A stretch of 64,000 nucleotides of DNA from Spirosoma spitsbergense DSM 19989 (GTDB lineage Bacteria; Bacteroidota; Bacteroidia; Cytophagales; Spirosomataceae), in contig NZ_KB893387.1 of the NCBI RefSeq assembly GCF_000374085.1, forward strand, positions 1 through 64,000, written 5' to 3'. This document shows, piece by piece, positions 1-64,000 of the stretch. How positions within the stretch are numbered: the stretch's first letter is position 1; the number at the start of each line of letters is the position of its first letter. The notes under the pieces are model-generated. The model was not told the DNA's origin. It made no database searches and saw only the letters and a list, made by a program, of their open reading frames with translations. The position numbers and the translations under genes were made by a program.

Positions 1-1
1 G

Positions 2-202
2 ATGCAGTACGGTAGTTTCAGAAATCGGGGTTTGCTGATTGGCAGTGGCCCAATGGAAGCGGCTCATCGCACGGTGATCCAGTGCCGGATGAAGCGCAGT
101 GGTCAACGTTGGACCAACCCGGGGGCTCAGGCGATGCTCAACCTGCGAGTAGCGGCTAAAAGTGGCCGCTGGCAATTAGTCACCAATAACCTTAATAGGT
201 GA
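2..202 (+). CDS. Transposase C-terminal end (ISKra4-like), probably cut by the window edge
   Basis: These 66 residues look like the extreme C-terminus of an ISKra4-type DDE transposase. The run GSGPMEAAHRTVIQCRMKRS followed by GQRW and a G-A-Q-A-x-L-N-L-R-V tail is characteristic of that family. The frame is open to the left edge, so the ATG at base 2 is probably internal and the rest of the gene lies outside the window. No terminal inverted repeat could be recognised in the short stretch after the stop. Whether the element is intact cannot be judged here. Confidence 0.7.
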   Translation: MQYGSFRNRGLLIGSGPMEAAHRTVIQCRMKRSGQRWTNPGAQAMLNLRVAAKSGRWQLVTNNLNR

Positions 203-245
203 TAAGTAGTTTTGAAATGCACCTTATTACCGACATGTGCTCATC

Positions 246-1013
246 TTACTTTGTGGCTACGTAAAAGAAATCCAGACTTCCGGCGGGGTCATTGCTGACG
301 AGGTAATCGGTGTAGTCGATTTCTGCGGCTAGTCCGTCGGCCTGCAGGAGCCGGTTGCGGTTTAGCCGGTTCATCAGGTCGTAGGGAACCTGTAGCAGTC
401 GGCGGGGAAGTCGGTATTGCAGATTGAAAATATCGAAGCGGGTCAGCTTTTTGACCGACTCTTTATTCTGCTCATAATACGTCATCACCTTATTATTCCC
501 ATGAATACCCCGCGTCTCTACGGTTGGGAAATACCTGCTCATGAGGGCGCGCAGGTCCGCAGCGTGGTACTCCCGAACGTGCCAGGGGTTGCGGGTCAGC
601 GAGAACAGTTTATTAACTGTCGTAAGCAACAGTTTCCCGCCCGGTTTCAGTACGCGGTGAGCCTCTTTAATGAATAAATCGTCGTTCTGGATGTGTTCGA
701 TCACCTGAAATGTCACGATGTAATCGAAGGTATTATCGGCAAACGTGCTGAGCGGAGGTATACTGGCCGAAATAAACGTGGCTTTTGGGTATTCAGCACT
801 CAGGGCCGCAATCAACGCATCGTTCTTATCAATACCCGTGTACTGGTCGGCGGCTTTGGTCAGCAATTCCAGTCCCCGTCCCCAGCCGCAGCCAATTTCG
901 AGCACGTTTCCGCTCACCATAGCAGCCGCTTTAACGTAAGGGAAAAGTAATCGCTGATGGACGGGATTGTCGGACGCGATTTCGGCGGAGGTTATTTCGG
1001 TTGTTTTATACAT
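246..1013 (-). CDS. Class I SAM-dependent methyltransferase
   Basis: A 255-residue protein with a Rossmann-fold methyltransferase core (Methyltransf_11 type). The SAM-binding glycine motif VLEIGCGWGRG lies near residues 37-50, followed by an acidic TGIDKND strand. FDYIVTFQVIEHIQ and LKPGGKLLLTT are the usual post-motif strands. The C-terminal ~90 residues are basic and Tyr-rich and probably form the acceptor-binding part. The substrate cannot be deduced from sequence; such proteins often modify quinones, lipids or sugars. It is monocistronic and divergent from the GWxTD gene. A TAATTTTG promoter box lies about 60 bases upstream. Confidence 0.85.
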   Translation of the reverse strand: MYKTTEITSAEIASDNPVHQRLLFPYVKAAAMVSGNVLEIGCGWGRGLELLTKAADQYTGIDKNDALIAALSAEYPKATFISASIPPLSTFADNTFDYIVTFQVIEHIQNDDLFIKEAHRVLKPGGKLLLTTVNKLFSLTRNPWHVREYHAADLRALMSRYFPTVETRGIHGNNKVMTYYEQNKESVKKLTRFDIFNLQYRLPRRLLQVPYDLMNRLNRNRLLQADGLAAEIDYTDYLVSNDPAGSLDFFYVATK

Positions 1014-1071
1014 GGTTCTTCGGAACGGCAGTCATCGGTTACGGCCAGCGTTGGGGTTGCAATTAAACCAA

Positions 1072-1097
1072 CAAAATTACTTCTTTTGTAGAAGCAA
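1072..1097 (-). promoter_or_regulatory. Candidate Bacteroidota promoter for the methyltransferase gene
   Basis: Read on the minus strand, a TTG (plus 1095-1097) is followed after 15 bases by TAATTTTG (plus 1072-1079). This matches the Bacteroidota -7 consensus TAnnTTTG. The spacing is slightly shorter than usual. It lies 59-84 bases upstream of the start codon at 1013. Confidence 0.45.
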
Positions 1098-1273
1098 CGA
1101 AAAGCAAAGCGTTTCCTGCGTTCGTTTTTATCCAGGACAGGCCATTGTTGAATAATAGAAAAGGCAAAAGTGCGGATTCATCTCCGCCGGAATGATAAAA
1201 TTTGCTCTTTTTTCGTTGTAAATAAATAAGACTAAAACCAAGCCGTACCGGCGTTTGACCGTTACCGTTGTTT

Positions 1274-2686
1274 ATGCGAATTCTAACTGCTTTATTTTTT
1301 GCTATTTCCCTGCTGTCGGCTTGCTCAAGCGCAAAAAAGACACGGCAGGCCCGTATTAACGAGGCCTATGATGCCCGCACGGAAGCGCAGCGGAATCGGC
1401 CATCCGTGCGCGTTGCCCAGACACCCGCCCCGGCCAGTTCCCGGACAGCTACGGTTTCTCCACCTGTTAAAGCAGCCGAAGGACCCTCTGTTGGTACTGG
1501 TCCGGCTATGGCCACCAAAACCGGGAGCGAATGGGTCGTTACCTCGATTAAAGGAAAATTCCTGGCCATCGACACCTCCAGCGTTCGGATATACATGGAC
1601 CTGACGGCCAGAACACCGTCGGGTGAGTCAATTATGAATCCTGCCGATTTTATCGACCATTTTTCGATTGCCTACGTCATGTATCCCGACTACAACAACC
1701 GCGACCGGCTGGGATACGGAACCGTACCCCTGACAGCGCAAAATGTAGGCCATGACGGCGACCACCTGACGTTGACATTTGATATAAACCGGCCAAAAGG
1801 TGCGACGAATGCGCTGCTGCTAACTGAAATCACCGAAACAGCGAACGGAACAAAAGCCCGCAATGACCTGTCGCTGCGGTTCAACGCGTCCAAACTCAGT
1901 GACCGATTCTCGTTGTTCGATCAAAGCGGCCAACGGCCCGAACTGCGTAACTACGTGAACGTGAATGAACCCGTTGTTATCCGGGATGTGAAGGGGACCA
2001 GCAAGACCTTGTTCGGCATTCGATACCAACACGATTTCGACGCAGCTTCGTCGCCCATGAATACCTCGCCCCGGCCAGCGTCCAAATCGCTGGATGTCGA
2101 CTCTACGCTGACCATCACCACCAACCAGCCGTTCATGCTCCCGCAGGAGGGGCTATACTATTTTGTGGAAGACACGACCGATGCATCGGGTATTGGCCTG
2201 GTTGTAGCCGACAAACGTTTCCCGAAAATGACCCGCCCCGAAAAGCTCATCAAGCCGGTTTTGTACATGAGTACCAGTTCTGAAATTGGGGAGTTGAACC
2301 AGGCGCAGGATACCAAAAAAGCCTTCGACCGGTATTGGCTGAGTATGATGTCGGGGAATGAAGGGGTGGCGAAGAAAGCGATAAAAGCGTATTTTGACCG
2401 GGTAGAAGAAGCTAATAAGCTGTTTACGAGTTATAAAGAAGGCTGGAAAACCGACAAGGGCATGATTTATATCGTGCTGGGTGCGCCCGACCGGGTGCAG
2501 CGGAACCGGGAGCGCGAAGTGTGGGTTTATAATCGCCGGGCCAACGTGTCGGAGGTAAACTTTACCTTCACCCGAAAAGCCAACCAATTTGTCGATGACC
2601 ATTATGAGCTGGTGCGCTACATTGAGTACCAACCCATCTGGTATCCCATCGTTGAAGCCTGGCGAACCGGTGCCATCCGCGAATAA
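1274..2686 (+). CDS. GWxTD domain-containing lipoprotein
   Basis: A 470-residue lipoprotein. A short signal peptide ends in the lipobox LLSACSS near residue 17. The C-terminal region carries the signature GWKTDKGMIYIVLGAPDRV near residues 388-407, which defines the GWxTD family of Bacteroidota and related phyla. The family's molecular role is unknown. The linker after the lipobox is rich in Ala, Pro, Thr and Arg and is probably disordered. A TTG two codons upstream (1268) could also initiate, but the ATG at 1274 gives the better signal peptide. The gene runs co-directionally into rlmB across a 122-bp spacer filled by a repeated-word hairpin. Confidence 0.85.
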   Translation: MRILTALFFAISLLSACSSAKKTRQARINEAYDARTEAQRNRPSVRVAQTPAPASSRTATVSPPVKAAEGPSVGTGPAMATKTGSEWVVTSIKGKFLAIDTSSVRIYMDLTARTPSGESIMNPADFIDHFSIAYVMYPDYNNRDRLGYGTVPLTAQNVGHDGDHLTLTFDINRPKGATNALLLTEITETANGTKARNDLSLRFNASKLSDRFSLFDQSGQRPELRNYVNVNEPVVIRDVKGTSKTLFGIRYQHDFDAASSPMNTSPRPASKSLDVDSTLTITTNQPFMLPQEGLYYFVEDTTDASGIGLVVADKRFPKMTRPEKLIKPVLYMSTSSEIGELNQAQDTKKAFDRYWLSMMSGNEGVAKKAIKAYFDRVEEANKLFTSYKEGWKTDKGMIYIVLGAPDRVQRNREREVWVYNRRANVSEVNFTFTRKANQFVDDHYELVRYIEYQPIWYPIVEAWRTGAIRE

Positions 2687-2692
2687 CCTGAT

Positions 2693-2805
2693 TGTCATTC
2701 AGTAGTCATTGGTCGTCGTTTATTGTCATTCATGGTTTCCAGGAGCCAATGACCACCGAATGACGACCGATGACGATAAAATGACTATTGATAATTAATG
2801 ACAAC
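2693..2805. repeat. Repeated-word imperfect hairpin (GTCATT/AATGAC type)
   Basis: The left half of this spacer repeats GTCATT-like words (TGTCATTCAGTAGTCATTGG and more). The right half repeats their complement (AATGACCACCGAATGACGAC and more), so the whole spacer can fold as a long imperfect hairpin. The same word recurs in the spacers at 5012-5127 and 8571-8682. It lies between co-directional genes and does not end in a T-tract, so it is not a classical terminator. Confidence 0.65.
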
Positions 2806-2808
2806 TTA

Positions 2809-3606
2809 ATGCCCCAGCCCCAAAATCGGCCCCAGCGCCCCCGCCCTCAGTTTCGTCCTGAACCAGATGAAATGGTATTTGGAATTCAGTCTGTTATCGA
2901 GACGCTCAAGTCCGACCAGCAGATTGATAAATTGTACATGGAAAAGGGATTGAGTAATCCCGATATTCAGAATCTGGCTTTTCAGAACCGCGTTACCATC
3001 CAGCGCGTGCCGGTCGAGCGTCTTGATAGACTCACCCGTAAAAATCACCAGGGTGTCGTTTGCCTGGTAGCGCAGGTGCAGTACGTTAAGCTCTCCAACG
3101 TCATTGCCGATGTGTATGAGCGGGGTGAGCAACCGTTTATTCTACTTCTCGACCGCATTACCGACGTTCGGAACTTCGGGGCCATTGCCCGCACGGCCGA
3201 GTGTACGGGCGTGCAGTGCATCGTTATTCCGGGGCGGGGGGCGGCTGCCATCAACTCCGATGCCATGAAAACCTCATCGGGCGCGTTAAACCATATTTCC
3301 GTTTGCCGGGAACCGGACCTGACCGAAACCATTAAATATTTGCAGGAATCGGGCATACTGGTCGTCGCCTGTACCGAAAAATCGAGTCGCGACCTCTATG
3401 AACGCACCACCGACCTAAGCGGCCCGATTGCCGTTATTATGGGGTCGGAAGAAGACGGTATTTCGCCCGAATTACTCCGTATGGCCGATACTCATATCAA
3501 GATTCCCCTGCTGGGTGCGGTTGGCTCGCTCAACGTATCGGTAGCCACGGGCGTAATGCTGTATGAGGCTGTCCGGCAGCGGACTATGGCGGCAAGTGCG
3601 GTGTGA
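2809..3606 (+). CDS. rlmB: 23S rRNA (guanosine-2'-O-)-methyltransferase RlmB, SpoU/TrmH family
   Basis: A 265-residue SPOUT methyltransferase. The N-terminal substrate-binding domain begins with FGIQSVIETLKSD, and the knotted catalytic domain contains all three SpoU motifs. These are LLDRITDVRNFGAIARTAEC (N and R of motif 1), IMGSEEDGISPELL (motif 2) and PLLGAVGSLNVSVATGVML (motif 3, conserved S-L-N-V-S). The family 2'-O-methylates a guanosine of 23S rRNA (G2251 in E. coli). The start is the ATG at 2809; a TTG at 2788 is in frame but lies in the repeat. The first ~20 residues are Pro/Arg-rich. Confidence 0.9.
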   Translation: MPQPQNRPQRPRPQFRPEPDEMVFGIQSVIETLKSDQQIDKLYMEKGLSNPDIQNLAFQNRVTIQRVPVERLDRLTRKNHQGVVCLVAQVQYVKLSNVIADVYERGEQPFILLLDRITDVRNFGAIARTAECTGVQCIVIPGRGAAAINSDAMKTSSGALNHISVCREPDLTETIKYLQESGILVVACTEKSSRDLYERTTDLSGPIAVIMGSEEDGISPELLRMADTHIKIPLLGAVGSLNVSVATGVMLYEAVRQRTMAASAV

Positions 3607-3654
3607 ATCCAGCGTATCGTTTGCAATCTACTAATACGACGAGCTACTCATTCG

Positions 3655-4992
3655 TCACTCGTATCGAATCAACGCTTTCGTTTTTACCCGCCAGGTGCCA
3701 TTCTCCTGCACGGCTTCCCCATCCCGGCGCATAGCAATGCGGGTGTGCGTGCTGGAATAAGTATTCTCGCTGTCGCAGGCGGGTTCAATCATGTAATTAC
3801 GGTAGGTCAGGAAGCGGGCTAATCGATTCGGGTCGGCTTCGAACCGAAAGCTGGCCACCGTCGGTTTTTCGGCACTGATGCTAAACCGGTACGCTGACTC
3901 CGGGGAGATTACCTCAGATTTTTGCGACAGGTCGAACTGACCATTTGGATCGGGTGGCGGGAAATAAAACACCGCTGGTTTTGCTGGCGCAGCTACCGCC
4001 TGCAACGGCTCTGCTACCGGAGTGACTGCAATAGGGGGCAATGCCTGAACAGGTTCCGGCTTCTCAACAGGTTCAGTACGTACTTCGCCGGAGCGCATGG
4101 CGGAAGCCGGTTTTGACGTATTCTCCGTTACCTGTTGCTTTAGTTGACGAATAGCCGCCAGTGGATTAGCGGAACCCAACTCGGCCACAATCGCATCGTA
4201 GGCACTCACTTTCTGCCGGTACTCAGGCCGAACGGCATTAGTCATCGCATCAGTACCGGGTTTGTTCCGCTGGGCCGTTTCCAGCGAATTGCGTAATCGG
4301 TTATTGTCGGCTAGTAGTGCTTTTGCTTCTGCCTCAATGCCCCGGTAAAGGAGTAAATAGATGGCCCCCGCGCCGACCACCAGGCCAATAATGCCACTTA
4401 CAATCATCATCCAGAGTTGTTTTTCCTTGGTTTCTTTTACTTCGCGCTCCAACTGACCCATCTGAAATGTAGCCGGGTCGATGATCGCTTCATCGCCGGT
4501 AATAGCTGAACCAGCAGTTACGGTTGGATTACTCGAAACGGTGGGTGCTGGTTCTGTCGTTTCGGCGGGGGGTAACATCCGGTCAATCTTAGTCAGAATT
4601 TGCTGTTGTACGCTGGGCGGCAGGGCTTTCCGGTAACTTTCGTACGCTTTGTTTCGCTGATAGAACTGGGCAAGCTGTCGCCGGATAGCCGCGTTAGCCT
4701 CGGCTGGCCCCATACCAATAAAGGCTTTGGTATCCCGCAGTTGGCTTAGTTGCTGAATTCGCTGCCCTACCTGGTCCCAGCTTCCTACCGCCCGGATAAT
4801 TCCCTGTGCCTCACAGCCATCGCCACAATCCACTAGCTGAGTGTATATTTCCTGCGCTTTGGGTTGGTCGATAGTGGCGAAAACGGCCAGCGCCACCTCT
4901 TTCGTCAGGGTATCGACGGCGGCCTGATTGATGCTCTGGGCAGACGATAACGATGCCGATAGGATGAGTACTAAAAAGGGTAGTATTCGCAT
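3655..4992 (-). CDS. Membrane-anchored coiled-coil protein, last gene of the cytoskeletal operon
   Basis: A 445-residue protein of no recognised family. A cleavable signal peptide (MRILPFLVLILSASLSSAQ) is followed by a ~170-residue helical domain containing a Cys pair (DCGDGCEAQG). Next come a Pro/Thr linker and one transmembrane helix near residues 197-222 (WMMIVSGIIGLVVGAGAIYL). A Glu/Ala/Asn/Arg-rich coiled coil follows, then a Pro-rich linker, and a C-terminal ~110-residue domain starting near FYFPPPDPNG. The predicted topology is periplasmic N-domain and cytoplasmic C-domain, so it could link the filament-like proteins encoded upstream to the periplasm. Start 4992 is preferred over the ATGs at 5007 and 5004 because it gives a compact signal peptide. 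Confidence 0.7.
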   Translation of the reverse strand: MRILPFLVLILSASLSSAQSINQAAVDTLTKEVALAVFATIDQPKAQEIYTQLVDCGDGCEAQGIIRAVGSWDQVGQRIQQLSQLRDTKAFIGMGPAEANAAIRRQLAQFYQRNKAYESYRKALPPSVQQQILTKIDRMLPPAETTEPAPTVSSNPTVTAGSAITGDEAIIDPATFQMGQLEREVKETKEKQLWMMIVSGIIGLVVGAGAIYLLLYRGIEAEAKALLADNNRLRNSLETAQRNKPGTDAMTNAVRPEYRQKVSAYDAIVAELGSANPLAAIRQLKQQVTENTSKPASAMRSGEVRTEPVEKPEPVQALPPIAVTPVAEPLQAVAAPAKPAVFYFPPPDPNGQFDLSQKSEVISPESAYRFSISAEKPTVASFRFEADPNRLARFLTYRNYMIEPACDSENTYSSTHTRIAMRRDGEAVQENGTWRVKTKALIRYE

Positions 4993-5011
4993 ACTTCCTG
5001 TCATCATTTTG

Positions 5012-5127
5012 TGGTCAGTTGATTGTCATGTCATGGTCATTAATCGTCATTGTCAATCATTCCCTGCTTCACTACGAATGACAATGAATGACTAACAATG
5101 ACCACTGAATGCCTATACCATGACCAT
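5012..5127. repeat. Repeated-word imperfect hairpin (GTCATT/AATGAC type)
   Basis: The spacer between two minus-strand genes is almost entirely made of GTCAT/TGTCATT words (GATTGTCATGTCATGGTCAT, then TCGTCATTGTCAATCATT). Complementary AATGACAATGAATGAC words follow after a short centre near 5060-5078. It shares its word with the spacers at 2693-2805 and 8571-8682. A regulatory or RNA-processing role is inference. Confidence 0.65.
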
Positions 5128-5131
5128 TTAG

Positions 5132-8100
5132 TTACGCCAGTGCATTGGCCAGTTTGTTAATAGCTCCGATGAGTGGGTAGAAAAACAGGGTTTCTTCAAT
5201 GGGTGCGCCCAGCGCATCCGTCATCCCGCTGTACTCGGCGGCTACATCACCTTCTTTTCGCTGAATCCCATCCATGAGGGAGGTGTCCAGATGCGTCCGT
5301 AGTTCCTGCTGTGCAATGACCAGTGCCCGCGCCGAAACATTCAGATTACGAACGAAACTGAATTCCTGATTGACCGCGAAGAAAAAGTCGATAAACGCGT
5401 TGGTTTCTTTCAACAGGGACTGAACGACATCCGGCTTTCGCAGGTCGGCGTAGGTCAGTTTAGTGAACTCGTCATTGAAGGTAGCCGGATAAACATAGCT
5501 GATGGCTTCGGTATCCACCGGGCGGCTGTTGGCAGGCTGCATCAACGCCCCTTTGCAGGTTACCTCTTTTGGCCCTTTACGCTCATAAAACAGGGTTAGT
5601 CCGCTGGTGTCGTAGGGTTGCTCATACACCTTCTCAAAGATAACCCGTGCCAGTTTTCCCAGCATCTGATCGTCAGAACTGATGATGGTCAGGAGTTTGG
5701 AACCTGTACCACTAAAGGTGATGGCCCCCGGCAGGCTAATGCCCCGGTGCTTCATCAGTTGGGCAATGTGATACAGCAACGCGGTGTAGAACAGCACAAA
5801 GACGACTTTCAGGTCCTCATCCTTCGCCAGCATTCCGTTGAATGACAGCATGCTTTTGGCCTTTACATCATTACTTCTTTCGATGGAGAACCAGAACGCC
5901 ATGATGTCTTCCGAGCGGTTCGTGTCGAGCATCCGGCGGTTGTTGTCGCTCAGATTGCCCAGGCTCTGGCTTTCCAAAAGCGTTTGAATTTTATCGGCGT
6001 ATTTCCGAACGAAGCCGTTATGACTGGCCGCGCCGTACTCGCTGAAGGCGTCGCCGTAAATGGCGTTACCCGCAAAGCGGAAGGAGGTCAGCAGACGAGG
6101 TTCATTGCGTTCGTACACCACCACGTCAGACGTGCCACCACCAATGTCGATGTTGATAACCGGGCGGGCCGATGCGCTCAGCGTTGGATTCTGCTTGTAA
6201 TAATAAAATGGCGCTACCGACTCCGACACCTCACGCAAACGTCCTGCCGGCCCGCCAATATAACGGTCGTAAAGCAACTGCCAGTCGGCGCGGAGTTGAC
6301 TCACGCGACCGGGTGTCATACTGGCCGGGAAGAACCAGAACACCGTTGTCTGCAACAGATTACCGCCTTCGGTCAGCACTTTGTTCTTGATGAGCATTAG
6401 CAACTCTTCCAGGAACGCTTCCACGCGCCGTTCGGTCTGGTCGCTGGTTTTGGCCCATTTCAGGTTGGTGGTGATGCGGTTGGAACCCGCCGGTTGCCGT
6501 TCCACATAAAATGGAATGTTAAAGTCGGCCAGGGCCTGGGTTGGCTGATTGAAACTCAGGTTCATCGGTTCGGCAATGGCCGTGCGTGTCGGGAAACTAT
6601 CGGGTTTGCCGGGGCCAATGGTGGGCGGCACAAACTCCAGGTCGTACAGCAGGAACAACTCGAACAATGCCGGATTATACTGGGCCGGAGCTACCAGCGT
6701 AGCTACCTGCGGGGTTAGTTCGGCCACGTCGAAGGGGCGGGGCGTACTACCATCTACACTGTACTCGATGTGCGTATTGGTGGTGCCGAAATCGACCGAG
6801 AAGGCAAATTGCTTGCTGCCGCCGTTATATTCCTGCCAGCGCGGAACCAGCAGGCCGTTCATCTCGCGGCTATCGGCGCGGATGTTGGTTTGCAGGTAGT
6901 CGAACTCCTCACGCAGCACGTAATAGACGCTTGACCCGTCGGTATTCTGTTGCCGGACGGTGCGCTGATGCTTCGATTCAACCGTAATCGGCGTGTTGTT
7001 CTGTTCGCTGAGATACGTTAGTTCGTATTGATTCTGACTATCGAAACCGGCTTCAATCAACTCAATCCGGTAGTCGGCTGGAATGGTGACCGAGCCAGAC
7101 CGGACAAACGGATAAATATTGATCGTGAATGAGTTTTCAACAATGATACCTTCGTTGGTTGTTTCGTTGGGGGCCGCACCGGCACCCGCCGTTGAACTGT
7201 ACAGCCGCTCGAACGTGACGAACTGATTGCCGGGCTGGTTGGGGGCCGTAACAGGAATGTCGAGGGTTACGTTGATACCACCCGCCTGCGGGGTCATCTT
7301 CAGCCGGACGCGGCCCATGAACAGGTCATCGACGTCAAAAAAGTCAAAGAAATCTTTTTTGAGCGGTAATAGAAAGCCTTTCTCCGTAGCACCACTTTGC
7401 AGGTTACCGTCGAAAAAACGGCTCCGGTCGGTGGGGAAAGGTAGCCGAATAAGGTACGGCTCCAGAAAGTCGCTGACGGTAAGCCAGGGGTAGTTGCCCG
7501 GTTGCCCCGGCAAGGGTCGCTGGTTGTCACGCCACGATTCGCGGGCGTAGTACGGTACGGGTGTGTTCGAGTTCCACTGTGCCTGCGGTACGTAGGTGAA
7601 GGGCCGGAAAAAGCGGTTCTGCAACGCCATGGGGCGTGGTTTGCCCGGATTGAGTCGGGCGTACTTGTCCGACCGGATGATGAAATCACTCACCTGGTCG
7701 ATGGCGCGGGCATCGGATTTTTTCTTGCGAAGCGGGAAGCCCAGCACTTCTACAATATCGCCCGGTCCGGTGGTGAGTTCGTCAAAATCCTGGTCGAACT
7801 TCTCCCGCGTCAGCAACGGCTGCCCGTTTTGCGATTCGATATGTTCGTAAAACATCGTCGGGTTCTGCTGCTGCAACAGTTTCCGGCTCCGGTTCAGGTA
7901 GTCGTCTACTTCGCGGAAACGGTCCCGGAAGTTGGGCATGAACTGCTTGATGGCGTACCAGAATTTCTGGTACTCGATGTCGCGCTGGTGGAGCTGACAC
8001 ACCGACGCGTCGAACAGCCGGTCGTTACCCATCGAAACATCCATCCAGGTCAGGTCATTTCCCGAACTGAAGAACATCGTTTTGGGCGATGTGCCACCCA

Positions 8101-8566
8101 CCACCCGCCCCCGGTAACTCAGCACGAACAGCCGGTTGATGTCGCCAAAGTTGTACTCGGGCGCATCCTGGTCCAGAAAGAGTTTCAATGCATCGCCCAG
8201 TCGTTTATGACCGATGTTCGATGATTGCCGCAACTGGTCCAAGTCGGTGCGAACATCGAAGGGGGTGATGGTAATGTAGTTTTTGAGCTTGTCGTAGTTG
8301 AAGAATAACTCGCCTACGTCCAGTGCATCAGAAACGACACGCTGGTCGTTCACGGTGCCGTTGAGGTCGGGTTTGAGGGACAGGTTCAGGAAGGCCGAAC
8401 GCACCAGGTCCATCCGGGCAAACGGGCTTGGAATGGACGTTGGCTGCTTTACGGTCTGACCGCCCTGTGGGTCGCGGATGGCCGCAATCTGGTCTGTACC
8501 GAGGGGTCTGCTAACGTACCAATGCAGGCCAGGGGTAGGATTATGTAAGCTGAATGTTGTTGGCAT
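5132..8566 (-). CDS. Large actin/Hsp70-fold ATPase (SrfB-like)
   Basis: An 1144-residue protein. An actin/Hsp70 nucleotide-binding fold occupies the C-terminal half. The phosphate-1 loop FSVDFGTTNTHIEYSVDG is near residues 587-604, the phosphate-2 loop INIDIGGGTSDVVVYE near 799-814, and the adenosine motif ITFSGTGSKLL near 945-955. The first ~580 residues match nothing I recognise and are rich in Phe, Tyr, Asn and Arg. There is no signal peptide or membrane helix, so it should be cytoplasmic. The size and layout recall the virulence factor SrfB family, but this is by analogy. It lies between the tubulin-like gene (upstream) and the membrane coiled-coil gene, which suggests a filament or mechanical ATPase role rather than a chaperone. 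Confidence 0.75.
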   Translation of the reverse strand: MPTTFSLHNPTPGLHWYVSRPLGTDQIAAIRDPQGGQTVKQPTSIPSPFARMDLVRSAFLNLSLKPDLNGTVNDQRVVSDALDVGELFFNYDKLKNYITITPFDVRTDLDQLRQSSNIGHKRLGDALKLFLDQDAPEYNFGDINRLFVLSYRGRVVGGTSPKTMFFSSGNDLTWMDVSMGNDRLFDASVCQLHQRDIEYQKFWYAIKQFMPNFRDRFREVDDYLNRSRKLLQQQNPTMFYEHIESQNGQPLLTREKFDQDFDELTTGPGDIVEVLGFPLRKKKSDARAIDQVSDFIIRSDKYARLNPGKPRPMALQNRFFRPFTYVPQAQWNSNTPVPYYARESWRDNQRPLPGQPGNYPWLTVSDFLEPYLIRLPFPTDRSRFFDGNLQSGATEKGFLLPLKKDFFDFFDVDDLFMGRVRLKMTPQAGGINVTLDIPVTAPNQPGNQFVTFERLYSSTAGAGAAPNETTNEGIIVENSFTINIYPFVRSGSVTIPADYRIELIEAGFDSQNQYELTYLSEQNNTPITVESKHQRTVRQQNTDGSSVYYVLREEFDYLQTNIRADSREMNGLLVPRWQEYNGGSKQFAFSVDFGTTNTHIEYSVDGSTPRPFDVAELTPQVATLVAPAQYNPALFELFLLYDLEFVPPTIGPGKPDSFPTRTAIAEPMNLSFNQPTQALADFNIPFYVERQPAGSNRITTNLKWAKTSDQTERRVEAFLEELLMLIKNKVLTEGGNLLQTTVFWFFPASMTPGRVSQLRADWQLLYDRYIGGPAGRLREVSESVAPFYYYKQNPTLSASARPVINIDIGGGTSDVVVYERNEPRLLTSFRFAGNAIYGDAFSEYGAASHNGFVRKYADKIQTLLESQSLGNLSDNNRRMLDTNRSEDIMAFWFSIERSNDVKAKSMLSFNGMLAKDEDLKVVFVLFYTALLYHIAQLMKHRGISLPGAITFSGTGSKLLTIISSDDQMLGKLARVIFEKVYEQPYDTSGLTLFYERKGPKEVTCKGALMQPANSRPVDTEAISYVYPATFNDEFTKLTYADLRKPDVVQSLLKETNAFIDFFFAVNQEFSFVRNLNVSARALVIAQQELRTHLDTSLMDGIQRKEGDVAAEYSGMTDALGAPIEETLFFYPLIGAINKLANALA

Positions 8567-8570
8567 AATT

Positions 8571-8682
8571 TAGTAGTCATTCACCGTCATTTGTTGTCAT
8601 TACTGGTCACTCTGTCATTTTTGTTGATACTATGAATGACAATCAATGACGCGTAGCGAAAGACAATCAATGACATCTAATA
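8571..8682. repeat. Repeated-word imperfect hairpin (GTCATT/AATGAC type)
   Basis: The left part has five GTCATT/GTCACT words (AGTCATTCACCGTCATTTG and onwards). The right part has AATGACAATCAATGACG and a second copy of ACAATCAATGAC. It fills the spacer between the actin-like and tubulin-like genes and overlaps the last codons of the tubulin-like gene. It has the same word as the spacers at 2693 and 5012. Confidence 0.65.
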
Positions 8683-10167
8683 ATCTAATACTTTCGGGAG
8701 TTTCTCGTGGACGAATCGGTCGGTGCCTTCCGAGAATAACTGAATGAGTTTATCGGCTTCGCTACTGTAGGCTTTTCCTTCGGCGGTTTTATTGAGCGTC
8801 TGGTCGAAGTCGTCCACAATGTCGAACTTCACATCCGATTCACCCCCGAATAGTCCTTTCTTTTTGGGTTCGAATCCCCGGACGATATGGCCCAGATTGG
8901 GCGCGTCGAGCAGAAACGGTTCAAACGAACGCTTGTTCTCCCGCATCTCGGAAAGCCACTGCCGGAAGGCATTATCGAAGTTTCTGACGCTGTTGAAAAA
9001 GCCGGAGTTCAGGAAGGCGGTAGAAATAACGGGGTTGGCTTTCGACCACTGCACTGTACCGGCCGCCTGCTTAATCCGCTGATTCAGATACGTACTGAAC
9101 AGGGCCATTTTCGACAGCGGTAAACTGATGATTTGCTTTGTGGCATTGGCCATATTACCCAACTGAATGCTGATGCCGTCCTGCTCAATGCCAAATTCCT
9201 TATAGACCGGATTGTTGGGTTTACCGTTGGTGACGGACAAACTGTTATCGTCGGTATTCATAAAGTCGACGATGGCCAGGGCCGATGCCATTTCTACGAA
9301 GTGCGCTTCGTTTTTCTGGCCACCCGCACCGGGGTCGTAGGTGTACGCTTTGGTCTGGTCGTCGCCGATGTAGTATAGCGCGTTGACCGCCGGATTTACG
9401 CCTTTTTGGTAGTAGTTGAGTGCCGCTTTCGTTTTGGCAATAAACGAAGCGGGGTCAATCAGTTTGTTGTCGTTGGTCGTCAAGCTGAAGTACGGCATGA
9501 CCGACACCGCCCCGATTTTGGCATCGCGCAGAAACGCCGGATTCGGAATTTGCCCGATGGCCTGCGCTCCCCGAATGTTCTTGAGCAGAATGGGGAAACC
9601 AGCTGCGCCTGTACCGCCAAAAATGGAACTGACGATGAAAATCCGGTCGTTGGCTCCGAAGTTTTCGGCAAACGCCTGGAATACATCCGAGTTGCGAAAC
9701 TGGTTTAGCACGGTGCTGCCGATATTCGGATTTCCTACAAAGCCAATGTCCATCTTGGTTTCCAGATTCTCCTCCGAGAACAACAGACTGGCGAAGGCTT
9801 TGGCGGGGGCATCCATGCCATCGAAGTTGATATAATCCCGGAATTTCTCCTGCTGAACGCCCTGTAATTCAAAAACGTACGTGTCGGCAATGGTCGCATT
9901 ACCACCGATGGACCGGTTCAGGGTTTTGATTTCGGTACTGAAAAATCCCGCTGTGGGTTTGGTTTGAAGACCCGCCCGGATATTGCCGTATTCACGCAAC
10001 AGGTCTTTGGTCCGTAGCAGGTCGTCATTGTTGGCGTGAGGGTCCAGCACAATCGGAATAACCTCGTCCGTATTAGTCAGTTTTACGCCGGAAGCCAGTA
10101 AAAACGTCAGGGCTTTGAGCACCCGTGAGCCGGTTCCGCCAATAGCGAATACAAATAGTTTTGGCAT
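8677..10167 (-). CDS. Tubulin/FtsZ-like GTPase-fold protein
   Basis: A 496-residue cytoplasmic protein. It opens with LFVFAIGGTGSRVLKAL, a glycine-rich dinucleotide-type loop as in tubulin-superfamily N-termini. A second glycine loop, VSSIFGGTGAAGFPILLKNI, near residues 178-197 resembles the tubulin signature GGTGSG. This pairing fits the Tubulin_2-type families distantly related to FtsZ. The middle contains YFSLTTNDNKLIDPASFIAKTKAALNYY (in part), which would be the tubulin core. The protein is longer than FtsZ, and its C-terminus (KKKGLFGGESDVKFDIVDDF) is charged. The neighbouring vWA lipoprotein and actin-fold ATPase suggest a multi-component membrane-remodelling or scaffold system. GTP binding is inferred only from the motif. 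Confidence 0.75.
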   Translation of the reverse strand: MPKLFVFAIGGTGSRVLKALTFLLASGVKLTNTDEVIPIVLDPHANNDDLLRTKDLLREYGNIRAGLQTKPTAGFFSTEIKTLNRSIGGNATIADTYVFELQGVQQEKFRDYINFDGMDAPAKAFASLLFSEENLETKMDIGFVGNPNIGSTVLNQFRNSDVFQAFAENFGANDRIFIVSSIFGGTGAAGFPILLKNIRGAQAIGQIPNPAFLRDAKIGAVSVMPYFSLTTNDNKLIDPASFIAKTKAALNYYQKGVNPAVNALYYIGDDQTKAYTYDPGAGGQKNEAHFVEMASALAIVDFMNTDDNSLSVTNGKPNNPVYKEFGIEQDGISIQLGNMANATKQIISLPLSKMALFSTYLNQRIKQAAGTVQWSKANPVISTAFLNSGFFNSVRNFDNAFRQWLSEMRENKRSFEPFLLDAPNLGHIVRGFEPKKKGLFGGESDVKFDIVDDFDQTLNKTAEGKAYSSEADKLIQLFSEGTDRFVHEKLPKVLDY

Positions 10168-10168
10168 A

Positions 10169-10264
10169 ATAGGAGGTTTATGGTCTTTGGTCTATGGTTT
10201 ATGGTTGGCAAAAGCAGAAATATGCGTTAGCCGACCATGAACCGAAAACTATAAACAATGAACT
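10169..10264. repeat. Repeated-word imperfect hairpin (TATGGTT/AACNATA type)
   Basis: The spacer starts with TTTATGGTCTTTGGTCTATGGTTTATGGTTGG and ends with complementary ACCATGAACC and AACTATAAACAATGAAC. It is the same architecture as the other spacers of this operon but uses a different word. A 61-codon plus-strand ORF over it is a by-product of the repeat. Confidence 0.55.
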
Positions 10265-10708
10265 TTATTTAGATGGCCAGAGCATGGGCCGGTGTTTGGC
10301 ATTTTTACTGAAATTCTTCATGACCATCGAGATGATGAAGAAAATGACGGCTGTTAACAAGGCCATCTCGAAGGCGTAACTGAAAAAGACGCTGATGCCC
10401 TGGTCGAAGAGGGTACCCTGATTGGGGTCTGCTTCGTCGCGGAGAATTTCCTGATTTGCTTTCTGATAGCAGGTAACCAGTGCAATCAGGAACAGGACCA
10501 GCGCACTGATGCCCATCATAAGCAGCCATTTGCCCATACCGCTGAAACTCACTTTATTGAGCGGCCAGATGTAAAAGGCAAACGTCACGAGCAAGGCAAT
10601 ACCAACGGCGGTCCAGGTCAGGGGCGACAGCAGTTCTTCCTGATACAAATCTTCGAGCAGGTTGCTGTTGACAAACAGGTTGTAAAAGTTATAAAGGGAT
10701 TCTTCCAT
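10265..10708 (-). CDS. Small three-helix membrane protein of the cytoskeletal operon
   Basis: A 147-residue integral membrane protein with three predicted helices: WTAVGIALLVTFAFYIWPL near 27-46, WLLMMGISALVLFLIALVTC near 58-78, and a third near 108-134 (FEMALLTAVIFFIISMVM). The start at 10708 (MEESLYNFYNLF) is chosen because all upstream in-frame sequence lies inside the spacer hairpin and would encode low-complexity F/R/S/L residues. No family is recognised. Its position between the vWA lipoprotein and the tubulin-like protein suggests it anchors or connects the two across the inner membrane. Confidence 0.7.
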   Translation of the reverse strand: MEESLYNFYNLFVNSNLLEDLYQEELLSPLTWTAVGIALLVTFAFYIWPLNKVSFSGMGKWLLMMGISALVLFLIALVTCYQKANQEILRDEADPNQGTLFDQGISVFFSYAFEMALLTAVIFFIISMVMKNFSKNAKHRPMLWPSK

Positions 10709-10812
10709 ATTTAAAGAGCGAAAGAATGAAAGAGTGAAGGAGCGAAAGAAAAGCGTCAGCCGGTATATCGGACCATCACTCATTCGCTCATTCGCTCTTT
10801 CACTCTTTCATT
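10709..10812. repeat. Repeated-word imperfect hairpin (GAAAGAGCG/CGCTCTTTC type)
   Basis: The left arm is AAAGAGCGAAAGAATGAAAG followed by AGTGAAGGAGCGAAAGAAAAG. The right arm is CTCATTCGCTCATTCGCTCT followed by TTCACTCTTTCATTTG. The arms can pair over more than 35 bases with mismatches. The right arm supplies the stop and last codons of the vWA-like lipoprotein gene. A closely related word occurs at 24318-24385. Confidence 0.7.
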
Positions 10813-12311
10813 TGAATGGTTAGCGTGAAATACTCGGTTTGGTTATTGGGGTTATAGGCTCGTTCTACGCCTTGCAGCAGGTTTTGAATGCCGAACGTTG
10901 AACTGGCATCGGGCGAAGTATCATTGGTTGTGTTGGTGTTGGCAATCCAGCGGGGCGGAAACTGCCGCTTTAGCCGGATGGTGGCCGTGCGTTCCCCACG
11001 AGCGGGTTTGCTGGTTGTCAGCAATAGTTTATGGGTCGTACCGTTGGCTCCGGAATACGGCTGAACCGCTGTTACCCGGAAATTATCTTTTCCCACAACT
11101 TCATACTGGCTGGGGTCAGTGAGTAGCGACGCGGGAAGGCGTAGAGCCGACAAATCGACCGCAATGGGAATCGTCAGGCTTTTGTCCGCTACGTCGGGCT
11201 GTACATCGGTTATTGAACGAACCGCTTTGTCGTGATTCCGAATTTCGGCATCCGATCGTTTGAAGCGGCCTTTTCGGGCCGGGTCAGTGACCAGTATGCT
11301 ATAAAACGGCATTATAGCTTTCGAATCCCGCCCGAAAAACCACGAATTTTCGTAACCCGGCAACTGGTCGAACCGGCGGATAGTCTCATAGGTCGCGTCC
11401 TGATACAGTTGCTGCATGGTTTCGTTGCGGGCAATCAGGCAGAGGTAATAGGGGCGGTCGCCGGTGTACTTTTTCTTCGCATTATTCCAGCTATAATACG
11501 TACCGTCATATCCACCTTCCAGTTTTATAACTAGCATGGAGTGTGTGCCGGCGTAGGGATTGAACACGGTGGTCAGGAGTGATGTAGCGGCATCCAGTGT
11601 TTTCTGGGCACTCATGCCGGTCAGGCTGGGGTCGGAGTAGATCAGGTCGGACACCAGCACGCTCAATTCGTTGCCGGACGTGTTGCTGAGAATGTCGCTG
11701 AAAATCTTTTCGAAATCCGTACTGGTTGTTTTGCCCTTCGTTTTGGCGACCGTAAAGATGTTATTTTCCTTGAAAAACTGGGGTAACGACAGGCCCAGGT
11801 CATTCACTTCGGTATTGACCACATAGAGTTTAGGTTGCCCTGGATTCACTGCGTCAAACTCCGTCAGTACGTCGTTGAGGGTCCGTTTAAAGGTACCATT
11901 CCCACCCGGAACATCGTAGGGGAACATGCTGGCACTGGCTTCCAGGTAGAGTTTTAGCCGGATGGGCTGGCTCGATGTAGCCGTAGACGACTCGTCTATC
12001 GCGGGCGCTTTGCCAATTTTTGACAGCTTACGATAGGACCGGTTCCGCTTGATATAAGCCGTCAGAGCTGCTTCGCTCACTTTGCCATCGGGCGTAATAA
12101 GCGTGGCGGTTTTCTGTTCTTTGCTCAGTTCCTTGCTTTTACTGACAATAAATACGCGCAACGCATCTTTCTCGGTCACATCGAGGGCATTGTCATTTTC
12201 CAGCGATTCGCTGATTTGGGTGTCCAGGTCATCGGCTGAATTGGAACAACTGGACAGCCCGACTGCTGACAGAAACAGAAAGAGCCATAAATACAGACGG
12301 GACTGATGCAT
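10800..12311 (-). CDS. vWA-like lipoprotein, first gene of the cytoskeletal operon
   Basis: A 503-residue lipoprotein. The signal peptide LYLWLFLFLSAVGLSSCSN ends in a lipobox, so the start at 12311 (MHQSR) is preferred over the TTG/ATG starts further upstream. A von Willebrand A-like domain begins near residue 115. Its first strand carries LKLYLEASASMFPYD, a MIDAS-like E-x-S-x-S in place of D-x-S-x-S. LSVLVSDLIYSDPS further on matches the later vWA strand with its conserved Asp. The C-terminal ~150 residues appear beta-rich (KLLLTTSKPARGERTATIRL). It should sit in the periplasm or on a membrane face. It heads the five-gene minus-strand operon. vWA proteins are known partners of FtsZ-like families in predicted membrane-remodelling systems. 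Confidence 0.75.
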   Translation of the reverse strand: MHQSRLYLWLFLFLSAVGLSSCSNSADDLDTQISESLENDNALDVTEKDALRVFIVSKSKELSKEQKTATLITPDGKVSEAALTAYIKRNRSYRKLSKIGKAPAIDESSTATSSQPIRLKLYLEASASMFPYDVPGGNGTFKRTLNDVLTEFDAVNPGQPKLYVVNTEVNDLGLSLPQFFKENNIFTVAKTKGKTTSTDFEKIFSDILSNTSGNELSVLVSDLIYSDPSLTGMSAQKTLDAATSLLTTVFNPYAGTHSMLVIKLEGGYDGTYYSWNNAKKKYTGDRPYYLCLIARNETMQQLYQDATYETIRRFDQLPGYENSWFFGRDSKAIMPFYSILVTDPARKGRFKRSDAEIRNHDKAVRSITDVQPDVADKSLTIPIAVDLSALRLPASLLTDPSQYEVVGKDNFRVTAVQPYSGANGTTHKLLLTTSKPARGERTATIRLKRQFPPRWIANTNTTNDTSPDASSTFGIQNLLQGVERAYNPNNQTEYFTLTIQMKE

Positions 12312-12636
12312 GAATTGGGTTTTCGGGAAGTTAAGCATGCCATTGACAGGCGGTAAATGTAGTAAATCGGGCATGTACAGCCTTACCATTCGCTAAGTGA
12401 CCTTAAATTTTCTTAAATTACTCGTTAACGTAACGAAGCCGCCAGCCATTTTATGTCAACCGGTACAACTAAACGATAAACGGTCGTTTACCTTTGTACT
12501 GCGATTATATAGTATACTATCTATTTCTTTGCCGACTCTGACCAACCCAGCCCCCCCTAAAACGGGAGCGGCTAAAAAACACTCTATAATGAGCCTTTCT
12601 ATGTTAGGAGGGGTTGGGGCGGTAATTACATCAACC
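12312..12636. other. Divergent intergenic region with a promoter box and a C-rich/G-rich inverted repeat
   Basis: This 325-bp region lies between the divergent starts of the vWA-like operon and the Ig-like lipoprotein. It holds TACCTTTG at 12489-12496, which fits the TAnnTTTG -7 consensus for the plus-strand gene. No good -33 box was seen. At 12541-12562 a C-rich arm (ACCAACCCAGCCCCCCCTAA, approximately) faces a complementary G-rich arm (TTAGGAGGGGTTGGGG) at 12604-12619. It is another long intergenic quasi-palindrome. Plus-strand codons through it are open but give no plausible protein. Confidence 0.5.
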
Positions 12637-14388
12637 ATGACGCTCCGCCACTTCGTACTACTGCTGTCTTTATCATTGCCTCTGTTCCTGCAAAACTGTG
12701 CCCAGGTAGCTCAGCCACCGGGCGGTAAAAAAGATACCATCGCCCCCAAAGTGGTGGAGAGTATGCCAAAATTCCGTCAGTTGAATTACCAGGGCAAAAC
12801 CGTTGAACTTGAGTTTGACGAGTACGTGAACAGCGAGAATCTCCAGCAAAAAATTACCATTACCCCACAGGATAGCAATACGTTCATTGTTAAAACACTC
12901 CCGCTGGGCATTCGGTTAAATTTTGCCAAACCTTTTCTGCCCAATACCACCTATACCATTGACTTTTCTGATGGTATAAAGGATATTACCGAACGGAATA
13001 TTGCTAAAAATACGAAGGTCGTTTTTAGTACCGGGCCGTTTATCGACTCACTGTCTCTGGCGGGAAATGTGGTGGACGATGAGACCCGCCGGCCGTTGCT
13101 GGGCTTTGTCGTGGGTCTTTTCGCTTCCACCGATACGTTGCCCATCAACCGGAAACGCCCACAGTATTTTGCCCGGACGGATAGTAGTGGGAATTATCGC
13201 ATCGAAAATGTAAAGGCTGGTCTGTATAGAGTATATGGGTTCGACGATAAAGATCTGAATCTGGTGAACAACACACCAGGCGAGCGCGTGGCCTTCCGGG
13301 ATAGCGTGCTAAACCTGAATAAAAACTACGTAGACATCAACATGGTAGCCTTCCGTGGGTATGGAAAGCCGCGCGTTAGCCGACGCGAACGCACCGACGA
13401 AACCCTGGGACTGGAACTGAGCAGCGGCATTGCCGATTACAAAATACGCTTTGGCAAAATGGTCTCTACAACGGCAACGTCTACGTCGGCCACCTCTACA
13501 ACGGCTGTGTCCACGTCGGCCGTATCCGCGTCGGCAACCCCAACGAAGGTGACATCGACCTCGTTTTCTGCTTCGGGCGATACACTGGTGTCGTTTCTGG
13601 AAACGCCTAAAATGATTCGGTTGTACCGTCCGGCCGACCGGGCAGCTGATGACACCATCCACGTGGTCATCATGGCCGAAGATTCGGTGGGTAACGTTAC
13701 CGAACTGCGGGAACGCGTTTATTTTTCTCCGCTGAAAACAAAGGCTAAAAACAGAACGCCACTCACCGTGCAGATAACCCCACAAGCGGGTGAGCCGATA
13801 GACCGAAATCTGGATTTTACCCTAGTCTTCAATAAACCGGTATTTCAATTTAAAACGGAACAGCTCATTATCGGTCCGGATAGCACGAAGCCGCTCAAAT
13901 TGACAGCCGAAAACCTGACCTGGAGTAATAATCACTCACGCCTGGTTATCCGGAAAGCCACGAACCTTCGAGACACTCTTCTGTTCCGAATTCCGAAGGG
14001 AGCCTTCATCAGCGTTCAGGGCGATACACTGGCCCGGTATTCGTCCCGGTACATCATTGCCGAAGACGACAGCTATGGTCTAATTGCCGGTAACGTTAGT
14101 CCGGCTACCATTGGCACGGCGGGCAGTAAATTCATCGTCGAATTGCTGGATGAAAAGTATACCGTTGTTCGAACAGCGTACGGAGAAGCGAACTACAGTT
14201 TCGGGCGATTAAAACCGGGCCTGTACCGCGTCCGGCTGATTATCGACAGCAACGGCAACAAAAAGCGGGACATTGGCAATGTGCAAAAGGGCGTCCAGCC
14301 GGAGCGGATTATCTACGCCCCCGGCACGGAAGAGGACGGAACGATACGGGTTAAGCAGAATTTCGAATTGACCGATATTGATTTTTGA
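12637..14388 (+). CDS. Ig-like (Big_5 type) surface lipoprotein
   Basis: A 583-residue exported protein. The signal peptide LRHFVLLLSLSLPLFLQNC ends at a Cys that would be lipidated. It is followed by the PPGGKKDTIAPKVVESMP segment typical of Bacteroidota Big_5/SbsA-Ig lipoproteins. At least two Ig-like domains are seen (about 25-130 and 395-490), with a carboxypeptidase-regulatory-like fold between (VDDETRRPLLGFVVGLF). A Thr/Ser/Ala low-complexity insert lies near residues 278-310. The reading frame is open upstream to 12397, but that part crosses an inverted repeat and lacks a signal peptide, so 12637 is the start. The function is unknown, probably cell-envelope associated. Confidence 0.75.
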   Translation: MTLRHFVLLLSLSLPLFLQNCAQVAQPPGGKKDTIAPKVVESMPKFRQLNYQGKTVELEFDEYVNSENLQQKITITPQDSNTFIVKTLPLGIRLNFAKPFLPNTTYTIDFSDGIKDITERNIAKNTKVVFSTGPFIDSLSLAGNVVDDETRRPLLGFVVGLFASTDTLPINRKRPQYFARTDSSGNYRIENVKAGLYRVYGFDDKDLNLVNNTPGERVAFRDSVLNLNKNYVDINMVAFRGYGKPRVSRRERTDETLGLELSSGIADYKIRFGKMVSTTATSTSATSTTAVSTSAVSASATPTKVTSTSFSASGDTLVSFLETPKMIRLYRPADRAADDTIHVVIMAEDSVGNVTELRERVYFSPLKTKAKNRTPLTVQITPQAGEPIDRNLDFTLVFNKPVFQFKTEQLIIGPDSTKPLKLTAENLTWSNNHSRLVIRKATNLRDTLLFRIPKGAFISVQGDTLARYSSRYIIAEDDSYGLIAGNVSPATIGTAGSKFIVELLDEKYTVVRTAYGEANYSFGRLKPGLYRVRLIIDSNGNKKRDIGNVQKGVQPERIIYAPGTEEDGTIRVKQNFELTDIDF

Positions 14389-14432
14389 CCCAACGGGGTT
14401 TCTTTCCCGGAGAGAAGTGCCCGTTATATCGG

Positions 14433-17400
14433 TCAGTTGCCCACTCCACCCCCCCCCGGCGTTTCAATGCGTATCCGCTCACCGGTTTGCATGGCCCGCG
14501 TGAAAATTCCGGGTAGTGATGCTGTCCGGCCATCGGCAAAAATCAGCGTCTGCTGGCCTGTTTTACCCGGCTCCCCGCCGTTTAATCCATAAGGAGCAAT
14601 GACCCGGTGCTGGCTCAGCAGGGTTGCCTGAACGGGTTCCAGAAACTCCATTTCGCGGATGATACCGTCGCCCCCGCGCCACGTTCCCGTGCCCCCGGAA
14701 CCCGTACGAATGGCGAACTGATGCAGCCGAACCGGGTAACGCCGTTCGAGTTCTTCGGGGTCGGTGAGTTTGGTGTTGGTCATGTGCTGATGCACCGCCG
14801 AACGCCCATCTGTTCCCACGGTAGCCCCGGCCCCTCCGCCAATGGTTTCGTAGTACCCGAAGGGTTTCGTGGTAGTCGAACTGCCGGACAGGTTCGATTG
14901 GCCGAACAGAAAATTATTCATCGTCCCCTGGCTACAGGCGGCTAGACCAAGAGCCTTCAGCAATGTATCCACCAGTCGCTGACTCACTTCGGTATTGCCG
15001 CCCACCACGGCGGGGCACAGAGCAGCCTCATCCTGAAAGACCGGATTCAGAAACGAGGCATCCGGCAAAATCAACGTTACGGGTGCCATTAACCCCTCGT
15101 TCAGCGGGATGTCCCGCCCGCACCACAGCCGGAGAACGTACAATACGGCACTGTAGAGTATCGAGATATTGGCATTGAGGTTGTTCGGATGAACGCCCGA
15201 GGTGCCGCTGAAATCGAACTGAATGCGGGGACTGCCCTGTTTGGTTGCGTCCGGTTCTTCCGTAGAAATGTCAATTCGCAGTTTTATCCGGTGCCCATCG
15301 TCCAGCGATTCTTCGGCGGTAAACTGCTGACCCGCCAGGGGTTGTAATACGGCGAGTATCGCATCTGTTGCCGACTGTTGCAGTCGCTTCATGTACGTCT
15401 GTACCGTGGCTAATCCGTACTGGCGCACCAGGTTTTGCAGGGCTTTCTCGCCCGATTGTAAGGAAGCCAGTGCGGCCTCAATGTCGGCGCGGTTTTCGGC
15501 CAGAGACCGGGTAGGGTAGGGGCAATCGGTAAATCGACGGGCAACACCTTGTTGCGGCCCATCGCTGGCATCATCCCACAGGAATTTACCGGCTTTCGCG
15601 ATGTAGATTGGTTCCAGCACCACGCCTTCTTCTGCCAGCGATGTCGCATCGGGCGGCATGGAACCGGGGACTTTACCGCCAATTTCGGCGTGGTGCGCCC
15701 GATTAATCACGTAGCCAATAAGTTGCGGATTACCGTCGTAGGTATCGTCGGTAAAAACACCGCTTAGCAATGTAACATCGGGCAGGTGAGAGCCGCCGTA
15801 TTTCGGGTGATTCGTGATAACTACATCGCCGGGTCCGATGGGGATTTTAGCCAGTATCAGGCGGGCACAGATGCCCAGGCTACCCAGATGAACCGGAATA
15901 TGCGGGGCGTTCGCTACCAGTTCGGCGTTGGCGTCGAGGAGGGCGCAGGAGAAATCGAGTCGCTCTTTTACGTTGACAGAAAAGGCCGTTCGCTGGAGTT
16001 GCGTACCCATTTCTTCGGCAATGGCCCGGAATCGCTGGGTGAATAGCTCGAGCTGAATCACCTCATCTGACGCCTGAATGGTTATTTCCTCTGTGTCCCG
16101 GATATAATCAACCAGTGCATTTTTATCCGCCTGAATAACAATCCGCCAGCCGGGTTCGATAAAAGCCGAGGAAGTTGTATTCAACAGCAGAGCGGGTCCC
16201 CGAAAGGTGTCGCCTTCCTGCAATTGCGTCCAGTCGAATGCGGGGTAGGTATCGGTCTGAAAGGTAGGTACGGCATGGCGGTGAATCACGGGCGGACTAC
16301 TTACCGGCTGGTCGGCTCCCGTCGTACTGACGATAACCCGGATGCTTTCCACCTCAATAGGGCGTTGCTGCCCCGCATGCTGACCGGGGAAATGACCATA
16401 AAGCTGCCGGTACTTTTCCTGAAAGTCGGCGGCTAACGCTGGACCGAACGGAACCTCGACGGTGGACTCCTGCCCAAGCAGTCTCAGAAAGACGGACCGG
16501 GTTTTGGTGGCAACGGGCACACCAGGACCAACGTCCTGCCGCAGTGCCTGTGTAGCGGTATCAATCAGTTCATCGACTAAGGCAGGCAGGTCATTTTCTG
16601 TATCAGTCAATAACCTCAATACCGACACGGATGCCAGGCGTTCAATCTGCGCCTGCCCAATGCCGTAGGCACTCAATAACCCACCATCGAAGGGTAAAAT
16701 CAGTCGTTCCATGCCCAGTTGTCGGGCAATGGCACAGCCATGAAGGCCACCCGCTCCCCCGAACACCAGCAGATGATAGTCTGTTGGATCGAAGCCCCGG
16801 GCAATGGAAATCTTGCGAATGGCCCCCGCCATGGTTTCGTTGGCAATCTGTTCAAAGCCGCGTAGTATGGTTAGCGCATCGGGCTGGATACCAGTCAGCG
16901 TACCAATTTGCCCGATAATCTGCTGGAGGGCAACGGCTGCTTTGTCGGGGAAAACCGGAATGCCGAACTGCTTCGGGTGTAGTTTACCCAGTAATAAATT
17001 GACGTCGGTAATGGTGAGCAACGGGGGTTGACCGGGTGCCGTGGCCCCGTAGCAGGCCGGGCCGGGGTTAGCCCCCGCACTGTGCGGCCCCACGCGCAAC
17101 TGACCGCTAGCGGCACCGTGTGTTTCAAACCAGCAAACAGACCCACCACCGGCGGCCACCGTTTCGATGGCCAGGGAGGGCAACTGCAAATCGAACGGAC
17201 CTATTCGGGTCGTGAAGCGATAATCTACCTCCCCGTCAATCCGGGCCACGTCGGTGCTGGTGCCCCCCATGTCGAGGGTGAGCACGGGCTGCCCGTTTCC
17301 GATAGCGGCTGCCCCGATAACGCCCCCCGCCGGGCCGCTGAGCAGGCTGTCTTTCGGCTGGAACAGGTCCGCCCGCACCAGCCCGCCTGAACTGGTCATT

Positions 17401-18299
17401 ACCCGAACCGAATGCTCCACCCCCAACTGCTGCTGAACATTATTAAGATACGCCTGCATGACGGGGGTCAGATAGGCGTTGACCACGGCCGTTTGGGTGC
17501 GGGAAACGTATTGAGGAGTAACCGAAACCTCCGTCGAAATTGTAAGATTGGGAAAACTGGCTGCCGCCAGTGCATCGCATACCTGGCGTTCGTGAACCGG
17601 GTTTCGGTAGGCATTCAGGAACGATATGGCTATCGCATCCGGCTGCGTCTTTTTCAGTTGTTCAATCAGGCTGGTCATCGTCCCATCCGACAGGGGCGTA
17701 AGCACCTGCCCGTCGGCACTGGTACGTTCGTCCACCTCCAGCACCGATTCGTACAGGACTTCGGCGGGTGGGATAGCCAGTTGAAAGAGGTCGGGTCGTT
17801 GCTGCGTCCCGATGAGCACCAGGTCTTTAAATCCCTTTGTAACCAGCAATGCTACGCGCCCTCCTTTTCGTTCGAGCAGTGCATTGGTGCCTTTCGTGGT
17901 GCCCAGCCGCATTTCCAGGGGAGGAAACGGTTGGTTCAACGGTGTTTTCGTGAGCAGCCGGGCGGCTAGTACGGGGGCTTCTTCGCCGGTGAACAGTTCA
18001 ACGGTGTATGGTTCCCCGGACGGCCCGGCAGGGGGTGGAGCAGGCTGGTTGTTTTCCAGGCTAATCTGCCCGTTTGGGCTACAGGAGGCTATGGTAAATA
18101 CGGCATCGGTTTCTAAAATCCGTAACTGATAGCCATCAAAAATGGGATCTATAAGCCAGGGAGCTACCAGTTTGTTATCGAGTAGCTGCCCCCTCAATCG
18201 ACTGCTGCTCAGTACTTTGGTGCGGTGGATACTTCCATTGGGGGCCAGGGCCAGGCCATCCGTAAAGGTGCCGCCCGTATCAATCCAGATTTGGTACAT
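14433..18299 (-). CDS. 5-oxoprolinase (ATP-hydrolysing), fused HyuA/HyuB
   Basis: A 1288-residue enzyme, the usual length of eukaryote-like OplAH. It would hydrolyse 5-oxo-L-proline to glutamate with ATP in the cytoplasm. Hydantoinase A/oxoprolinase N-domain: IDTGGTFTDGLALAP at residues 6-20. HyuA core: LTLDMGGTSTDVARIDGEVD and the LSGPAGGVIGAA loop. HyuB domain from about residue 740: TAFSVNVKERLDFSCALLDA, then DVVITNHPKYGGSHLPDVTL, and a C-terminal GSGGTGTWRGGDGIIREMEF. Both halves look intact. It stands alone. The 3' end lies close to the end of the convergent Ig-like gene (44 bp). Confidence 0.92.
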   Translation of the reverse strand: MYQIWIDTGGTFTDGLALAPNGSIHRTKVLSSSRLRGQLLDNKLVAPWLIDPIFDGYQLRILETDAVFTIASCSPNGQISLENNQPAPPPAGPSGEPYTVELFTGEEAPVLAARLLTKTPLNQPFPPLEMRLGTTKGTNALLERKGGRVALLVTKGFKDLVLIGTQQRPDLFQLAIPPAEVLYESVLEVDERTSADGQVLTPLSDGTMTSLIEQLKKTQPDAIAISFLNAYRNPVHERQVCDALAAASFPNLTISTEVSVTPQYVSRTQTAVVNAYLTPVMQAYLNNVQQQLGVEHSVRVMTSSGGLVRADLFQPKDSLLSGPAGGVIGAAAIGNGQPVLTLDMGGTSTDVARIDGEVDYRFTTRIGPFDLQLPSLAIETVAAGGGSVCWFETHGAASGQLRVGPHSAGANPGPACYGATAPGQPPLLTITDVNLLLGKLHPKQFGIPVFPDKAAVALQQIIGQIGTLTGIQPDALTILRGFEQIANETMAGAIRKISIARGFDPTDYHLLVFGGAGGLHGCAIARQLGMERLILPFDGGLLSAYGIGQAQIERLASVSVLRLLTDTENDLPALVDELIDTATQALRQDVGPGVPVATKTRSVFLRLLGQESTVEVPFGPALAADFQEKYRQLYGHFPGQHAGQQRPIEVESIRVIVSTTGADQPVSSPPVIHRHAVPTFQTDTYPAFDWTQLQEGDTFRGPALLLNTTSSAFIEPGWRIVIQADKNALVDYIRDTEEITIQASDEVIQLELFTQRFRAIAEEMGTQLQRTAFSVNVKERLDFSCALLDANAELVANAPHIPVHLGSLGICARLILAKIPIGPGDVVITNHPKYGGSHLPDVTLLSGVFTDDTYDGNPQLIGYVINRAHHAEIGGKVPGSMPPDATSLAEEGVVLEPIYIAKAGKFLWDDASDGPQQGVARRFTDCPYPTRSLAENRADIEAALASLQSGEKALQNLVRQYGLATVQTYMKRLQQSATDAILAVLQPLAGQQFTAEESLDDGHRIKLRIDISTEEPDATKQGSPRIQFDFSGTSGVHPNNLNANISILYSAVLYVLRLWCGRDIPLNEGLMAPVTLILPDASFLNPVFQDEAALCPAVVGGNTEVSQRLVDTLLKALGLAACSQGTMNNFLFGQSNLSGSSTTTKPFGYYETIGGGAGATVGTDGRSAVHQHMTNTKLTDPEELERRYPVRLHQFAIRTGSGGTGTWRGGDGIIREMEFLEPVQATLLSQHRVIAPYGLNGGEPGKTGQQTLIFADGRTASLPGIFTRAMQTGERIRIETPGGGGVGN

Positions 18300-18570
18300 G
18301 GGTTAATGAGCCGTTGACTGCCAGTCGGGCGAAAGGACTATGATGATGAATCCCAAACACTACCCTGCCTGTCAACATGATTTCTTATGTCAGGCGAACG
18401 CGCTTTTTAATCCAACCGGACTCTTGCCAACGTACGTGCTGTCAAAAATAGCCAACCTTTAGCGTTTTACAGGACATTTTTTCTCCCAACGATGAATGAG
18501 CTACTACAGTCTAACCTGGTTTAACCTTTAAATACACTGTGCCGTAAGGGACGCTTTCGGTGAGGATGGG

Positions 18571-19281
18571 TTAATCACAAGCCATCAGCGTGTAGGTTAC
18601 GGTGCCGGTCGAACCGGTTAACGTATTTGTAAAAGTGTAGCCCAGTGGGTAGCTTTTGGCGTTGTATGAGGCCCTGGCTGTTGATGGTGAGCGGCTGCGT
18701 TTCGGTGCCATTGCCTGCCCGTATCAGGTACTTCGTTCATAAGCCATTCGTAAACGTCAAGATATTGGCACTTACTGCCTGGGCGTCGAACGTCATTTTT
18801 GTAATCTTTCCATTGCTGTCATACTCGTATTTGTTGGAATAGGTCGTTACATCACCCGCAGTACTAACGTTGCGCTGGAGATCGCTCACCAAACGCCCAT
18901 CGGTATGTATGTACGTTTTACTATTCGATGAAACGACTGTTTTTCCGTTATTGGGACCTTCATTCGTGTTCGATTCGGTAGTCAGGAAACCGTTGGTATC
19001 GTAAGTCAGCGTTTGTTTCAATAGTCCGGTCGATTTGGTACCGGTTTTAGGCGTACTGACCGTTTGATACGTTTTGCTGATGAGCTGCCCGGCAGCATTA
19101 TAACTGAACAGAATAGCGGTATTATAACTTCCTGAGCTATTCGTTGACGAATACACACTACGAGCCAGTTTGCAGGTTATGGCTGGCGTAACGTCATTTG
19201 TTTTTAACAGGAAATAACCGTTAGTGCTAACAGGCTGCCCGATAGCAAGACTGTACGAAAACTGTTTGTTTTGTGTGGCAT
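18571..19281 (-). pseudogene. Frameshifted YD-like lipoprotein gene, tandem paralogue of the next gene upstream
   Basis: The start at 19281 opens a signal peptide, TVLLSGSLLALTVISC, then hits a stop (TAA) immediately after the lipobox Cys. One frame over, translation continues as LKTNDVTPAITCKLARSVYS, aligning with SCKKTDDVTPLPTCRTTEYTS of the upstream paralogue. The likely cause is an indel at the A-run after TGT. The central frame (19156-18737) is open and shows Y-x-Y-D-x-N-G-x-hydrophobic repeats, then stops. Further shifts restore TETQPLTINSQGL and then TNTLTGSTGTVTYTLMACD before the TAA at 18571. At least three disruptions mean a pseudogene, unless the sequence has errors here. Confidence 0.75.
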
Positions 19282-19290
19282 GGCTAAACC

Positions 19291-20076
19291 TTACTGGCAG
19301 GATGTAACGAATGTTTCTTTCAGATAACTAACCGACTTATTAGTGGTGGGGTCGGTATAGGTAATATCTCGGCTCATCAGGCCACCCTGACCGTTAAAGG
19401 TGTTTATCGTAATCTGGTATGAAGTGTTGCCTATTTTATAGGCCGTAACTGTTCCCCGGAAGGGCCTGCCCAAGAAGCTGACGTAGGGCCACTGGACGTT
19501 CAAAAAACCAATGGGTATGAGTTGTTTCAGGTCTGCCTGTTCATTGGTTGTAATGGTGTAGAGTGACGACCCGATGGTAGCGGAGCGCAGGTACCCGTTT
19601 TCGGCGTTTATAACCGTTTCTTCTGTCCCCTGCCTCTTTATTTTGGTTAGGTATCCCTGGCTGTCATATTCATAATCATAGACCACTTTACTGCCCGATG
19701 GAGAGACATCTTCCCGGTGGGTAGCCCGGTTTTGCCCGTCGAGGGTAAGGGTGGTAGTCAGGTAAGGCTGGCCTACAAACGTCTGATTTATCGTAACCTT
19801 GCCGGCTGTCCCGTAATCATACGTCCAGGCCGTTTTCTGGGACAGTGTAGGATTAAAGTTGGAGTATTTTGTTTCTATAACGAAGGGGCGACCGTCACCA
19901 CCGTATGTAAATGTATAGCTGTACTTGTTAGCATTGCTGGTGCCATCAAGGGAGGTATATTCCGTCGTCCGACATGTGGGCAGGGGTGTAACATCATCGG
20001 TTTTTTTACAGCTATCCAGGCTGATGATGAGCAGTATGCCAAGCAGTTGCGCTGATAAAGAAAAGAGCGTTTTCAT
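19291..20076 (-). CDS. YD-repeat-like lipoprotein of unknown function
   Basis: A 261-residue lipoprotein with signal peptide LSAQLLGILLIISLDSCKK. It contains repeated strand motifs such as YSYTFTYGGDGRPFVIETKY, YDYEYDSQGYLTKIKR and FNGQGGLMSRDITY, which resemble RHS/YD repeats. This is a common layout among Bacteroidota DUF-type lipoproteins. It is likely an outer-membrane or periplasmic beta-rich protein. It ends 9 bp before the start of the broken paralogue, so the two arose by tandem duplication. It probably shares a transcript with the IPT/NHL gene that ends 30 bp upstream. Confidence 0.7.
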   Translation of the reverse strand: MKTLFSLSAQLLGILLIISLDSCKKTDDVTPLPTCRTTEYTSLDGTSNANKYSYTFTYGGDGRPFVIETKYSNFNPTLSQKTAWTYDYGTAGKVTINQTFVGQPYLTTTLTLDGQNRATHREDVSPSGSKVVYDYEYDSQGYLTKIKRQGTEETVINAENGYLRSATIGSSLYTITTNEQADLKQLIPIGFLNVQWPYVSFLGRPFRGTVTAYKIGNTSYQITINTFNGQGGLMSRDITYTDPTTNKSVSYLKETFVTSCQ

Positions 20077-20106
20077 GATAAATCATTGTTTAGGGTTTTC
20101 TTACAA

Positions 20107-21621
20107 TCACTTATCGAATACCACTTTATAGACCGCGAAGCGTAGGGTTTGACTCGATACATCATTGTTGGCAATTACGTAGAGCGTGCCGTCGGGCGCG
20201 ATGGCTATATCGAACTGGTCGAAGCGGAACGCCATCCGATTGCCTTTGCCGGATTTAGTGGCTCCCGCCAGGCCAAAGAGTTTTTTGTTGCCTACCACCG
20301 TCGTTACATTCCCCGACGCATCCACTTTTCGCACACAGCCCGATCCGTAATCGTTCACGTACACGTTGTCGCTCTCATCAACGGCAATGGTGTTGCCCCG
20401 GGCGTAGCCGCCATCCTGAAACCGGGCCGCGCTACCGGCGCCATCTACGTAGCCTTTCTGGCCCGCAGCCCCGGCAATGAGTTTGAGCGTGTTATCAGGT
20501 TGGAGTTTCCAGAGGGCCTGGTTGCAGAAAACGAAAACACTTTTAGCGTTGGTGCCCAACTGGGCATTGGCCTGGTCGGGGGTGCCTTTGAGCTGGCCGT
20601 TCACCAGCGTTGTCGAGAAACTGGACGCCGTATTGCCCCCCGCTGTGCTATTGACAATGCCGATTAGTTCGTTGTTAAAATTGGCGCATACGTAGCTGTA
20701 TTTGCCCGTGGCTCCGCCCGGTTTCAGCGAGAATGACTGCGCTTTGGAGTCCGCTGATGATGACTTGGTGAAGTTACCAAAGCGGTAGGTGTAGTAATAG
20801 CCCGCACCCGTATCGCCCACGTAAAGATCACTACTGGGGCCACTGCCGGCAATACCAACGGGGCTGTCGGCGGTTGTCTGGAAGGGGGCCACGCCCAGGG
20901 TGGTCAGGTCCATGCGGTATACGGTCTTCTGACCGGGACCGGTTATGTAGAGCAGGTTAGTTGCGTACGCCATCCGAACCCCATCGGCGCCGGCAGTGGC
21001 AAACGCCGGAATACCCGCCAGTTTGGTTACCGTCGCTTTGGCCGAAAGCGGAACGATAACCGTAAAGTCGGTGGGGGAGGTGCCGGACTTACCCGCGTCT
21101 TCCAGCGTTATTTTGCCCGTTGTCGATCCGTCGGGGACAATAACTTTCAGAGTGGTAGTGCTGGTTCGGGTAATGCCGGTAGCCGCAACGCCGTTGAATT
21201 TTACGGCTGTACTGTTGGTGAAATTCAGCCCCGTGAGGGTGATCTGGTCACCTTCTTCACCCTGTTCGGGGGTGAAACTTGTAACGACCGGGCCGTCGAT
21301 GAACGTGAAATCGGTGGCAGAGGTGGCCGTTCGTCCGTCTGTTGTAACGGTTATCTTTCCGCTTTGCGCCGTAGCCGGAACCCCTACTACCAACTGCGTA
21401 GCCGAAGCCGTTGTAACCGTAGCGACTCCGGTGCCAAACGTCACGACGTTCTTCGTTGGGTCGGCCGAGAATCCCTCCCCGCTGATGGTCACTACCGTAC
21501 CTGCAACACCCTGCACGGGCGTGAAACTCAGGATGGAGAAAGGGGCTGGCTCCGGTTCGCTTTTCTTACAGGACAGGAGTACACCCAACAGTAACGCGAA
21601 AGTAAAAAAGACGTTTTTCAT
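20107..21621 (-). CDS. IPT/TIG and NHL-repeat lipoprotein
   Basis: A 504-residue lipoprotein. The signal peptide KNVFFTFALLLGVLLSCKK is followed by two tandem IPT/TIG (Ig-like) domains near residues 27-110 and 112-195 (FTPVQGVAGTVVTISGEGF; FTPEQGEEGDQITLTGLNF). A C-terminal NHL-like beta-propeller follows (ARGNTIAVDESDNVYVNDYG; IAPDGTLYVIANN). The start at 21621 is chosen because the 40 upstream codons carry no signal. Such proteins are often exported glycan- or polymer-binding surface proteins in this phylum; a specific ligand cannot be deduced. It heads a minus-strand cluster with the two YD-like genes. Confidence 0.85.
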   Translation of the reverse strand: MKNVFFTFALLLGVLLSCKKSEPEPAPFSILSFTPVQGVAGTVVTISGEGFSADPTKNVVTFGTGVATVTTASATQLVVGVPATAQSGKITVTTDGRTATSATDFTFIDGPVVTSFTPEQGEEGDQITLTGLNFTNSTAVKFNGVAATGITRTSTTTLKVIVPDGSTTGKITLEDAGKSGTSPTDFTVIVPLSAKATVTKLAGIPAFATAGADGVRMAYATNLLYITGPGQKTVYRMDLTTLGVAPFQTTADSPVGIAGSGPSSDLYVGDTGAGYYYTYRFGNFTKSSSADSKAQSFSLKPGGATGKYSYVCANFNNELIGIVNSTAGGNTASSFSTTLVNGQLKGTPDQANAQLGTNAKSVFVFCNQALWKLQPDNTLKLIAGAAGQKGYVDGAGSAARFQDGGYARGNTIAVDESDNVYVNDYGSGCVRKVDASGNVTTVVGNKKLFGLAGATKSGKGNRMAFRFDQFDIAIAPDGTLYVIANNDVSSQTLRFAVYKVVFDK

Positions 21622-21916
21622 GATTTCATGCGGTAAGTATATGGGTAAATATGTACGACATGCCGTAGATTGCGGCTGGTAATGAGAAAGGTAATGAGAA
21701 CTCTGGGAGGGAGTATTGGGCATTTGAGTAAACGGTGACATTGGCTTAGTAACTGGTAGAATGGGCTACCGCTACGTACGAATCAGGCAGGCCCTTCGAT
21801 CCGTGTACAGGCTGTATGGCTAACCAGCCCTCGTCCGCTTTTATCGGTAATAAAACCGCCAACAGCCCCCTTATTTGCGTAAATTTGGGGTATACTAACA
21901 ACAACCTACCCGATGC

Positions 21917-22693
21917 ATGGCTGAACACAAGCCCTTGATATTAGTCACGAATGATGATGGCATTACGGCCCACGGCATTCGGACGCTCGTTGAACTAATG
22001 AAGCAACTGGGTTCGGTAGTGGTCGTAGCCCCCAACAGTCCCCAGTCTGGTATGGGGCACGCCATCACGATTGCGAATCCAATCCGTTTGTACCCCTCTG
22101 ATTTGTACGGCGATGTGCCCGCGTATGAATGTTCCGGTACCCCCGCCGACTGTGTGAAGCTGGCGAAACACCACGTGCTGAAAGACCGCGCGCCCGACCT
22201 GGTTGTGAGTGGTATCAACCACGGCAGCAATTCGTCGATCAGCATTTTGTACTCCGGCACGATGTCGGCGGCTATCGAAGCGGCCATCGAAGGGATTCCG
22301 GCTATTGGCTTTTCGCTGGGCGATTTCACCCGCCAGCCCGATTTTTCGCATACGCACGAGCATATCCTGCGCATTGCCCGTTCGGTGCTGGAGAAAGGTA
22401 TGGAGCGCGGAACGGCGCTGAACGTTAACTTCCCGGCCCGTGCGGCCGAGGCTCTGAAAGGAATTCGTATTTGTCGGCAGGCCAATGCCAAATGGCAGGA
22501 GGTGTTCGATGAACGGCGCGACCCGCACGGAAGACGGTATTTTTGGCTGGCCGGCGATTTTGTCAACTTCGACACCCATGCCGAAGACACGGACGAGTAC
22601 GCGCTGGCCAATAACTACACCTCCGTTGTACCCTGTCAGTACGATCTGACGGCGTATCGAATGATGGACACATTGAAGGACTGGAAACTTTAA
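21917..22693 (+). CDS. surE: 5'/3'-nucleotidase SurE
   Basis: A 258-residue metal-dependent phosphatase that removes phosphate from nucleoside monophosphates. The N-terminus ILVTNDDGITAHGIRTLVEL carries the metal-binding D-D motif. It continues with VVAPNSPQSGMGHAITI (conserved Ser), CSGTPADCVKLA and VSGINHGSNSSISILYSGTM (conserved Asn). The length and motifs fit a complete enzyme. A TAAATTTG box at 21880-21887 lies 30 bases upstream and fits a -7 element. The gene is followed co-directionally by the GH3 gene across a repeated-word hairpin. Confidence 0.93.
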   Translation: MAEHKPLILVTNDDGITAHGIRTLVELMKQLGSVVVVAPNSPQSGMGHAITIANPIRLYPSDLYGDVPAYECSGTPADCVKLAKHHVLKDRAPDLVVSGINHGSNSSISILYSGTMSAAIEAAIEGIPAIGFSLGDFTRQPDFSHTHEHILRIARSVLEKGMERGTALNVNFPARAAEALKGIRICRQANAKWQEVFDERRDPHGRRYFWLAGDFVNFDTHAEDTDEYALANNYTSVVPCQYDLTAYRMMDTLKDWKL

Positions 22694-22772
22694 AATGAAC
22701 AATGGATGATGTATAATGCCATGTTAACGAGTAACTTATTCATTGTACATTATCCATTGTTCATTCTCTAAA
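22694..22772. repeat. Repeated-word imperfect hairpin (AATGAACAATGGAT/ATCCATTGTTCATT)
   Basis: The left arm AAAATGAACAATGGATGATG with TATAATGCC pairs with TTCATTGTACATTATCCATTG and TTCATT on the right. The two arms contain exact complementary stretches (AATGAACAATGGAT with ATCCATTGTTCATT) separated by about 45 bases. It fills the surE-GH3 spacer. Confidence 0.7.
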
Positions 22773-22776
22773 AACT

Positions 22777-24339
22777 ATGGCTCTTTTAGGAAACATGCTT
22801 AAAAGTGGCATTCGCCTGACGAATGTCGTCCGGTTGCGAACGGCTACCCCCTTCCGGCAGCAACGGAAAGCCTTTCGGAAATTAGTCCGGAAAGCACAGT
22901 TCACGAAATTTGGGGAAGCCTATCGTTTTGAGGAGTTACTCCGGTCGGCCGAGTTTGGCCCTACCCGCGAGTTCTACGAAAAGTATAAACAGTACGTGCC
23001 GGTCCATGACTACAATAAGATGTTCGATGGCTGGTGGCACCGGACGCTGGCCGACGAAAAAAACGTAACCTGGCCGGGTAAAGTGAAGTATTTTGCCCTG
23101 AGCTCGGGCACGTCGGAGGCAGCCACCAAATACATTCCCGTTACCCGGGCAATGACCAAAGCCATCAAACGGACGGGTGTCCGGCAGATTCTGACGCTTG
23201 GCCGGTACCAGAACCTACCCCCAACCTTGTACGAGAAGGGTTGCCTGATGCTGGGGGGCAGTACCCAGTTGAACCGGCGGGAAGGCCACTTTGAAGGCGA
23301 CCTCAGCGGGATTACGGCGGCTAAAATTCCCATCTGGTTCGAGCGGTTTTATAAGCCGGGCCGGAATATTGCCCAGGAACGCGACTGGGCCCTGAAACTG
23401 GACGAAATAACGGAGCAGGCAGGGCAGTGGGACATTGGGTACGTGGTGGGCGTACCCGCCTGGATTCAGTTGCTGATGGAAAAGATCATTGCCCGCTACA
23501 ACGTCAAAACCATTCACGACGTATGGCCTAACCTGATGGTTTTCTGTCATGGTGGCGTTTCGTTTGAACCGTATAAAGCGGGTTTCTCCAAACTCCTGGC
23601 GCACCCTATTACCTACATCGAGACCTATCTGGCGTCGGAAGGGTTTATTGCGTACCAGACGCATCCGGATGCGCATGGCATGCAGCTGGTGCTCAACAAC
23701 GGGCTGTTTTTTGAGTTTATCCCCTTCAACGAACAGAACTTTTCGCCCGATGGCGAACTGGTGGAAAAGCCCAAAACGCTCATGATTGATGAAGTAGAGG
23801 AGGGTAAAGAATACGCCCTGCTCATTTCGACCTGCTCCGGTGCCTGGCGCTATTTAATTGGTGACACCATCCGGTTTATCGATACGAAACGGGCCGAAAT
23901 CGTCATTACGGGCCGCACCAAGCACTTTTTGAGCCTTTGTGGTGAACACCTGTCGGTGGATAATATGAACAAAGCCATCGAAACCGTAGCCGATGCGTTG
24001 GGTGTTTCGGTGAGGGAGTTTACGGTGGCGGGTGTAACACACGATACGCTGTTTGCGCACCACTGGTACATTGGTACCGATGATGTCGTGGATGCAGAAA
24101 CGTTTCGCAATCAGCTCGATGCCAGGCTGAAAGTGCTCAACGACGATTATGCCGTGGAGCGTAAACACGCCCTCAAAGATATCAGCGTGACGGTGCTACC
24201 CACCAAAACGTTTTACGACTGGATGGCCTCAAAAGGAAAGATGGGCGGTCAGCACAAATTTCCCCGCGTTTTGAAAAAGGACCTGGTGAAGGAGTGGGAG
24301 GAGTTTCTTGATTCAAAAAGTGAAAGAGCGAAAGAATGA
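22777..24339 (+). CDS. GH3-family acyl-acid amido synthetase-like protein
   Basis: A 520-residue member of the GH3 (plant auxin-responsive promoter) family of adenylate-forming enzymes. It has the ATP-binding loop LSSGTSEAATKYIPVT, the strand ETYLASEGFIAYQTHPD and YLIGDTIRFIDTKRAEIVITG near the interdomain hinge. Plant members conjugate amino acids to acyl hormones. Bacterial members are common in Bacteroidota and their substrate is mostly unknown. The last codons (DSKSERAKE) are encoded by the start of a repeated-word hairpin, so the repeat appears to have replaced or extended the original C-terminus. Confidence 0.85.
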   Translation: MALLGNMLKSGIRLTNVVRLRTATPFRQQRKAFRKLVRKAQFTKFGEAYRFEELLRSAEFGPTREFYEKYKQYVPVHDYNKMFDGWWHRTLADEKNVTWPGKVKYFALSSGTSEAATKYIPVTRAMTKAIKRTGVRQILTLGRYQNLPPTLYEKGCLMLGGSTQLNRREGHFEGDLSGITAAKIPIWFERFYKPGRNIAQERDWALKLDEITEQAGQWDIGYVVGVPAWIQLLMEKIIARYNVKTIHDVWPNLMVFCHGGVSFEPYKAGFSKLLAHPITYIETYLASEGFIAYQTHPDAHGMQLVLNNGLFFEFIPFNEQNFSPDGELVEKPKTLMIDEVEEGKEYALLISTCSGAWRYLIGDTIRFIDTKRAEIVITGRTKHFLSLCGEHLSVDNMNKAIETVADALGVSVREFTVAGVTHDTLFAHHWYIGTDDVVDAETFRNQLDARLKVLNDDYAVERKHALKDISVTVLPTKTFYDWMASKGKMGGQHKFPRVLKKDLVKEWEEFLDSKSERAKE

Positions 24340-24385
24340 AAGAATATGCTTCAGCTATTCGTTCGTTCTTTCTTCCGCTATTGTA
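24318..24385. repeat. Repeated-word hairpin (GAAAGAGCG type) between convergent genes
   Basis: The left arm AGTGAAAGAGCGAAAGAATGAAAG and right arm ATTCGTTCGTTCTTTCTTCCGC are complementary with mismatches. The word is the one seen at 10709-10812. It overlaps the GH3 stop codon at 24337-24339 and precedes the lysE stop on the other strand, so here it could act as a bidirectional terminator. Confidence 0.6.
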
Positions 24386-24387
24386 TC

Positions 24388-25026
24388 CTACCAGTTCAGC
24401 GCTTTCTGGAGCGGTTCGAGCAATCGGGAATAGGTAATGTTGGCGGCTCCGATGAGGAAAATAACGCCGGTAGTGCGGTTGAATATTTTGACGACGCGGG
24501 GTGTAAAGAGCCGTTTGAGCCGGTTGGCGTAATAAGCCAGGGCCGTTTCGGTGGCAAATACCCCTACCAGGGCGGCAATCATGAACCCGTATTGCTGGGC
24601 ATCGGAGTAGTGCAGATGCGAGCGAATATACGCCACAATGGCTACCCAGGCCACGAAATTGACCGGATTGAGCGCGTTCAGAAAAAAGCCGGTAGTGAAG
24701 TAATACACGAAATTACCCAGTCGGGTTGTGGGATACGCCAGCCGGGGCGTTCCTTTCAGAATATTGACCAGGCCGAGGGCAATCAGAAAAACAACCCCCA
24801 CTACCGCCATCAGATTTTCGAACCACTGCGCCTTTGGGATAAAGGACGTTCCCAGTAAAGCCGCTATAACAAACAGAATATCGCCGATAATAACGCCAAA
24901 AACGATTTTCATCCCCGACCGAAATCCGTTGTCGACACTATTCTGAATCAGGGCAAAAAAAACCGTCCCGAACGTCAGGCAAAGGGCGGCACCCAATAAG
25001 AAACCAAGGAGAATGGGAAGAAACAA
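24388..25026 (-). CDS. LysE-family amino acid exporter-like protein
   Basis: A 212-residue membrane protein with six predicted helices, as in LysE/RhtB translocators. These start with LPILLGFLLGAALCLTFGTVFFALIQ and continue with IVFGVIIGDILFVIAALLG and NLMAVVGVVFLIALGLVNIL. The conserved G-x-x-x-G-D segment in the second helix supports LysE. The family exports amino acids or related compounds; the substrate is not identifiable. It is transcribed after the Nudix gene across a 102-bp hairpin spacer. Confidence 0.8.
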   Translation of the reverse strand: MFLPILLGFLLGAALCLTFGTVFFALIQNSVDNGFRSGMKIVFGVIIGDILFVIAALLGTSFIPKAQWFENLMAVVGVVFLIALGLVNILKGTPRLAYPTTRLGNFVYYFTTGFFLNALNPVNFVAWVAIVAYIRSHLHYSDAQQYGFMIAALVGVFATETALAYYANRLKRLFTPRVVKIFNRTTGVIFLIGAANITYSRLLEPLQKALNW

Positions 25027-25029
25027 AGC

Positions 25030-25128
25030 TTGTTGATGGTTGAAGTTTACTGTTTGTAGTTACTTGTTGCGTCAGCCAATCTTGCGATAGCCAACTATAA
25101 ATAGCAAACTACAAACGATAAACAGAGT
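25030..25128. repeat. Repeated-word imperfect hairpin (GTTTGTAGTT/AACTACAAAC)
   Basis: The left arm has TTTACTGTTTGTAGTTACTTG and the right arm has AACTATAAATAGCAAACTAC followed by AAACGATAAACAG. Two partly overlapping complementary words (TTTGTAGTT with AACTACAAA) sit around GTTGCGTCAGCC. It lies between the Nudix and LysE genes on the minus strand. Confidence 0.6.
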
Positions 25129-25677
25129 TTAAATTCCCCGCAACCGGGCAACGATTAACAGGCCGCTTACGCTGAGCGAATCGGTAATCTGACTGCTCAT
25201 CACCATGCGTATTGCTTCGGCTAGCGGGAGTTTCCAGATACGCAGGTCTTCGGTTTCTTCCGGGGCGTGTTGCCCCTGTTGTAAGTCTTCGGCAATGTAT
25301 AAAAAACCTTCCTCATCGGTAGCCGAGTTGGACGTATGGATTCGGGCAATCCTGGTCCATTTGCCGGCTTCGAGCCCCGTTTCTTCTTTCAGTTCGCGCC
25401 GGGCCGATTCCAGCGGGTCTGTACCGAGCGGAGAACCTCCTTCCGGAATTTCCCACGAATATTCATTGAGCGGATACCGGTACTGGCCGACGAGATAGGT
25501 ATTCCCATCGGCATCGATCGGGATTACGCCTACCGCTTTGTTCTTAAAACTAACTACGCCGTAGATGCCGGGTGTGCCGGCGGGTGTTATCACCTCTTCG
25601 TGCCGGATGGCTAACCAGGGATTTTCGTAGGTAACCGACGATTGGAGCGTTTGCCAGGGGTTTTCAGTCGAGTTCAT
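25129..25677 (-). CDS. Nudix hydrolase, ADP-ribose pyrophosphatase-like
   Basis: A 182-residue Nudix protein. The Nudix box reads GGSPLGTDPLESARRELKEE then TGL near residues 80-103. The R-E-L-x-E-E-x-G catalytic core is intact, but the first Glu of the canonical G-x5-E-x7-R-E-x-x-E-E is Thr. The flanking SWEIPEGG fits the ADP-ribose/NDP-sugar pyrophosphatase group. Predicted to hydrolyse nucleoside diphosphate derivatives in the cytoplasm. Divergent from the CDF gene, with which it shares the promoter region. Confidence 0.85.
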   Translation of the reverse strand: MNSTENPWQTLQSSVTYENPWLAIRHEEVITPAGTPGIYGVVSFKNKAVGVIPIDADGNTYLVGQYRYPLNEYSWEIPEGGSPLGTDPLESARRELKEETGLEAGKWTRIARIHTSNSATDEEGFLYIAEDLQQGQHAPEETEDLRIWKLPLAEAIRMVMSSQITDSLSVSGLLIVARLRGI

Positions 25678-25750
25678 GCGGACGAAAGTACAAACATTCC
25701 CGCTACGAATGGTTAACTTTGCTTAAACTAACCGTCAGCAGCTACACTTC

Positions 25751-26764
25751 ATGAGTGCCAGTCAACAAACAAAATACCGCTGGATGGGCATCTCACTGGG
25801 ATTGAGCATCGTTCTGCTGATTCTTAAATTCACAGCCTATTTCCTGACCTATTCAACGGCCATTCTGACGGATGCGGTCGAATCCATCGTCAACGTAATT
25901 GCCAGTGGATTTGCGTTTTACAGCATCTATCTGGCCAATTTGCCCGCCGATCAGAACCACCCTTACGGACACGGGAAAATTGAATTTTTATCGGCGGGGT
26001 TCGAAGGGTCAATGATTCTGTCGGCGGGGCTGGTGATCATGTGGCAGGCTATTCTTAGTTTTTTCGAACCGAAATCGCTTACTCACCTCGACTGGGGTAT
26101 CGCCCTGGTGGGGCTTACGGCCATCGCCAACGCCTTTGTGGGCTGGATGCTCATCCGAACGGGCCGGCAAGCCGACTCTGCCGCGCTGTCTGCCGATGGC
26201 AAACACCTGCTCACCGATACGTTTAGCAGTATAGTCGTCATAATTGGGGTTGGGCTGGTAGCGCTGACGGGTAAAGGATGGATTGACAGCGCACTGTCGG
26301 TCGTGCTGGCCATCGCGATTATTTACAATGGATTTATGATTACCCGTCAATCGGTGGCCCGGCTCATGGACGAAACCGATGTGCCAACGCTTCATCGGGT
26401 GGTCAATTTGCTCAACGTTCATCGGGACCCTAACTGGATTGACGTTCATAACCTGCGCGTTCAGAAATACGGTGCCGACCTGCACATCGACTGCCACCTG
26501 ACCCTGCCCTACTATTGGGAACTGACGCAGGTACACAACGAAGTCCACCACTTTGAAAATACGCTGAAAGCAGGGTTTCGGGGGGAAGTGGAAATCTTTG
26601 TACACACCGACCCCTGTATCAGCGAGTGCTGCCACTACTGCCGGGTAGCCAACTGCCCCGTGCGGGCCTTCGCCTTCGTAGGCTATGTTGACTGGACGGC
26701 CGAAAATTTGCCCCTGAATCAGAAGCATTTCGTGCCGCTGGTGGCCCCCCCGTCCCCGAATTAG
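25751..26764 (+). CDS. Cation diffusion facilitator (CDF) metal efflux protein
   Basis: A 337-residue antiporter with about six transmembrane helices and a cytoplasmic C-terminal domain. The metal-site residues are visible as H/D motifs TDAVESIVNVIAS in helix 2 and HLLTDTFSSIVVIIG in helix 5. The loop DQNHPYGHGKIEFLS is typical. The C-terminal domain (HVDPNWIDVHNLRVQKYG-like) holds a His/Cys-rich tail CISECCHYCRVANCP, which may bind Zn or Co. TAACTTTG at 25714-25721 fits a -7 box, 30 bases before the start. Metal specificity is not clear. Confidence 0.88.
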   Translation: MSASQQTKYRWMGISLGLSIVLLILKFTAYFLTYSTAILTDAVESIVNVIASGFAFYSIYLANLPADQNHPYGHGKIEFLSAGFEGSMILSAGLVIMWQAILSFFEPKSLTHLDWGIALVGLTAIANAFVGWMLIRTGRQADSAALSADGKHLLTDTFSSIVVIIGVGLVALTGKGWIDSALSVVLAIAIIYNGFMITRQSVARLMDETDVPTLHRVVNLLNVHRDPNWIDVHNLRVQKYGADLHIDCHLTLPYYWELTQVHNEVHHFENTLKAGFRGEVEIFVHTDPCISECCHYCRVANCPVRAFAFVGYVDWTAENLPLNQKHFVPLVAPPSPN

Positions 26765-26775
26765 GTGTATTTCAC

Positions 26776-27612
26776 TTACTCGACGACATTGGTCAGGGTA
26801 CCGATACCATCAATTGTGATGCTTACTTCATCGCCGGAACGGAGCGTAAAATCATCACCGGGTACAATGCCGGTGCCAGTCATCAGGTAGCAGCCGTTCG
26901 GAAATGAACACTCACGATAGAGATACTCAACCAGTTCGGTATGCTGCCGTTTCATCTGATTGATGGCAATGCTATTGGTGAAAACGGCCTGCTCATTTCG
27001 CACAATTTTCAGTCGAATCTGGGTTTCCGGGGTTATAGGGACTTCGGGAACGTACAGGCAGGGACCTAAAGCCGCGCTGCCGTCGTATGATTTGGCCTGG
27101 GGTAAATACAATGGATTTTCGCCTTCGATACTCCGCGAACTCATGTCGTTGCCACAGGTGTACCCCACAATTTTGCCGGACGAACTGATGAAAAGCGTTA
27201 GCTCCGGTTCCGGTACGTCCCAGGTTGAGTCGGCGCGGATACGGACATTACCGCCCGGATCCACTACACGTTCGGCGGTAGCTTTGAAGAACAGTTCAGG
27301 CCGTTCGGCATCGTACACGCGGTCGTAAAAGTTATCGCCACCCGATTTCTTCGATTCTTCCATCCGGGCATTGCGGCTGCGCAGGTATGTAACGCCCGAC
27401 GCCCACACCTCCTGTCGGCCAATGGGGGCCAGCAAACCCGTTTGTGTCCAGGCCTGATAGTCATCGCCGGGTGTGGCGGTGGTGATTAATTCCTGTAGAT
27501 AAACGTGCAGATCATCGCGGTTAATCAGCGTGTCCCAATCGGTGACGGGCACGGCATAAAACTGATTTTGGGATTCAATAACGAAGCCAGAGCGGGTTTT
27601 GTAAAGTTTCAT
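26776..27612 (-). CDS. Fumarylacetoacetate hydrolase (FAH) family protein
   Basis: A 278-residue FAH-fold enzyme. The metal-binding acidic residues sit in WDVPEPELTLFISS (E-x-E). YTCGNDMSSRSIEGENPLYL and the C-terminal GTGIVPGDDFTLRSGDEVSI carry the conserved residues of the family. Likely substrates are 2-oxo acids or acylpyruvates; the family contains hydrolases, hydratases and decarboxylases. Start 27612 (MKLYKTRSGF) is chosen; an in-frame ATG at 27651 would add 13 residues without obvious support. No other pathway gene flanks it. Confidence 0.85.
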   Translation of the reverse strand: MKLYKTRSGFVIESQNQFYAVPVTDWDTLINRDDLHVYLQELITTATPGDDYQAWTQTGLLAPIGRQEVWASGVTYLRSRNARMEESKKSGGDNFYDRVYDAERPELFFKATAERVVDPGGNVRIRADSTWDVPEPELTLFISSSGKIVGYTCGNDMSSRSIEGENPLYLPQAKSYDGSAALGPCLYVPEVPITPETQIRLKIVRNEQAVFTNSIAINQMKRQHTELVEYLYRECSFPNGCYLMTGTGIVPGDDFTLRSGDEVSITIDGIGTLTNVVE

Positions 27613-27664
27613 GGAGAAAAATAGTGTACAATCAACAAAGATTTCTTGCATTAGACTTTACTCT

Positions 27665-27680
27665 ATCGTAATATTGCGAT
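27665..27680. promoter_or_regulatory. ArsR operator 1, upstream of arsR
   Basis: ATCGTAATATTGCGAT is a near-perfect inverted repeat (one mismatched pair) 40-55 bases upstream of the arsR start. It matches the usual ArsR/SmtB box and is almost identical to the site at 28073-28088. This points to autorepression. Confidence 0.75.
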
Positions 27681-27720
27681 GTATTAATGTCGGCCCACTC
27701 ATCATGGGCCTGTAACCAAT

Positions 27721-28050
27721 ATGGGATTAGCGAAAACCGACTTGTTTACCAATCAGCAGAACCGCGTGGCAGAACTGGCCAAAGCCTTTGCCCATCCGGC
27801 CAGGGTGGCTATTTTGCAATTGCTGGCCGACAGGAAAGCCTGTGTCTGCGGTGACCTGGTAGACGAACTGCCCTTAGCGCAGGCCACGGTATCGCAGCAT
27901 CTAAAAGAACTAAAACGCATTGGCATCATTAAAGGCGATATTGACCCGCCCCGCGTGTGCTATTGCATCAATGAACCGGTTTGGGACGAAGCCCGGCAGT
28001 TATTTGGGCAGGTACTGGATACATTTATGGTAGGCCAGGGCTGCTGCTGA
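27721..28050 (+). CDS. arsR: ArsR-family metalloregulator
   Basis: A 109-residue winged-helix repressor. The N-terminal helix has [20 protein letters not shown], followed by [20 protein letters not shown] with a C-V-C in the alpha-3 region, typical of the As(III) site of this subgroup. The recognition helix is [18 protein letters not shown], and the wing [13 protein letters not shown] carries another Cys pair. A C-terminal GQGCC pair may also bind As(III). It is expected to release DNA on binding arsenite or antimonite. It precedes arsM and arsN2-like genes and has its own operator upstream; a second operator sits before arsM. Confidence 0.9.
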
Positions 28051-28072
28051 ATCTATTTTTTTGTCATTACCA

Positions 28073-28088
28073 ATCGTAATAATACGAT
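28073..28088. promoter_or_regulatory. ArsR operator 2, upstream of arsM
   Basis: ATCGTAATAATACGAT, an inverted repeat (ATCGTA/TACGAT), lies 20-35 bases upstream of arsM. It differs from operator 1 only at the centre and one arm base. Having a copy inside the arsR-arsM spacer suggests that arsM has its own ArsR-controlled promoter. Confidence 0.72.
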
Positions 28089-28107
28089 GGATTAAACCAA
28101 GTCAATT

Positions 28108-29049
28108 ATGAACACATCCGAAGAACTCAAGGAACTAGTACGCCAGAAATACGGCGAAATAGCGCAGGCCGAAAACGCTCAGGGTGTAGTAGTGGATTGC
28201 TGTGGTCCCGCTACTGCCGGAGTATCCACTCCGGGACCATCCAGTCCCGGCGCTACCAGTTGTTGCGGGCCAGCCGTTACCGATGCTTCTTACAGCATTT
28301 TGATGAATGACGAATACACGTCAGTAGAGGGGTATGCGGTGGAAGCCGATTTGGGTTTAGGCTGCGGCCTGCCTACGCAATTTGCCCACATAAAGCCGGG
28401 TGATGTGGTTGTTGACCTTGGCTCCGGTGCGGGTAACGATTGTTTTGTGGCCCGTGCCGAAACCGGAGAGACGGGCCGGGTAATTGGACTAGACATGACT
28501 CCTGCCATGATAGACCGCGCCCGGAAAAATGCCAGAACGCTGGGCTATACCAACGTGGAATTTGTGTATGGCGACATCGAAGACATGCCCCTGCCTGAAT
28601 CGCTGGCCGATGTGGTCGTGAGTAATTGTGTTATGAATCTCGTACCCGACAAGCTGAAAGCGTTCACTGAAACCTACCGGATTCTGAAACCGGGGGGGCA
28701 TTTCAGCATGTCGGATATTGTGCTGGCCGGCGATTTACCCGATGGATTACAGCGCGATGCCGAATTATATGCAGGTTGTGTTTCGGGGGCGATTCCGCAA
28801 CAGGATTACCTCCGTCTGGTGGCCGAAGCCGGTTTTACGGATGTACTGGTTCAAAAGCGGAAAGAAATCAATTTGCCCGATCAGCTTTTGCTCAATTACC
28901 TCAGCCCGGACGCGTTGCAACAGTACAAAAGCAGCCCGGAACAAGGTATTTTCAGCATTACGGTGTATGCCGAGAAACCCGGCACCGCGCAGCCAAAACC
29001 CTGTTGTGAAGCCTCTGCCGGTCAGGAAGCCGGTGCTGCCTGCTGCTGA
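28108..29049 (+). CDS. arsM: Arsenite S-adenosylmethionine methyltransferase
   Basis: A 313-residue ArsM enzyme. The SAM motif VVDLGSGAGNDCFVA contains the conserved Cys after motif I. The GLDMTPAMIDRARKNA strand and DVVVSNCVMNLVPDK (third catalytic Cys) fit As(III) methyltransferases, which convert arsenite to methylated arsenicals. Unusual additions are an N-terminal VVDCCGPAT/TSCCGPAV pair with a Pro/Ser-rich spacer and a C-terminal tail ending CCEASAGQEAGAACC. These give three extra vicinal Cys pairs that could capture or shuttle As(III). It follows arsR after an internal operator. Confidence 0.9.
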   Translation: MNTSEELKELVRQKYGEIAQAENAQGVVVDCCGPATAGVSTPGPSSPGATSCCGPAVTDASYSILMNDEYTSVEGYAVEADLGLGCGLPTQFAHIKPGDVVVDLGSGAGNDCFVARAETGETGRVIGLDMTPAMIDRARKNARTLGYTNVEFVYGDIEDMPLPESLADVVVSNCVMNLVPDKLKAFTETYRILKPGGHFSMSDIVLAGDLPDGLQRDAELYAGCVSGAIPQQDYLRLVAEAGFTDVLVQKRKEINLPDQLLLNYLSPDALQQYKSSPEQGIFSITVYAEKPGTAQPKPCCEASAGQEAGAACC

Positions 29050-29096
29050 TTGTATGCTCTTTTTACTCATACATGTATCGAATTATAAGCACGTTT

Positions 29097-29537
29097 ATGG
29101 CTATAACAATTCAACCCGCCCGCCCGGAACAACTGCCTGAGTTAGTGCAGTTGCTAACCAAAAATCAATTACCAGTCGAGGATTTGCCCGTCGATTTGCC
29201 CAATTTCTGGCTAGCCCTTGATGGCGAAAAACTCGTAGGTTCCGTTGGGTTTGAAATCTACAATACTGTTGGACTGTTACGCTCGCTAAGCGTGGACGAA
29301 ACCTATCGGAACCAGGCTATTGCCCGCCAGTTGTGCGACCGGGCGTTTGACGAAGCGAAAAAACAAGCCGTCAGTACCGTATACCTGATCACGACCACCG
29401 CCGATCGGTATTTTCAACGGCTGGGCTTTTCGCTGGTAGACCGGTCTACTGTGCCCGATGCCATCATGAAAACCAGCCAGTTCAGTAGCTTGTGTCCCTC
29501 ATCGGCTACTGTGATGAAACAAACGTATTCGGTATAA
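29097..29537 (+). CDS. arsN2: GNAT N-acetyltransferase, ArsN2-like
   Basis: A 146-residue GNAT protein. The N-terminus ITIQPARPEQLPELVQLL is followed by FEIYNTVGLLRSLSVDETYR and NQAIARQLCDRAFDEAKKQA, the acetyl-CoA loop region. VYLITTTADRYFQRLGFSLV is the characteristic C-terminal half. The sequence and position after arsR-arsM fit ArsN2-type acetyltransferases found in arsenic loci, whose substrate is not well established. The start is taken at 29097; an ATG at 29073 would add eight residues. Confidence 0.75.
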   Translation: MAITIQPARPEQLPELVQLLTKNQLPVEDLPVDLPNFWLALDGEKLVGSVGFEIYNTVGLLRSLSVDETYRNQAIARQLCDRAFDEAKKQAVSTVYLITTTADRYFQRLGFSLVDRSTVPDAIMKTSQFSSLCPSSATVMKQTYSV

Positions 29538-29698
29538 AACGAATTTTAGTGCTTTGCACGGGTAATCGCGACGGCGACCCGGCCGACCCGCAGCCAGATG
29601 GCACATGGGTATTTGCGGTTATGAACAACTACCGCCGTATCCGCGGCCAGATTAAAGCGTTTAGTCAGGCATTTGCTGCACAGAATGTGCTGATTTGA
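29530..29698 (+). pseudogene. Internally deleted arsenate reductase (LMW-phosphatase ArsC) remnant
   Basis: In one frame the sequence reads KRILVLCTGNRDGDPADPQP, then a tail ending in NNYRRIRGQIKAFSQAFAAQ. The first part matches the start of thioredoxin-type ArsC up to the P-loop CTGN, but the conserved Ser-Cys-Arg that should follow is missing. The second part resembles the ArsC C-terminus (F-x-D-P-A-x-A-x-G-x ... F-R-x-V-R-x-x-I-K-A). The middle ~80 residues are absent. This looks like an in-frame internal deletion in the place where arsC is expected, overlapping the end of the acetyltransferase gene. Confidence 0.55.
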
Positions 29699-29774
29699 GT
29701 AGGTTGCCAGTCGGTTTTAACGGCTAAAAACCGTATCTTGTAGGATGCTTGCGAAAAGCAGGCATCGTATCATA

Positions 29775-30467
29775 ATGCTCCATAAAACCAGAGGAATCGC
29801 CCTTAGTTACATCCGCTACCGCGAAACCTCCATCATCGCCCGCATCTATACCGAAGAGTTCGGTCTGCAAAGCTACATTGTCAATAGCGTACGGACGGCC
29901 CGCAGCAAAAACAACCGGATTGCGCTGTTTCAGCCGCTTACATTGCTGGAAATGGTCGTGTACAACAAACCCGACCGGGATTTGCACCGGCTATCGGAAA
30001 TAAAGACCAGTGCCCCGTTTCAAAGCCTTCCCTTCGAGGTGTCCAAGTCGACCATTGCGATGTTCGTGACGGAGTTTCTGAACAAGGTATTGAAAGAAGA
30101 AGCCAGTAGCCCCGTGCTCTTTCGTTTTCTGGTCGAATCGGTCCTGTTTCTGGAAGAGGCCCGACTGAACTACGAGAATTTTCATATTGCTTTCCTGCTG
30201 AAGCTATCGTTTTTTCTGGGCTTCGGTCCGGAGTCGGCCCGCGAGTTCGAGAGTCAGCTCCGCGAAAATGCGTATCCTTTTTTGCCTGATAACGAGATGG
30301 ATACGGCCCTGAACATCATGCTTCGGCAACCATTGGGAACCCCCGTTAAACTAAGCCGGGCCGCCCGAAACGAGCTGCTCGATGCCCTGGTAGCCTATTA
30401 CCATATTCATATCGATTCGCTCGGTGAAGTGAAGTCACTACCCGTGTTGCGGGAGGTGTTAGGGTAG
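29775..30467 (+). CDS. recO: DNA repair protein RecO
   Basis: A 230-residue RecO. The OB-fold N-domain begins LHKTRGIALSYIRYRETSII and continues EFGLQSYIVNSVRTARSKN. The helical C-domain (EVSKSTIAMFVTEFLNKVLK; LLKLSFFLGFGP) is typical of the Bacteroidota form, which lacks the Cys4 zinc site seen in some homologues. It loads RecA on SSB-coated DNA with RecR. Start 29775 is chosen because upstream codons do not fit the family. It stands alone in this window. Confidence 0.88.
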   Translation: MLHKTRGIALSYIRYRETSIIARIYTEEFGLQSYIVNSVRTARSKNNRIALFQPLTLLEMVVYNKPDRDLHRLSEIKTSAPFQSLPFEVSKSTIAMFVTEFLNKVLKEEASSPVLFRFLVESVLFLEEARLNYENFHIAFLLKLSFFLGFGPESAREFESQLRENAYPFLPDNEMDTALNIMLRQPLGTPVKLSRAARNELLDALVAYYHIHIDSLGEVKSLPVLREVLG

Positions 30468-30549
30468 GAGGGGGGAACTTGACCGTCCGGTAGTTTAGTG
30501 GAAACCAATCTGGTGCGCATCTTTACAGAAAAAACGAACTTCATGGCTT

Positions 30550-31011
30550 ATGAAACGACCAATTACGTTTGTGCTGATCAGTACATTATTCTGTGCCTGT
30601 GGGAGAGAAACGACCAAAAATGATGGCGGAGAATTATCCGAATCGCTCGTTGGAACCTGGAAACTACTATCGGGGACATTGATTGAAAAAGGGGATACAT
30701 CGGTAACGGATTACACGAAAAATAGCTCCTTTATCAAAATCATTAACGGTTCTCATTTTGCTTTTTTAAAACATGGGGTGAATAAAGACTCGGCGGCTAA
30801 TTATGATTCAGGAGGGGGTAAGTACACCCTCAGGGATAGTTCGTATACCGAGCATCTGGAGTACTGTAACGAGCGGGAATGGGAAGGCCATGACTTTACC
30901 TTTACCGTTTCTCTGAAAAATGATACCCTTATTCAACGGGGTATCGAGAAAGTGGAAAAGGCGGGTATCGACCGGATGAATATCGAGAAATATGTGCGGC
31001 TGAAAAATTGA
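30550..31011 (+). CDS. Lipocalin-like lipoprotein of unknown function
   Basis: A 153-residue lipoprotein. The signal peptide ITFVLISTLFCACGRE ends in the lipobox. The mature protein begins with SLVGTWKLLSGTLIEKGD, the G-x-W start of lipocalin-like/DUF4488-type beta barrels. It ends with a predicted strand pair and the helix KVEKAGIDRMNIEKYVRL. The ligand is unknown. A strong terminator hairpin follows at 31031-31074. Confidence 0.7.
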   Translation: MKRPITFVLISTLFCACGRETTKNDGGELSESLVGTWKLLSGTLIEKGDTSVTDYTKNSSFIKIINGSHFAFLKHGVNKDSAANYDSGGGKYTLRDSSYTEHLEYCNEREWEGHDFTFTVSLKNDTLIQRGIEKVEKAGIDRMNIEKYVRLKN

Positions 31012-31030
31012 CAGCGCAGGCTGCTCGTAA

Positions 31031-31074
31031 AACACAACAACGCCGGGTTCCCAGGAACCCGGCGTTGTTGTGTT
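31031..31074. terminator. Bidirectional terminator, perfect 21-bp inverted repeat
   Basis: AACACAACAACGCCGGGTTCC at 31031-31051 is repeated exactly as its reverse complement at 31054-31074, with only CA between. It lies between the convergent lipocalin-like (plus) and coiled-coil (minus) genes. It has no long T-tract on either side but is by far the strongest hairpin nearby. Confidence 0.8.
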
Positions 31075-31093
31075 CGTGTGTGCCTAATAAAGA

Positions 31094-31399
31094 CTATTCG
31101 TTGGCAGCTTCGATAGCAGCCTGGGCTTCCAGTGCTTCAATAGCCGATTTGTTTTTCTCGGCGTAACTGTCGCGCTGCTCCTCAAAGTGAGTAAAAATGT
31201 TGGATACTGCATCAACATTTTCGGCTACTTTGCTATGCATCTCGCCAAGGTTCTTCTCCAGAAACTTGTCGTTCAACCCGTTCATGTTGTCTACTTCTAT
31301 CTTACCAATCTTCTCAATCAGGGCTGTTTGACTATTTTGCAGGTCTTCCAGTTCACGAACAATCTTGTTCATCAACTCAAACTTTTGTAGCTTATCCAT
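31094..31399 (-). CDS. Small acidic coiled-coil protein
   Basis: A 101-residue protein, almost wholly helical, with heptad-like spacing (FELMNKIVRELEDLQNSQTA, LIEKIGKIEVDNMNGLNDKF, LEKNLGEMHSKVAENVDAVS). It has no signal peptide or membrane helix. The start at 31399 (MDKLQKFELM) follows the usual composition; the longer frame to 31483 would overlap the DUF4386 gene. The family is not recognised. It could be a cytoplasmic structural or partner protein. Confidence 0.65.
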   Translation of the reverse strand: MDKLQKFELMNKIVRELEDLQNSQTALIEKIGKIEVDNMNGLNDKFLEKNLGEMHSKVAENVDAVSNIFTHFEEQRDSYAEKNKSAIEALEAQAAIEAANE

Positions 31400-31454
31400 T
31401 GTGCTTTTTATTAAGTACTGGATTAATAACTCATGAGGGGCCAAATGGTTTGAT

Positions 31455-32192
31455 TTACGCTGCGTGGTAAAGGTCAATGTCATTACGCAGGGGAAGTCGT
31501 AAAAAACATAAGCCCACTATGATTAACCATACTAACCAGCCCGTACTACCCAGTAAACCGGCTAGTTCCCAGACCGGGAAACCAGGAATTACCGTAGCAA
31601 ACAACTCACCCTGCGCCAGTAGATATACAGCCGATGCTGCATACCCAACGTAGCTTACCCAGCGCGGAAACAGGTTTAGTCGCGCAAAAACAGCCGATAA
31701 CAGCACCGTGTATAGAATGGTGAACAATTGACCGAGGTGCTCACCCAGCACAACGCCCCCGTATTGATGAACAGCAGTAAACACTACTTCAATGGCCCGA
31801 CGGGTAGCCGGGTCGGGGGTGGTTACGTAGTTCATCGCCAGCACCGGGACCACAAATGTCCAGCGCAGCAAACCGATAATTTGAACCAGACCGGAAACAA
31901 CGCCCAGCGTCGTAGCCCACCGAACGGTAGTATTCTGTTGATCAAGCTGTTGTCCGATGAGTACGTAAGCCTGAAGTAGTGGCAGGCCGCCCAGAGAAAA
32001 TACCCACCAGGTAACAATCAATGCACTGCCTCCCTGGTGAAAACGTGTCAATACAACAGCGGGGGTTTGCCGCAGAATATCGGGATAATCGAAATTGATG
32101 GTTAGTGCCGTATACGGAACCATCACTAGTACCACGCCGACAATAAGCAGCCAGCCAATAAGCCGGGATGAGGGCTTTACGAACGGTTCCAT
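31455..32192 (-). CDS. DUF4386-family membrane protein
   Basis: A 245-residue integral membrane protein with about six helices: WLLIVGVVLVMVPYTAL, VTWWVFSLGGLPLLQAYVL, TTLGVVSGLVQIIGLLRWTF, FTILYTVLLSAVFARL, YVGYAASAVYLLAQGELF and WLVWLIIVGLCFLRL. The order and motifs fit DUF4386, a family of unknown function. The start at 32192 follows the family N-terminus; the gene begins 19 bp after the outer-membrane gene. Confidence 0.75.
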   Translation of the reverse strand: MEPFVKPSSRLIGWLLIVGVVLVMVPYTALTINFDYPDILRQTPAVVLTRFHQGGSALIVTWWVFSLGGLPLLQAYVLIGQQLDQQNTTVRWATTLGVVSGLVQIIGLLRWTFVVPVLAMNYVTTPDPATRRAIEVVFTAVHQYGGVVLGEHLGQLFTILYTVLLSAVFARLNLFPRWVSYVGYAASAVYLLAQGELFATVIPGFPVWELAGLLGSTGWLVWLIIVGLCFLRLPLRNDIDLYHAA

Positions 32193-32211
32193 AGTTTTCT
32201 GAGGATGAGAT

Positions 32212-32661
32212 TTACCAGTGAAACGAGTAGCTGATACCGGGCGTCGGGTTGATTTGGATGTCTTTCCCGTCACTTGCCAGCGCTATTACGCCTAAACGCA
32301 GGTTCAGCCCGCGCCAGACCATCCAGCGAAAACCCGCTTCGGCTGCCCCCGCATTCTCCTGCTCATAGTCCCGGTTCAGGCCGCGCAGGTACGACACGGA
32401 TGCGTAAAATGAGGAAGGATTTTCACGGCGGCCAATGGGTAAAAACCAGTAGGTTAATCCCGTTTTGGCAAACTGCGTCGTTACGTTCGGGGTAAAGTTT
32501 GTAATGTAGTACCCGGCGTGGACCGAAACGTGGCTCCGGCGGTACTCCAGCCCAATGGAGGGGTTCCGGAAGCCATTGATACTAATCTCATTACGCGGGA
32601 AGCGTTGGGCAGTAGCCACGGTACTTATCAGTAGCAGGGTTGCCAGTGTTACTGTCTTCAT
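32212..32661 (-). CDS. Small outer-membrane beta-barrel-like protein
   Basis: A 149-residue exported protein. The signal peptide KTVTLATLLLISTVATAQ is followed by alternating strands (SIGLEYRRSHVSVHAGYYIT; SSFYASVSYLRGLNRDYE; LNLRLGVIALASDGKD), and it ends with a C-terminal aromatic residue (SYSFHW), as for small barrels. The function is unknown. It probably forms an operon with the DUF4386 gene. Confidence 0.7.
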   Translation of the reverse strand: MKTVTLATLLLISTVATAQRFPRNEISINGFRNPSIGLEYRRSHVSVHAGYYITNFTPNVTTQFAKTGLTYWFLPIGRRENPSSFYASVSYLRGLNRDYEQENAGAAEAGFRWMVWRGLNLRLGVIALASDGKDIQINPTPGISYSFHW

Positions 32662-32786
32662 ATCGTCTGTCTGTTAGTTGATTGACGATACAAAGTTGGT
32701 TGGTCAGGTAGACCAATCTGGTAGACAAATGTCTAAATCGTTCGGCGCCTTATTCTTATTTGTCGCATTGCGCAATGGTCAGTCAA

Positions 32787-33350
32787 TCATCGGATCTGGC
32801 CCCTGATGCGGCTCAGATGGCGGGGTGTAACGCCGAGGATAGACGCCAGGTAGTGTAGCGGTACTTCCTGCAATAGATGTGGTTCTTCTTTGATTAATTT
32901 CTGATACCGCTGTTCGGCGCTGAGTGTCAGTAGGTTGTAGCGGCTCTCTTCAATGCAATTGATCTGGTCTTCGAGCATACCCACATAAAACACGTCGAAC
33001 GGGGGCAAATCCTGCCGCAGTTGTGAGAAGGCCGGTTTGTCAATCACCCAGATAATACTGTCCGTCAGGGCGCGGATGGACTCACGGGCTGGCTGGAGTT
33101 TTAGAAAACTGCCCAGTGAGATCAAAAAATCAGTCGGGCCAGCGGTGTACGTCGTTATTTCCTCGCCATCCCGGTCGCAGAAAAATTGAAACAGCCCCCG
33201 TTCCACAAAGGCCAGTCGGTCGCTGATTCGACCTGCCTCTACGAATAAACCGCCCTTATTCAGCGTCTGACGGTGAAACTGGCTGATAACCAAACGTTGC
33301 TGGCTGGCGTCGAAACCACTTTCGTTCAGGAATGCGCGTAGTTTGTCCAT
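32787..33350 (-). CDS. Crp/Fnr-family transcriptional regulator
   Basis: A 187-residue regulator. The N-terminal cyclic-nucleotide-binding-like beta roll includes LNKGGLFVEAGRISDRLAFV and ERGLFQFFCDRDGEEITTYT. A C-terminal HTH follows (LASILGVTPRHLSRIRGQI). The protein is short, as in many Bacteroidota Crp-like proteins. No Cys cluster for Fe-S is present, so it is not an FNR sensor. The target is unknown; it is divergent from the thiamin region and could act on the flanking minus-strand genes. Confidence 0.82.
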   Translation of the reverse strand: MDKLRAFLNESGFDASQQRLVISQFHRQTLNKGGLFVEAGRISDRLAFVERGLFQFFCDRDGEEITTYTAGPTDFLISLGSFLKLQPARESIRALTDSIIWVIDKPAFSQLRQDLPPFDVFYVGMLEDQINCIEESRYNLLTLSAEQRYQKLIKEEPHLLQEVPLHYLASILGVTPRHLSRIRGQIR

Positions 33351-33383
33351 AAATGGTCGGTGATGCTTTTAGTTAGTGAGGTT

Positions 33384-33427
33384 CTTACGTAAAATGTCGG
33401 ACTTTGGAGTCCGGCGTTTTACGTAAG
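33384..33427. repeat. 44-bp intergenic hairpin with TTACGTAA ends
   Basis: CTTACGTAAAATGTCGGACT (33384-33403) and AGTCCGGCGTTTTACGTAAG (33408-33427) are complementary at 18 of 20 positions around TTGG. There is no T-tract. It lies 34 bases upstream of the Crp-family start, in a gene-free region, so it is either an operator, a REP-like element or a relic repeat. I cannot tell how often it recurs in the genome. Confidence 0.6.
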
Positions 33428-33652
33428 CTCGTAGAGCAGGAAAGGTTTCAAACCAACCTCGAAGCTGGGTGATCTTGGTATCTAAGCGATAGCCTGTTGT
33501 TGGTGGTGGAAGGTTGGACGCCTAAAATTACGCTACGAAAACAGACGTTAAACCCTCAAATCATAAATTGCTGACCTTTATTCATCTTTATGAATAAAGG
33601 TCAGAGCATAACCCGTATATCCTTCCTGAAATAATAAGGCCCATCATCTGGA
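33428..33652. other. Gene-free stretch between the Crp gene and the thiamin leader
   Basis: Together with the hairpin at 33384 and the thiamin leader, this makes up a 556-bp region without a gene (33351-33906). Within 33428-33652 I see no ORF, only TTTATTCATCTTTATGAATA at about 33574-33594, an imperfect inverted repeat (TTTATTCAT/ATGAATAAA). Confidence 0.4.
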
Positions 33653-33678
33653 TTGCTAAAAATTCGTTTCTACATTTG
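33653..33678 (+). promoter_or_regulatory. Candidate promoter of the thiamin operon
   Basis: TTG at 33653-33655 and TACATTTG at 33671-33678 (TAnnTTTG consensus) are separated by 15 bases. This would start transcription near 33685, just before the TPP aptamer, which supports both calls. Confidence 0.55.
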
Positions 33679-33694
33679 TCTTGCTGAAAGGCAA

Positions 33695-33770
33695 AGCTTT
33701 AGGGGTGCCCAACCGGGCTGAGAGATCACCCTTTGAACCTGAACAGGATAATACCTGCGGAGGGAAAAGC
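33695..33770 (+). ncRNA. TPP riboswitch (THI element)
   Basis: AGGGGTGCCC at 33701-33710, GGGCTGAGAGATCACCC at 33716-33732, TTTGAACCTGAACAGGATAAT and ACCTGCGGAGGGAA at 33753-33766 form the conserved TPP aptamer. The pyrimidine-sensing CTGAGA and the pyrophosphate-sensing CCTGAACAGGATAATACC(T)GC elements are both present. It precedes thiS by about 140 bases and would repress the operon when thiamin pyrophosphate is abundant. The spacer after it has no clear terminator; control may be at translation or by a hairpin I cannot score. Confidence 0.92.
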
Positions 33771-33906
33771 GAGAATACTGGCTTGATAAGAATTTTGTGC
33801 GGTCTCCTGACCGCCTTATCGGCGCTACTCGTTTTTTACCCGCTTTCCTTATTCGTCCGGTTCGTTCCCCTACGCTTGTGTGTTTGGCGCTACTATGCAC
33901 AAGACC

Positions 33907-36777
<2,871 letters not shown>

Positions 36778-36781
<4 letters not shown>

Positions 36782-37407
36782 CTATCAGAACCTTACACTA
36801 TATTGCCACCCGACCCGAGCAGGCCGAAATCGCCTGCCGGGCGGGTGTCGACTGGGTCCAGCTACGGCTGAAGAACCGGACCTATGCCGACTGGAAAACC
36901 GTCGCGCTGGAAATACTGGCCGTCTGCCGTCAATATAACGCCCGCCTTATCATCAACGATAATCCGCATCTGGCGGGCGAGATTGGGGCGGATGGCGTCC
37001 ATCTGGGTCAGGAGGATATGCCCGTTCGGGAAGCCCGCGCCCTGCTGGGGCCGGGTGTTATCATTGGCGGCACGGCCAACACGGCCGATACAATAGTGGC
37101 CCACCAGCGCGACGGGGTCGATTACGTTGGCTTGGGACCGTTTCGGTTTACAGCCACCAAAGAAAAGCTAAGTCCGATATTGGGGCTGGCTGGCTATCGG
37201 CGCGTATTACTGGCTGTTCAACAGCAGGCGGTAACCTTACCGATTATTGCTATTGGGGGTATCACCCTGGCCGATGTGTCGGAACTCATTCGGGCTGGCC
37301 TGCACGGTATCGCCGTATCATCGGCCATTACGGACGCCCCCGATCCAGCTGCCCAGACACGGTTATTTCTATCACAACTAACCCTGGCACCAAATCATGT
37401 TCACTAA
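36778..37407 (+). CDS. thiE: Thiamine-phosphate synthase ThiE
   Basis: A 209-residue TIM-barrel enzyme joining HMP-PP and thiazole phosphate. Motifs: [53 protein letters not shown] and [17 protein letters not shown], followed by [17 protein letters not shown]. All the expected substrate residues appear. It overlaps thiG by 11 bp. Confidence 0.93.
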
Positions 37408-38188
37408 GCAGACAACGAATCCGCTGGTTATTGCCAGCAAATCATTTTCGTCCCGGCTCTTTACCGGAACGGGTAAATTTGGTTCTGCCCAGCTGATGGC
37501 AGATGCGCTGCTGGCATCAGGTACCGAGTTAGTAACCGTTGCCCTGAAACGAATTGATGCCTTTAACAGACAGGATGACCTACTGGCTCACCTGGCGCAT
37601 CCCCGGTTCAATTTACTGCCCAATACATCTGGCGTCCGGACGGCTAAGGAAGCCGTGTTTGCCGCTCAGATGGCCCGTGAAGCGCTGGAAACAAACTGGC
37701 TTAAACTGGAGATTCACCCCGACCCGAAATACCTCCTGCCCGATCCAATAGAAACGTTGAAGGCGGCCGAAGAGCTGGTAAAACTCGGGTTCGTGGTCCT
37801 GCCTTACATCCATGCCGACCCGGTACTGTGTAAACGACTGGAAGAGGTAGGCGTGGCCGCCGTAATGCCCCTCGGTGCCCCTATTGGCACCAATAAAGGG
37901 CTAAAGACTGTTGACTTTCTGGAGATTATTATTGAGCAAAGCCGGGTTCCGGTCGTTGTGGATGCCGGTTTGGGAGCACCGTCCCACGCGGCTGCGGCTA
38001 TGGAGATGGGCGCCGATGCCGTGCTGGTGAACACGGCCATTGCCGTTTCCGATGATCCGGTGCGGATGGCTACGGCATTCAAACTGGCCGTGGATGCGGG
38101 CCGGTTGGCCTACGAAGCCCGACTGGCACGTCCGTCGGTGGTGGCCCATGCCAGTAGTCCGTTCACTGCTTTTCTGGATGAACTATGA
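37397..38188 (+). CDS. thiG: Thiazole synthase ThiG
   Basis: A 263-residue TIM-barrel enzyme forming the thiazole ring from DXP, dehydroglycine and ThiS thiocarboxylate. The catalytic Lys is in [13 protein letters not shown]. Other motifs: [54 protein letters not shown] and [20 protein letters not shown], with [11 protein letters not shown]. Full length and intact. The last codons overlap thiH by 4 bp. Confidence 0.95.
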
Positions 38189-39321
38189 GCACGCACACCT
38201 GGTTTGATACCTATGACTGGGATACCGTTCAGCGCGCTATCTATACAACGACCGCCCGGCAGGTAGAGCGGGCCCTGAGCAACAGCCGCCGGACCCTCGA
38301 CGATTTCCAGGCCCTGATTTCACCGGCTGCGCAGGCCTACCTGGAGCCAATGGCCCAGTTGAGCCACCAGTTAACGCAAAAACGGTTTGGCAAAACCATT
38401 CAACTCTACGCGCCCCTTTACCTCTCCAACGAGTGCCAGAACATCTGTACCTACTGCGCGTTTAGCCTTGATAACCGAATTAGTCGGCGGACGCTTACCG
38501 ATGAGGAGATCCTGCGCGAAGCTACTGCCGTGAAAGAACTTGGGTACGACCATATTCTGCTGGTAACAGGTGAAGCAAACCAGACCGTTGGCGTACCCTA
38601 TCTGAAGAATGCCATCCGGCTACTACAACCGCACTTTGCCCATATCTCCATGGAGGTTCAGCCCCTGGATCAGCCCGAGTATGAGGAACTTATTGCAGAA
38701 GGGCTCAACACGGTACTTGTTTATCAGGAAACGTACCACCGCGAAACGTATAGGAATCACCATCCGAAGGGCAAAAAATCTAACTTTTTATACCGGCTCG
38801 ATACCCCCGACCGACTTGGAAAAGCGGGTATCCATAAAATGGGCCTGGGTGCCCTGCTGGGCCTGGAAGACTGGCGTACGGATAGTTTTTTTACGGCCGC
38901 CCACCTCCACTATCTGGAACGTATGTACTGGGAAACCCGGTATAGCATCTCGTTCCCGCGGCTGCGCCCCATTGACCTGTTACAAAACGATACGATTACC
39001 TCAAAATCCTTTGAACGGTGCATGACGGATCGTGATCTGGTGCAATTGATTTGTGCCTACCGGCTCCTCAATGAGGAGGTTGAGTTATCGTTGTCAACCC
39101 GCGAAACACCCCGTTTCCGGGATCATGTACTCAAACTAGGTATTACCAGCCTGAGTGCAGGCTCGAAAACCAATCCGGGTGGCTACACTGTTGAACCCCA
39201 GTCGCTGGAACAGTTCGCCATTTCCGACGAGCGCAGCCCGGCTCAGATGGTCGATGTTATCCGGCGGCAGGGCTACGAGCCGGTTTGGAAAGACTGGGAT
39301 AAAACACTGACAGGCGTATGA
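38185..39321 (+). CDS. thiH: 2-iminoacetate synthase ThiH (radical SAM)
   Basis: A 378-residue radical SAM tyrosine lyase that supplies dehydroglycine for ThiG. The SAM [4Fe-4S] motif is [16 protein letters not shown] (C-x3-C-x2-C) near residues 82-90. The following [13 protein letters not shown] and [20 protein letters not shown] match the family. The use of ThiH rather than the ThiO oxidase is typical of Bacteroidota. Overlaps both neighbours by 4 bp. Confidence 0.94.
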
Positions 39322-40391
39322 CACCGGCCGAACTGAATCGTTATGATCGCCATATTCGCCTGCCGGAGATAGGCCTGGCCGGGCAGCAGCAGCTGAAGCA
39401 GGCCCGGGTGGCTATCGTTGGGGCGGGTGGCCTGGGGTGTCCTGTATGTCAGTACCTCACCGCTGCGGGCGTTGGTGTACTGGGCATTATTGATGGCGAT
39501 GTAGTGGAAGCCAGTAACCTGCAGCGACAGGTACTTTTTTCGCCCGAACACATTGGCCAGCTCAAAGCCACTGTAGCTGCGGCTGTATTAGCGCGTCAGA
39601 ACCCGTACTGTCAGATCCTGGCACATCCTGTTTTTCTGGACAGGTCAAACGCATTGTCCTTACTCAGCAACTATGATATTATCGTGGATGGGTCCGACAA
39701 TTTTGGAACCCGATACCTGGTTAATGATGCCTGTGTGTTGCTAAAGAAGCCATTGGTGTTCGGATCAATTTATAAATTCGATGGGCAGGTCAGTGTATTT
39801 AACCTTGAGGAAGGGCCAACCTACCGTTGTCTGTATCCTGAACCCAGTGAGTTGGAAGCCTGCGGTGAGGTTGGCGTAGTCGGTGTAGTTCCGGGTCTGA
39901 CCGGGTGTTTTATGGCCAATGAAGTTATTAAACTCATTACCGGCATCGGCGATGTACTAAGTGGTACACTGCTGGTATTCAATGCGCTCACGCTGTCGTT
40001 CAATACGTTTTCGTTTACCACTAACCCGGCCAATAAAACCATAACGACCTTACCTGAATCGTTTGCGGGCTGCACTACTGGTATTCCGGAAATCACCCCC
40101 TCAGCGCTACGAACGTGGCTAACACAGGCTGATAAACCAATGCTGGTGGATGTCCGACAACCAGATGAATATGAGCGGGACAACCTGGGTGGCTTACTGC
40201 TGCCACTAGCTGCGCTGCTACAGCAACCGCATCTGATTCCAATGGATAGGCCCGTGGTGGTACACTGTCAGTCAGGGGGGCGCAGTAGACAGGCTGTGGA
40301 ATTTTTAGTGAGGCAGGGTTATCAACACGTTTTTAATCTGAGTGGTGGCCTGAATACGTTCAGGTTATCGTTGGATGGAGAGCCTCTTTAA
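39318..40391 (+). CDS. thiF: ThiF/MoeB-type adenylyltransferase with C-terminal rhodanese domain
   Basis: A 357-residue E1-like enzyme. N-domain: VAIVGAGGLGCPVCQYLTAA (ATP loop), the IDGDVVEASNLQRQVLF segment, DGSDNFGTRYLVNDAC. The C-terminal domain is rhodanese-like (VDVRQPDEYERDNLGGL; VVVHCQSGGRSRQAVEFLV with the active Cys). It would adenylate ThiS and may deliver sulfur itself. The last operon gene; its 3' end overlaps a convergent gene by 32 bp. It may also serve molybdopterin or other carriers. Confidence 0.92.
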   Translation: MTPAELNRYDRHIRLPEIGLAGQQQLKQARVAIVGAGGLGCPVCQYLTAAGVGVLGIIDGDVVEASNLQRQVLFSPEHIGQLKATVAAAVLARQNPYCQILAHPVFLDRSNALSLLSNYDIIVDGSDNFGTRYLVNDACVLLKKPLVFGSIYKFDGQVSVFNLEEGPTYRCLYPEPSELEACGEVGVVGVVPGLTGCFMANEVIKLITGIGDVLSGTLLVFNALTLSFNTFSFTTNPANKTITTLPESFAGCTTGIPEITPSALRTWLTQADKPMLVDVRQPDEYERDNLGGLLLPLAALLQQPHLIPMDRPVVVHCQSGGRSRQAVEFLVRQGYQHVFNLSGGLNTFRLSLDGEPL

Positions 40392-40980
40392 CTGTTTTAA
40401 ATGCACGAATGGCATCAGGTGTTTGCCAGAGAGCACCCATTAGCGCAGCTCCATCGAATCCGGCCTGTTGAAGCAGCGATACATTATCGGCATTCACTCC
40501 CCCTAATCCAATTAGCCGGGGCAGACGGTCATGTTGCCGGCGGATAGTTGCTACCTGTTTCGCAATGAAATCCAGACTGTTTGCCGGTCCGTAGCCGGGC
40601 TTACTGATACTGTCAAAGACGGGGCTGTAAAAAACCAGTTCGGCCTGCCCGGCCAGCGCAGGCCAATCGGTAAGGTCGTGAATGCTGGTCGAAAAAAACG
40701 TAGTGCCGGCTGGTAATTGTCGGCGGTCCGGTTCTTTCAGGTGCCAGCGAGAGGGAGAAGGAACATGATCTGCTTCACATGCCGGGAACATAATGGATGC
40801 CTGCACGTGGGTTGGAAACAGCTTTGTGTTTATTTTAGAAGCCAAGCTGCGCCAGTAGATAAAGTCAAGGCCATTGGCCAGTAACTCCAGCAGGGTTTGG
40901 TGATTGCGGCTCTGCACGCTATCATCGGTTATGCCAATGAGTAAAAAGGGCTTTTGATTCACTGATTGAATACCGCACAC
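40360..40980 (-). CDS. Thiamine phosphate synthase/TenI-like protein
   Basis: A 206-residue ThiE/TenI-superfamily barrel. Motifs: FFSTSIHDLTDWPAL (S-x-H-x), VFYSPVFDSISKPGYGP and LIGLGGVNADNVSLLQQAGF. YSPVF-x-T/S-I-S-K-P-G-Y-G is characteristic of the TenI type (thiazole tautomerase) rather than ThiE. The start is a GTG at 40980 and fits the family length. It converges on thiF with a 32-bp overlap of the two coding ends, so RNA interference between them is possible. Confidence 0.75.
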   Translation of the reverse strand: MCGIQSVNQKPFLLIGITDDSVQSRNHQTLLELLANGLDFIYWRSLASKINTKLFPTHVQASIMFPACEADHVPSPSRWHLKEPDRRQLPAGTTFFSTSIHDLTDWPALAGQAELVFYSPVFDSISKPGYGPANSLDFIAKQVATIRRQHDRLPRLIGLGGVNADNVSLLQQAGFDGAALMGALWQTPDAIRAFKTVKEALHPTIT

Positions 40981-41019
40981 AAGTGGGAAGTTGTCCGTAA
41001 AGACCTCACTATCATTTAC

Positions 41020-41319
41020 TTATCCTTCGCTGGGCGGGTCGAGTGGGGTAATCTTCTTTTTGCCCAGTACGTCGTCGATGGTGGCTTCGGCATCGGGGAA
41101 GTTGGCTTTCAGCATATCAGATAGCTGCTCCTTCAGTTTGTCGAAATAATCCGGGGCATGATCAATAGTACCTTCGGCTTCCGTTTTGAGCTGCATCCCT
41201 TTTTCTTTCAAGTCAGCCATTAGTTTCTGGCCATCTTCGGACTGAGCGTATTTGTTGAGGGCCACTCCGGCGGCTGCGCCAAGAATAAAGGTGGCCAAAT
41301 GTTTTGCGTTGACAGGCAT
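41020..41319 (-). CDS. YtxH-like small membrane-associated protein
   Basis: A 99-residue protein. The N-terminal LATFILGAAAGVALNKYA is a glycine-zipper helix as in YtxH proteins. The following amphipathic helix (EDGQKLMADLKEKGMQLKTE) and an acidic C-terminus (ATIDDVLGKKKITPLDPPSE) fit the family, often seen in stress-linked proteins. Function unknown. Confidence 0.75.
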   Translation of the reverse strand: MPVNAKHLATFILGAAAGVALNKYAQSEDGQKLMADLKEKGMQLKTEAEGTIDHAPDYFDKLKEQLSDMLKANFPDAEATIDDVLGKKKITPLDPPSEG

Positions 41320-41480
41320 GATTGCTACGTAGTTAGATTATAAACGAAACCTACCGAAAAGTTTTTGACAAAGCAACATAAAGAAAGTGTGTGCCTGTGT
41401 ATTGGCTGGGAAACTCCGCAAGAAGCGGGTTTCTCCACCACGGACTTATGGCGACTTTTGTACTGGTAAACGTCAAACAA

Positions 41481-42332
41481 ATGAACATCAACAACGCATA
41501 CACGTACAGGCAAATTGCCCGCGCCATCGAGCACCTGACTGCCAACTTCCGGGAGCAGCCATCTCTGCGCGAACTGGCCGAAAAAGCGAACCTGAGTGAG
41601 TTTCATTTCCAGCGTCTTTTCACCGAATGGGCGGGCGTAAGCCCCAAGAAATTCGGGCAGTACCTAACGCTCGAACACGCTAAAACCCGACTCCGAAGCG
41701 GTTTCCCCCTCGCCGATACGGCATACGAAGCGGGCCTTTCGGGTACGGGCCGTCTCCACGATTTGTTTGTCAGTATCGAAGGTGTAACACCGGGACAGTT
41801 CCGGCAGGCGGGTTTGGGGGTAGTACTGGCGTATGGCGTGTTCGATAGTCCGTTTGGCCAGTACGTGTTGGGAACTATCAGCGGAAAGATTGCCCTGCTG
41901 CACTTCCTGAATGAAAGTGATGAACCCGAAACCATTCTGGCAACGGCCTGGCCCGAAGCCGCCCTCCAACATGAACCCGCCCTGCTACAGTCGCTGGCCG
42001 ATCAGATTTTTCCGTCTCATGAAACGAACAGTACGGTAAAAAAAGACCGGCTACCGGTGCTGCTGCGCGGCTCGGCGTTTCAACTTAAAGTGTGGGAAGC
42101 CCTGCTGAAAATTCCCGAAGGTCAACTAAGCAGTTACGACCAGATTGCCGAAGTTATCGGGCAGCCGACGGCAGCGCGGGCGGTTGGAACGGCCATTGGC
42201 AGTAATCCCGTTGGCTACCTGATTCCCTGCCACCGGGTTATTAAAAAGACCGGTCTCTTCGGCGGGTACCGGTGGGGAACCGAACGCAAGCAGGCCATGC
42301 TGGGCTGGGAAGCCGCCCGAACCGACTTATAA
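41481..42332 (+). CDS. AraC-type regulator fused to methylated-DNA-[protein]-cysteine methyltransferase (Ada-like, without Zn domain)
   Basis: A 283-residue protein. The N-terminal AraC HTH (PSLRELAEKANLSEFHFQRL; WAGVSPKKFGQYLTLEHAKT) covers residues 8-105. The C-terminal MGMT domain has VGTAIGSNPVGYLIPCHRVI with the acceptor Cys and GLFGGYRWGTERKQAMLGWE. It repairs O6-alkylguanine and probably regulates repair genes. Unlike E. coli Ada it lacks the N-terminal Zn/phosphotriester domain; a separate gene for an Ada-type Zn domain lies 580 bp downstream. Start 41481 is chosen on domain grounds; the frame is open further upstream. Confidence 0.9.
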   Translation: MNINNAYTYRQIARAIEHLTANFREQPSLRELAEKANLSEFHFQRLFTEWAGVSPKKFGQYLTLEHAKTRLRSGFPLADTAYEAGLSGTGRLHDLFVSIEGVTPGQFRQAGLGVVLAYGVFDSPFGQYVLGTISGKIALLHFLNESDEPETILATAWPEAALQHEPALLQSLADQIFPSHETNSTVKKDRLPVLLRGSAFQLKVWEALLKIPEGQLSSYDQIAEVIGQPTAARAVGTAIGSNPVGYLIPCHRVIKKTGLFGGYRWGTERKQAMLGWEAARTDL

Positions 42333-42489
42333 CTTACTTGCCATTGGCGAATGCAAGCCACATCCTGTATTTTGGTAGTTTCTAACTGTCGGCTTATGGG
42401 ATAAATACCTGAGTGAAGTTACAAGACATTATTGAAGGCGTTCCAACCTTTACTTATGCGGAACGGTCATAACAGCAAAAAACTCAATT

Positions 42490-42852
42490 ATGAAGCGTCT
42501 ACTACTTGTTCCGGGCTTTTGTATACTTTTAGTTTACCTTGTTTGGTCATGCCAGCAAGAAGGCCCACCACCGGCCACCTGTCCCGACGCGGGTGCTTAC
42601 GTCAAACGAACCCGCAACGCCAGAGGTGACGTTTATTACGATTCTACTCAAAGTAGCTGGTTTATTCGAGTACCAAATAGTTTTGATTCTCACGATATTG
42701 GCTATACCTGTAATTTGGCGAGTGAGTTTCAGCAAACTGGATTGAACGTTCAGTTTAGTGGAAGTTACTACGAGTACGATAAAACGGTCTACGGTATAGC
42801 AGGCAATAAGTACTTTTATCTCTCCCTCGAATCTATTTCCCCTGCTAATTAG
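42490..42852 (+). CDS. Small lipoprotein of unknown function
   Basis: A 120-residue exported protein: KRLLLVPGFCILLVYLVWSC is a lipoprotein signal ending at Cys 21. The mature part is short and Tyr/Ser rich (YTCNLASEFQQTGLNVQFSG; YYEYDKTVYGIAGNKYF), likely beta. No family is recognised. It sits between the AraC-MGMT gene and the Ada-Zn gene. Confidence 0.65.
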   Translation: MKRLLLVPGFCILLVYLVWSCQQEGPPPATCPDAGAYVKRTRNARGDVYYDSTQSSWFIRVPNSFDSHDIGYTCNLASEFQQTGLNVQFSGSYYEYDKTVYGIAGNKYFYLSLESISPAN

Positions 42853-42910
42853 TGGCCTCAGGACTGATTTTTCATGATGCTCACTAACCTGGTCCACGAT
42901 AGATTGACTA

Positions 42911-43174
42911 ATGATTAAACACACCGAGTTAGGGGCATCTCATTACGCTCAGTTGAAAGTACTGGCCGGGCTACTGCGAAATGGTGTGGTTACACTGGCT
43001 GGTCATGCTCCCGGCAAAATTTATGGTCACCTGCATTGCCGGGCGGGAAAACGGATGAAAACTGCCAACCGGGTGTTTTTTCGGAATGAGGTAGAAGCAA
43101 TGGCGCTGGGTTTTCGGCCCTGCGCCGTTTGCATGCGGGTAGCGTATCGGGCATGGCGGTCGACTGTTCAGTGA
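42911..43174 (+). CDS. Stand-alone Ada-type zinc-binding domain protein
   Basis: An 87-residue protein that matches only the Ada Zn-binding module. The core IYGHLHCRAGKRMKTANRVF and ALGFRPCAVCMRVAY corresponds to the C-x3-C and P-C-x2-C of Ada, but the second Cys of the first pair is replaced by Lys (C-R-A-G-K). A His (H-L-H-C) could be the fourth ligand. It belongs to a known stand-alone family that probably binds Zn. It may complement the AraC-MGMT protein, which lacks this module. Confidence 0.75.
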   Translation: MIKHTELGASHYAQLKVLAGLLRNGVVTLAGHAPGKIYGHLHCRAGKRMKTANRVFFRNEVEAMALGFRPCAVCMRVAYRAWRSTVQ

Positions 43175-43254
43175 TCCTTGTTACTGCCCTGTTTTTCCGC
43201 TAAACTTATCAAAATGGACTACTTTTACAATCTCTTCCCCCTGATACATCATCC

Positions 43255-44010
43255 ATGAAAAACCTCTCCCGCTGGGCCAGCCGCCACACCCGTACGGCTA
43301 TTCTGTTATTGATTTTCTGCGAAATCGGTAACGCGCTCAATGGCCTGCTATTGGGTATGAACCTATTGGCCAACTGGTCGGAAGGCGGTTTGCTGCTCCT
43401 GATTTCCGGGCTATTGGCCGGGGCGTTTTTTCTGCAAACCCAATCGGAGCGGGTAGCCGGTATGCGGTATTGGGTCGGGCGAAGGTGGCTGTTCGGGGCG
43501 TTCATGACCAACTTTTTACTGTTCATCCTGCTGGGCGGATTGTGGGCATCCCGTGTTCAGGCACCCAATACCAATCATACCGCCTGGGGTAGCCGACGAA
43601 TAGATGTTCGGTCTGATACGCTCGTACGTCCGACGGATGCCCGGTCTTCCAACCCGGCTTATTTCGAAGAACGGGCTACCGTAAACGAACAGCCAGTCAG
43701 TAACCAGACGGGCAAGCGAGTGGGGTTTGTATTTCTGTTCCTACTGGGCATTACCCTGACCAGTTTGGCCCTTGGGCTGGCCTGCAACCTGACCTGTGCC
43801 GGAAACGGGGCGCTTGCGTTTGTCGTTGCCCTTCTGGGTACGGGTATATTTGTGGGTAGTTTCTTCCTGCTGAGTCGCGCTTTTGGTAAAGTTGTTAAGC
43901 CCTGGAAACAGATGAACCGTCTTGAACGAAGGCAAACGTATGTACGCGCCTTGTTTCTAATGGGTGGCTTTTTTGCAGTGTCCGTACTGCTGGGCCGTAT
44001 TTTTAACTAA
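43255..44010 (+). CDS. Hypothetical multi-helix membrane protein
   Basis: A 251-residue protein with predicted helices near 14-34 (TAILLLIFCEIGNALNGLLL), 43-60, 80-98 (GAFMTNFLLFILLGGLWAS), 153-176, 180-205 and 230-247. A ~50-residue hydrophilic loop (residues ~100-150) lies between helices 3 and 4. No family is recognised. It ends 40 bp from the convergent MocR gene. Confidence 0.6.
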   Translation: MKNLSRWASRHTRTAILLLIFCEIGNALNGLLLGMNLLANWSEGGLLLLISGLLAGAFFLQTQSERVAGMRYWVGRRWLFGAFMTNFLLFILLGGLWASRVQAPNTNHTAWGSRRIDVRSDTLVRPTDARSSNPAYFEERATVNEQPVSNQTGKRVGFVFLFLLGITLTSLALGLACNLTCAGNGALAFVVALLGTGIFVGSFFLLSRAFGKVVKPWKQMNRLERRQTYVRALFLMGGFFAVSVLLGRIFN

Positions 44011-44049
44011 GAAATGGGTTTTAGCTTCTATGATCCAGCAGAGAGTCAC

Positions 44050-45540
44050 TCAACGCCCTGAGCCCTCTGAGAGTAGTTTCTTCAGGATTAAGACACTTTG
44101 CTCCAGCTCATCCTCCGTACTGGAGGCAAACCCCAGCCGGGTGCCATTCAGTTGCTGACCGGGCGGGTTGTGCGCTTGCCCGCTTGCCACATACAATCCC
44201 GTAAAAGACGCCTGCCGGGCGAGTTTCTCCATATCCACGACTGGATTAAAGGCGGCCCAGACAGCCATTCCCCCATCGGGTTTTGTAAACTGTATCGCAT
44301 TGGGTAACTCGCTGGTTAACAGGTTGAAGAAGTAGTCCCGCCGGGCGTGGTACGTACGCAACGCTTTCCGAAAGTGCCGTTTCAGTTCCCCCGTTTTGAA
44401 CAGCTGCCCAATGGCAAATTCAAGCATCGGGTCGCCCTGCCGGTCGATGATGCGCCGAAGCCGGGCCAACTCGTCGATCAAACCCGATGGGGCTACTACA
44501 TACCCAACCCGAAACGCGGGTGCCACCGACTTGGTGAGCGACCCCACATACACAACCATGCCCTGCCGGTCGGCGCTGGCCAGGGGCAGGATGGGGCGGC
44601 TCAGGTAGTGAAAATCATAATCGTAATCATCTTCCAGAATGGCAAAGCCGTGGTGTTCTGCCAACTGCAATAACCGAAGACGCCGATCAGCCCGGAGGGT
44701 TACCGTAGTGGGGTAATGATGATGGGGATTGACGAATACCATCCGAACCCTGTTTTTTTGACAAAGGACCGCCAGCGCATCAACATCCATCCCATACTGG
44801 TCGACAGGTACGGTTTTTAGCAGTGCGCCCGTTTTCTGGATATTCATGGTTGCACCCGCCCAGGTCGTCTCACCCGTTACAACGATGTCGCCCGGTCGGA
44901 GGAGGACCTGACAGGTCAGGTGCAGACCCATGATGCTGCCGCGCGTGATGAGGATATTGTCTGGCGCTGTTTGCAGACCCCGCGTTTCGTTCAGGTGCAG
45001 CGAGAGTTGTTCGCGCAGGAGCGGATGCCCTTTTGTGTCGCCGTAGCCGAAGTGAGCCTGCGGATTGCCCCACCGAAAATACGACCGGTAAGCCCGGCTT
45101 AGTTCATCCATCGGGGCCAGCCGGATATCAGGCAGGCCATCATCCAACCGTAACCCCGCCGACTGAGTCAGGACGGGTCGTTGTAGAAAAACCGTCGATT
45201 CAAAAGCGTAACCGGGTTGGCTGATTGTTGGCCTGTTCCAGTGTGGATTTTCTTCCGGCGTCAGCTGCTGCGGCCTGACTTCGGGAAAATGCGCGGCTAC
45301 GTACGTACCGCTGCCCGACCGGCTTTCGAGCCAGCCCTGCGCCATCCCTTCGTCATAAGCCGCTACGATGGTTTGTCGGTTTAGTTCCAGCAGGGTGGCC
45401 AGTTGGCGGGAACCGGGCAACCGCTGACCAGGCACAAGCGTTCCCCGGCGGATAAGCTGACCAAGCTGGTCGCTTACCTGCACAAATACGGGCGTACTTA
45501 ATGACCTGTCGACCTGGATAAGCGATTTGAAGGGGACCAT
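44050..45540 (-). CDS. MocR-type GntR/aminotransferase transcriptional regulator
   Basis: A 496-residue regulator. A GntR winged helix (LGQLIRRGTLVPGQRLPGSR; LATLLELNRQTIVAAYDEG) occupies about residues 20-90. A fold-type I aminotransferase domain follows, with the PLP-Lys in VYVGSLTKSVAPAFRVGYV and DYDYDF and NPHHHYP substrate motifs. MocR/PdxR proteins sense PLP or amino compounds. A longer frame (ATG at 45600) is possible. It is divergent from an FMN-binding split-barrel gene 84 bp away, a layout that fits PLP-regulated partner control. Confidence 0.87.
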   Translation of the reverse strand: MVPFKSLIQVDRSLSTPVFVQVSDQLGQLIRRGTLVPGQRLPGSRQLATLLELNRQTIVAAYDEGMAQGWLESRSGSGTYVAAHFPEVRPQQLTPEENPHWNRPTISQPGYAFESTVFLQRPVLTQSAGLRLDDGLPDIRLAPMDELSRAYRSYFRWGNPQAHFGYGDTKGHPLLREQLSLHLNETRGLQTAPDNILITRGSIMGLHLTCQVLLRPGDIVVTGETTWAGATMNIQKTGALLKTVPVDQYGMDVDALAVLCQKNRVRMVFVNPHHHYPTTVTLRADRRLRLLQLAEHHGFAILEDDYDYDFHYLSRPILPLASADRQGMVVYVGSLTKSVAPAFRVGYVVAPSGLIDELARLRRIIDRQGDPMLEFAIGQLFKTGELKRHFRKALRTYHARRDYFFNLLTSELPNAIQFTKPDGGMAVWAAFNPVVDMEKLARQASFTGLYVASGQAHNPPGQQLNGTRLGFASSTEDELEQSVLILKKLLSEGSGR

Positions 45541-45624
45541 AACCGGACTAGCTGTTTTTTGAAAATCGGACGGTTTTGCCAGTCCGGCAAAGAACGACAT
45601 TTGTATGATAAATCAGCGAATTCT

Positions 45625-46248
45625 ATGCAAACATCCCGTACAACCCCCAGTCGGTTGGCCAAACGCGCCCACTACGACGAAGCAACCATCCACCCCATTC
45701 TGGACGAAGCTCTTTTTTGTACGGTCAGCTTTGTCGTCGATGGGCAACCGATGGCGATTCCTACCGCCTTCGCTCGGAAAGAGAGTAGCCTGTACATTCA
45801 TGGTTCCGTAGGGAGTCATTTTATCCGGGCTATCGAAACCGGTGCGCCGGTTTGTATTACCATTATGCTGGCCGATGGGCTGGTCCTGGCCAAATCGGCT
45901 TTTCATCACTCGGTCAACTACCGGTCGGTTGTCATCTTCGCCAACGCCGAAAAAGTAACGGACGCCGATGAGCAGATGAACGCGCTGGCCCTGATTACCG
46001 ACCACCTCATTCCGGGCCGATGGGACGACCTCCGCCCCACCACGGAGAGCGAAATGCGCAAGACGACCGTACTGCGGTTTTCACTAGCCGAAGCGTCTGC
46101 CAAAGTTCGCACCGGTGGACCTAATGACGACCCTGAAGATATGGATTTGCCTACCTGGTCGGGCGTGGTTCCGCTGCAAACGGTGCGATTGACACCCGTT
46201 GCCAGAGAAGATACACCTGCTGTTCCTTTACCGGATTATTTGCACTAA
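45625..46248 (+). CDS. Pyridoxamine 5'-phosphate oxidase-like FMN-binding protein
   Basis: A 207-residue split-barrel flavoprotein: CTVSFVVDGQPMAIPTAFAR and LYIHGSVGSHFIRAIETGAP fit the PNPOx-like / nitroimidazole-resistance group, with FMN-binding Ser/Arg residues. The substrate is unclear; the divergent MocR gene suggests a link to B6 or a related amine. Start 45625 (MQTSRTT) is chosen; an upstream frame from 45559 is less likely because it enters the neighbouring gene's leader. Confidence 0.8.
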   Translation: MQTSRTTPSRLAKRAHYDEATIHPILDEALFCTVSFVVDGQPMAIPTAFARKESSLYIHGSVGSHFIRAIETGAPVCITIMLADGLVLAKSAFHHSVNYRSVVIFANAEKVTDADEQMNALALITDHLIPGRWDDLRPTTESEMRKTTVLRFSLAEASAKVRTGGPNDDPEDMDLPTWSGVVPLQTVRLTPVAREDTPAVPLPDYLH

Positions 46249-46317
46249 ATTTCCTTTATCGGTCTCCAGGCAACGATTTGCTGCTTTCTTGCTGGCCGGG
46301 TTGGGCCCGGATATGAT

Positions 46318-49300
46318 TTACCGGAGCAAGGTGATGACCCCGCGCTGTCGTTTGGTGATGCCCCCCGTAAACTCCACAATGGCTTCGTACACGTAATTGT
46401 CGGGTGGGAGTGGCTGATTCTGATGTTTACCGTCCCATCCTACGGTCTGGTTATTGGGTTCAAGATTGACGCCTTCGTATACCTGCCCGCCCGACCGGCT
46501 AAAAACGCGAAGGAGTTGAATACGCACCAGATTACTCCCGTAAATGGTAAAGTTATCGCCGATGTTATTCCCGTCGGGGGTAAAGATGTCGGCTACCTGG
46601 AGGGTGCAGGTATCGACCCGGATAACATCCTGTAGCTCGACCGAATCCGGGCATGTACCGTTGTTGCTGGTCCAGAGTTTTATGTCGTACTGGCCCTGAT
46701 TGAGCCTGATCTGCGGGTTCTGCGCCGTGGAGAAGAGCACTCCATTGGCATACCATTTCCATTGCGTAGCAGCGGTGGACGAATCCCGGAATGACACCAG
46801 TGTATCCGAACAGACGACTTTATTACTGACAAGGCTGAAACGGGGCTCTGCTTTATTCCGGATAGAAATGGTGTGCGGTACCGAAGCCGTACAACCGACG
46901 GGAAAACTAACCACCGTCATGGTAACGGTATAGGTCGTACCCCCTTTTGGGTACATATGCGTCGGCGAAAAATACGTGGAATCAATCGGCGAGCCATCCC
47001 CGAAATTCCAGCGAAAACGGTGGGTAGAACTCGACAGATTGGTGACCGAAACAGGCTGCCCCGGGCAGGCTTCCATGGGCAACCGGAAGGCCCCCGTCGG
47101 CACCGAATCGGTCTGGATCGATTGTTCATACGTTTTATAACCACCACATTCAGGATAAACCGTCTGGTTGATCCGATAAGTCGTGTTGGGTTTTGTGAAT
47201 TTAGTGTATACAACAACGGACCCATCCAGTTTTTCGCCGTTTATGTCCCAACTGACGCGGGCTGGTTTGGGCGTAGTGGCGTCCGTAAAGGTGACCGGTT
47301 CACCCACGCAGATACGGGACCGGCTAATGGTAAACAGCGCAGTTGTAGAAACCGGCAATACCGTGACTGGAATCGTATCGCTGTCAGTGCCGCATTCGCC
47401 CCGAATGTCCAGCCGGACGAAATAAACGGTTTTGTCGGCAGGGGCTTTGAACTCATGATCGACCACGCTGGCCGTCGTGCTGAGGGGGGCACTCTGATCC
47501 CCAAAGTTCCAGAGAACCGCATCGCCCGTACTCGTGTAGCGGCTGGAAAAGCGCACAACGGCGGGGGGACAGCGTACGGTGGTCGAATCTACGCCAATTT
47601 CGGCTTTGGTGCGGGGGCGTACCGTAACGGAAGCCGTTTGCGAAAAGGAGCCACAGGCCGTACTGCCCCCAAACGAAATGGTGTAGGATTTTGGTTGTCG
47701 CCCCGTATTCTCAAACACCCGCTGACCCGACTGAAATGTAGTACTGGTTGTGCCGTTGCCAAAGTTCCACTGGTAACTCACGCCGTCCTGCGCCGTTCCG
47801 GCGGTGTTGAAGGTAACCGTCAGGGGGGAGCAGCCGCTCGATACGCTTGGCGTAATCTTTACGTCGCTGGGTACAGGGGCTATCGTGAGTTCCTGACTGG
47901 TGGTGGCGGTGCAACTTCCTGACCAGGCTACGAGGGTGACCTGCACGCGGCCCGACGGCAGGGTGAGCGTTGGCTGTTTATCAGTAGAAACAGGTTGACC
48001 ATTAATCCGCCATTGAAAAAAGGTGGCACCCGTCGATGAATTGATGACCACCGGGGGTTTGGTGCTACACCCGGCGATTATAGAAAAACTGGCCACCGGA
48101 TTCCCAATCGTCACCATCGCCGTAGCCGTAGCACTGCATTGACCGCTGACCTGGTATTCGACCTGCAGGCTGGATGATCCGGCGGGTAACCTGCCGACAA
48201 ATAGGGTGTCGTTTCGAATACAGCCCGGGCAGTTAGTGAGGCTACGCCATTGCCCACCACCGGGAGACCCCGTCAGTTTCAACACCGACTGATCGCGGCA
48301 TACGGCCATATCACTCACTTTTACCGCTATGCCGCCTACCTTGATGCGGACGGTGGTATCCCGCTCACATTTACCAACTCCCCGCCGGTAGTGCAGCGTA
48401 TAGGAGCCGGTATCTTTGGGCATGAAAAAACTCTTGCCACTCCGTTGGACGATGTATGGACTGGCATCCCAGGTCCCATCGGCGAGGCTGGTAACGAGGG
48501 GTAGGTCGGCGGTGCTCGCGCATAGGGTGGTATCCCGGCGGGGACTCAGAATCTGAGCCGCCTGCGGGGTGCCCATCGTGAAGGTCACGCTTTGGGGATT
48601 GGCTCCGCAGAGATTGTTCAGGGTGCCTTCAACCACAACGGCGTAACTTGTTCCGGTTAGTTTTAAGAGGGTATCGCCCGATGCGGGCAACGGCCTGCCA
48701 TTAATGGTATAGCGGGCCGTTTTATCGAATGGCGACGGTCGGTAGCGAAAATCCACACACTGCGAACCGGGATTATCCAGTTTAAGCACGGGCAGGTCTT
48801 CCACAATGTGGGTGCATTTGACCTGCGTACTCCAGACGTTACAGGCATTATTGACCCGTAGTTTAATGACATAGGTGCCGGGCTTCACAAACCTTACTTT
48901 CGGATTGGGTGAGTTGGGCGTTGTTTTCTCCAGATACTCCACGGCCGGCGAAATTTCCCATTCGTAGGCCGTGGCGCTGATGGAGCCATAGCCATCGAGC
49001 CGAATGACTCCCCCCGCATTATAACAGATAAGCACACTGTCGAGACCGACAGGAATAACCCGCCCACCCGAATCGGGACCGATTTTCGGTTCTGCCGGTT
49101 TGGTCACGACGATGGTACGGGTGGCTGGGGCACCCGCACCGCACACGTTCGTGCCCGACAGGGTTACGGTGTACGTGCCGGTCGTTGAATAAATTTTACT
49201 GGTATTGATGTCTTTGGTCGAGGTACCGTCGCCCAGCATCCATTCGTAGGTATTGCCGGTTGACGGGCAGGACTGATTCGAGAGGAATAGTTGCTGATTG

Positions 49301-49764
49301 GTACAGATAAGAGTTCGGGAGGGGGCAAAGGACAAACGGGGTTTGTTGATAAATGTCAGGTCGCGGGTGAGGTTTTCTTCTGAATTATCCTGATTACGGG
49401 TCACCAGTTTGATGCTTATATCCTTCTCGTCGAGACACGAATTGACGAAGTCCTTCATATTGTACGTGAAGGTGAGTGGATCGGGGATTTTATTGGCCGG
49501 AATGATCACCTTCGTGCTGGCATTGCTTTTGTCCCATTGCAGTTCAAACTCTTTGATGGGGACGTGACCCGCCGGAATAACGATTTTTATACAGACGGGC
49601 TGGCTTTCCCCGTCCACACAGACCCGATAGTTGCTTGAACCACAGAGAACGAAATTTACGTCCGTCTGAGCGTGGCTGTTTGTGCTTATCAGGCTGAAAA
49701 AAAGTAGTAGTAATACGAAAGATAAGCCGTAGTACTTTTCTGAACGTTGCTTGGTGGATACCAT
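46318..49764 (-). CDS. PKD-repeat surface protein with T9SS (gliding-type) C-terminal sorting domain
   Basis: A 1148-residue secreted protein. The signal peptide YGLSFVLLLLFFSLISTNSHAQ is followed by tandem PKD domains (YEWMLGDGTSTKDINTSKIY; YQWNFGNGTTSTTFQSGQ; VLWNFGDQSAPLSTTASVV; FRWNFGDGSPIDSTYFSPTH). The C-terminal ~90 residues (VADIFTPDGNNIGDNFTIYG) are a gliding-motility/T9SS type B sorting domain that directs it across the outer membrane. It is likely an adhesin or surface-layer protein. It is followed upstream (minus strand) by the PorP/SprF gene, 58 bp away. Confidence 0.9.
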   Translation of the reverse strand: MVSTKQRSEKYYGLSFVLLLLFFSLISTNSHAQTDVNFVLCGSSNYRVCVDGESQPVCIKIVIPAGHVPIKEFELQWDKSNASTKVIIPANKIPDPLTFTYNMKDFVNSCLDEKDISIKLVTRNQDNSEENLTRDLTFINKPRLSFAPSRTLICTNQQLFLSNQSCPSTGNTYEWMLGDGTSTKDINTSKIYSTTGTYTVTLSGTNVCGAGAPATRTIVVTKPAEPKIGPDSGGRVIPVGLDSVLICYNAGGVIRLDGYGSISATAYEWEISPAVEYLEKTTPNSPNPKVRFVKPGTYVIKLRVNNACNVWSTQVKCTHIVEDLPVLKLDNPGSQCVDFRYRPSPFDKTARYTINGRPLPASGDTLLKLTGTSYAVVVEGTLNNLCGANPQSVTFTMGTPQAAQILSPRRDTTLCASTADLPLVTSLADGTWDASPYIVQRSGKSFFMPKDTGSYTLHYRRGVGKCERDTTVRIKVGGIAVKVSDMAVCRDQSVLKLTGSPGGGQWRSLTNCPGCIRNDTLFVGRLPAGSSSLQVEYQVSGQCSATATAMVTIGNPVASFSIIAGCSTKPPVVINSSTGATFFQWRINGQPVSTDKQPTLTLPSGRVQVTLVAWSGSCTATTSQELTIAPVPSDVKITPSVSSGCSPLTVTFNTAGTAQDGVSYQWNFGNGTTSTTFQSGQRVFENTGRQPKSYTISFGGSTACGSFSQTASVTVRPRTKAEIGVDSTTVRCPPAVVRFSSRYTSTGDAVLWNFGDQSAPLSTTASVVDHEFKAPADKTVYFVRLDIRGECGTDSDTIPVTVLPVSTTALFTISRSRICVGEPVTFTDATTPKPARVSWDINGEKLDGSVVVYTKFTKPNTTYRINQTVYPECGGYKTYEQSIQTDSVPTGAFRLPMEACPGQPVSVTNLSSSTHRFRWNFGDGSPIDSTYFSPTHMYPKGGTTYTVTMTVVSFPVGCTASVPHTISIRNKAEPRFSLVSNKVVCSDTLVSFRDSSTAATQWKWYANGVLFSTAQNPQIRLNQGQYDIKLWTSNNGTCPDSVELQDVIRVDTCTLQVADIFTPDGNNIGDNFTIYGSNLVRIQLLRVFSRSGGQVYEGVNLEPNNQTVGWDGKHQNQPLPPDNYVYEAIVEFTGGITKRQRGVITLLR

Positions 49765-49822
49765 CGTTTTTAAGTTTTTTATTGGATAGAACTACGCTTT
49801 CACTGCCAGCGCCAGGGGCTGA

Positions 49823-50857
49823 TTACTTGTACATGGGGCATCGCGGCCCTTTCTTTCCACTGGCTTTCTTTCCATCACCTTCGCAACGCCACATGGATTC
49901 AGGGAATAGACAGCGGGCCGTAACCTCGAAGGTATTTCCGGTGTAGTTCTGTAGCTTCGATATCGTTACATCGTAGCTAAATCCGACGGAGAGAGACCCC
50001 GTCTGAAGCCCTACAATACCGACCAGCGCATCCTGCGTAATTTGGTTGACCAGCGTTTTTGACAGGGGAATTCCCCGGTACATCAGGCCCAGCGTAAGGG
50101 AGGAGTACTGGAAATACGTACTGATGTCGAGTTGATAGATATGGCTCTGCATGCGGAAATTAGCGACGGGCGTGATGTTCCACCGGCCAGCCGCGAGTTT
50201 TGACCCCGCCTGCACACCGATACGCATGGGTAACCGGTAATTTTCGAAGCCAATGGCCACGTTGGGCTGGTTGAGGTGATAAACCGACACGCCAATCCAG
50301 TCCTGATCATTTTCTGTGTAGTTGAACTCGACCAATCCGCCGAATCCAACATCGAAAAAATTTCTGGAGAGGGGAGCAAGGGCTAAGGGGTCCCGGCTGG
50401 GATTGAGCGTTGGCTGACCCGTGAGTTGATCCATGAAGACTCCCTGGTTTGCCTTATACGTACGCTGGCCACCACCGGCGTAGAAGCCAATGCGGGCCGA
50501 GAACGTTTGCCGGTCGTTTCTGAATACCGCTGGTACGAAAACAACGCCCCCGCTAACCGTCTGGACACTGGCATTCTGGGCATCATGCATTACATAGATG
50601 CCGCCACCCATGAACTGGTTAGTACACTCCCGGCCTACATCGACCGAAGCACTGGTGGTATTGTAGCTGCCTAAATCGCGCCATTGATTGCGATAGGCCA
50701 CATTTGCCCGCACATCACCCGCGTAGCCGGCATAAGCCGGATTGACATGCAAGGGGGCCGCATCGTTCTGGGAGAATTGGGGGTCCTGCCCCTGAGCGAA
50801 ATGAACGGCCAGCCATAAACAAAGTAGATAGGGGTAGAAAGATAGCATCACAGGCAT
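49823..50857 (-). CDS. PorP/SprF family type IX secretion membrane protein
   Basis: A 344-residue outer-membrane barrel of the PorP/SprF family. The signal peptide LSFYPYLLCLWLAVHFAQG is followed by the family start DPQFSQNDAAPLHVNPAYAG and RANVAYRNQWRD. The later LTLGLMYRGIPLSKTL and SLSVGFSYDVTISKL are conserved strands. SprF-like proteins pair with a specific large T9SS substrate, here the PKD protein. Start 50857 is chosen; 50848 and 50881 are alternatives. A short basic Cys-containing C-terminal tail follows the barrel (EGDGKKASGKKGPRCP). Confidence 0.9.
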   Translation of the reverse strand: MPVMLSFYPYLLCLWLAVHFAQGQDPQFSQNDAAPLHVNPAYAGYAGDVRANVAYRNQWRDLGSYNTTSASVDVGRECTNQFMGGGIYVMHDAQNASVQTVSGGVVFVPAVFRNDRQTFSARIGFYAGGGQRTYKANQGVFMDQLTGQPTLNPSRDPLALAPLSRNFFDVGFGGLVEFNYTENDQDWIGVSVYHLNQPNVAIGFENYRLPMRIGVQAGSKLAAGRWNITPVANFRMQSHIYQLDISTYFQYSSLTLGLMYRGIPLSKTLVNQITQDALVGIVGLQTGSLSVGFSYDVTISKLQNYTGNTFEVTARCLFPESMWRCEGDGKKASGKKGPRCPMYK

Positions 50858-51303
50858 GGATAAGTTGACGCAAACAAGCACCAGAAGAGGAACAAACCCC
50901 TTTTGTCTTCTTTGCCTTAATGAGCGAAATAATGGACTATTCTGGTCGAGAAACCCTTTTGTGAAGAAACCCTGACTTATCTACTAATTCAGGGTTTGCT
51001 GGCTGGCTAAAGCAATCAAATTAAGCCGGAAAGATTGCTATATAGCTTATTTGGGCGATAAATTCAATACCGTACGCTACAATTAAGTTGGTCGGTTTTA
51101 GTGTAACACCAAACCGACCAACCAATTGACTTTCTTGGTGTGGTAAAAACGGAAAGCTTAGTGACCGGAGAACGCAATGGCAGGCAGGCTTCACCTGATC
51201 CTGTTACTGTATGCCGTTTACGGGTGGTAGGGTAACAGCTACCCGGCGAAGTTTTTTTTATTTTATGACTAAGTGGCTGGTTAGTAGGTGATAGCCCATA
51301 CGC
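50858..51303. other. Intergenic region with two hairpins and no gene
   Basis: Two inverted repeats occur. AAACCCTGA (50967-50975) faces TCAGGGTTT (50989-50997). GTTGGTCGGTTT (51087-51098) is perfectly complementary to AAACCGACCAAC (51111-51122) with a 12-base loop. The minus-strand ORF over 51064-51312 has no plausible protein features. A promoter for the SprF gene should lie here but I cannot place it. Confidence 0.5.
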
Positions 51304-51335
51304 AAAAAACACGACTCGCCTGGTGAGTTGTGTTT
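51304..51335 (-). terminator. Rho-independent terminator after the M48 gene
   Basis: On the minus strand AAACACAACTC and GAGTCGTGTTT form a stem (10 of 11 pairs) with a short loop, followed by a run of T (plus-strand A-run at 51304-51309). It ends the five-gene sigma operon 60 bases after its last stop codon. Confidence 0.75.
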
Positions 51336-51393
51336 ATGTAAAGACCACTTATCCCTGCGTTTCAGTAATGTTCACCCCGTCTGGATCGGCCGT

Positions 51394-52839
51394 TTACCAG
51401 CGGGAAAAGCTGTAATGGAAGGTAAGATCGACGTTGTGCGATAAGGCCTTAGGCTTGGGCGTAGTGGCAAGCTGAATACGGGCAAGCTCATAGCTTAGGG
51501 CTATTTTGTAACTGCCTGGTCGAAACGATTTTTTCAGTAACTCTACCCCGATAGAGGCCCGAGGGTTGACCGATAACTGTAGCGAAGGCATATTGGCCGG
51601 TGCTACGGTCGTGCCATAGTTTTGATATGTGAAGCCAATAGGTATACGAACCATTGGACCGGCACTGGCAAATACGCCAAACCGATTGGCCGCAAATTGG
51701 TTTGGTCGTCGGCCAAAGGGAATCCAGGTTGCTTTGGGAAAAGCCGTCAGGTAGTACAGGTCAAGGGTTTCGAGCAAACGCTGCGACGGTTTATCCCCAA
51801 TCAACGTGCCGTATTTTTGAGTCGAGTAAGCTACTTCGGCTTCAAATTGCCAGGGGCTTTGCCACTTGAACCGGGTTATCTGAAAACCCATGTACAGGTT
51901 ATACGCATTAGGCACCCGATAGAGTAGTCCATCAACGGGTATCCCATCGACCGAGAACTGGGGCTGTCCGGCTACGGTCAATCCTGCCACGAAGCCCAGG
52001 TCCCAGAAGGTGCGTTCGGGGTGTAGTTCGAGGTAAGCAACGCCGGCTGAGTTGGCAAAGTAGCCCCGGCTGATACCCTTTTGCTGTAGTTCACGAAGCT
52101 GCAACTGTTTCCAGAAGCGACGCATGGCACTGATCCGGTCTTTGAAAGCAGGATGACTGGCACTGTATTTTGAATCCGGCTCCAGGTACTGCCGAATGTA
52201 GTCCGTATCGAACTCTGATACGAAGGCCTCGAAATTCAGTGATTTATCCAGCAGCGATAGCACCCAGAGACCAAAAAAGTCGGCCTGTATTTCTTCTGCC
52301 TGAATGTTGGTGACTTTATACCGTCGTTGAATACGGGTTGTATCTCCGGCATCGGTTCCCTTCAGGCCACCAAATACGGCTACGCCATCCGTATTTTTCA
52401 GGTGTCCCAATACATGATGACTGATTTCGTGCGCCAGAATATGCCGGTCTACACGGGTCATGAGCGCAACTTTTTTGTTGACGCCTTCCATAAACACCTT
52501 GTTATACAGGATTAACGGAACATCGGCCGCTTTTTTTTCGGTCACAACAGTTGGGCAACTGCGCGCTTCAGGTGCCCCGCAACCAGCCGCTTTCACCACA
52601 ATGGAATCCGTATACTGCATAGAACTGTTCCGACGGATAAGGGTCAGTAACTCAGATACTGCTTTATTGGCCGCTTCTTCTGAGGGTAGATACCCTTTGG
52701 CCCCGGTAGTGAGTGCTCTACAGTCGCAGAATTGTTTATAAGACAGGTCGGTTTGCTGGGTGGGCGTGGGTTTAGCGGGTTGCCCGATTACCCGGTTCAC
52801 AACAAATAGCACAAAAAGGGCCAGCAGGCATGGTCTCAT
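51394..52839 (-). CDS. M48-like metalloprotease with C-terminal beta-barrel-like domain
   Basis: A 481-residue exported protein. The signal peptide RPCLLALFVLFVVNRVIGQ is followed by a gluzincin domain: HEISHHVLGH near residues 138-147 (HExxH) and AEEIQADFFGLWVL near 178-191 (third ligand Glu). From about residue 280 the sequence becomes strand-rich (YNLYMGFQITRFKWQSPWQF; SIGVELLKKSFRPGSYKIAL) and ends with aromatic FHYSFSRW, as in an outer-membrane barrel. It is the last gene of the sigma/anti-sigma operon. The role may be envelope quality control or signalling proteolysis. Confidence 0.78.
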   Translation of the reverse strand: MRPCLLALFVLFVVNRVIGQPAKPTPTQQTDLSYKQFCDCRALTTGAKGYLPSEEAANKAVSELLTLIRRNSSMQYTDSIVVKAAGCGAPEARSCPTVVTEKKAADVPLILYNKVFMEGVNKKVALMTRVDRHILAHEISHHVLGHLKNTDGVAVFGGLKGTDAGDTTRIQRRYKVTNIQAEEIQADFFGLWVLSLLDKSLNFEAFVSEFDTDYIRQYLEPDSKYSASHPAFKDRISAMRRFWKQLQLRELQQKGISRGYFANSAGVAYLELHPERTFWDLGFVAGLTVAGQPQFSVDGIPVDGLLYRVPNAYNLYMGFQITRFKWQSPWQFEAEVAYSTQKYGTLIGDKPSQRLLETLDLYYLTAFPKATWIPFGRRPNQFAANRFGVFASAGPMVRIPIGFTYQNYGTTVAPANMPSLQLSVNPRASIGVELLKKSFRPGSYKIALSYELARIQLATTPKPKALSHNVDLTFHYSFSRW

Positions 52840-52849
52840 AGAAGTCTTC

Positions 52850-53491
52850 TCAAAATGGTTGTGGGGTAGGGGTACACTCGTTCAATAGGGTTACCGAGTG
52901 GTCGGGCCGCTCGATGGATAAGGATCGGGAATCACTGTTATACCGTAACCGGTTGTTTTGAAGATAGAGGGTATCGCTGGTATTCTGGACAAAAATAGTC
53001 AGGGTATCCTGGCAATACCGATAGGCGGCTGTGGTTTTCAGCTTCCGGTCTTTTAGCCACTTTACGGGGAGCTTGCCAATGGGTAAATCGCCACCGGCAT
53101 ACCCTAAACCGGATTTCGGTCCGGTGCCGCCATCGGCCCGAAAGAGGAAGTTGGTTTCTGTTTTTACAAGTTGAGGTTCACGGTCTGGCCATAGTAACCA
53201 AGTTCCCACAAGCAGCAGGGCGATACAGGCCGCCATCGCGTAAGGATAACGCCGAACCAGATCGAAGATAGTCGTGCGCCTGCGCGCTCTGGCCCGTGCC
53301 CTTCCAGCGGCTTCCCATAGTTGCTGGTCGGAGTCTTCCCGGACTACGTCCGCTACCAACGTGTGCAGGGTGTAATCGTCGTAAAAAGAAGGGTCGGTAC
53401 CCAGCAATTCCAAAAATTGCTGGCTCTCCTCATCCGTCAGGGCACCCTGCTGACGCTTTTCGATAAGCTGGCGACGTTGAGCAGGTGTCAT
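52850..53491 (-). CDS. Anti-sigma-like single-pass membrane protein
   Basis: A 213-residue protein. Residues 1-80 resemble the cytosolic part of Bacteroidota anti-sigma/FecR-type proteins (EKRQQGALTDEESQQFLELL), with a basic stretch RARARARRRTT. One transmembrane helix lies near 83-101 (YAMAACIALLLVGTWLLW). A ~110-residue periplasmic domain follows, ending with NECTPTPQPF. It follows the atypical sigma gene by 27 bp, so it is probably its regulator. Confidence 0.65.
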   Translation of the reverse strand: MTPAQRRQLIEKRQQGALTDEESQQFLELLGTDPSFYDDYTLHTLVADVVREDSDQQLWEAAGRARARARRRTTIFDLVRRYPYAMAACIALLLVGTWLLWPDREPQLVKTETNFLFRADGGTGPKSGLGYAGGDLPIGKLPVKWLKDRKLKTTAAYRYCQDTLTIFVQNTSDTLYLQNNRLRYNSDSRSLSIERPDHSVTLLNECTPTPQPF

Positions 53492-53518
53492 GGGCAGTAC
53501 GAGATTAGGGGTTGACGA

Positions 53519-54727
53519 TTACAGCGTTCCATGGGCCATTTTCTTTAATTTTTCCATGCAGTCATAAAATCGGCTCTCCACCGTTTTAGGTGACTCTCTC
53601 CATTCGAAAGCCAGTGTCTGGAAAGGCACCGGTTCGCTGAAATCACTGTCATAATGACGTAGAATAATGGCGCGGCATTTCTCTCCGAGTTTTTTCAAAC
53701 AGCGATGCAATATACTTTTCTGTTCATCCAGATAATCTCTGTCACCCGAAGAATGCCAGTTAGTATATGATCCGTTTTGGTCGTCGAATGAATCATTATT
53801 ATCTTCTGGTTTTTCTTTCGGTTTTATTTCTTCATTTTCTATTCCAAGCAGCTTGTCAATGGCGTGGCTTTTCCTGACGAAAGCAAAAAGGTACGTGGCT
53901 AGTTTGGCATCCAGATAAAACATTTCCGGTTCAGCCTTCCATCGCTGGCATTTACGAAGAAAATCTAATTTTACCTGACTGACAATATCTTTCATTCCTT
54001 CCTCCAACTCAGCGTTGATGGTCTGTACTCGTTTGATAACTTCGCTCCTTACCCAATGATGCACGCTTATCAATGCTTCTTCGATAAAAAAAGCTTCTGT
54101 AGGCGTGTGGGAAATGTACACCCGTAAAGCGATCTGCTCGAACAGATACGCCCGAATTGGTTTGATACGCAGTTGGACCCGACCATTACGCAGCCAGAAT
54201 AAAGCGGTTGTCTGGATGGGTTGTTTTTCCTGATATAGACAGGATAAAAAAGCGCGTAAGGTCCGGTAAGCAATAGCCTGCTGGTCTGACTTTGTCAGCA
54301 TGCGGGTCAGCCGCCTGATGCGGGTGGGTTCCGGCCCGTTGGCTAAATGGATAATTCCCTGTAACACATCGGTCTGCCGCTGTTGGCTACTCTGGGCAGC
54401 TTCCCCAAAAGGTATTTTCCTGAGTGTATGTTTCCAGCGACAGGCATCGATCAGCTCATCTAACACGCTTTTGTAGTTGGTAATTAGGTGCGTGTCTGAA
54501 GGGAGTAGTGTAATAGTCAGGCCGTGTAACTCAAAAAGAATGCTCTGTTGTAAGATCTCATCGTTTTGTTCGGCTCTGGAAAGACGGCTGTTTATCTGCG
54601 GATTGAATACCTCATTAATCTGGAAGGTGAATTCCTCTTTCGCTGCGTCATTGATCAGGGCCTTTCCCTGCTCTACCAGCCGGGCAATAGCGCGTCTACG
54701 ATTTGAAAAAAAGGGAAAGGTGTCCAT
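53519..54727 (-). CDS. Atypical sigma-70-like factor with long N-terminal extension
   Basis: A 402-residue protein. The C-terminal part has the logic of an ECF sigma: a region-2-like block near residues 225-310 (EEGMKDIVSQVKLDFLRKCQ; YLFAFVRKSHAIDKLLGI) and a region-4-like block near 340-400 (LHRCLKKLGEKCRAIILRHY; EWRESPKTVESRFYDCMEKL). The first ~220 residues have no recognised family and are helical and basic. An acidic Asn/Asp-rich linker joins the two. GC is lower than in the neighbours. It follows the anti-sigma/TPR gene by 27 bp. The sigma function is inference from pattern; it could be a sigma-derived regulator. Confidence 0.6.
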   Translation of the reverse strand: MDTFPFFSNRRRAIARLVEQGKALINDAAKEEFTFQINEVFNPQINSRLSRAEQNDEILQQSILFELHGLTITLLPSDTHLITNYKSVLDELIDACRWKHTLRKIPFGEAAQSSQQRQTDVLQGIIHLANGPEPTRIRRLTRMLTKSDQQAIAYRTLRAFLSCLYQEKQPIQTTALFWLRNGRVQLRIKPIRAYLFEQIALRVYISHTPTEAFFIEEALISVHHWVRSEVIKRVQTINAELEEGMKDIVSQVKLDFLRKCQRWKAEPEMFYLDAKLATYLFAFVRKSHAIDKLLGIENEEIKPKEKPEDNNDSFDDQNGSYTNWHSSGDRDYLDEQKSILHRCLKKLGEKCRAIILRHYDSDFSEPVPFQTLAFEWRESPKTVESRFYDCMEKLKKMAHGTL

Positions 54728-54754
54728 GATTAGGGATAGAGAACAAAAATAACG

Positions 54755-55444
54755 TTAACCCAGCCACTGCGCCCATTTTATCTGCCACCAGATTTTCCAG
54801 CGGTCAACCGTTCTGATGGGGTACTCGCAGTCGATGCACTGCCTGAACTGGTTGTACATCCGCTCTGCTTTGTCGGGTTCGCCACTTTTCAGGTAGGCAA
54901 AGGCCAGATGCCACTGGGCCGCTTCGCGAAAATAGGGACGAATATCCGATGCCGTGAGTACCTGCTGAAAATTTTTTGCGGCCAGCGCATACTGCCCTTC
55001 CGACAGGTGGGACTGTCCTTCGAAAAACTGGCTGAATATCTGGTTGGGGGGCGTTGCCACCGTACTGCTATCGTCGGAGAGGTTGCGGGTTACGTTGATG
55101 TCGTTTTCTGAGTTGGGAAATACGACCGGCGAAGCCGACAGGTACAGAACCAGTAATAGCCCGGCGCTGGCCAGGCCCACCAGTGAACGACTGACCAACC
55201 GGATGCGCTGCATTTTTCGGCGACTCTGCCGTTGCAGGAATTTCACGGTACTGGTGGCCCGCTGTTCCAGAAATGCTTCTTCCATGAGTTTTTGCGTGCG
55301 TTGGAGGAGTAGTACTTCTTGTTTAAAAATGGGATCAGTCTGCATTTCGGTTTCCAGCTCGGCTCGTTCGCCGGCTGGCATCTGATTGGTCAGATAGCGT
55401 TCAATCCATTCGTGTTCTTCCTGTTTTTCCGTTGGCCTTTTCAT
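54755..55444 (-). CDS. Anti-sigma-like membrane protein with TPR-like periplasmic domain
   Basis: A 229-residue protein. The N-terminal part (EEHEWIERYLTNQMPAGERA; LETEMQTDPIFKQEVLLLQR) is the usual cytosolic sigma-binding segment of Bacteroidota anti-sigma proteins. One transmembrane helix lies near residues 85-105 (LVGLASAGLLLVLYLSASPV). The periplasmic part has a TPR-like pair (FFEGQSHLSEGQYALAAKNF; WHLAFAYLKSGEPDKAERMY). It starts 4 bp after the ECF sigma gene, a classic sigma/anti-sigma pairing. Confidence 0.72.
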   Translation of the reverse strand: MKRPTEKQEEHEWIERYLTNQMPAGERAELETEMQTDPIFKQEVLLLQRTQKLMEEAFLEQRATSTVKFLQRQSRRKMQRIRLVSRSLVGLASAGLLLVLYLSASPVVFPNSENDINVTRNLSDDSSTVATPPNQIFSQFFEGQSHLSEGQYALAAKNFQQVLTASDIRPYFREAAQWHLAFAYLKSGEPDKAERMYNQFRQCIDCEYPIRTVDRWKIWWQIKWAQWLG

Positions 55445-55448
55445 GGTG

Positions 55449-56027
55449 TCATGCGTTCATTAGTCTTTTGAGTGCCTGTACGCATCGGTACTTTCTGGTT
55501 TTCGCGTTGTCTTCGTTTCCCAGCCCGAATTCGTCGGCTATCTGTTTCATAGTCTTTTTTTCGAAGTAAAAAGCTGTCAGTATTTGCTGACATAGTTCGT
55601 CCAGCCGGTTAAACGTGGTCAGAGACAGTGCCAGTTCTTCCTGCTCAATCACCTCCACCTCCGGAGTGGGGGTATCGGTTTGGTCATTGTGTTGCTGTTT
55701 GCCATACTTGTCATTCCGGTCGTTCCGGTTTATTCCTCTGCGTAATTCCTTAAGCCACATCCGGTTGGCTATCCCGTGAATGTAGGTCGTTACCATTACC
55801 CCGTCCCGAAGTTCGAATCTGTCTTCCCAGACGTTTTGCAGGAACGCCACGATTACGTCCTGAAATAAATCATCCGCATCGGCTGGTGAGCCGCTGTTGC
55901 TGGTTACCAGCCGCGTAATACTCCGCTGACACTGGTGGTAGAGGTAGGCTACAATAGCATCCAAAAGCGGGGTATTTTTCGAGCGAATACCATCAACAAT
56001 TTCCTGGTCGGTAAAGGTTTTCTGCAT
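55449..56027 (-). CDS. ECF sigma-70 factor
   Basis: A 192-residue sigma factor. Region 2: DADDLFQDVIVAFLQNVWED, TTYIHGIANRMWLKELRRGI. Region 4: LDELCQQILTAFYFEKKTMK, QIADEFGLGNEDNAKTRKYR. Region 4 carries an unusual Asn/Asp insertion. Start 56027 (MQKTFTDQ) is chosen as upstream codons contain stop-poor non-coding sequence. It heads a five-gene operon. An inverted repeat with TTTTCCTGG arms is 67-90 bases upstream. Confidence 0.85.
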   Translation of the reverse strand: MQKTFTDQEIVDGIRSKNTPLLDAIVAYLYHQCQRSITRLVTSNSGSPADADDLFQDVIVAFLQNVWEDRFELRDGVMVTTYIHGIANRMWLKELRRGINRNDRNDKYGKQQHNDQTDTPTPEVEVIEQEELALSLTTFNRLDELCQQILTAFYFEKKTMKQIADEFGLGNEDNAKTRKYRCVQALKRLMNA

Positions 56028-56093
56028 GGATAGGGTAGGCTTCTTTGTGTATTTATACCGATTGGGGTGGGGAGGTAACATCTGAAAAAAATA

Positions 56094-56117
56094 TTTTCCT
56101 GGTAATACCCAGGAAAA
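56094..56117. promoter_or_regulatory. Inverted repeat upstream of the ECF sigma gene with CCTGGGTATT
   Basis: TTTTCCTGG (56094-56102) and CCAGGAAAA (56109-56117) are perfect complements around TAATAC. On the minus strand it contains CCTGGGTATT, the same 10-mer as in the repeat at 60442-60462 upstream of the CHAT operon. A common regulator or a sigma-recognition element are both possible. Confidence 0.5.
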
Positions 56118-56175
56118 CTACAGCAGGCCTGCGTAAAGCTGCGAATCACGTCGATTCCGCTAAACCGCTGTAGTT

Positions 56176-56355
56176 ATGTGTACCCTCAAAAATCTCCTGT
56201 TCGTGTTCGCCGTGGCGACTACCATTACGCTGACCTCCTGCCAGTCGGCCTCTATCGAGCCACAAGCTCCTGAAAAAACTACTCAGGCACATCCGGCCGT
56301 GGCAGAGGATGATGCCGACCAGCCGCCTAAAGACAGAGATAACGGAGGGCACTGA
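56176..56355 (+). CDS. 59-residue lipoprotein
   Basis: A small gene that is easily missed: MCTLKNLLFVFAVATTITLT followed by SCQSA is a complete lipoprotein signal (Cys near residue 22). The mature part is ~38 residues, acidic and Pro-rich, ending DRDNGGH. It lies between the sigma operon (divergent) and the CHAT gene (convergent) and is followed 9 bases later by a strong terminator. It may be a sensor or inhibitor in the envelope. No homologue recognised. Confidence 0.65.
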   Translation: MCTLKNLLFVFAVATTITLTSCQSASIEPQAPEKTTQAHPAVAEDDADQPPKDRDNGGH

Positions 56356-56363
56356 ATTCTTTA

Positions 56364-56394
56364 TAAAAATGAGCCTTTTTAAGGCTCATTTTTA
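56364..56394. terminator. Perfect 14-bp bidirectional terminator
   Basis: TAAAAATGAGCCTT (56364-56377) and AAGGCTCATTTTTA (56381-56394) are exact complements around TTT. It carries T-runs on both strands, so it can end the small lipoprotein gene (plus) and the CHAT operon (minus). Confidence 0.85.
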
Positions 56395-56503
56395 TTTAAC
56401 GGTATGCTGTTTGTGTTTTGGCATTAAACCATTTTTTGCTGGCGGGTGTACATAGTCCAAACCGGTACGCTGGTCCAGAATACTGGCTGTTGGAATGACT
56501 GCT

Positions 56504-59362
56504 TTACGAGTTGGTCAGATCATTGGTATGGAGTCTGAAAATCCCGCTTACCAGTCGTTTCCGCTGCCAGAATGCCAGCAGCCCCGTGCTTACTGCCAGC
56601 AGTAGCCACCCGGCCATTGACAGGCGACTGTTATCTGGCATGACTGGATTATAATTGCCCAGCAGGATGTAATTCGCCCAGTAGTAGGGGTGGTCGTATT
56701 TGGCAAAGACCGGCGATGCGAAAAAATCGAGCCGGGCCTGTTGCAGGGCTTGGTCGGTAGCCAATCCGCGAGATAGATGGTGATGAAGCCGGATGGTCAG
56801 GAAAGAGGTTGTTTCTTCATTGGCTTTCCAGAGCGTTGTGATAACCGATGGGCAGCCCGCGTAGGCAAACGCCCGGGCCAGCGACAGGATACCCTCGCCC
56901 CGGATGGTCTGGCCCGACCCGGTTTCGCAGGCCCCCAGCACCGCCAGGCCAGTGGCTCCCAGTGGGAGGTTGTATACATCGTCGGTGTACAGTTTATCTG
57001 CTTCGCCGGGGTAAAACGCGATGTGCGAATTGGCTGGGTCTGTTTCGTCGGTTTGGGCATGGGTCGCAAAATAAATAACCGGGCGATTCAGGTCTGTTTT
57101 TAAAAAACGGCCTACCGTAGCATCCGGTCCGGCCAGGACATCGCCCCCAATACGTCTGGCTTCGGCCTCGCTCGATGCCAGTGTCGGTACTGTTTCCTGG
57201 CGATTTACGGCCTGCTGAATGGCCTCGGTCCGGGCAAACGGGGCCACTACCAGCACAGGGTTGAGGCTGCTGGGCCGCTGGGAGGCAGCGAAAAAGGTCT
57301 GCGCCGAAAATGCATAGGCAATAGCGACGTGCCGGGTCAGGTAATCCCGCGCCTGTTCACCGGTTTCGAGTACTTCGAAGGGTAAAAAATTAAAACTCCA
57401 GTCGCGGCTAATAATGAGCCGTGTTTTGCCAGCCAGATGCACCCGGATAGGGGCGATGCAGGCGGCATAGAGACCAGCGGCATAGGCCGCGCCCTTATAC
57501 TGGCGAATAACCGGGTCGTGGTAGAGTTCCTGACTCAGAGCCCTTAATTGCTGATCGAAGCGGGTTGAGTCGATGGGCTGGCGTATAAACTCGATTGTTT
57601 GCCGGGTGGCTACCAGTATAAAAAGGGAAGCCCCGTGCCGAACGTAGGCAACATAGGCGGCCTGATTGCCCAGTTGTTGCTGCAAAGCGCGGCTACTCAT
57701 GGCAACATCCGCGTAATTCAGTCGATAATAAGCCGGGTAATCCAGCCGGAAGGTGTCGATAAGCCGGTGCCACTGGAGCTGGCAGCCAATAAGTTTCGTT
57801 GCGGCTGCGGTATCAGTAACCGGGTGTTTTTTTAGTTCGCTGATTTGTTTTTTCAGGCGTTGCTCGCGCTCGAGCAGGGGGGCAGGGATGGTTTGGGGTT
57901 TGATGGTATTCAACCGGAAGGCTTCGCGCAGGCTACCGGCCTGCGCCTGCTCGAAAAGCTGAAACAGGGTTTCACGCAGGGCGGCACCCGGCTGGTGCTG
58001 GTAGGCATCGAACGTGACGGCTACGGCTTCTGGCACCAGCGCGTGCTGGCGGGTTGAAAAAATCACCTGCGACTGATCGGTATCGATGCCATGCCGGATG
58101 CGCTGTTGCAGCCCGACACAAAAACTGTAGGTGTCAACCGATGCTTTTCTATAAACTTCCCGGTGCGTGGCATCATACTGTTTTTTCAGGACTACCGCTT
58201 TATGGGTAGCGGCCAGCAGGAGCGTAGTTTCGTCGGAAGCCGTTTCTGCGGACGGATTTTGCTGGTAATTCACCAGGGTGGTTGTATCGCGGCAAACGGC
58301 CTGAATAGCTTTCTGGTAACTCCCGGCTGCCTGTTCGTACTGGTGTCGATCTTCGTGAAGTGCCCCCTGCTCGATCAGCACCTGCGCCAGTAAGGGGCCT
58401 TTACTACCCAAATATTGCCGGTGCAGCTGGAGGGCCTGCTGCACATAGCGATCCGATACGGGCAACTGGTTCATGGCCCGGTAGCAGCTACTCATCATTC
58501 GCCAGAGATGCAATTGATTCGGTAAGTAGTCGGTTGCTTTTTTTTTCTGGCGTACTGTCGTCAGCAGCTGTTCGGCCCGCAGGAAGTAAGGTAATGCTTC
58601 ATGGTAGCGTTTCAATTTACAGAGCGTCGAGCCGATACCGGATAGGTCCATATACTTTTGAATATCTGGTTTTTGATAGTGTGTATTGACGAATTTTCGA
58701 TGGACCAACGCTTCGTCAAAACGGCCCATTGCCTCATAGCAACCCGCCATATTGCTTTCGATGTAGGTGATTTCCTCCGGTTTTTCCCATTTCCCGGCCA
58801 GTTGACGCGCCTGCGCCAGGTACGAAAGGCTTCTTGAATAATTGCCCAGTTTAAAAAACCAATTTCCCTGGTTGTTAAAATGGTAGAGTACATAGAGGGG
58901 GATTTCCTGTTCAATCCGGGGGTTCCGGGTTAGGAGTAAATCCGCTTTGCGAAAATAAAACAGGGCCGAATCGTTGCGGTACAACGCCTTATAAAATGTG
59001 CCCAGGGCTGAAAAAAGCTTAAAGCGCACCGAGTCGGGAGCCGTGTGCAGGGGGCTAATGTGGCGCAACCCCATCAGGCAGCGGTCGGTAGCCTGGCGGG
59101 TATTCTTCTTTTTGTAGTCCATGCTGCTCAGATCGACGCAGAGGTTGGCGGCCCGCACGGGGTCGATATGGCGCACCAGTGCATAGGCCTTCTGATAATA
59201 GACGATGGCGAGGCTGTCATTGAGTCGTTCACTGCCCAATTCGGCAGTGGCATAGTTTTCGGCCTGCTGGCGGTATTTATCCGATAGTGACGCCTGCGCC
59301 CACGCCAGTCGGGGTAACCCTAGAAGCAACAGCAACAACCAGCAGGCAGATCGGCTATTCAC
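56504..59362 (-). CDS. Secreted TPR-CHAT (caspase-fold) protein with C-terminal membrane anchor
   Basis: A 952-residue protein. A signal peptide (ACWLLLLLLGLPRLAWAQA) is followed by TPR repeats to about residue 430 (FRKADLLLTRNPRIEQEIPL; ANMAGCYEAMGRFDEALVHR-like). The CHAT domain spans about 640-905: the His is in IYFATHAQTDE near 767, the Cys in LAVLGACETGSG near 812. A transmembrane helix near 917-937 (SMAGWLLLAVSTGLLAFWQR) anchors it, so the CHAT domain would be periplasmic. CHAT proteins are caspase-like peptidases or scaffolds. It follows the matrixin-like gene by 35 bp. Confidence 0.85.
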   Translation of the reverse strand: MNSRSACWLLLLLLGLPRLAWAQASLSDKYRQQAENYATAELGSERLNDSLAIVYYQKAYALVRHIDPVRAANLCVDLSSMDYKKKNTRQATDRCLMGLRHISPLHTAPDSVRFKLFSALGTFYKALYRNDSALFYFRKADLLLTRNPRIEQEIPLYVLYHFNNQGNWFFKLGNYSRSLSYLAQARQLAGKWEKPEEITYIESNMAGCYEAMGRFDEALVHRKFVNTHYQKPDIQKYMDLSGIGSTLCKLKRYHEALPYFLRAEQLLTTVRQKKKATDYLPNQLHLWRMMSSCYRAMNQLPVSDRYVQQALQLHRQYLGSKGPLLAQVLIEQGALHEDRHQYEQAAGSYQKAIQAVCRDTTTLVNYQQNPSAETASDETTLLLAATHKAVVLKKQYDATHREVYRKASVDTYSFCVGLQQRIRHGIDTDQSQVIFSTRQHALVPEAVAVTFDAYQHQPGAALRETLFQLFEQAQAGSLREAFRLNTIKPQTIPAPLLEREQRLKKQISELKKHPVTDTAAATKLIGCQLQWHRLIDTFRLDYPAYYRLNYADVAMSSRALQQQLGNQAAYVAYVRHGASLFILVATRQTIEFIRQPIDSTRFDQQLRALSQELYHDPVIRQYKGAAYAAGLYAACIAPIRVHLAGKTRLIISRDWSFNFLPFEVLETGEQARDYLTRHVAIAYAFSAQTFFAASQRPSSLNPVLVVAPFARTEAIQQAVNRQETVPTLASSEAEARRIGGDVLAGPDATVGRFLKTDLNRPVIYFATHAQTDETDPANSHIAFYPGEADKLYTDDVYNLPLGATGLAVLGACETGSGQTIRGEGILSLARAFAYAGCPSVITTLWKANEETTSFLTIRLHHHLSRGLATDQALQQARLDFFASPVFAKYDHPYYWANYILLGNYNPVMPDNSRLSMAGWLLLAVSTGLLAFWQRKRLVSGIFRLHTNDLTNS

Positions 59363-59397
59363 GGGAAGTAAGGTTGAGAATGGTGAACTAATCGATA

Positions 59398-60393
59398 CTA
59401 CTTATAATCAACCACAACGTTATACCCCCCCACATCATCGGTTAAATCGCTGTCGTTGATGTTGAGCAGCAGGTCTACATAGGGCAAACCGGCCGTCGGA
59501 AAACTGCATTCCGAACCACAGTAACGCCACTGGGCTTCGCTGTTGAGCTTATACATCAGGGCTGCGTGATTCATGTTCGGTACAATGTTGTATCCGGATA
59601 AAGAAAAGCCCAGAACACCACTCGGTCTCCCTTCCGGTCCACTGGTCCCTACAAACTCTCCTACCGTCATCTGGCCGGAGGCTTTGATGGACACCGTTCC
59701 CTGTTTGTCGAATTTGATGGTTTTGGTCACCGGACCACCCACCGTCAGGCTCAACGGCAAATAGCAGACCGTCAGGTCTCTACAGGTTGTCGTGAACAGT
59801 TTGTTGACCCCCACCGAATCCGCCCTGGTGGCTTTAAGGGGCTGATCGGCAAACAGCGTCGACATGAGCGAACTGGTCTCGGCAGAAGTGGGCATCCCCA
59901 AAAGCAGCCCGGCATGATAGGCAATCGCTCTGGTCAGCGTTTTTTTATCCCAGTCGAAGGTATTACTTAGCAGGATAGTGTAGGTGCCGTTGGCTTCTTT
60001 CCGAAGCCCGCCCGCCACGGTGGTCGAACCGCGCACCAGGCCAACGGTGGCCGCAGTGGTCTGGTTTGGTATGACGGCCGGGTCGACAAACGTAACGAAC
60101 AGCGTAGCACGTTGGGGTAACTCCAGAAAACCGAGGTTGGGATTGACTTTCTGCCACAGATCGAACCCCGCCCGGATAGCCTCCCGCTGCCCATTATCGT
60201 CCATTTTGCCGTATTTATTGGTCGTAGTGTAACGAACGGCACAGTCGGTCGTTAGTCGCTGCGCCCCGGTAGGTTGATCGGCACTGACGTAGAATAACTT
60301 CGAAGCTGCGGGAGGAATATCCTGGCAACTAAAGAATAGGAGAAGGGAAAAAAAGACCAGCGAAATGCATACTAGTGTAGTGCGTTTTTTCAT
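59398..60393 (-). CDS. Matrixin-like lipoprotein with degenerate zinc site and lectin-like C-terminus
   Basis: A 331-residue lipoprotein: TLVCISLVFFSLLLFFSCQD is the signal. Residues ~55-195 follow the matrixin scheme (REAIRAGFDLWQKVNPNLGF; VGLVRGSTTVAGG), but the expected H-E-x-G-H-x-x-G-x-x-H reads A-Y-H-A-G-L-L-L-G-M-P-T, so all zinc ligands are lost. The C-terminal ~110 residues (KQGTVSIKASGQMTVGEFVG; VDLLLNINDSDLTDDVGGYN) resemble LecA/PA-IL-type galactose-binding domains. It is probably a non-catalytic binding protein. First gene of the CHAT operon. Confidence 0.65.
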   Translation of the reverse strand: MKKRTTLVCISLVFFSLLLFFSCQDIPPAASKLFYVSADQPTGAQRLTTDCAVRYTTTNKYGKMDDNGQREAIRAGFDLWQKVNPNLGFLELPQRATLFVTFVDPAVIPNQTTAATVGLVRGSTTVAGGLRKEANGTYTILLSNTFDWDKKTLTRAIAYHAGLLLGMPTSAETSSLMSTLFADQPLKATRADSVGVNKLFTTTCRDLTVCYLPLSLTVGGPVTKTIKFDKQGTVSIKASGQMTVGEFVGTSGPEGRPSGVLGFSLSGYNIVPNMNHAALMYKLNSEAQWRYCGSECSFPTAGLPYVDLLLNINDSDLTDDVGGYNVVVDYK

Positions 60394-60753
60394 GCGATAG
60401 TCCGCAATTAAGTTATGGATAGAGAATTGAGTCGGTTCTTACTGAATACCCAGGGTATTCAGAGACATTCGGGGTAACGCCTGAACGAATCAATCATCAA
60501 ATTTAATTGATTTTGTCAGTCTGGCAAATGGCACAATAAATTGATTGATAGGCTACTGGTCAATAGCAACTGGCTTCGTGTACGGATAAGCGGAAAGCGA
60601 ATAGACGTTGCCCGCGTCGGGTCGAAAATCAGGTGTTCTTTTCAAGCTGGCCAGGCTATATTCGAGTTTAGGAAACGGGGATGGCTAGTGGCCGGTTCGG
60701 CCTTTCCATAGTCGTGGCAACTAATAAAGAAGAGGGGAAACGCAGAGGAAATC
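60394..60753. other. Divergent intergenic region with a 21-bp palindrome
   Basis: This 360-bp region separates the matrixin/CHAT operon from osmC. It contains CTGAATACCCAGGGTATTCAG at 60442-60462, described separately, 49 bases upstream of the matrixin-like start. Further on, TTTAATTGATTTTGTCAG and AATAAATTGATTGATAGG (60500-60550) repeat a weak ATTGATT word. No ORF with plausible features was found. Confidence 0.5.
60442..60462. promoter_or_regulatory. Perfect 9+9 palindrome upstream of the CHAT operon
   Basis: CTGAATACC and GGTATTCAG flank CAG. On the minus strand it contains CCTGGGTATT, shared with the repeat upstream of the ECF sigma gene. It is placed where a promoter or operator for the matrixin-CHAT operon would be. 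Confidence 0.55.
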
Positions 60754-61236
60754 ATGGCAAAACAGCATCACTACGCACTGACCATCGAGTGGACCGGTAA
60801 TACCGGCGAAGGGACAACCTCCTATCGGTCTTATGAACGAAGTCACCGTATTGCGGTCGGAAATAAGCCCGATATTCTGGCTTCGTCAGACCCCGCCTTT
60901 CGGGGCGACCGGACGCGCCACAACCCGGAAGAACTGCTGGTTGTTGCGTTGTCAGGTTGCCACATGCTGTCGTACCTGCACCTGTGCGCTGTGGCGGGCA
61001 TTGTGGTTGTAGCGTACGCGGATAGCGCTGTCGGTACGATGGCTGAAACGCCGGATAGGGGTGGGTATTTTACGGAAGTTACGCTGAACCCGACCGTGGT
61101 CGTAACGGAGCCGTGGATGGTGGATAAAGCCAATGCATTACATCATCAGGCCAACAAAGTATGCTTCATTGCCAACTCCTGTAATTTCCCGGTTCGTCAT
61201 AAACCCGCCTGCCGGGTTCGGGATAAGGGCGATTAG
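60754..61236 (+). CDS. OsmC-family peroxiredoxin-like protein
   Basis: A 160-residue OsmC/Ohr-fold protein. The conserved Arg/Glu strand is HNPEELLVVALSGCHMLSYL with the first catalytic Cys; the second Cys is in CFIANSCNFPVRHKPACRV. The LALSGCH/NSCNFPV pattern fits the YhfA/OsmC group rather than strict Ohr. Predicted to reduce organic peroxides, using thiols. The start at 60754 is preceded by GAGGAAATC, a plausible ribosome site. Confidence 0.9.
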   Translation: MAKQHHYALTIEWTGNTGEGTTSYRSYERSHRIAVGNKPDILASSDPAFRGDRTRHNPEELLVVALSGCHMLSYLHLCAVAGIVVVAYADSAVGTMAETPDRGGYFTEVTLNPTVVVTEPWMVDKANALHHQANKVCFIANSCNFPVRHKPACRVRDKGD

Positions 61237-61377
61237 TGGTTCGGTGGTTTCAGATCGTTGGGTTGGCAGGTAAGTGAGTTTCCCTGTTGCAATTCTCGGG
61301 ACGTATCGAGAGTCAGACAGGCAGTTTTGCAATAATACTGGAGAGCAGGATTCATGACCGCTCAGAAAACAGGTTCA

Positions 61378-62025
61378 TCACATCGGAACGATACCTAACC
61401 GTAGTGCTTTTAGGGCCAGACTTACCCGGCTCGTAACAGCCAGTTTTTGAAAAACATTTTCCTGATAACTGTTTACCGTGTTGGTACTTATGGTCATTTT
61501 TTCGGCTATTTCGGCGTAAGTCAATTCTTCACAGGCCAGTTTAATAAACGTCAGTTCGTGTTCAGTCAAACCCAAGGCCTGCACCGGATCAACAAGCGGA
61601 TTGGGATTCAGGCTCTTTACCAATGAATCTGTTACCGAATCGGAATAATAAAACCCTTTTTTGATGATATCATCCATGGCCTGTTTAAGCTCAAACGGTT
61701 TGGCTCCTTTTATCAAATAACCTCTGGCACCATTGCGAAACATTTTTAAAATAACCTCCTCTCCATCGTTTATGGATAAGGCTAAAATCTTTACGTCGGG
61801 GTAATTGTTTTTAAGCCATAGCGCGGTTTCAAACCCATTCATTTTGGGCATATTGACATCCAGCAGTACAATATCAGGAATTCGGTTCTGATTGAAATAA
61901 TGAATCAATTCTTCGCCATTTTCGGCCTTGTACAAAACTTCGTAATTATCCATACGCTGAACAAGGTCGGCGATAGCCTGGGCCATAAGCCGGTGATCAT
62001 CAACAATGGCAACTGTATAATTCAT
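61378..62025 (-). CDS. NarL/LuxR-family response regulator
   Basis: A 215-residue response regulator. Receiver: VAIVDDHRLMAQAIADLVQR (acidic pair), PDIVLLDVNMPKMNGFE (phospho-Asp), LIKGAKPFELKQAMDDII (Lys). LuxR HTH at the C-terminus: LTYAEIAEKMTISTNTVNSY. It overlaps the kinase gene by 4 bp, so they are co-translated and form a pair. Confidence 0.93.
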   Translation of the reverse strand: MNYTVAIVDDHRLMAQAIADLVQRMDNYEVLYKAENGEELIHYFNQNRIPDIVLLDVNMPKMNGFETALWLKNNYPDVKILALSINDGEEVILKMFRNGARGYLIKGAKPFELKQAMDDIIKKGFYYSDSVTDSLVKSLNPNPLVDPVQALGLTEHELTFIKLACEELTYAEIAEKMTISTNTVNSYQENVFQKLAVTSRVSLALKALRLGIVPM

Positions 62026-62828
62026 GTAGGTTGAGTAAGTAAATTAATTGATACGGTTGTTCCCTGACCGGGCAACGATTTCAGTGTATATTGCCCTCCA
62101 ATGAGGGCTGCCCGACGCTGCATATTTCGTAAGCCGGCCCCCGACTGGCTGAGGATTTTCTCCTGGGTAGACGGATAGTCAAATCCTTTCCCATCATCCT
62201 GCAAAGTCAGCGTAACCGATTCCGGTAGGTAGATGATATTTACAGTCAGTTTTTTCGCTTCGGCGTGCTTGATAGCATTATTCAACACTTCCTGTACGAT
62301 ACGAAACAGGACAATTTCGCGCTGGAATCCCAGCGAATACGCTTCCCCACTGGTCCGAAACTCCGTCCCGAAAATACCGGTGTTTCGGACCCGTTGCAAT
62401 TCCTGCGCAATACTTTCGCTTAGTCCAAAATCCTGCACGAAATCACCATCCAGGCTCTTTGTCAACGACCTTAAATCGTTGATAGACTGTGCAATGAGTT
62501 CATTAGCCTGCTGAATGTACTTTCTGTTATCATCGCCTTCTTTTGCCTCCTCCACCACATTCAGATTGATGCGGGCTACGGCCAATAGCTGGCCAACATT
62601 GTCATGTAATTCCTGACCGATGTGCTGTAGGGTGGTATTTTGCACTTCGAGCTGAGCGGTTAATATTTCCCGTTCGTATTGGGCTTTGAGCGTTATTTTG
62701 TCTTGAATATTTACTTTCTGGCGATGGCGAAAATATAACAACATGTATACTAAAAAAATACTTGACAACAATAAGGCTGTTGTTCCAAAAATAATAATCA
62801 ATAAGACGTGATATTCTTCCGATAGCAT
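62022..62828 (-). CDS. NarX-type sensor histidine kinase with one TM helix
   Basis: A 268-residue kinase. A short N-terminus with one transmembrane helix (VLLIIIFGTTALLLSSIFLV) is followed by HisKA_3 (LQHIGQELHDNVGQLLAVAR, phospho-His) and a HATPase domain (IVQEVLNNAIKHAEAKKLTV; LQDDGKGFDYPS; GAGLRNMQRRAALIGG). It has no sensor domain of its own; the multi-TM protein encoded just upstream, overlapping by 31 bp, may sense the signal. Confidence 0.92.
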   Translation of the reverse strand: MLSEEYHVLLIIIFGTTALLLSSIFLVYMLLYFRHRQKVNIQDKITLKAQYEREILTAQLEVQNTTLQHIGQELHDNVGQLLAVARINLNVVEEAKEGDDNRKYIQQANELIAQSINDLRSLTKSLDGDFVQDFGLSESIAQELQRVRNTGIFGTEFRTSGEAYSLGFQREIVLFRIVQEVLNNAIKHAEAKKLTVNIIYLPESVTLTLQDDGKGFDYPSTQEKILSQSGAGLRNMQRRAALIGGQYTLKSLPGQGTTVSINLLTQPT

Positions 62829-63463
62829 AGCAATCCGATAAGGATCATTACATACAAATATATATTCAGCATAGAGTTTAATACGTATAGACTGTATGCC
62901 AGATTCCTATTAGTCTTCTGTATTTCATAACCAAGTCCTTTGATAAATATTGAACCGGCCGAAAAAATGAAAAACCCCACACTTATCCAAAAAAAAGGAT
63001 TATGCTTAATTTCTAGAATAGCTTCGCTTTTGTATACTGAGTAAAAGTATAATAAAGATAAATATATAAATAGCAGGCACCTTATGATGAACATATAGTT
63101 AAATACAAGATAATCTCGAAGAAAAACTAAACTAATACAAGTAAGTAAGCCGTAAACAAATATTGTTATTTTAACGATATTTGCTTCGAAGTTGCTGTAA
63201 TAATGGCAAAATGTAGTAGCTATTAGTAAGTATTCAAAAAAACCAAATATTTCGTATATAATTAGATGGAAATTGCCGCGAATATTGGATTTGTACAGGG
63301 CTAACTGAACAATAAATTCAATAAGTACAAGTCCCCATATATATAGCCCAACAAATCTGAGAGAATACGGTTGCAGATGGCGGCTAAAAAAGGCTACAGC
63401 ACCGGCAATGAGTATAACGCTAAAATAAGCGTATTTTAGAATAGTGAATATACTTTCATACAT
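62798..63463 (-). CDS. Multi-TM protein upstream of the histidine kinase
   Basis: A 221-residue membrane protein with six or seven helices (YFSVILIAGAVAFFS; FVGLYIWGLVLIEFIVQLAL; YEIFGFFEYLLIATTFCHYY; IFVYGLLTCISLVFL; CLLFIYLSLLYFYSVY; FFWISVGFFIFSAGSIFI; LNIYLYVMILIGLL). It overlaps the kinase gene by 31 bp. GC is clearly lower than in the flanking genes (roughly a third), which suggests different origin or relaxed selection. It may act as the sensor module. Confidence 0.7.
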   Translation of the reverse strand: MYESIFTILKYAYFSVILIAGAVAFFSRHLQPYSLRFVGLYIWGLVLIEFIVQLALYKSNIRGNFHLIIYEIFGFFEYLLIATTFCHYYSNFEANIVKITIFVYGLLTCISLVFLRDYLVFNYMFIIRCLLFIYLSLLYFYSVYKSEAILEIKHNPFFWISVGFFIFSAGSIFIKGLGYEIQKTNRNLAYSLYVLNSMLNIYLYVMILIGLLCYRKNITSY

Positions 63464-63516
63464 ATCAGGCTAACAGTAAATGGAAATTTCTCTCCGGGAA
63501 ATTCCCAATCAAGATA

Positions 63517-63876
63517 TCAACGAGCATCCACAATTTTTGATAAGGTGGTAAACTTGCCTGGTCGGGGAGGCTCAATACAGCAGTCGGATTCAAATGCATC
63601 CCCTTGAATCGTAGGCCTAACAATTTCATTTCCCTCTGAGTCAACACATACAAGAACAATCGTCAACGCATTTGATTCGGTCAACGCAGGATAGACACGA
63701 ATGGCAACGGTCCCGGCCTTAGAAAGTAAATTCACAATATTTTCAGTAGGAAAATCAAATGCCAGTGCTGCATCATCAGGCAAGTCAGGGAAGTAGGCCC
63801 TGAAAGCATCTTTGAAGCGACGTAACGCTTCAATCAAATCGGCAGGATTTTCACATACTTTGGGCGTTGTAGACAT
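63517..63876 (-). CDS. Small soluble protein of unknown function
   Basis: A 119-residue protein with no signal peptide or TM helix. Features: VCENPADLIEALRRFKDAFR (amphipathic helix), LPDDAALAFDFPTENIVNLL, VAIRVYPALTESNALTIVLV and a Cys pair in FESDCCIEPPRPGKF. No family recognised. It is the first gene of the unit with the multi-TM, kinase and regulator genes (54 bp before the multi-TM start), and its promoter has a strong palindrome. Confidence 0.6.
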   Translation of the reverse strand: MSTTPKVCENPADLIEALRRFKDAFRAYFPDLPDDAALAFDFPTENIVNLLSKAGTVAIRVYPALTESNALTIVLVCVDSEGNEIVRPTIQGDAFESDCCIEPPRPGKFTTLSKIVDAR

Positions 63877-63924
63877 TGTTTTGACAGGTTAGAGTAAGAT
63901 TAATCACGATTGATCTGGTAAAAG

Positions 63925-63954
63925 CAAAGGTATATAATCGGTATTGTGTCACAA
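63925..63954 (-). promoter_or_regulatory. Bacteroidota promoter for the small protein/two-component genes
   Basis: On the minus strand TTG (plus 63952-63954) is followed after exactly 19 bases by TACCTTTG (plus 63925-63932). This is a good match to TTG-N19-TAnnTTTG, and predicts a start near 63918, about 40 bases before the ATG at 63876. The TTG lies inside the palindrome at 63946-63977. Confidence 0.72.
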
Positions 63955-63977
63955 CGGGAAATTTCCCGTTGTGACAC
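63946..63977. promoter_or_regulatory. Perfect 32-bp palindrome overlapping the -33 box
   Basis: GTGTCACAACGGGAAA (63946-63961) is followed directly by its reverse complement (63962-63977). It is exact over 16 bp on each side with no spacer. It covers the -33 TTG of the promoter above, so a repressor-type operator is the simplest reading; alternatively it could be the terminator of a gene beyond the window. Confidence 0.65.
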
Positions 63978-64000
63978 CGAGTTTCATCCTTTCACCCATT

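What the first reader, a model, noticed from the sequence alone, without database searches (positions are those of the whole stretch)
3655..12311. Five-gene vWA / small-TM / tubulin-like / actin-like / coiled-coil operon: a candidate two-filament membrane machine
Seen: five minus-strand genes in a row encode a vWA-like lipoprotein, a three-helix membrane protein, a tubulin/FtsZ-like protein with two glycine loops, an 1144-residue actin/Hsp70-fold ATPase with all three nucleotide motifs, and a signal-peptide plus single-TM coiled-coil protein. Known: FtsZ-like families linked to vWA proteins have been proposed to act in membrane remodelling, and actin- and tubulin-type folds usually make filaments. 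Inference: the operon builds a cytoplasmic scaffold or motor (two folds) tied through two membrane proteins to a lipoprotein outside. Having both cytoskeletal folds in one operon is unusual.
Basis: partly seen in the sequence, partly recalled or inferred. Interest (0 to 1): 0.85.

Follow-up and report, generated by a model that had tools for sequence, protein, structure and literature searches.

The report
Tubulin-actin envelope machine in Spirosoma
Five neighbouring genes of a Spirosoma-type bacterium encode a tubulin-like and an actin-like protein tied to the cell envelope; the set recurs in other bacteria, often beside genes that resemble parts of an ion-driven motor, and a similar gene trio in a cyanobacterium is needed for movement towards light.

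Summary
The five minus-strand genes at 3655-12311 are real and form a conserved cassette: vWA-like lipoprotein, 3-TM protein, tubulin-fold protein (TUB), actin/Hsp70-fold ATPase (ACT), coiled-coil membrane protein (CC). Structure models support both folds. Of 75 loci with TUB, ACT follows on the same strand in 74. All 36 genomes of the genus searched hold TUB, against 13 of 395 in a phylum sample. The TUB-ACT core recurs on cyanobacterial plasmids.

A tubulin/actin gene pair is not in itself unusual: ftsA-ftsZ is one, and this genome has it. Filaments are not shown: 71 of 72 TUBs lack an FtsZ-like T7 motif.

New here: relatives carry a MotA/MotB-like pair resembling ZorA/ZorB after the cassette (ZorA-like in 24, ZorB-like in 19 of 75 loci; in none of the Spirosoma loci examined). 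A published Synechocystis trio with the same Pfam labels (Sll0445-0447) associates with pilus-assembly proteins, and its mutants lose phototaxis.

Best reading: an envelope-anchored two-NTPase scaffold coupling outside and inside, more likely for surface behaviour than for division. Defence and membrane remodelling stay open. A new variant of the FtsZl1/vWA systems described in 2010.

The parts
10800..12311 (-). vWA-like lipoprotein, 503 aa; lipobox LSSC; MIDAS-like EASASM at 11925-11942
   Evidence: ORF; relatives aligned; no Pfam match in 22 sequences; vWA by motif only
10265..10708 (-). small membrane protein, 147 aa, three hydrophobic stretches
   Evidence: ORF 10265-10783; start by comparison with relatives; hydropathy in relatives
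8677..10167 (-). TUB: tubulin/FtsZ-fold protein, 496 aa; T1 GGTGSR at 10123-10140, T4 FGGTG at 9607-9621
5132..8566 (-). ACT: 1144-aa protein with an actin/Hsp70-type ATPase core in its C-terminal half; phosphate-1 at 6776-6793, phosphate-2 at 6125-6148
3655..5007 (-). CC: signal peptide, one TM near residues 200-222, coiled coil and conserved C-terminal domain, 450 aa
10713..10812 (-). stable predicted RNA hairpin between the vWA and 3-TM genes; role unknown
   Evidence: inverted repeats; -46.5 kcal/mol, z -6.6

Best explanation
The cassette encodes one envelope-anchored, two-NTPase assembly. SHOWN by prediction or comparison: TUB has a tubulin/FtsZ-type nucleotide-binding fold, ACT an actin/Hsp70-type ATPase core, and the genes are inherited together. 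INFERRED: TUB binds GTP and assembles on the inner face of the inner membrane. ACT sits beside it, as FtsA does beside FtsZ, and uses ATP to tether or remodel the assembly. The conserved C-terminal domain of CC (cytoplasmic by its topology) and the 3-TM protein carry the link through the membrane to the vWA-like lipoprotein, which binds a partner in the envelope. In the longer form found in many relatives, a MotA/MotB-like (ZorA/ZorB-like) pair with an OmpA-type domain adds ion-driven force or an envelope signal. The most likely use is organising or powering a surface function such as motility or appendages, because mutants of a Synechocystis trio with the same domain labels lose phototaxis and its proteins associate with pilus-assembly proteins. 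Spirosoma appears to have lost the motor-like genes and kept the core.
For: Folds. Cassette: in 75 loci with TUB, ACT is downstream in 74, vWA upstream in 69, TM in 65, CC in 63. Check starting from ACT: of the 30 strongest loci of an order-wide search, TUB lies upstream on the same strand within 2 kb in 27, is absent from the stretch in 2, and in 1 the contig ends. Cyanobacterial plasmids: L078 has vWA-like (8e-13), a membrane protein, TUB (2e-54), ACT (3e-34) and CC (3e-9) in order; L079 has TUB (3e-56) and ACT (3e-21) together. A Prevotella record, L077, has all five. TUB and ACT distances correlate, r 0.985 over 66 loci, 0 of 2000 permutations as high (shared ancestry of the genomes alone can give much of this). 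Constraint in Spirosoma, median identity: TUB 90.5%, ACT 89.8%, TM 84.8%, vWA 75.9%, CC 53.2%. Genus: 36 of 36 genomes have TUB, 29 of the same type and 7 of a 38-41% identical type, which suggests a needed resident function. Motor-like pair: ZorA-like in 24 and ZorB-like in 19 of 75 loci; PADLOC names ZorB in 6 of 6 proteins tested (E 7e-8 to 2e-27) and ZorA in 5 of 8. Literature: PMC9880817, section 9 and passages: Sll0445 (Tubulin_2), Sll0446 (FtsA), Sll0447 (DivIC). On the plasmids the TUB proteins get Tubulin_2 (3e-4 and 2e-10) and the ACT proteins FtsA (4e-5 and 0.003).
Against: Sll0445-0447 were not compared by sequence with these genes; their DNA was not in reach. CC is the weak link: the L079 protein in the CC position gets a DivIC label (0.004) but does not match the CC alignment or the L078 CC, and the L078 CC gets no DivIC label. 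The phototaxis phenotype came with a photosystem II effect and may be indirect. No FtsZ-like T7 motif in 71 of 72 TUBs. TUB against the genome's own FtsZ is not significant by hhalign (probability 0.4, E 0.13). The vWA assignment has no profile support. Pfam gave no MotA/ExbB match for two ZorA-like proteins and only sub-threshold OmpA for two ZorB-like ones; part of the ZorA matches lie in the coiled-coil tail. No ZorA-like gene in 18 Spirosoma loci, three of which end early, and no ZorB-like gene found in this genome. Patchy outside the genus: 27 of 61 family genomes, 13 of 395 phylum genomes.
Confidence: 0.42

Rival explanations
1. An anti-phage or other conflict system: the vWA-like lipoprotein or the ZorAB-like pair senses envelope damage, nucleotide-driven TUB/ACT assembly sets a threshold, and variable 3' genes act as effectors.
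For: ZorA/ZorB-like genes follow the core in relatives. Variable 3' neighbours include TerD genes in L034 and a retropepsin-like aspartyl protease in Spirosoma and trypsin-like proteases in L118 and L125. Patchy outside the genus; on cyanobacterial plasmids. Kaur et al. 2020 propose conflict systems with tubulin or HSP70.
Against: No PADLOC family for any of the five window proteins at E<=1. Present in 36 of 36 genomes of the genus, with shared flanking genes in many loci, unlike a typical defence island. Known Zorya effectors were not seen among the ten cassette and downstream proteins scanned, of which two downstream ones are metabolic or general enzymes (kynureninase-like, prolyl oligopeptidase, Pfam). 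No record of 50,697 phages carries TUB. The Synechocystis phenotype is motility.
Confidence: 0.25
2. A membrane-remodelling or vesicle system, as Makarova and Koonin proposed for FtsZl1 with vWA proteins.
For: Same superfamily of TUB, a vWA-like partner and, in relatives, OmpA-type domains.
Against: The proposal rested on gene context, and one reviewer of that paper preferred transport or signalling. No dynamin- or vesicle-type family turned up for the five proteins.
Confidence: 0.12
3. A second FtsA-FtsZ-like system acting in cell shape or septation.
For: TUB-ACT adjacency mirrors ftsA-ftsZ; 13 of 22 ACTs match Pfam FtsA at E<=0.1.
Against: The genome has its own ftsA-ftsZ. 382 of 395 phylum genomes sampled had no TUB match. 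The similarity of ACT to the genome's FtsA is confined to 36 columns around phosphate-2.
Confidence: 0.08
4. A non-polymer switch: TUB and ACT act as GTP- and ATP-driven subunits, or as a chaperone, of a membrane complex without filaments. It overlaps with the best explanation and differs in mechanism.
For: No FtsZ-like T7 motif in 71 of 72 TUBs; ACT has a large N-terminal extension and its fold matches DnaK/Hsp70 about as well as MreB.
Against: According to the authors of PMC2875224, all characterised members of the tubulin superfamily form filaments.
Confidence: 0.35

Closest known systems
Synechocystis Sll0445-Sll0446-Sll0447 (PMC9880817)
   Same: Tubulin_2, FtsA and DivIC labels in the order TUB, ACT, CC; the plasmid homologues of TUB and ACT in other cyanobacteria give the first two labels; part of a listed seven-gene unit sll0443-sll0449 (PMC2633013)
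   Different: Sequence identity to the window genes not tested here; Sll0447 = CC rests on position and coiled coil only; whether sll0443 and sll0444 are the vWA-like and 3-TM genes was not checked
FtsZl1 / Pfam Tubulin_2 with vWA operons (PMC2875224)
   Same: Diverged tubulin GTPase domain, vWA-type neighbour, OmpA-type domains in relatives
   Different: TUB has about 500 aa and lacks the long coiled-coil tail described there; no protein kinase or P-loop GTPase among the five genes; an actin-fold partner, not mentioned as part of the FtsZl1 operons in the parts read
FtsA-FtsZ
   Same: Adjacent actin-fold and tubulin-fold genes
   Different: ACT is more than twice as long as FtsA; TUB lacks an FtsZ-like T7 motif; additional to the genome's own ftsA-ftsZ
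Zorya ZorA-ZorB
   Same: In relatives, a MotA-like and MotB-like pair beside the core
   Different: No Zorya effector seen in the loci scanned; tubulin and actin folds instead; absent from the Spirosoma loci examined
GTPase-centric conflict systems of Kaur et al. 2020 (PMC7159879)
   Same: Tubulin with vWA near the membrane; HSP70 also occurs in that class
   Different: Those are built on a GAP1/TRAFAC GTPase core, not seen among the five genes; in the section read, the tubulin and HSP70 themes do not overlap

Membership tests
Tubulin/FtsZ superfamily | Tubulin nucleotide-binding fold with T1 and T4 glycine loops | tested here: met
   PF00091 matches 24 of 24 at E<=0.1, best 4.8e-6; window 18.8 bits, below the cut-off of 33
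Tubulin/FtsZ superfamily | T7 catalytic loop | tested here: not met
   pattern NxD[FY]x[DE] missing in 71 of 72 TUBs of 440 aa or more (pattern chosen by me after FtsZ)
Tubulin/FtsZ superfamily | Filament formation | not testable with these tools
   needs biochemistry
FtsZl1 (Tubulin_2) | Match to Pfam Tubulin_2 over its cut-off | tested here: not met
   window TUB 17.5 bits against 27 and no hit in this genome at E<=0.001; relatives do better, best E 3.2e-9, L079 40.8 bits
FtsZl1 (Tubulin_2) | Extended coiled coil and helical C-terminal domain | tested here: not met
   496 aa; model ends in helices of at most 20 residues after residue 450; definition
FtsZl1 (Tubulin_2) | vWA-domain gene in the operon | tested here: inconclusive
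   a vWA-like gene by motif only
Actin/Hsp70 (ASKHA) superfamily | ASKHA core with phosphate-1, phosphate-2 and adenosine motifs | tested here: met
   phosphate-1 pattern in 64 of 77 and phosphate-2 in 72 of 77 ACTs of 1000 aa or more
FtsA | FtsA domain match over its cut-off | tested here: not met
   18.3 bits against 31.8, residues 806-839 only; 36 columns with the genome's FtsA
vWA domain | vWA fold with MIDAS DxSxS | tested here: inconclusive
   no Pfam vWA match; first MIDAS residue E in 62 of 70 loci, D in 6, not found in 2; no fold predicted
Zorya | ZorA and ZorB with an effector (ZorC/ZorD or ZorE) | tested here: not met
   window proteins: no PADLOC family, no ZorB-like gene in this genome; relatives: ZorAB-like genes and no effector recognised by Pfam in ten proteins of five loci
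Kaur 2020 GTPase-centric systems | GAP1 and TRAFAC GTPase core | tested here: not met
   no GTPase family among the five proteins
Sll0445-0447 system | Sequence homology of the three proteins | not testable with these tools
   Synechocystis chromosome not in the collections reached; labels and order agree for TUB and ACT of other cyanobacteria

The most novel reading that the evidence does not exclude
In its longer form this is an ion-powered motor whose MotA/MotB-type stator, anchored to the cell wall, drives or is gated by a tubulin-fold/actin-fold assembly in the cytoplasm. It would be a bacterial machine that joins both cytoskeletal folds to a proton or sodium motor.
Probability: 0.18. Interest if true: 0.92.

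Novelty: new variant of a known kind. Interest (0 to 1): 0.65.

Why it matters
For diverged bacterial tubulins with vWA partners the function proposed in 2010 came from gene context. The cassette gives one branch of them a defined, conserved set of partners (an actin-fold ATPase, two membrane proteins and often a motor-like pair), points to a tractable mutant phenotype in Synechocystis, and so makes their function testable.

Tried and rejected
Membership in a known defence system: no PADLOC family for the five proteins. Genes c9 (aspartyl protease) and c5 (WG-repeat protein) follow CC in 13 of 18 Spirosoma loci (L036, L048-L064; two of the other five end early). In this genome they sit together on another contig, beside two genes that look by eye like their usual neighbours, so they are treated as separable. 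Phages: no match. Sequence profiles against the PDB are weak: TUB best E 0.058 (FtsZ), ACT 4.8e-4 (MreB), so the folds rest mainly on the models. Promoter and terminator scans gave about what shuffles give (10 against 7.9, 13 against 11.3). A divergent ACT-like family of about 1150 residues was fetched as 10 loci (L135-L144): TUB lies in the fetched stretch in 3 of 10. Ten literature searches gave no listing that I recognised as describing the five-gene set or a tubulin-stator link; the library holds open PMC papers only, and I read few of the papers listed.

Limits of the counts: loci were fetched because they match TUB or ACT, so ACT beside TUB is an independent result only in the sense of each search. 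The profiles used were built from loci L017-L047, which therefore match by construction. Two duplicate loci (L035, L037) were left out; the window itself is not among the 75; loci that end early are counted (room is listed). Motif patterns are mine. One search aligned a wrong stretch in a mixed set and was not used. An earlier count said 28 genomes of the same TUB type; a recount gives 29.


Full report
WHAT IS THERE. The window lies in a Spirosoma-type genome: its TUB is 96% identical to that of S. luteum DSM 19990, and all 17 loci of a named-genome scan are Spirosoma. Relatives suggest a start at 10708 for the 3-TM protein. Spacers are about 90-125 bp here; in relatives TUB to ACT ranges from a slight overlap to more than 100 bp.

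FOLDS. The TUB model is confident (pLDDT 84.6, pTM 0.89) and finds the tubulin/FtsZ superfamily in the PDB: 22 hits at E<=0.001, and 49 of the 50 listed rows name FtsZ, CetZ, tubulin or microtubules. TM-scores are low (at most 0.45 by target), so much of the chain differs. By sequence the link is weak but consistent: PF00091 in 24 of 24 and Tubulin_2 in 23 of 24 sequences at E<=0.1. Hhalign with the genome's own FtsZ is not significant. ACT (pLDDT 81.0, pTM 0.63) matches MreB, DnaK/Hsp70, ParM and actin (best E 1e-7, 337 hits at E<=0.001); its first 580 or so residues, before phosphate-1, were not assigned. The vWA-like protein has no vWA profile match in any of 22 sequences. Its MIDAS-like motif begins with glutamate in 62 of 70 loci and with aspartate in 6, among them both cyanobacterial plasmids; in 2 it was not found. 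CC shows a signal peptide, a TM and a coiled coil by eye, and a C-terminal domain that is its most constant part across 13 aligned sequences.

CONSERVATION. A single-sequence search found TUB in 27 of 61 genomes of the family and in 6 of 198 of a phylum sample, this genome included; a profile found it in 13 of 395, this genome included. In the genus it is in 36 of 36: 29 of the same type (86% identity or more; in G607 in two frames) and 7 of a 38-41% identical type; G593 has a second, 52% identical copy. Gene order was scored over 85 loci, 75 of which hold TUB: ACT downstream on the same strand in 74, vWA upstream in 69, TM in 65, CC in 63; of the 71 with at least 5.5 kb downstream, ACT begins within 400 bp in 62. 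Starting from ACT, the 30 strongest hits of an order-wide search of 148 genomes have TUB upstream within 2 kb in 27, lack it in 2 (L117, L121), and in 1 the contig ends (L134). The weaker hits are largely short matches in frames of FtsA or MreB length. On a Picosynechococcus plasmid (L078) the order vWA-like, membrane protein, TUB, ACT, CC recurs; on a Gloeothece plasmid (L079) TUB and ACT lie together, the vWA-like gene is on the other strand, and the gene in the CC position does not match CC. Within Spirosoma TUB and ACT change slowly (median identity 90.5% and 89.8%), vWA (75.9%) about as fast as a flanking gene (75.5%), and CC fastest (53.2%).

MOTOR-LIKE GENES NEXT DOOR. In 24 of the 75 loci a ZorA-like protein lies downstream, and in 19 a ZorB-like one. 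The first has the consensus PLYLGLxGTFLG...GVxIAM, the second FFWPSYxDLMT and an OmpA-type tail (their likeness to MotA and MotB helices is read by eye). PADLOC names ZorB in 6 of 6 tested (E 7e-8 to 2e-27) and ZorA in 5 of 8 (best 1e-8, that one in the coiled-coil tail; none for L046, L116 and L146). Pfam gave no MotA/ExbB match for the two ZorA-like proteins tested and OmpA below its cut-off for two ZorB-like ones. The genes occur in several families of the order and in three more distant genomes: L146, L147 (no ACT, TUB split, a genome with 13% contamination) and L149 (ZorB-like gene first). They are absent from 18 Spirosoma loci, three of which end early, and no ZorB-like gene was found in this genome. 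The nearest relative outside the genus, L038, has both directly after CC, so loss in Spirosoma is likely (inference). The OmpA-family proteins noted in 2010 beside FtsZl1 may be such ZorB-like proteins (inference).

FUNCTION. [quoted passage not shown] interruption of each impairs phototaxis and alters photosystem II fluorescence. sll0443-sll0449 is listed as one transcription unit with a putative CRP site, as is slr2015-slr2018 (PMC2633013, passage). Sll0445 and Sll0446 are named among proteins deregulated in a comFB mutant (PMC12313861, passage), and sll0443, sll0444, sll0445 and sll0448 appear in a LexA transcriptome table (PMC4759255, passage). In other cyanobacteria the plasmid homologues of TUB and ACT carry the labels Tubulin_2 and FtsA. 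I therefore read the cassette as an envelope-anchored two-NTPase scaffold serving surface behaviour. Shown: folds, gene set, co-inheritance. Inferred: everything about assembly, force and use. Against it: no T7-like motif, no direct comparison with the Sll proteins, CC not traced to Sll0447, and a phenotype that may be indirect.

COMPARISON WITH KNOWN SYSTEMS. Makarova and Koonin 2010 (PMC2875224, parts 1-3 of 5 read) described FtsZl1 with vWA, kinase, GTPase and OmpA-type genes and proposed membrane remodelling; an actin-fold partner of FtsZl1 is not mentioned in those parts. Kaur et al. 2020 (PMC7159879, abstract, outline, section 29 and passages) name a class of GTPase systems with tubulin and HSP70, and in section 29 call the tubulin and HSP70 themes non-overlapping. 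A survey of tubulin evolution (PMC9871819, passages) calls Tubulin_2 proteins scattered and divergent. In a Zorya paper (PMC11890865, abstract and passages) the word tubulin does not occur in the main text. FtsA-FtsZ is the textbook actin/tubulin pair, and this genome has it with 70 bp between the ORFs.

VERDICT. Observation confirmed; interpretation partly supported; a new variant of a known kind, made more interesting by the motor-like genes in relatives and by the Synechocystis trio.

Noticed in passing
window 10713-10812, minus strand: A stable predicted RNA hairpin (-46.5 kcal/mol, z -6.6, 0 of 200 shuffles as stable) built of GAATGAGCGA-type repeats between the vWA-like and 3-TM genes.
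   Followed up: partly
window 5071-5102 and 8629-8674: Short AATGACAATGAATGAC-type repeats in the ACT-CC and TUB-ACT spacers; origin unknown.
   Followed up: no
L034 (G244) 1017-2908: Three related genes downstream of a distant TUB-ACT pair; the one tested is TerD (Pfam E 1.4e-70), which hints at a link to Ter stress systems.
   Followed up: partly
L063 (Spirosoma telluris) 7818-15026: vWA, TUB and ACT are each split into two or three frames while TM and CC are whole: decay or assembly errors.
   Followed up: no
L135-L144: A divergent ACT-like family of about 1150 residues; TUB lies in the fetched stretch in 3 of 10 loci.
   Followed up: partly
L118 1902-2990; L125 12645-13703: Trypsin-like proteases downstream of the cassette; 13 of 18 Spirosoma loci have a retropepsin-like lipoprotein gene downstream instead.
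   Followed up: partly
window 33691-33782 and 34113-40391, plus strand: TPP riboswitch (71.7 bits) before genes that look by eye like a thiamine biosynthesis operon.
   Followed up: no
window 46318-50881, minus strand: A 1148-aa PKD-repeat protein with a gliding/T9SS-type tail next to a PorP/SprF-like gene, judged by eye.
   Followed up: no
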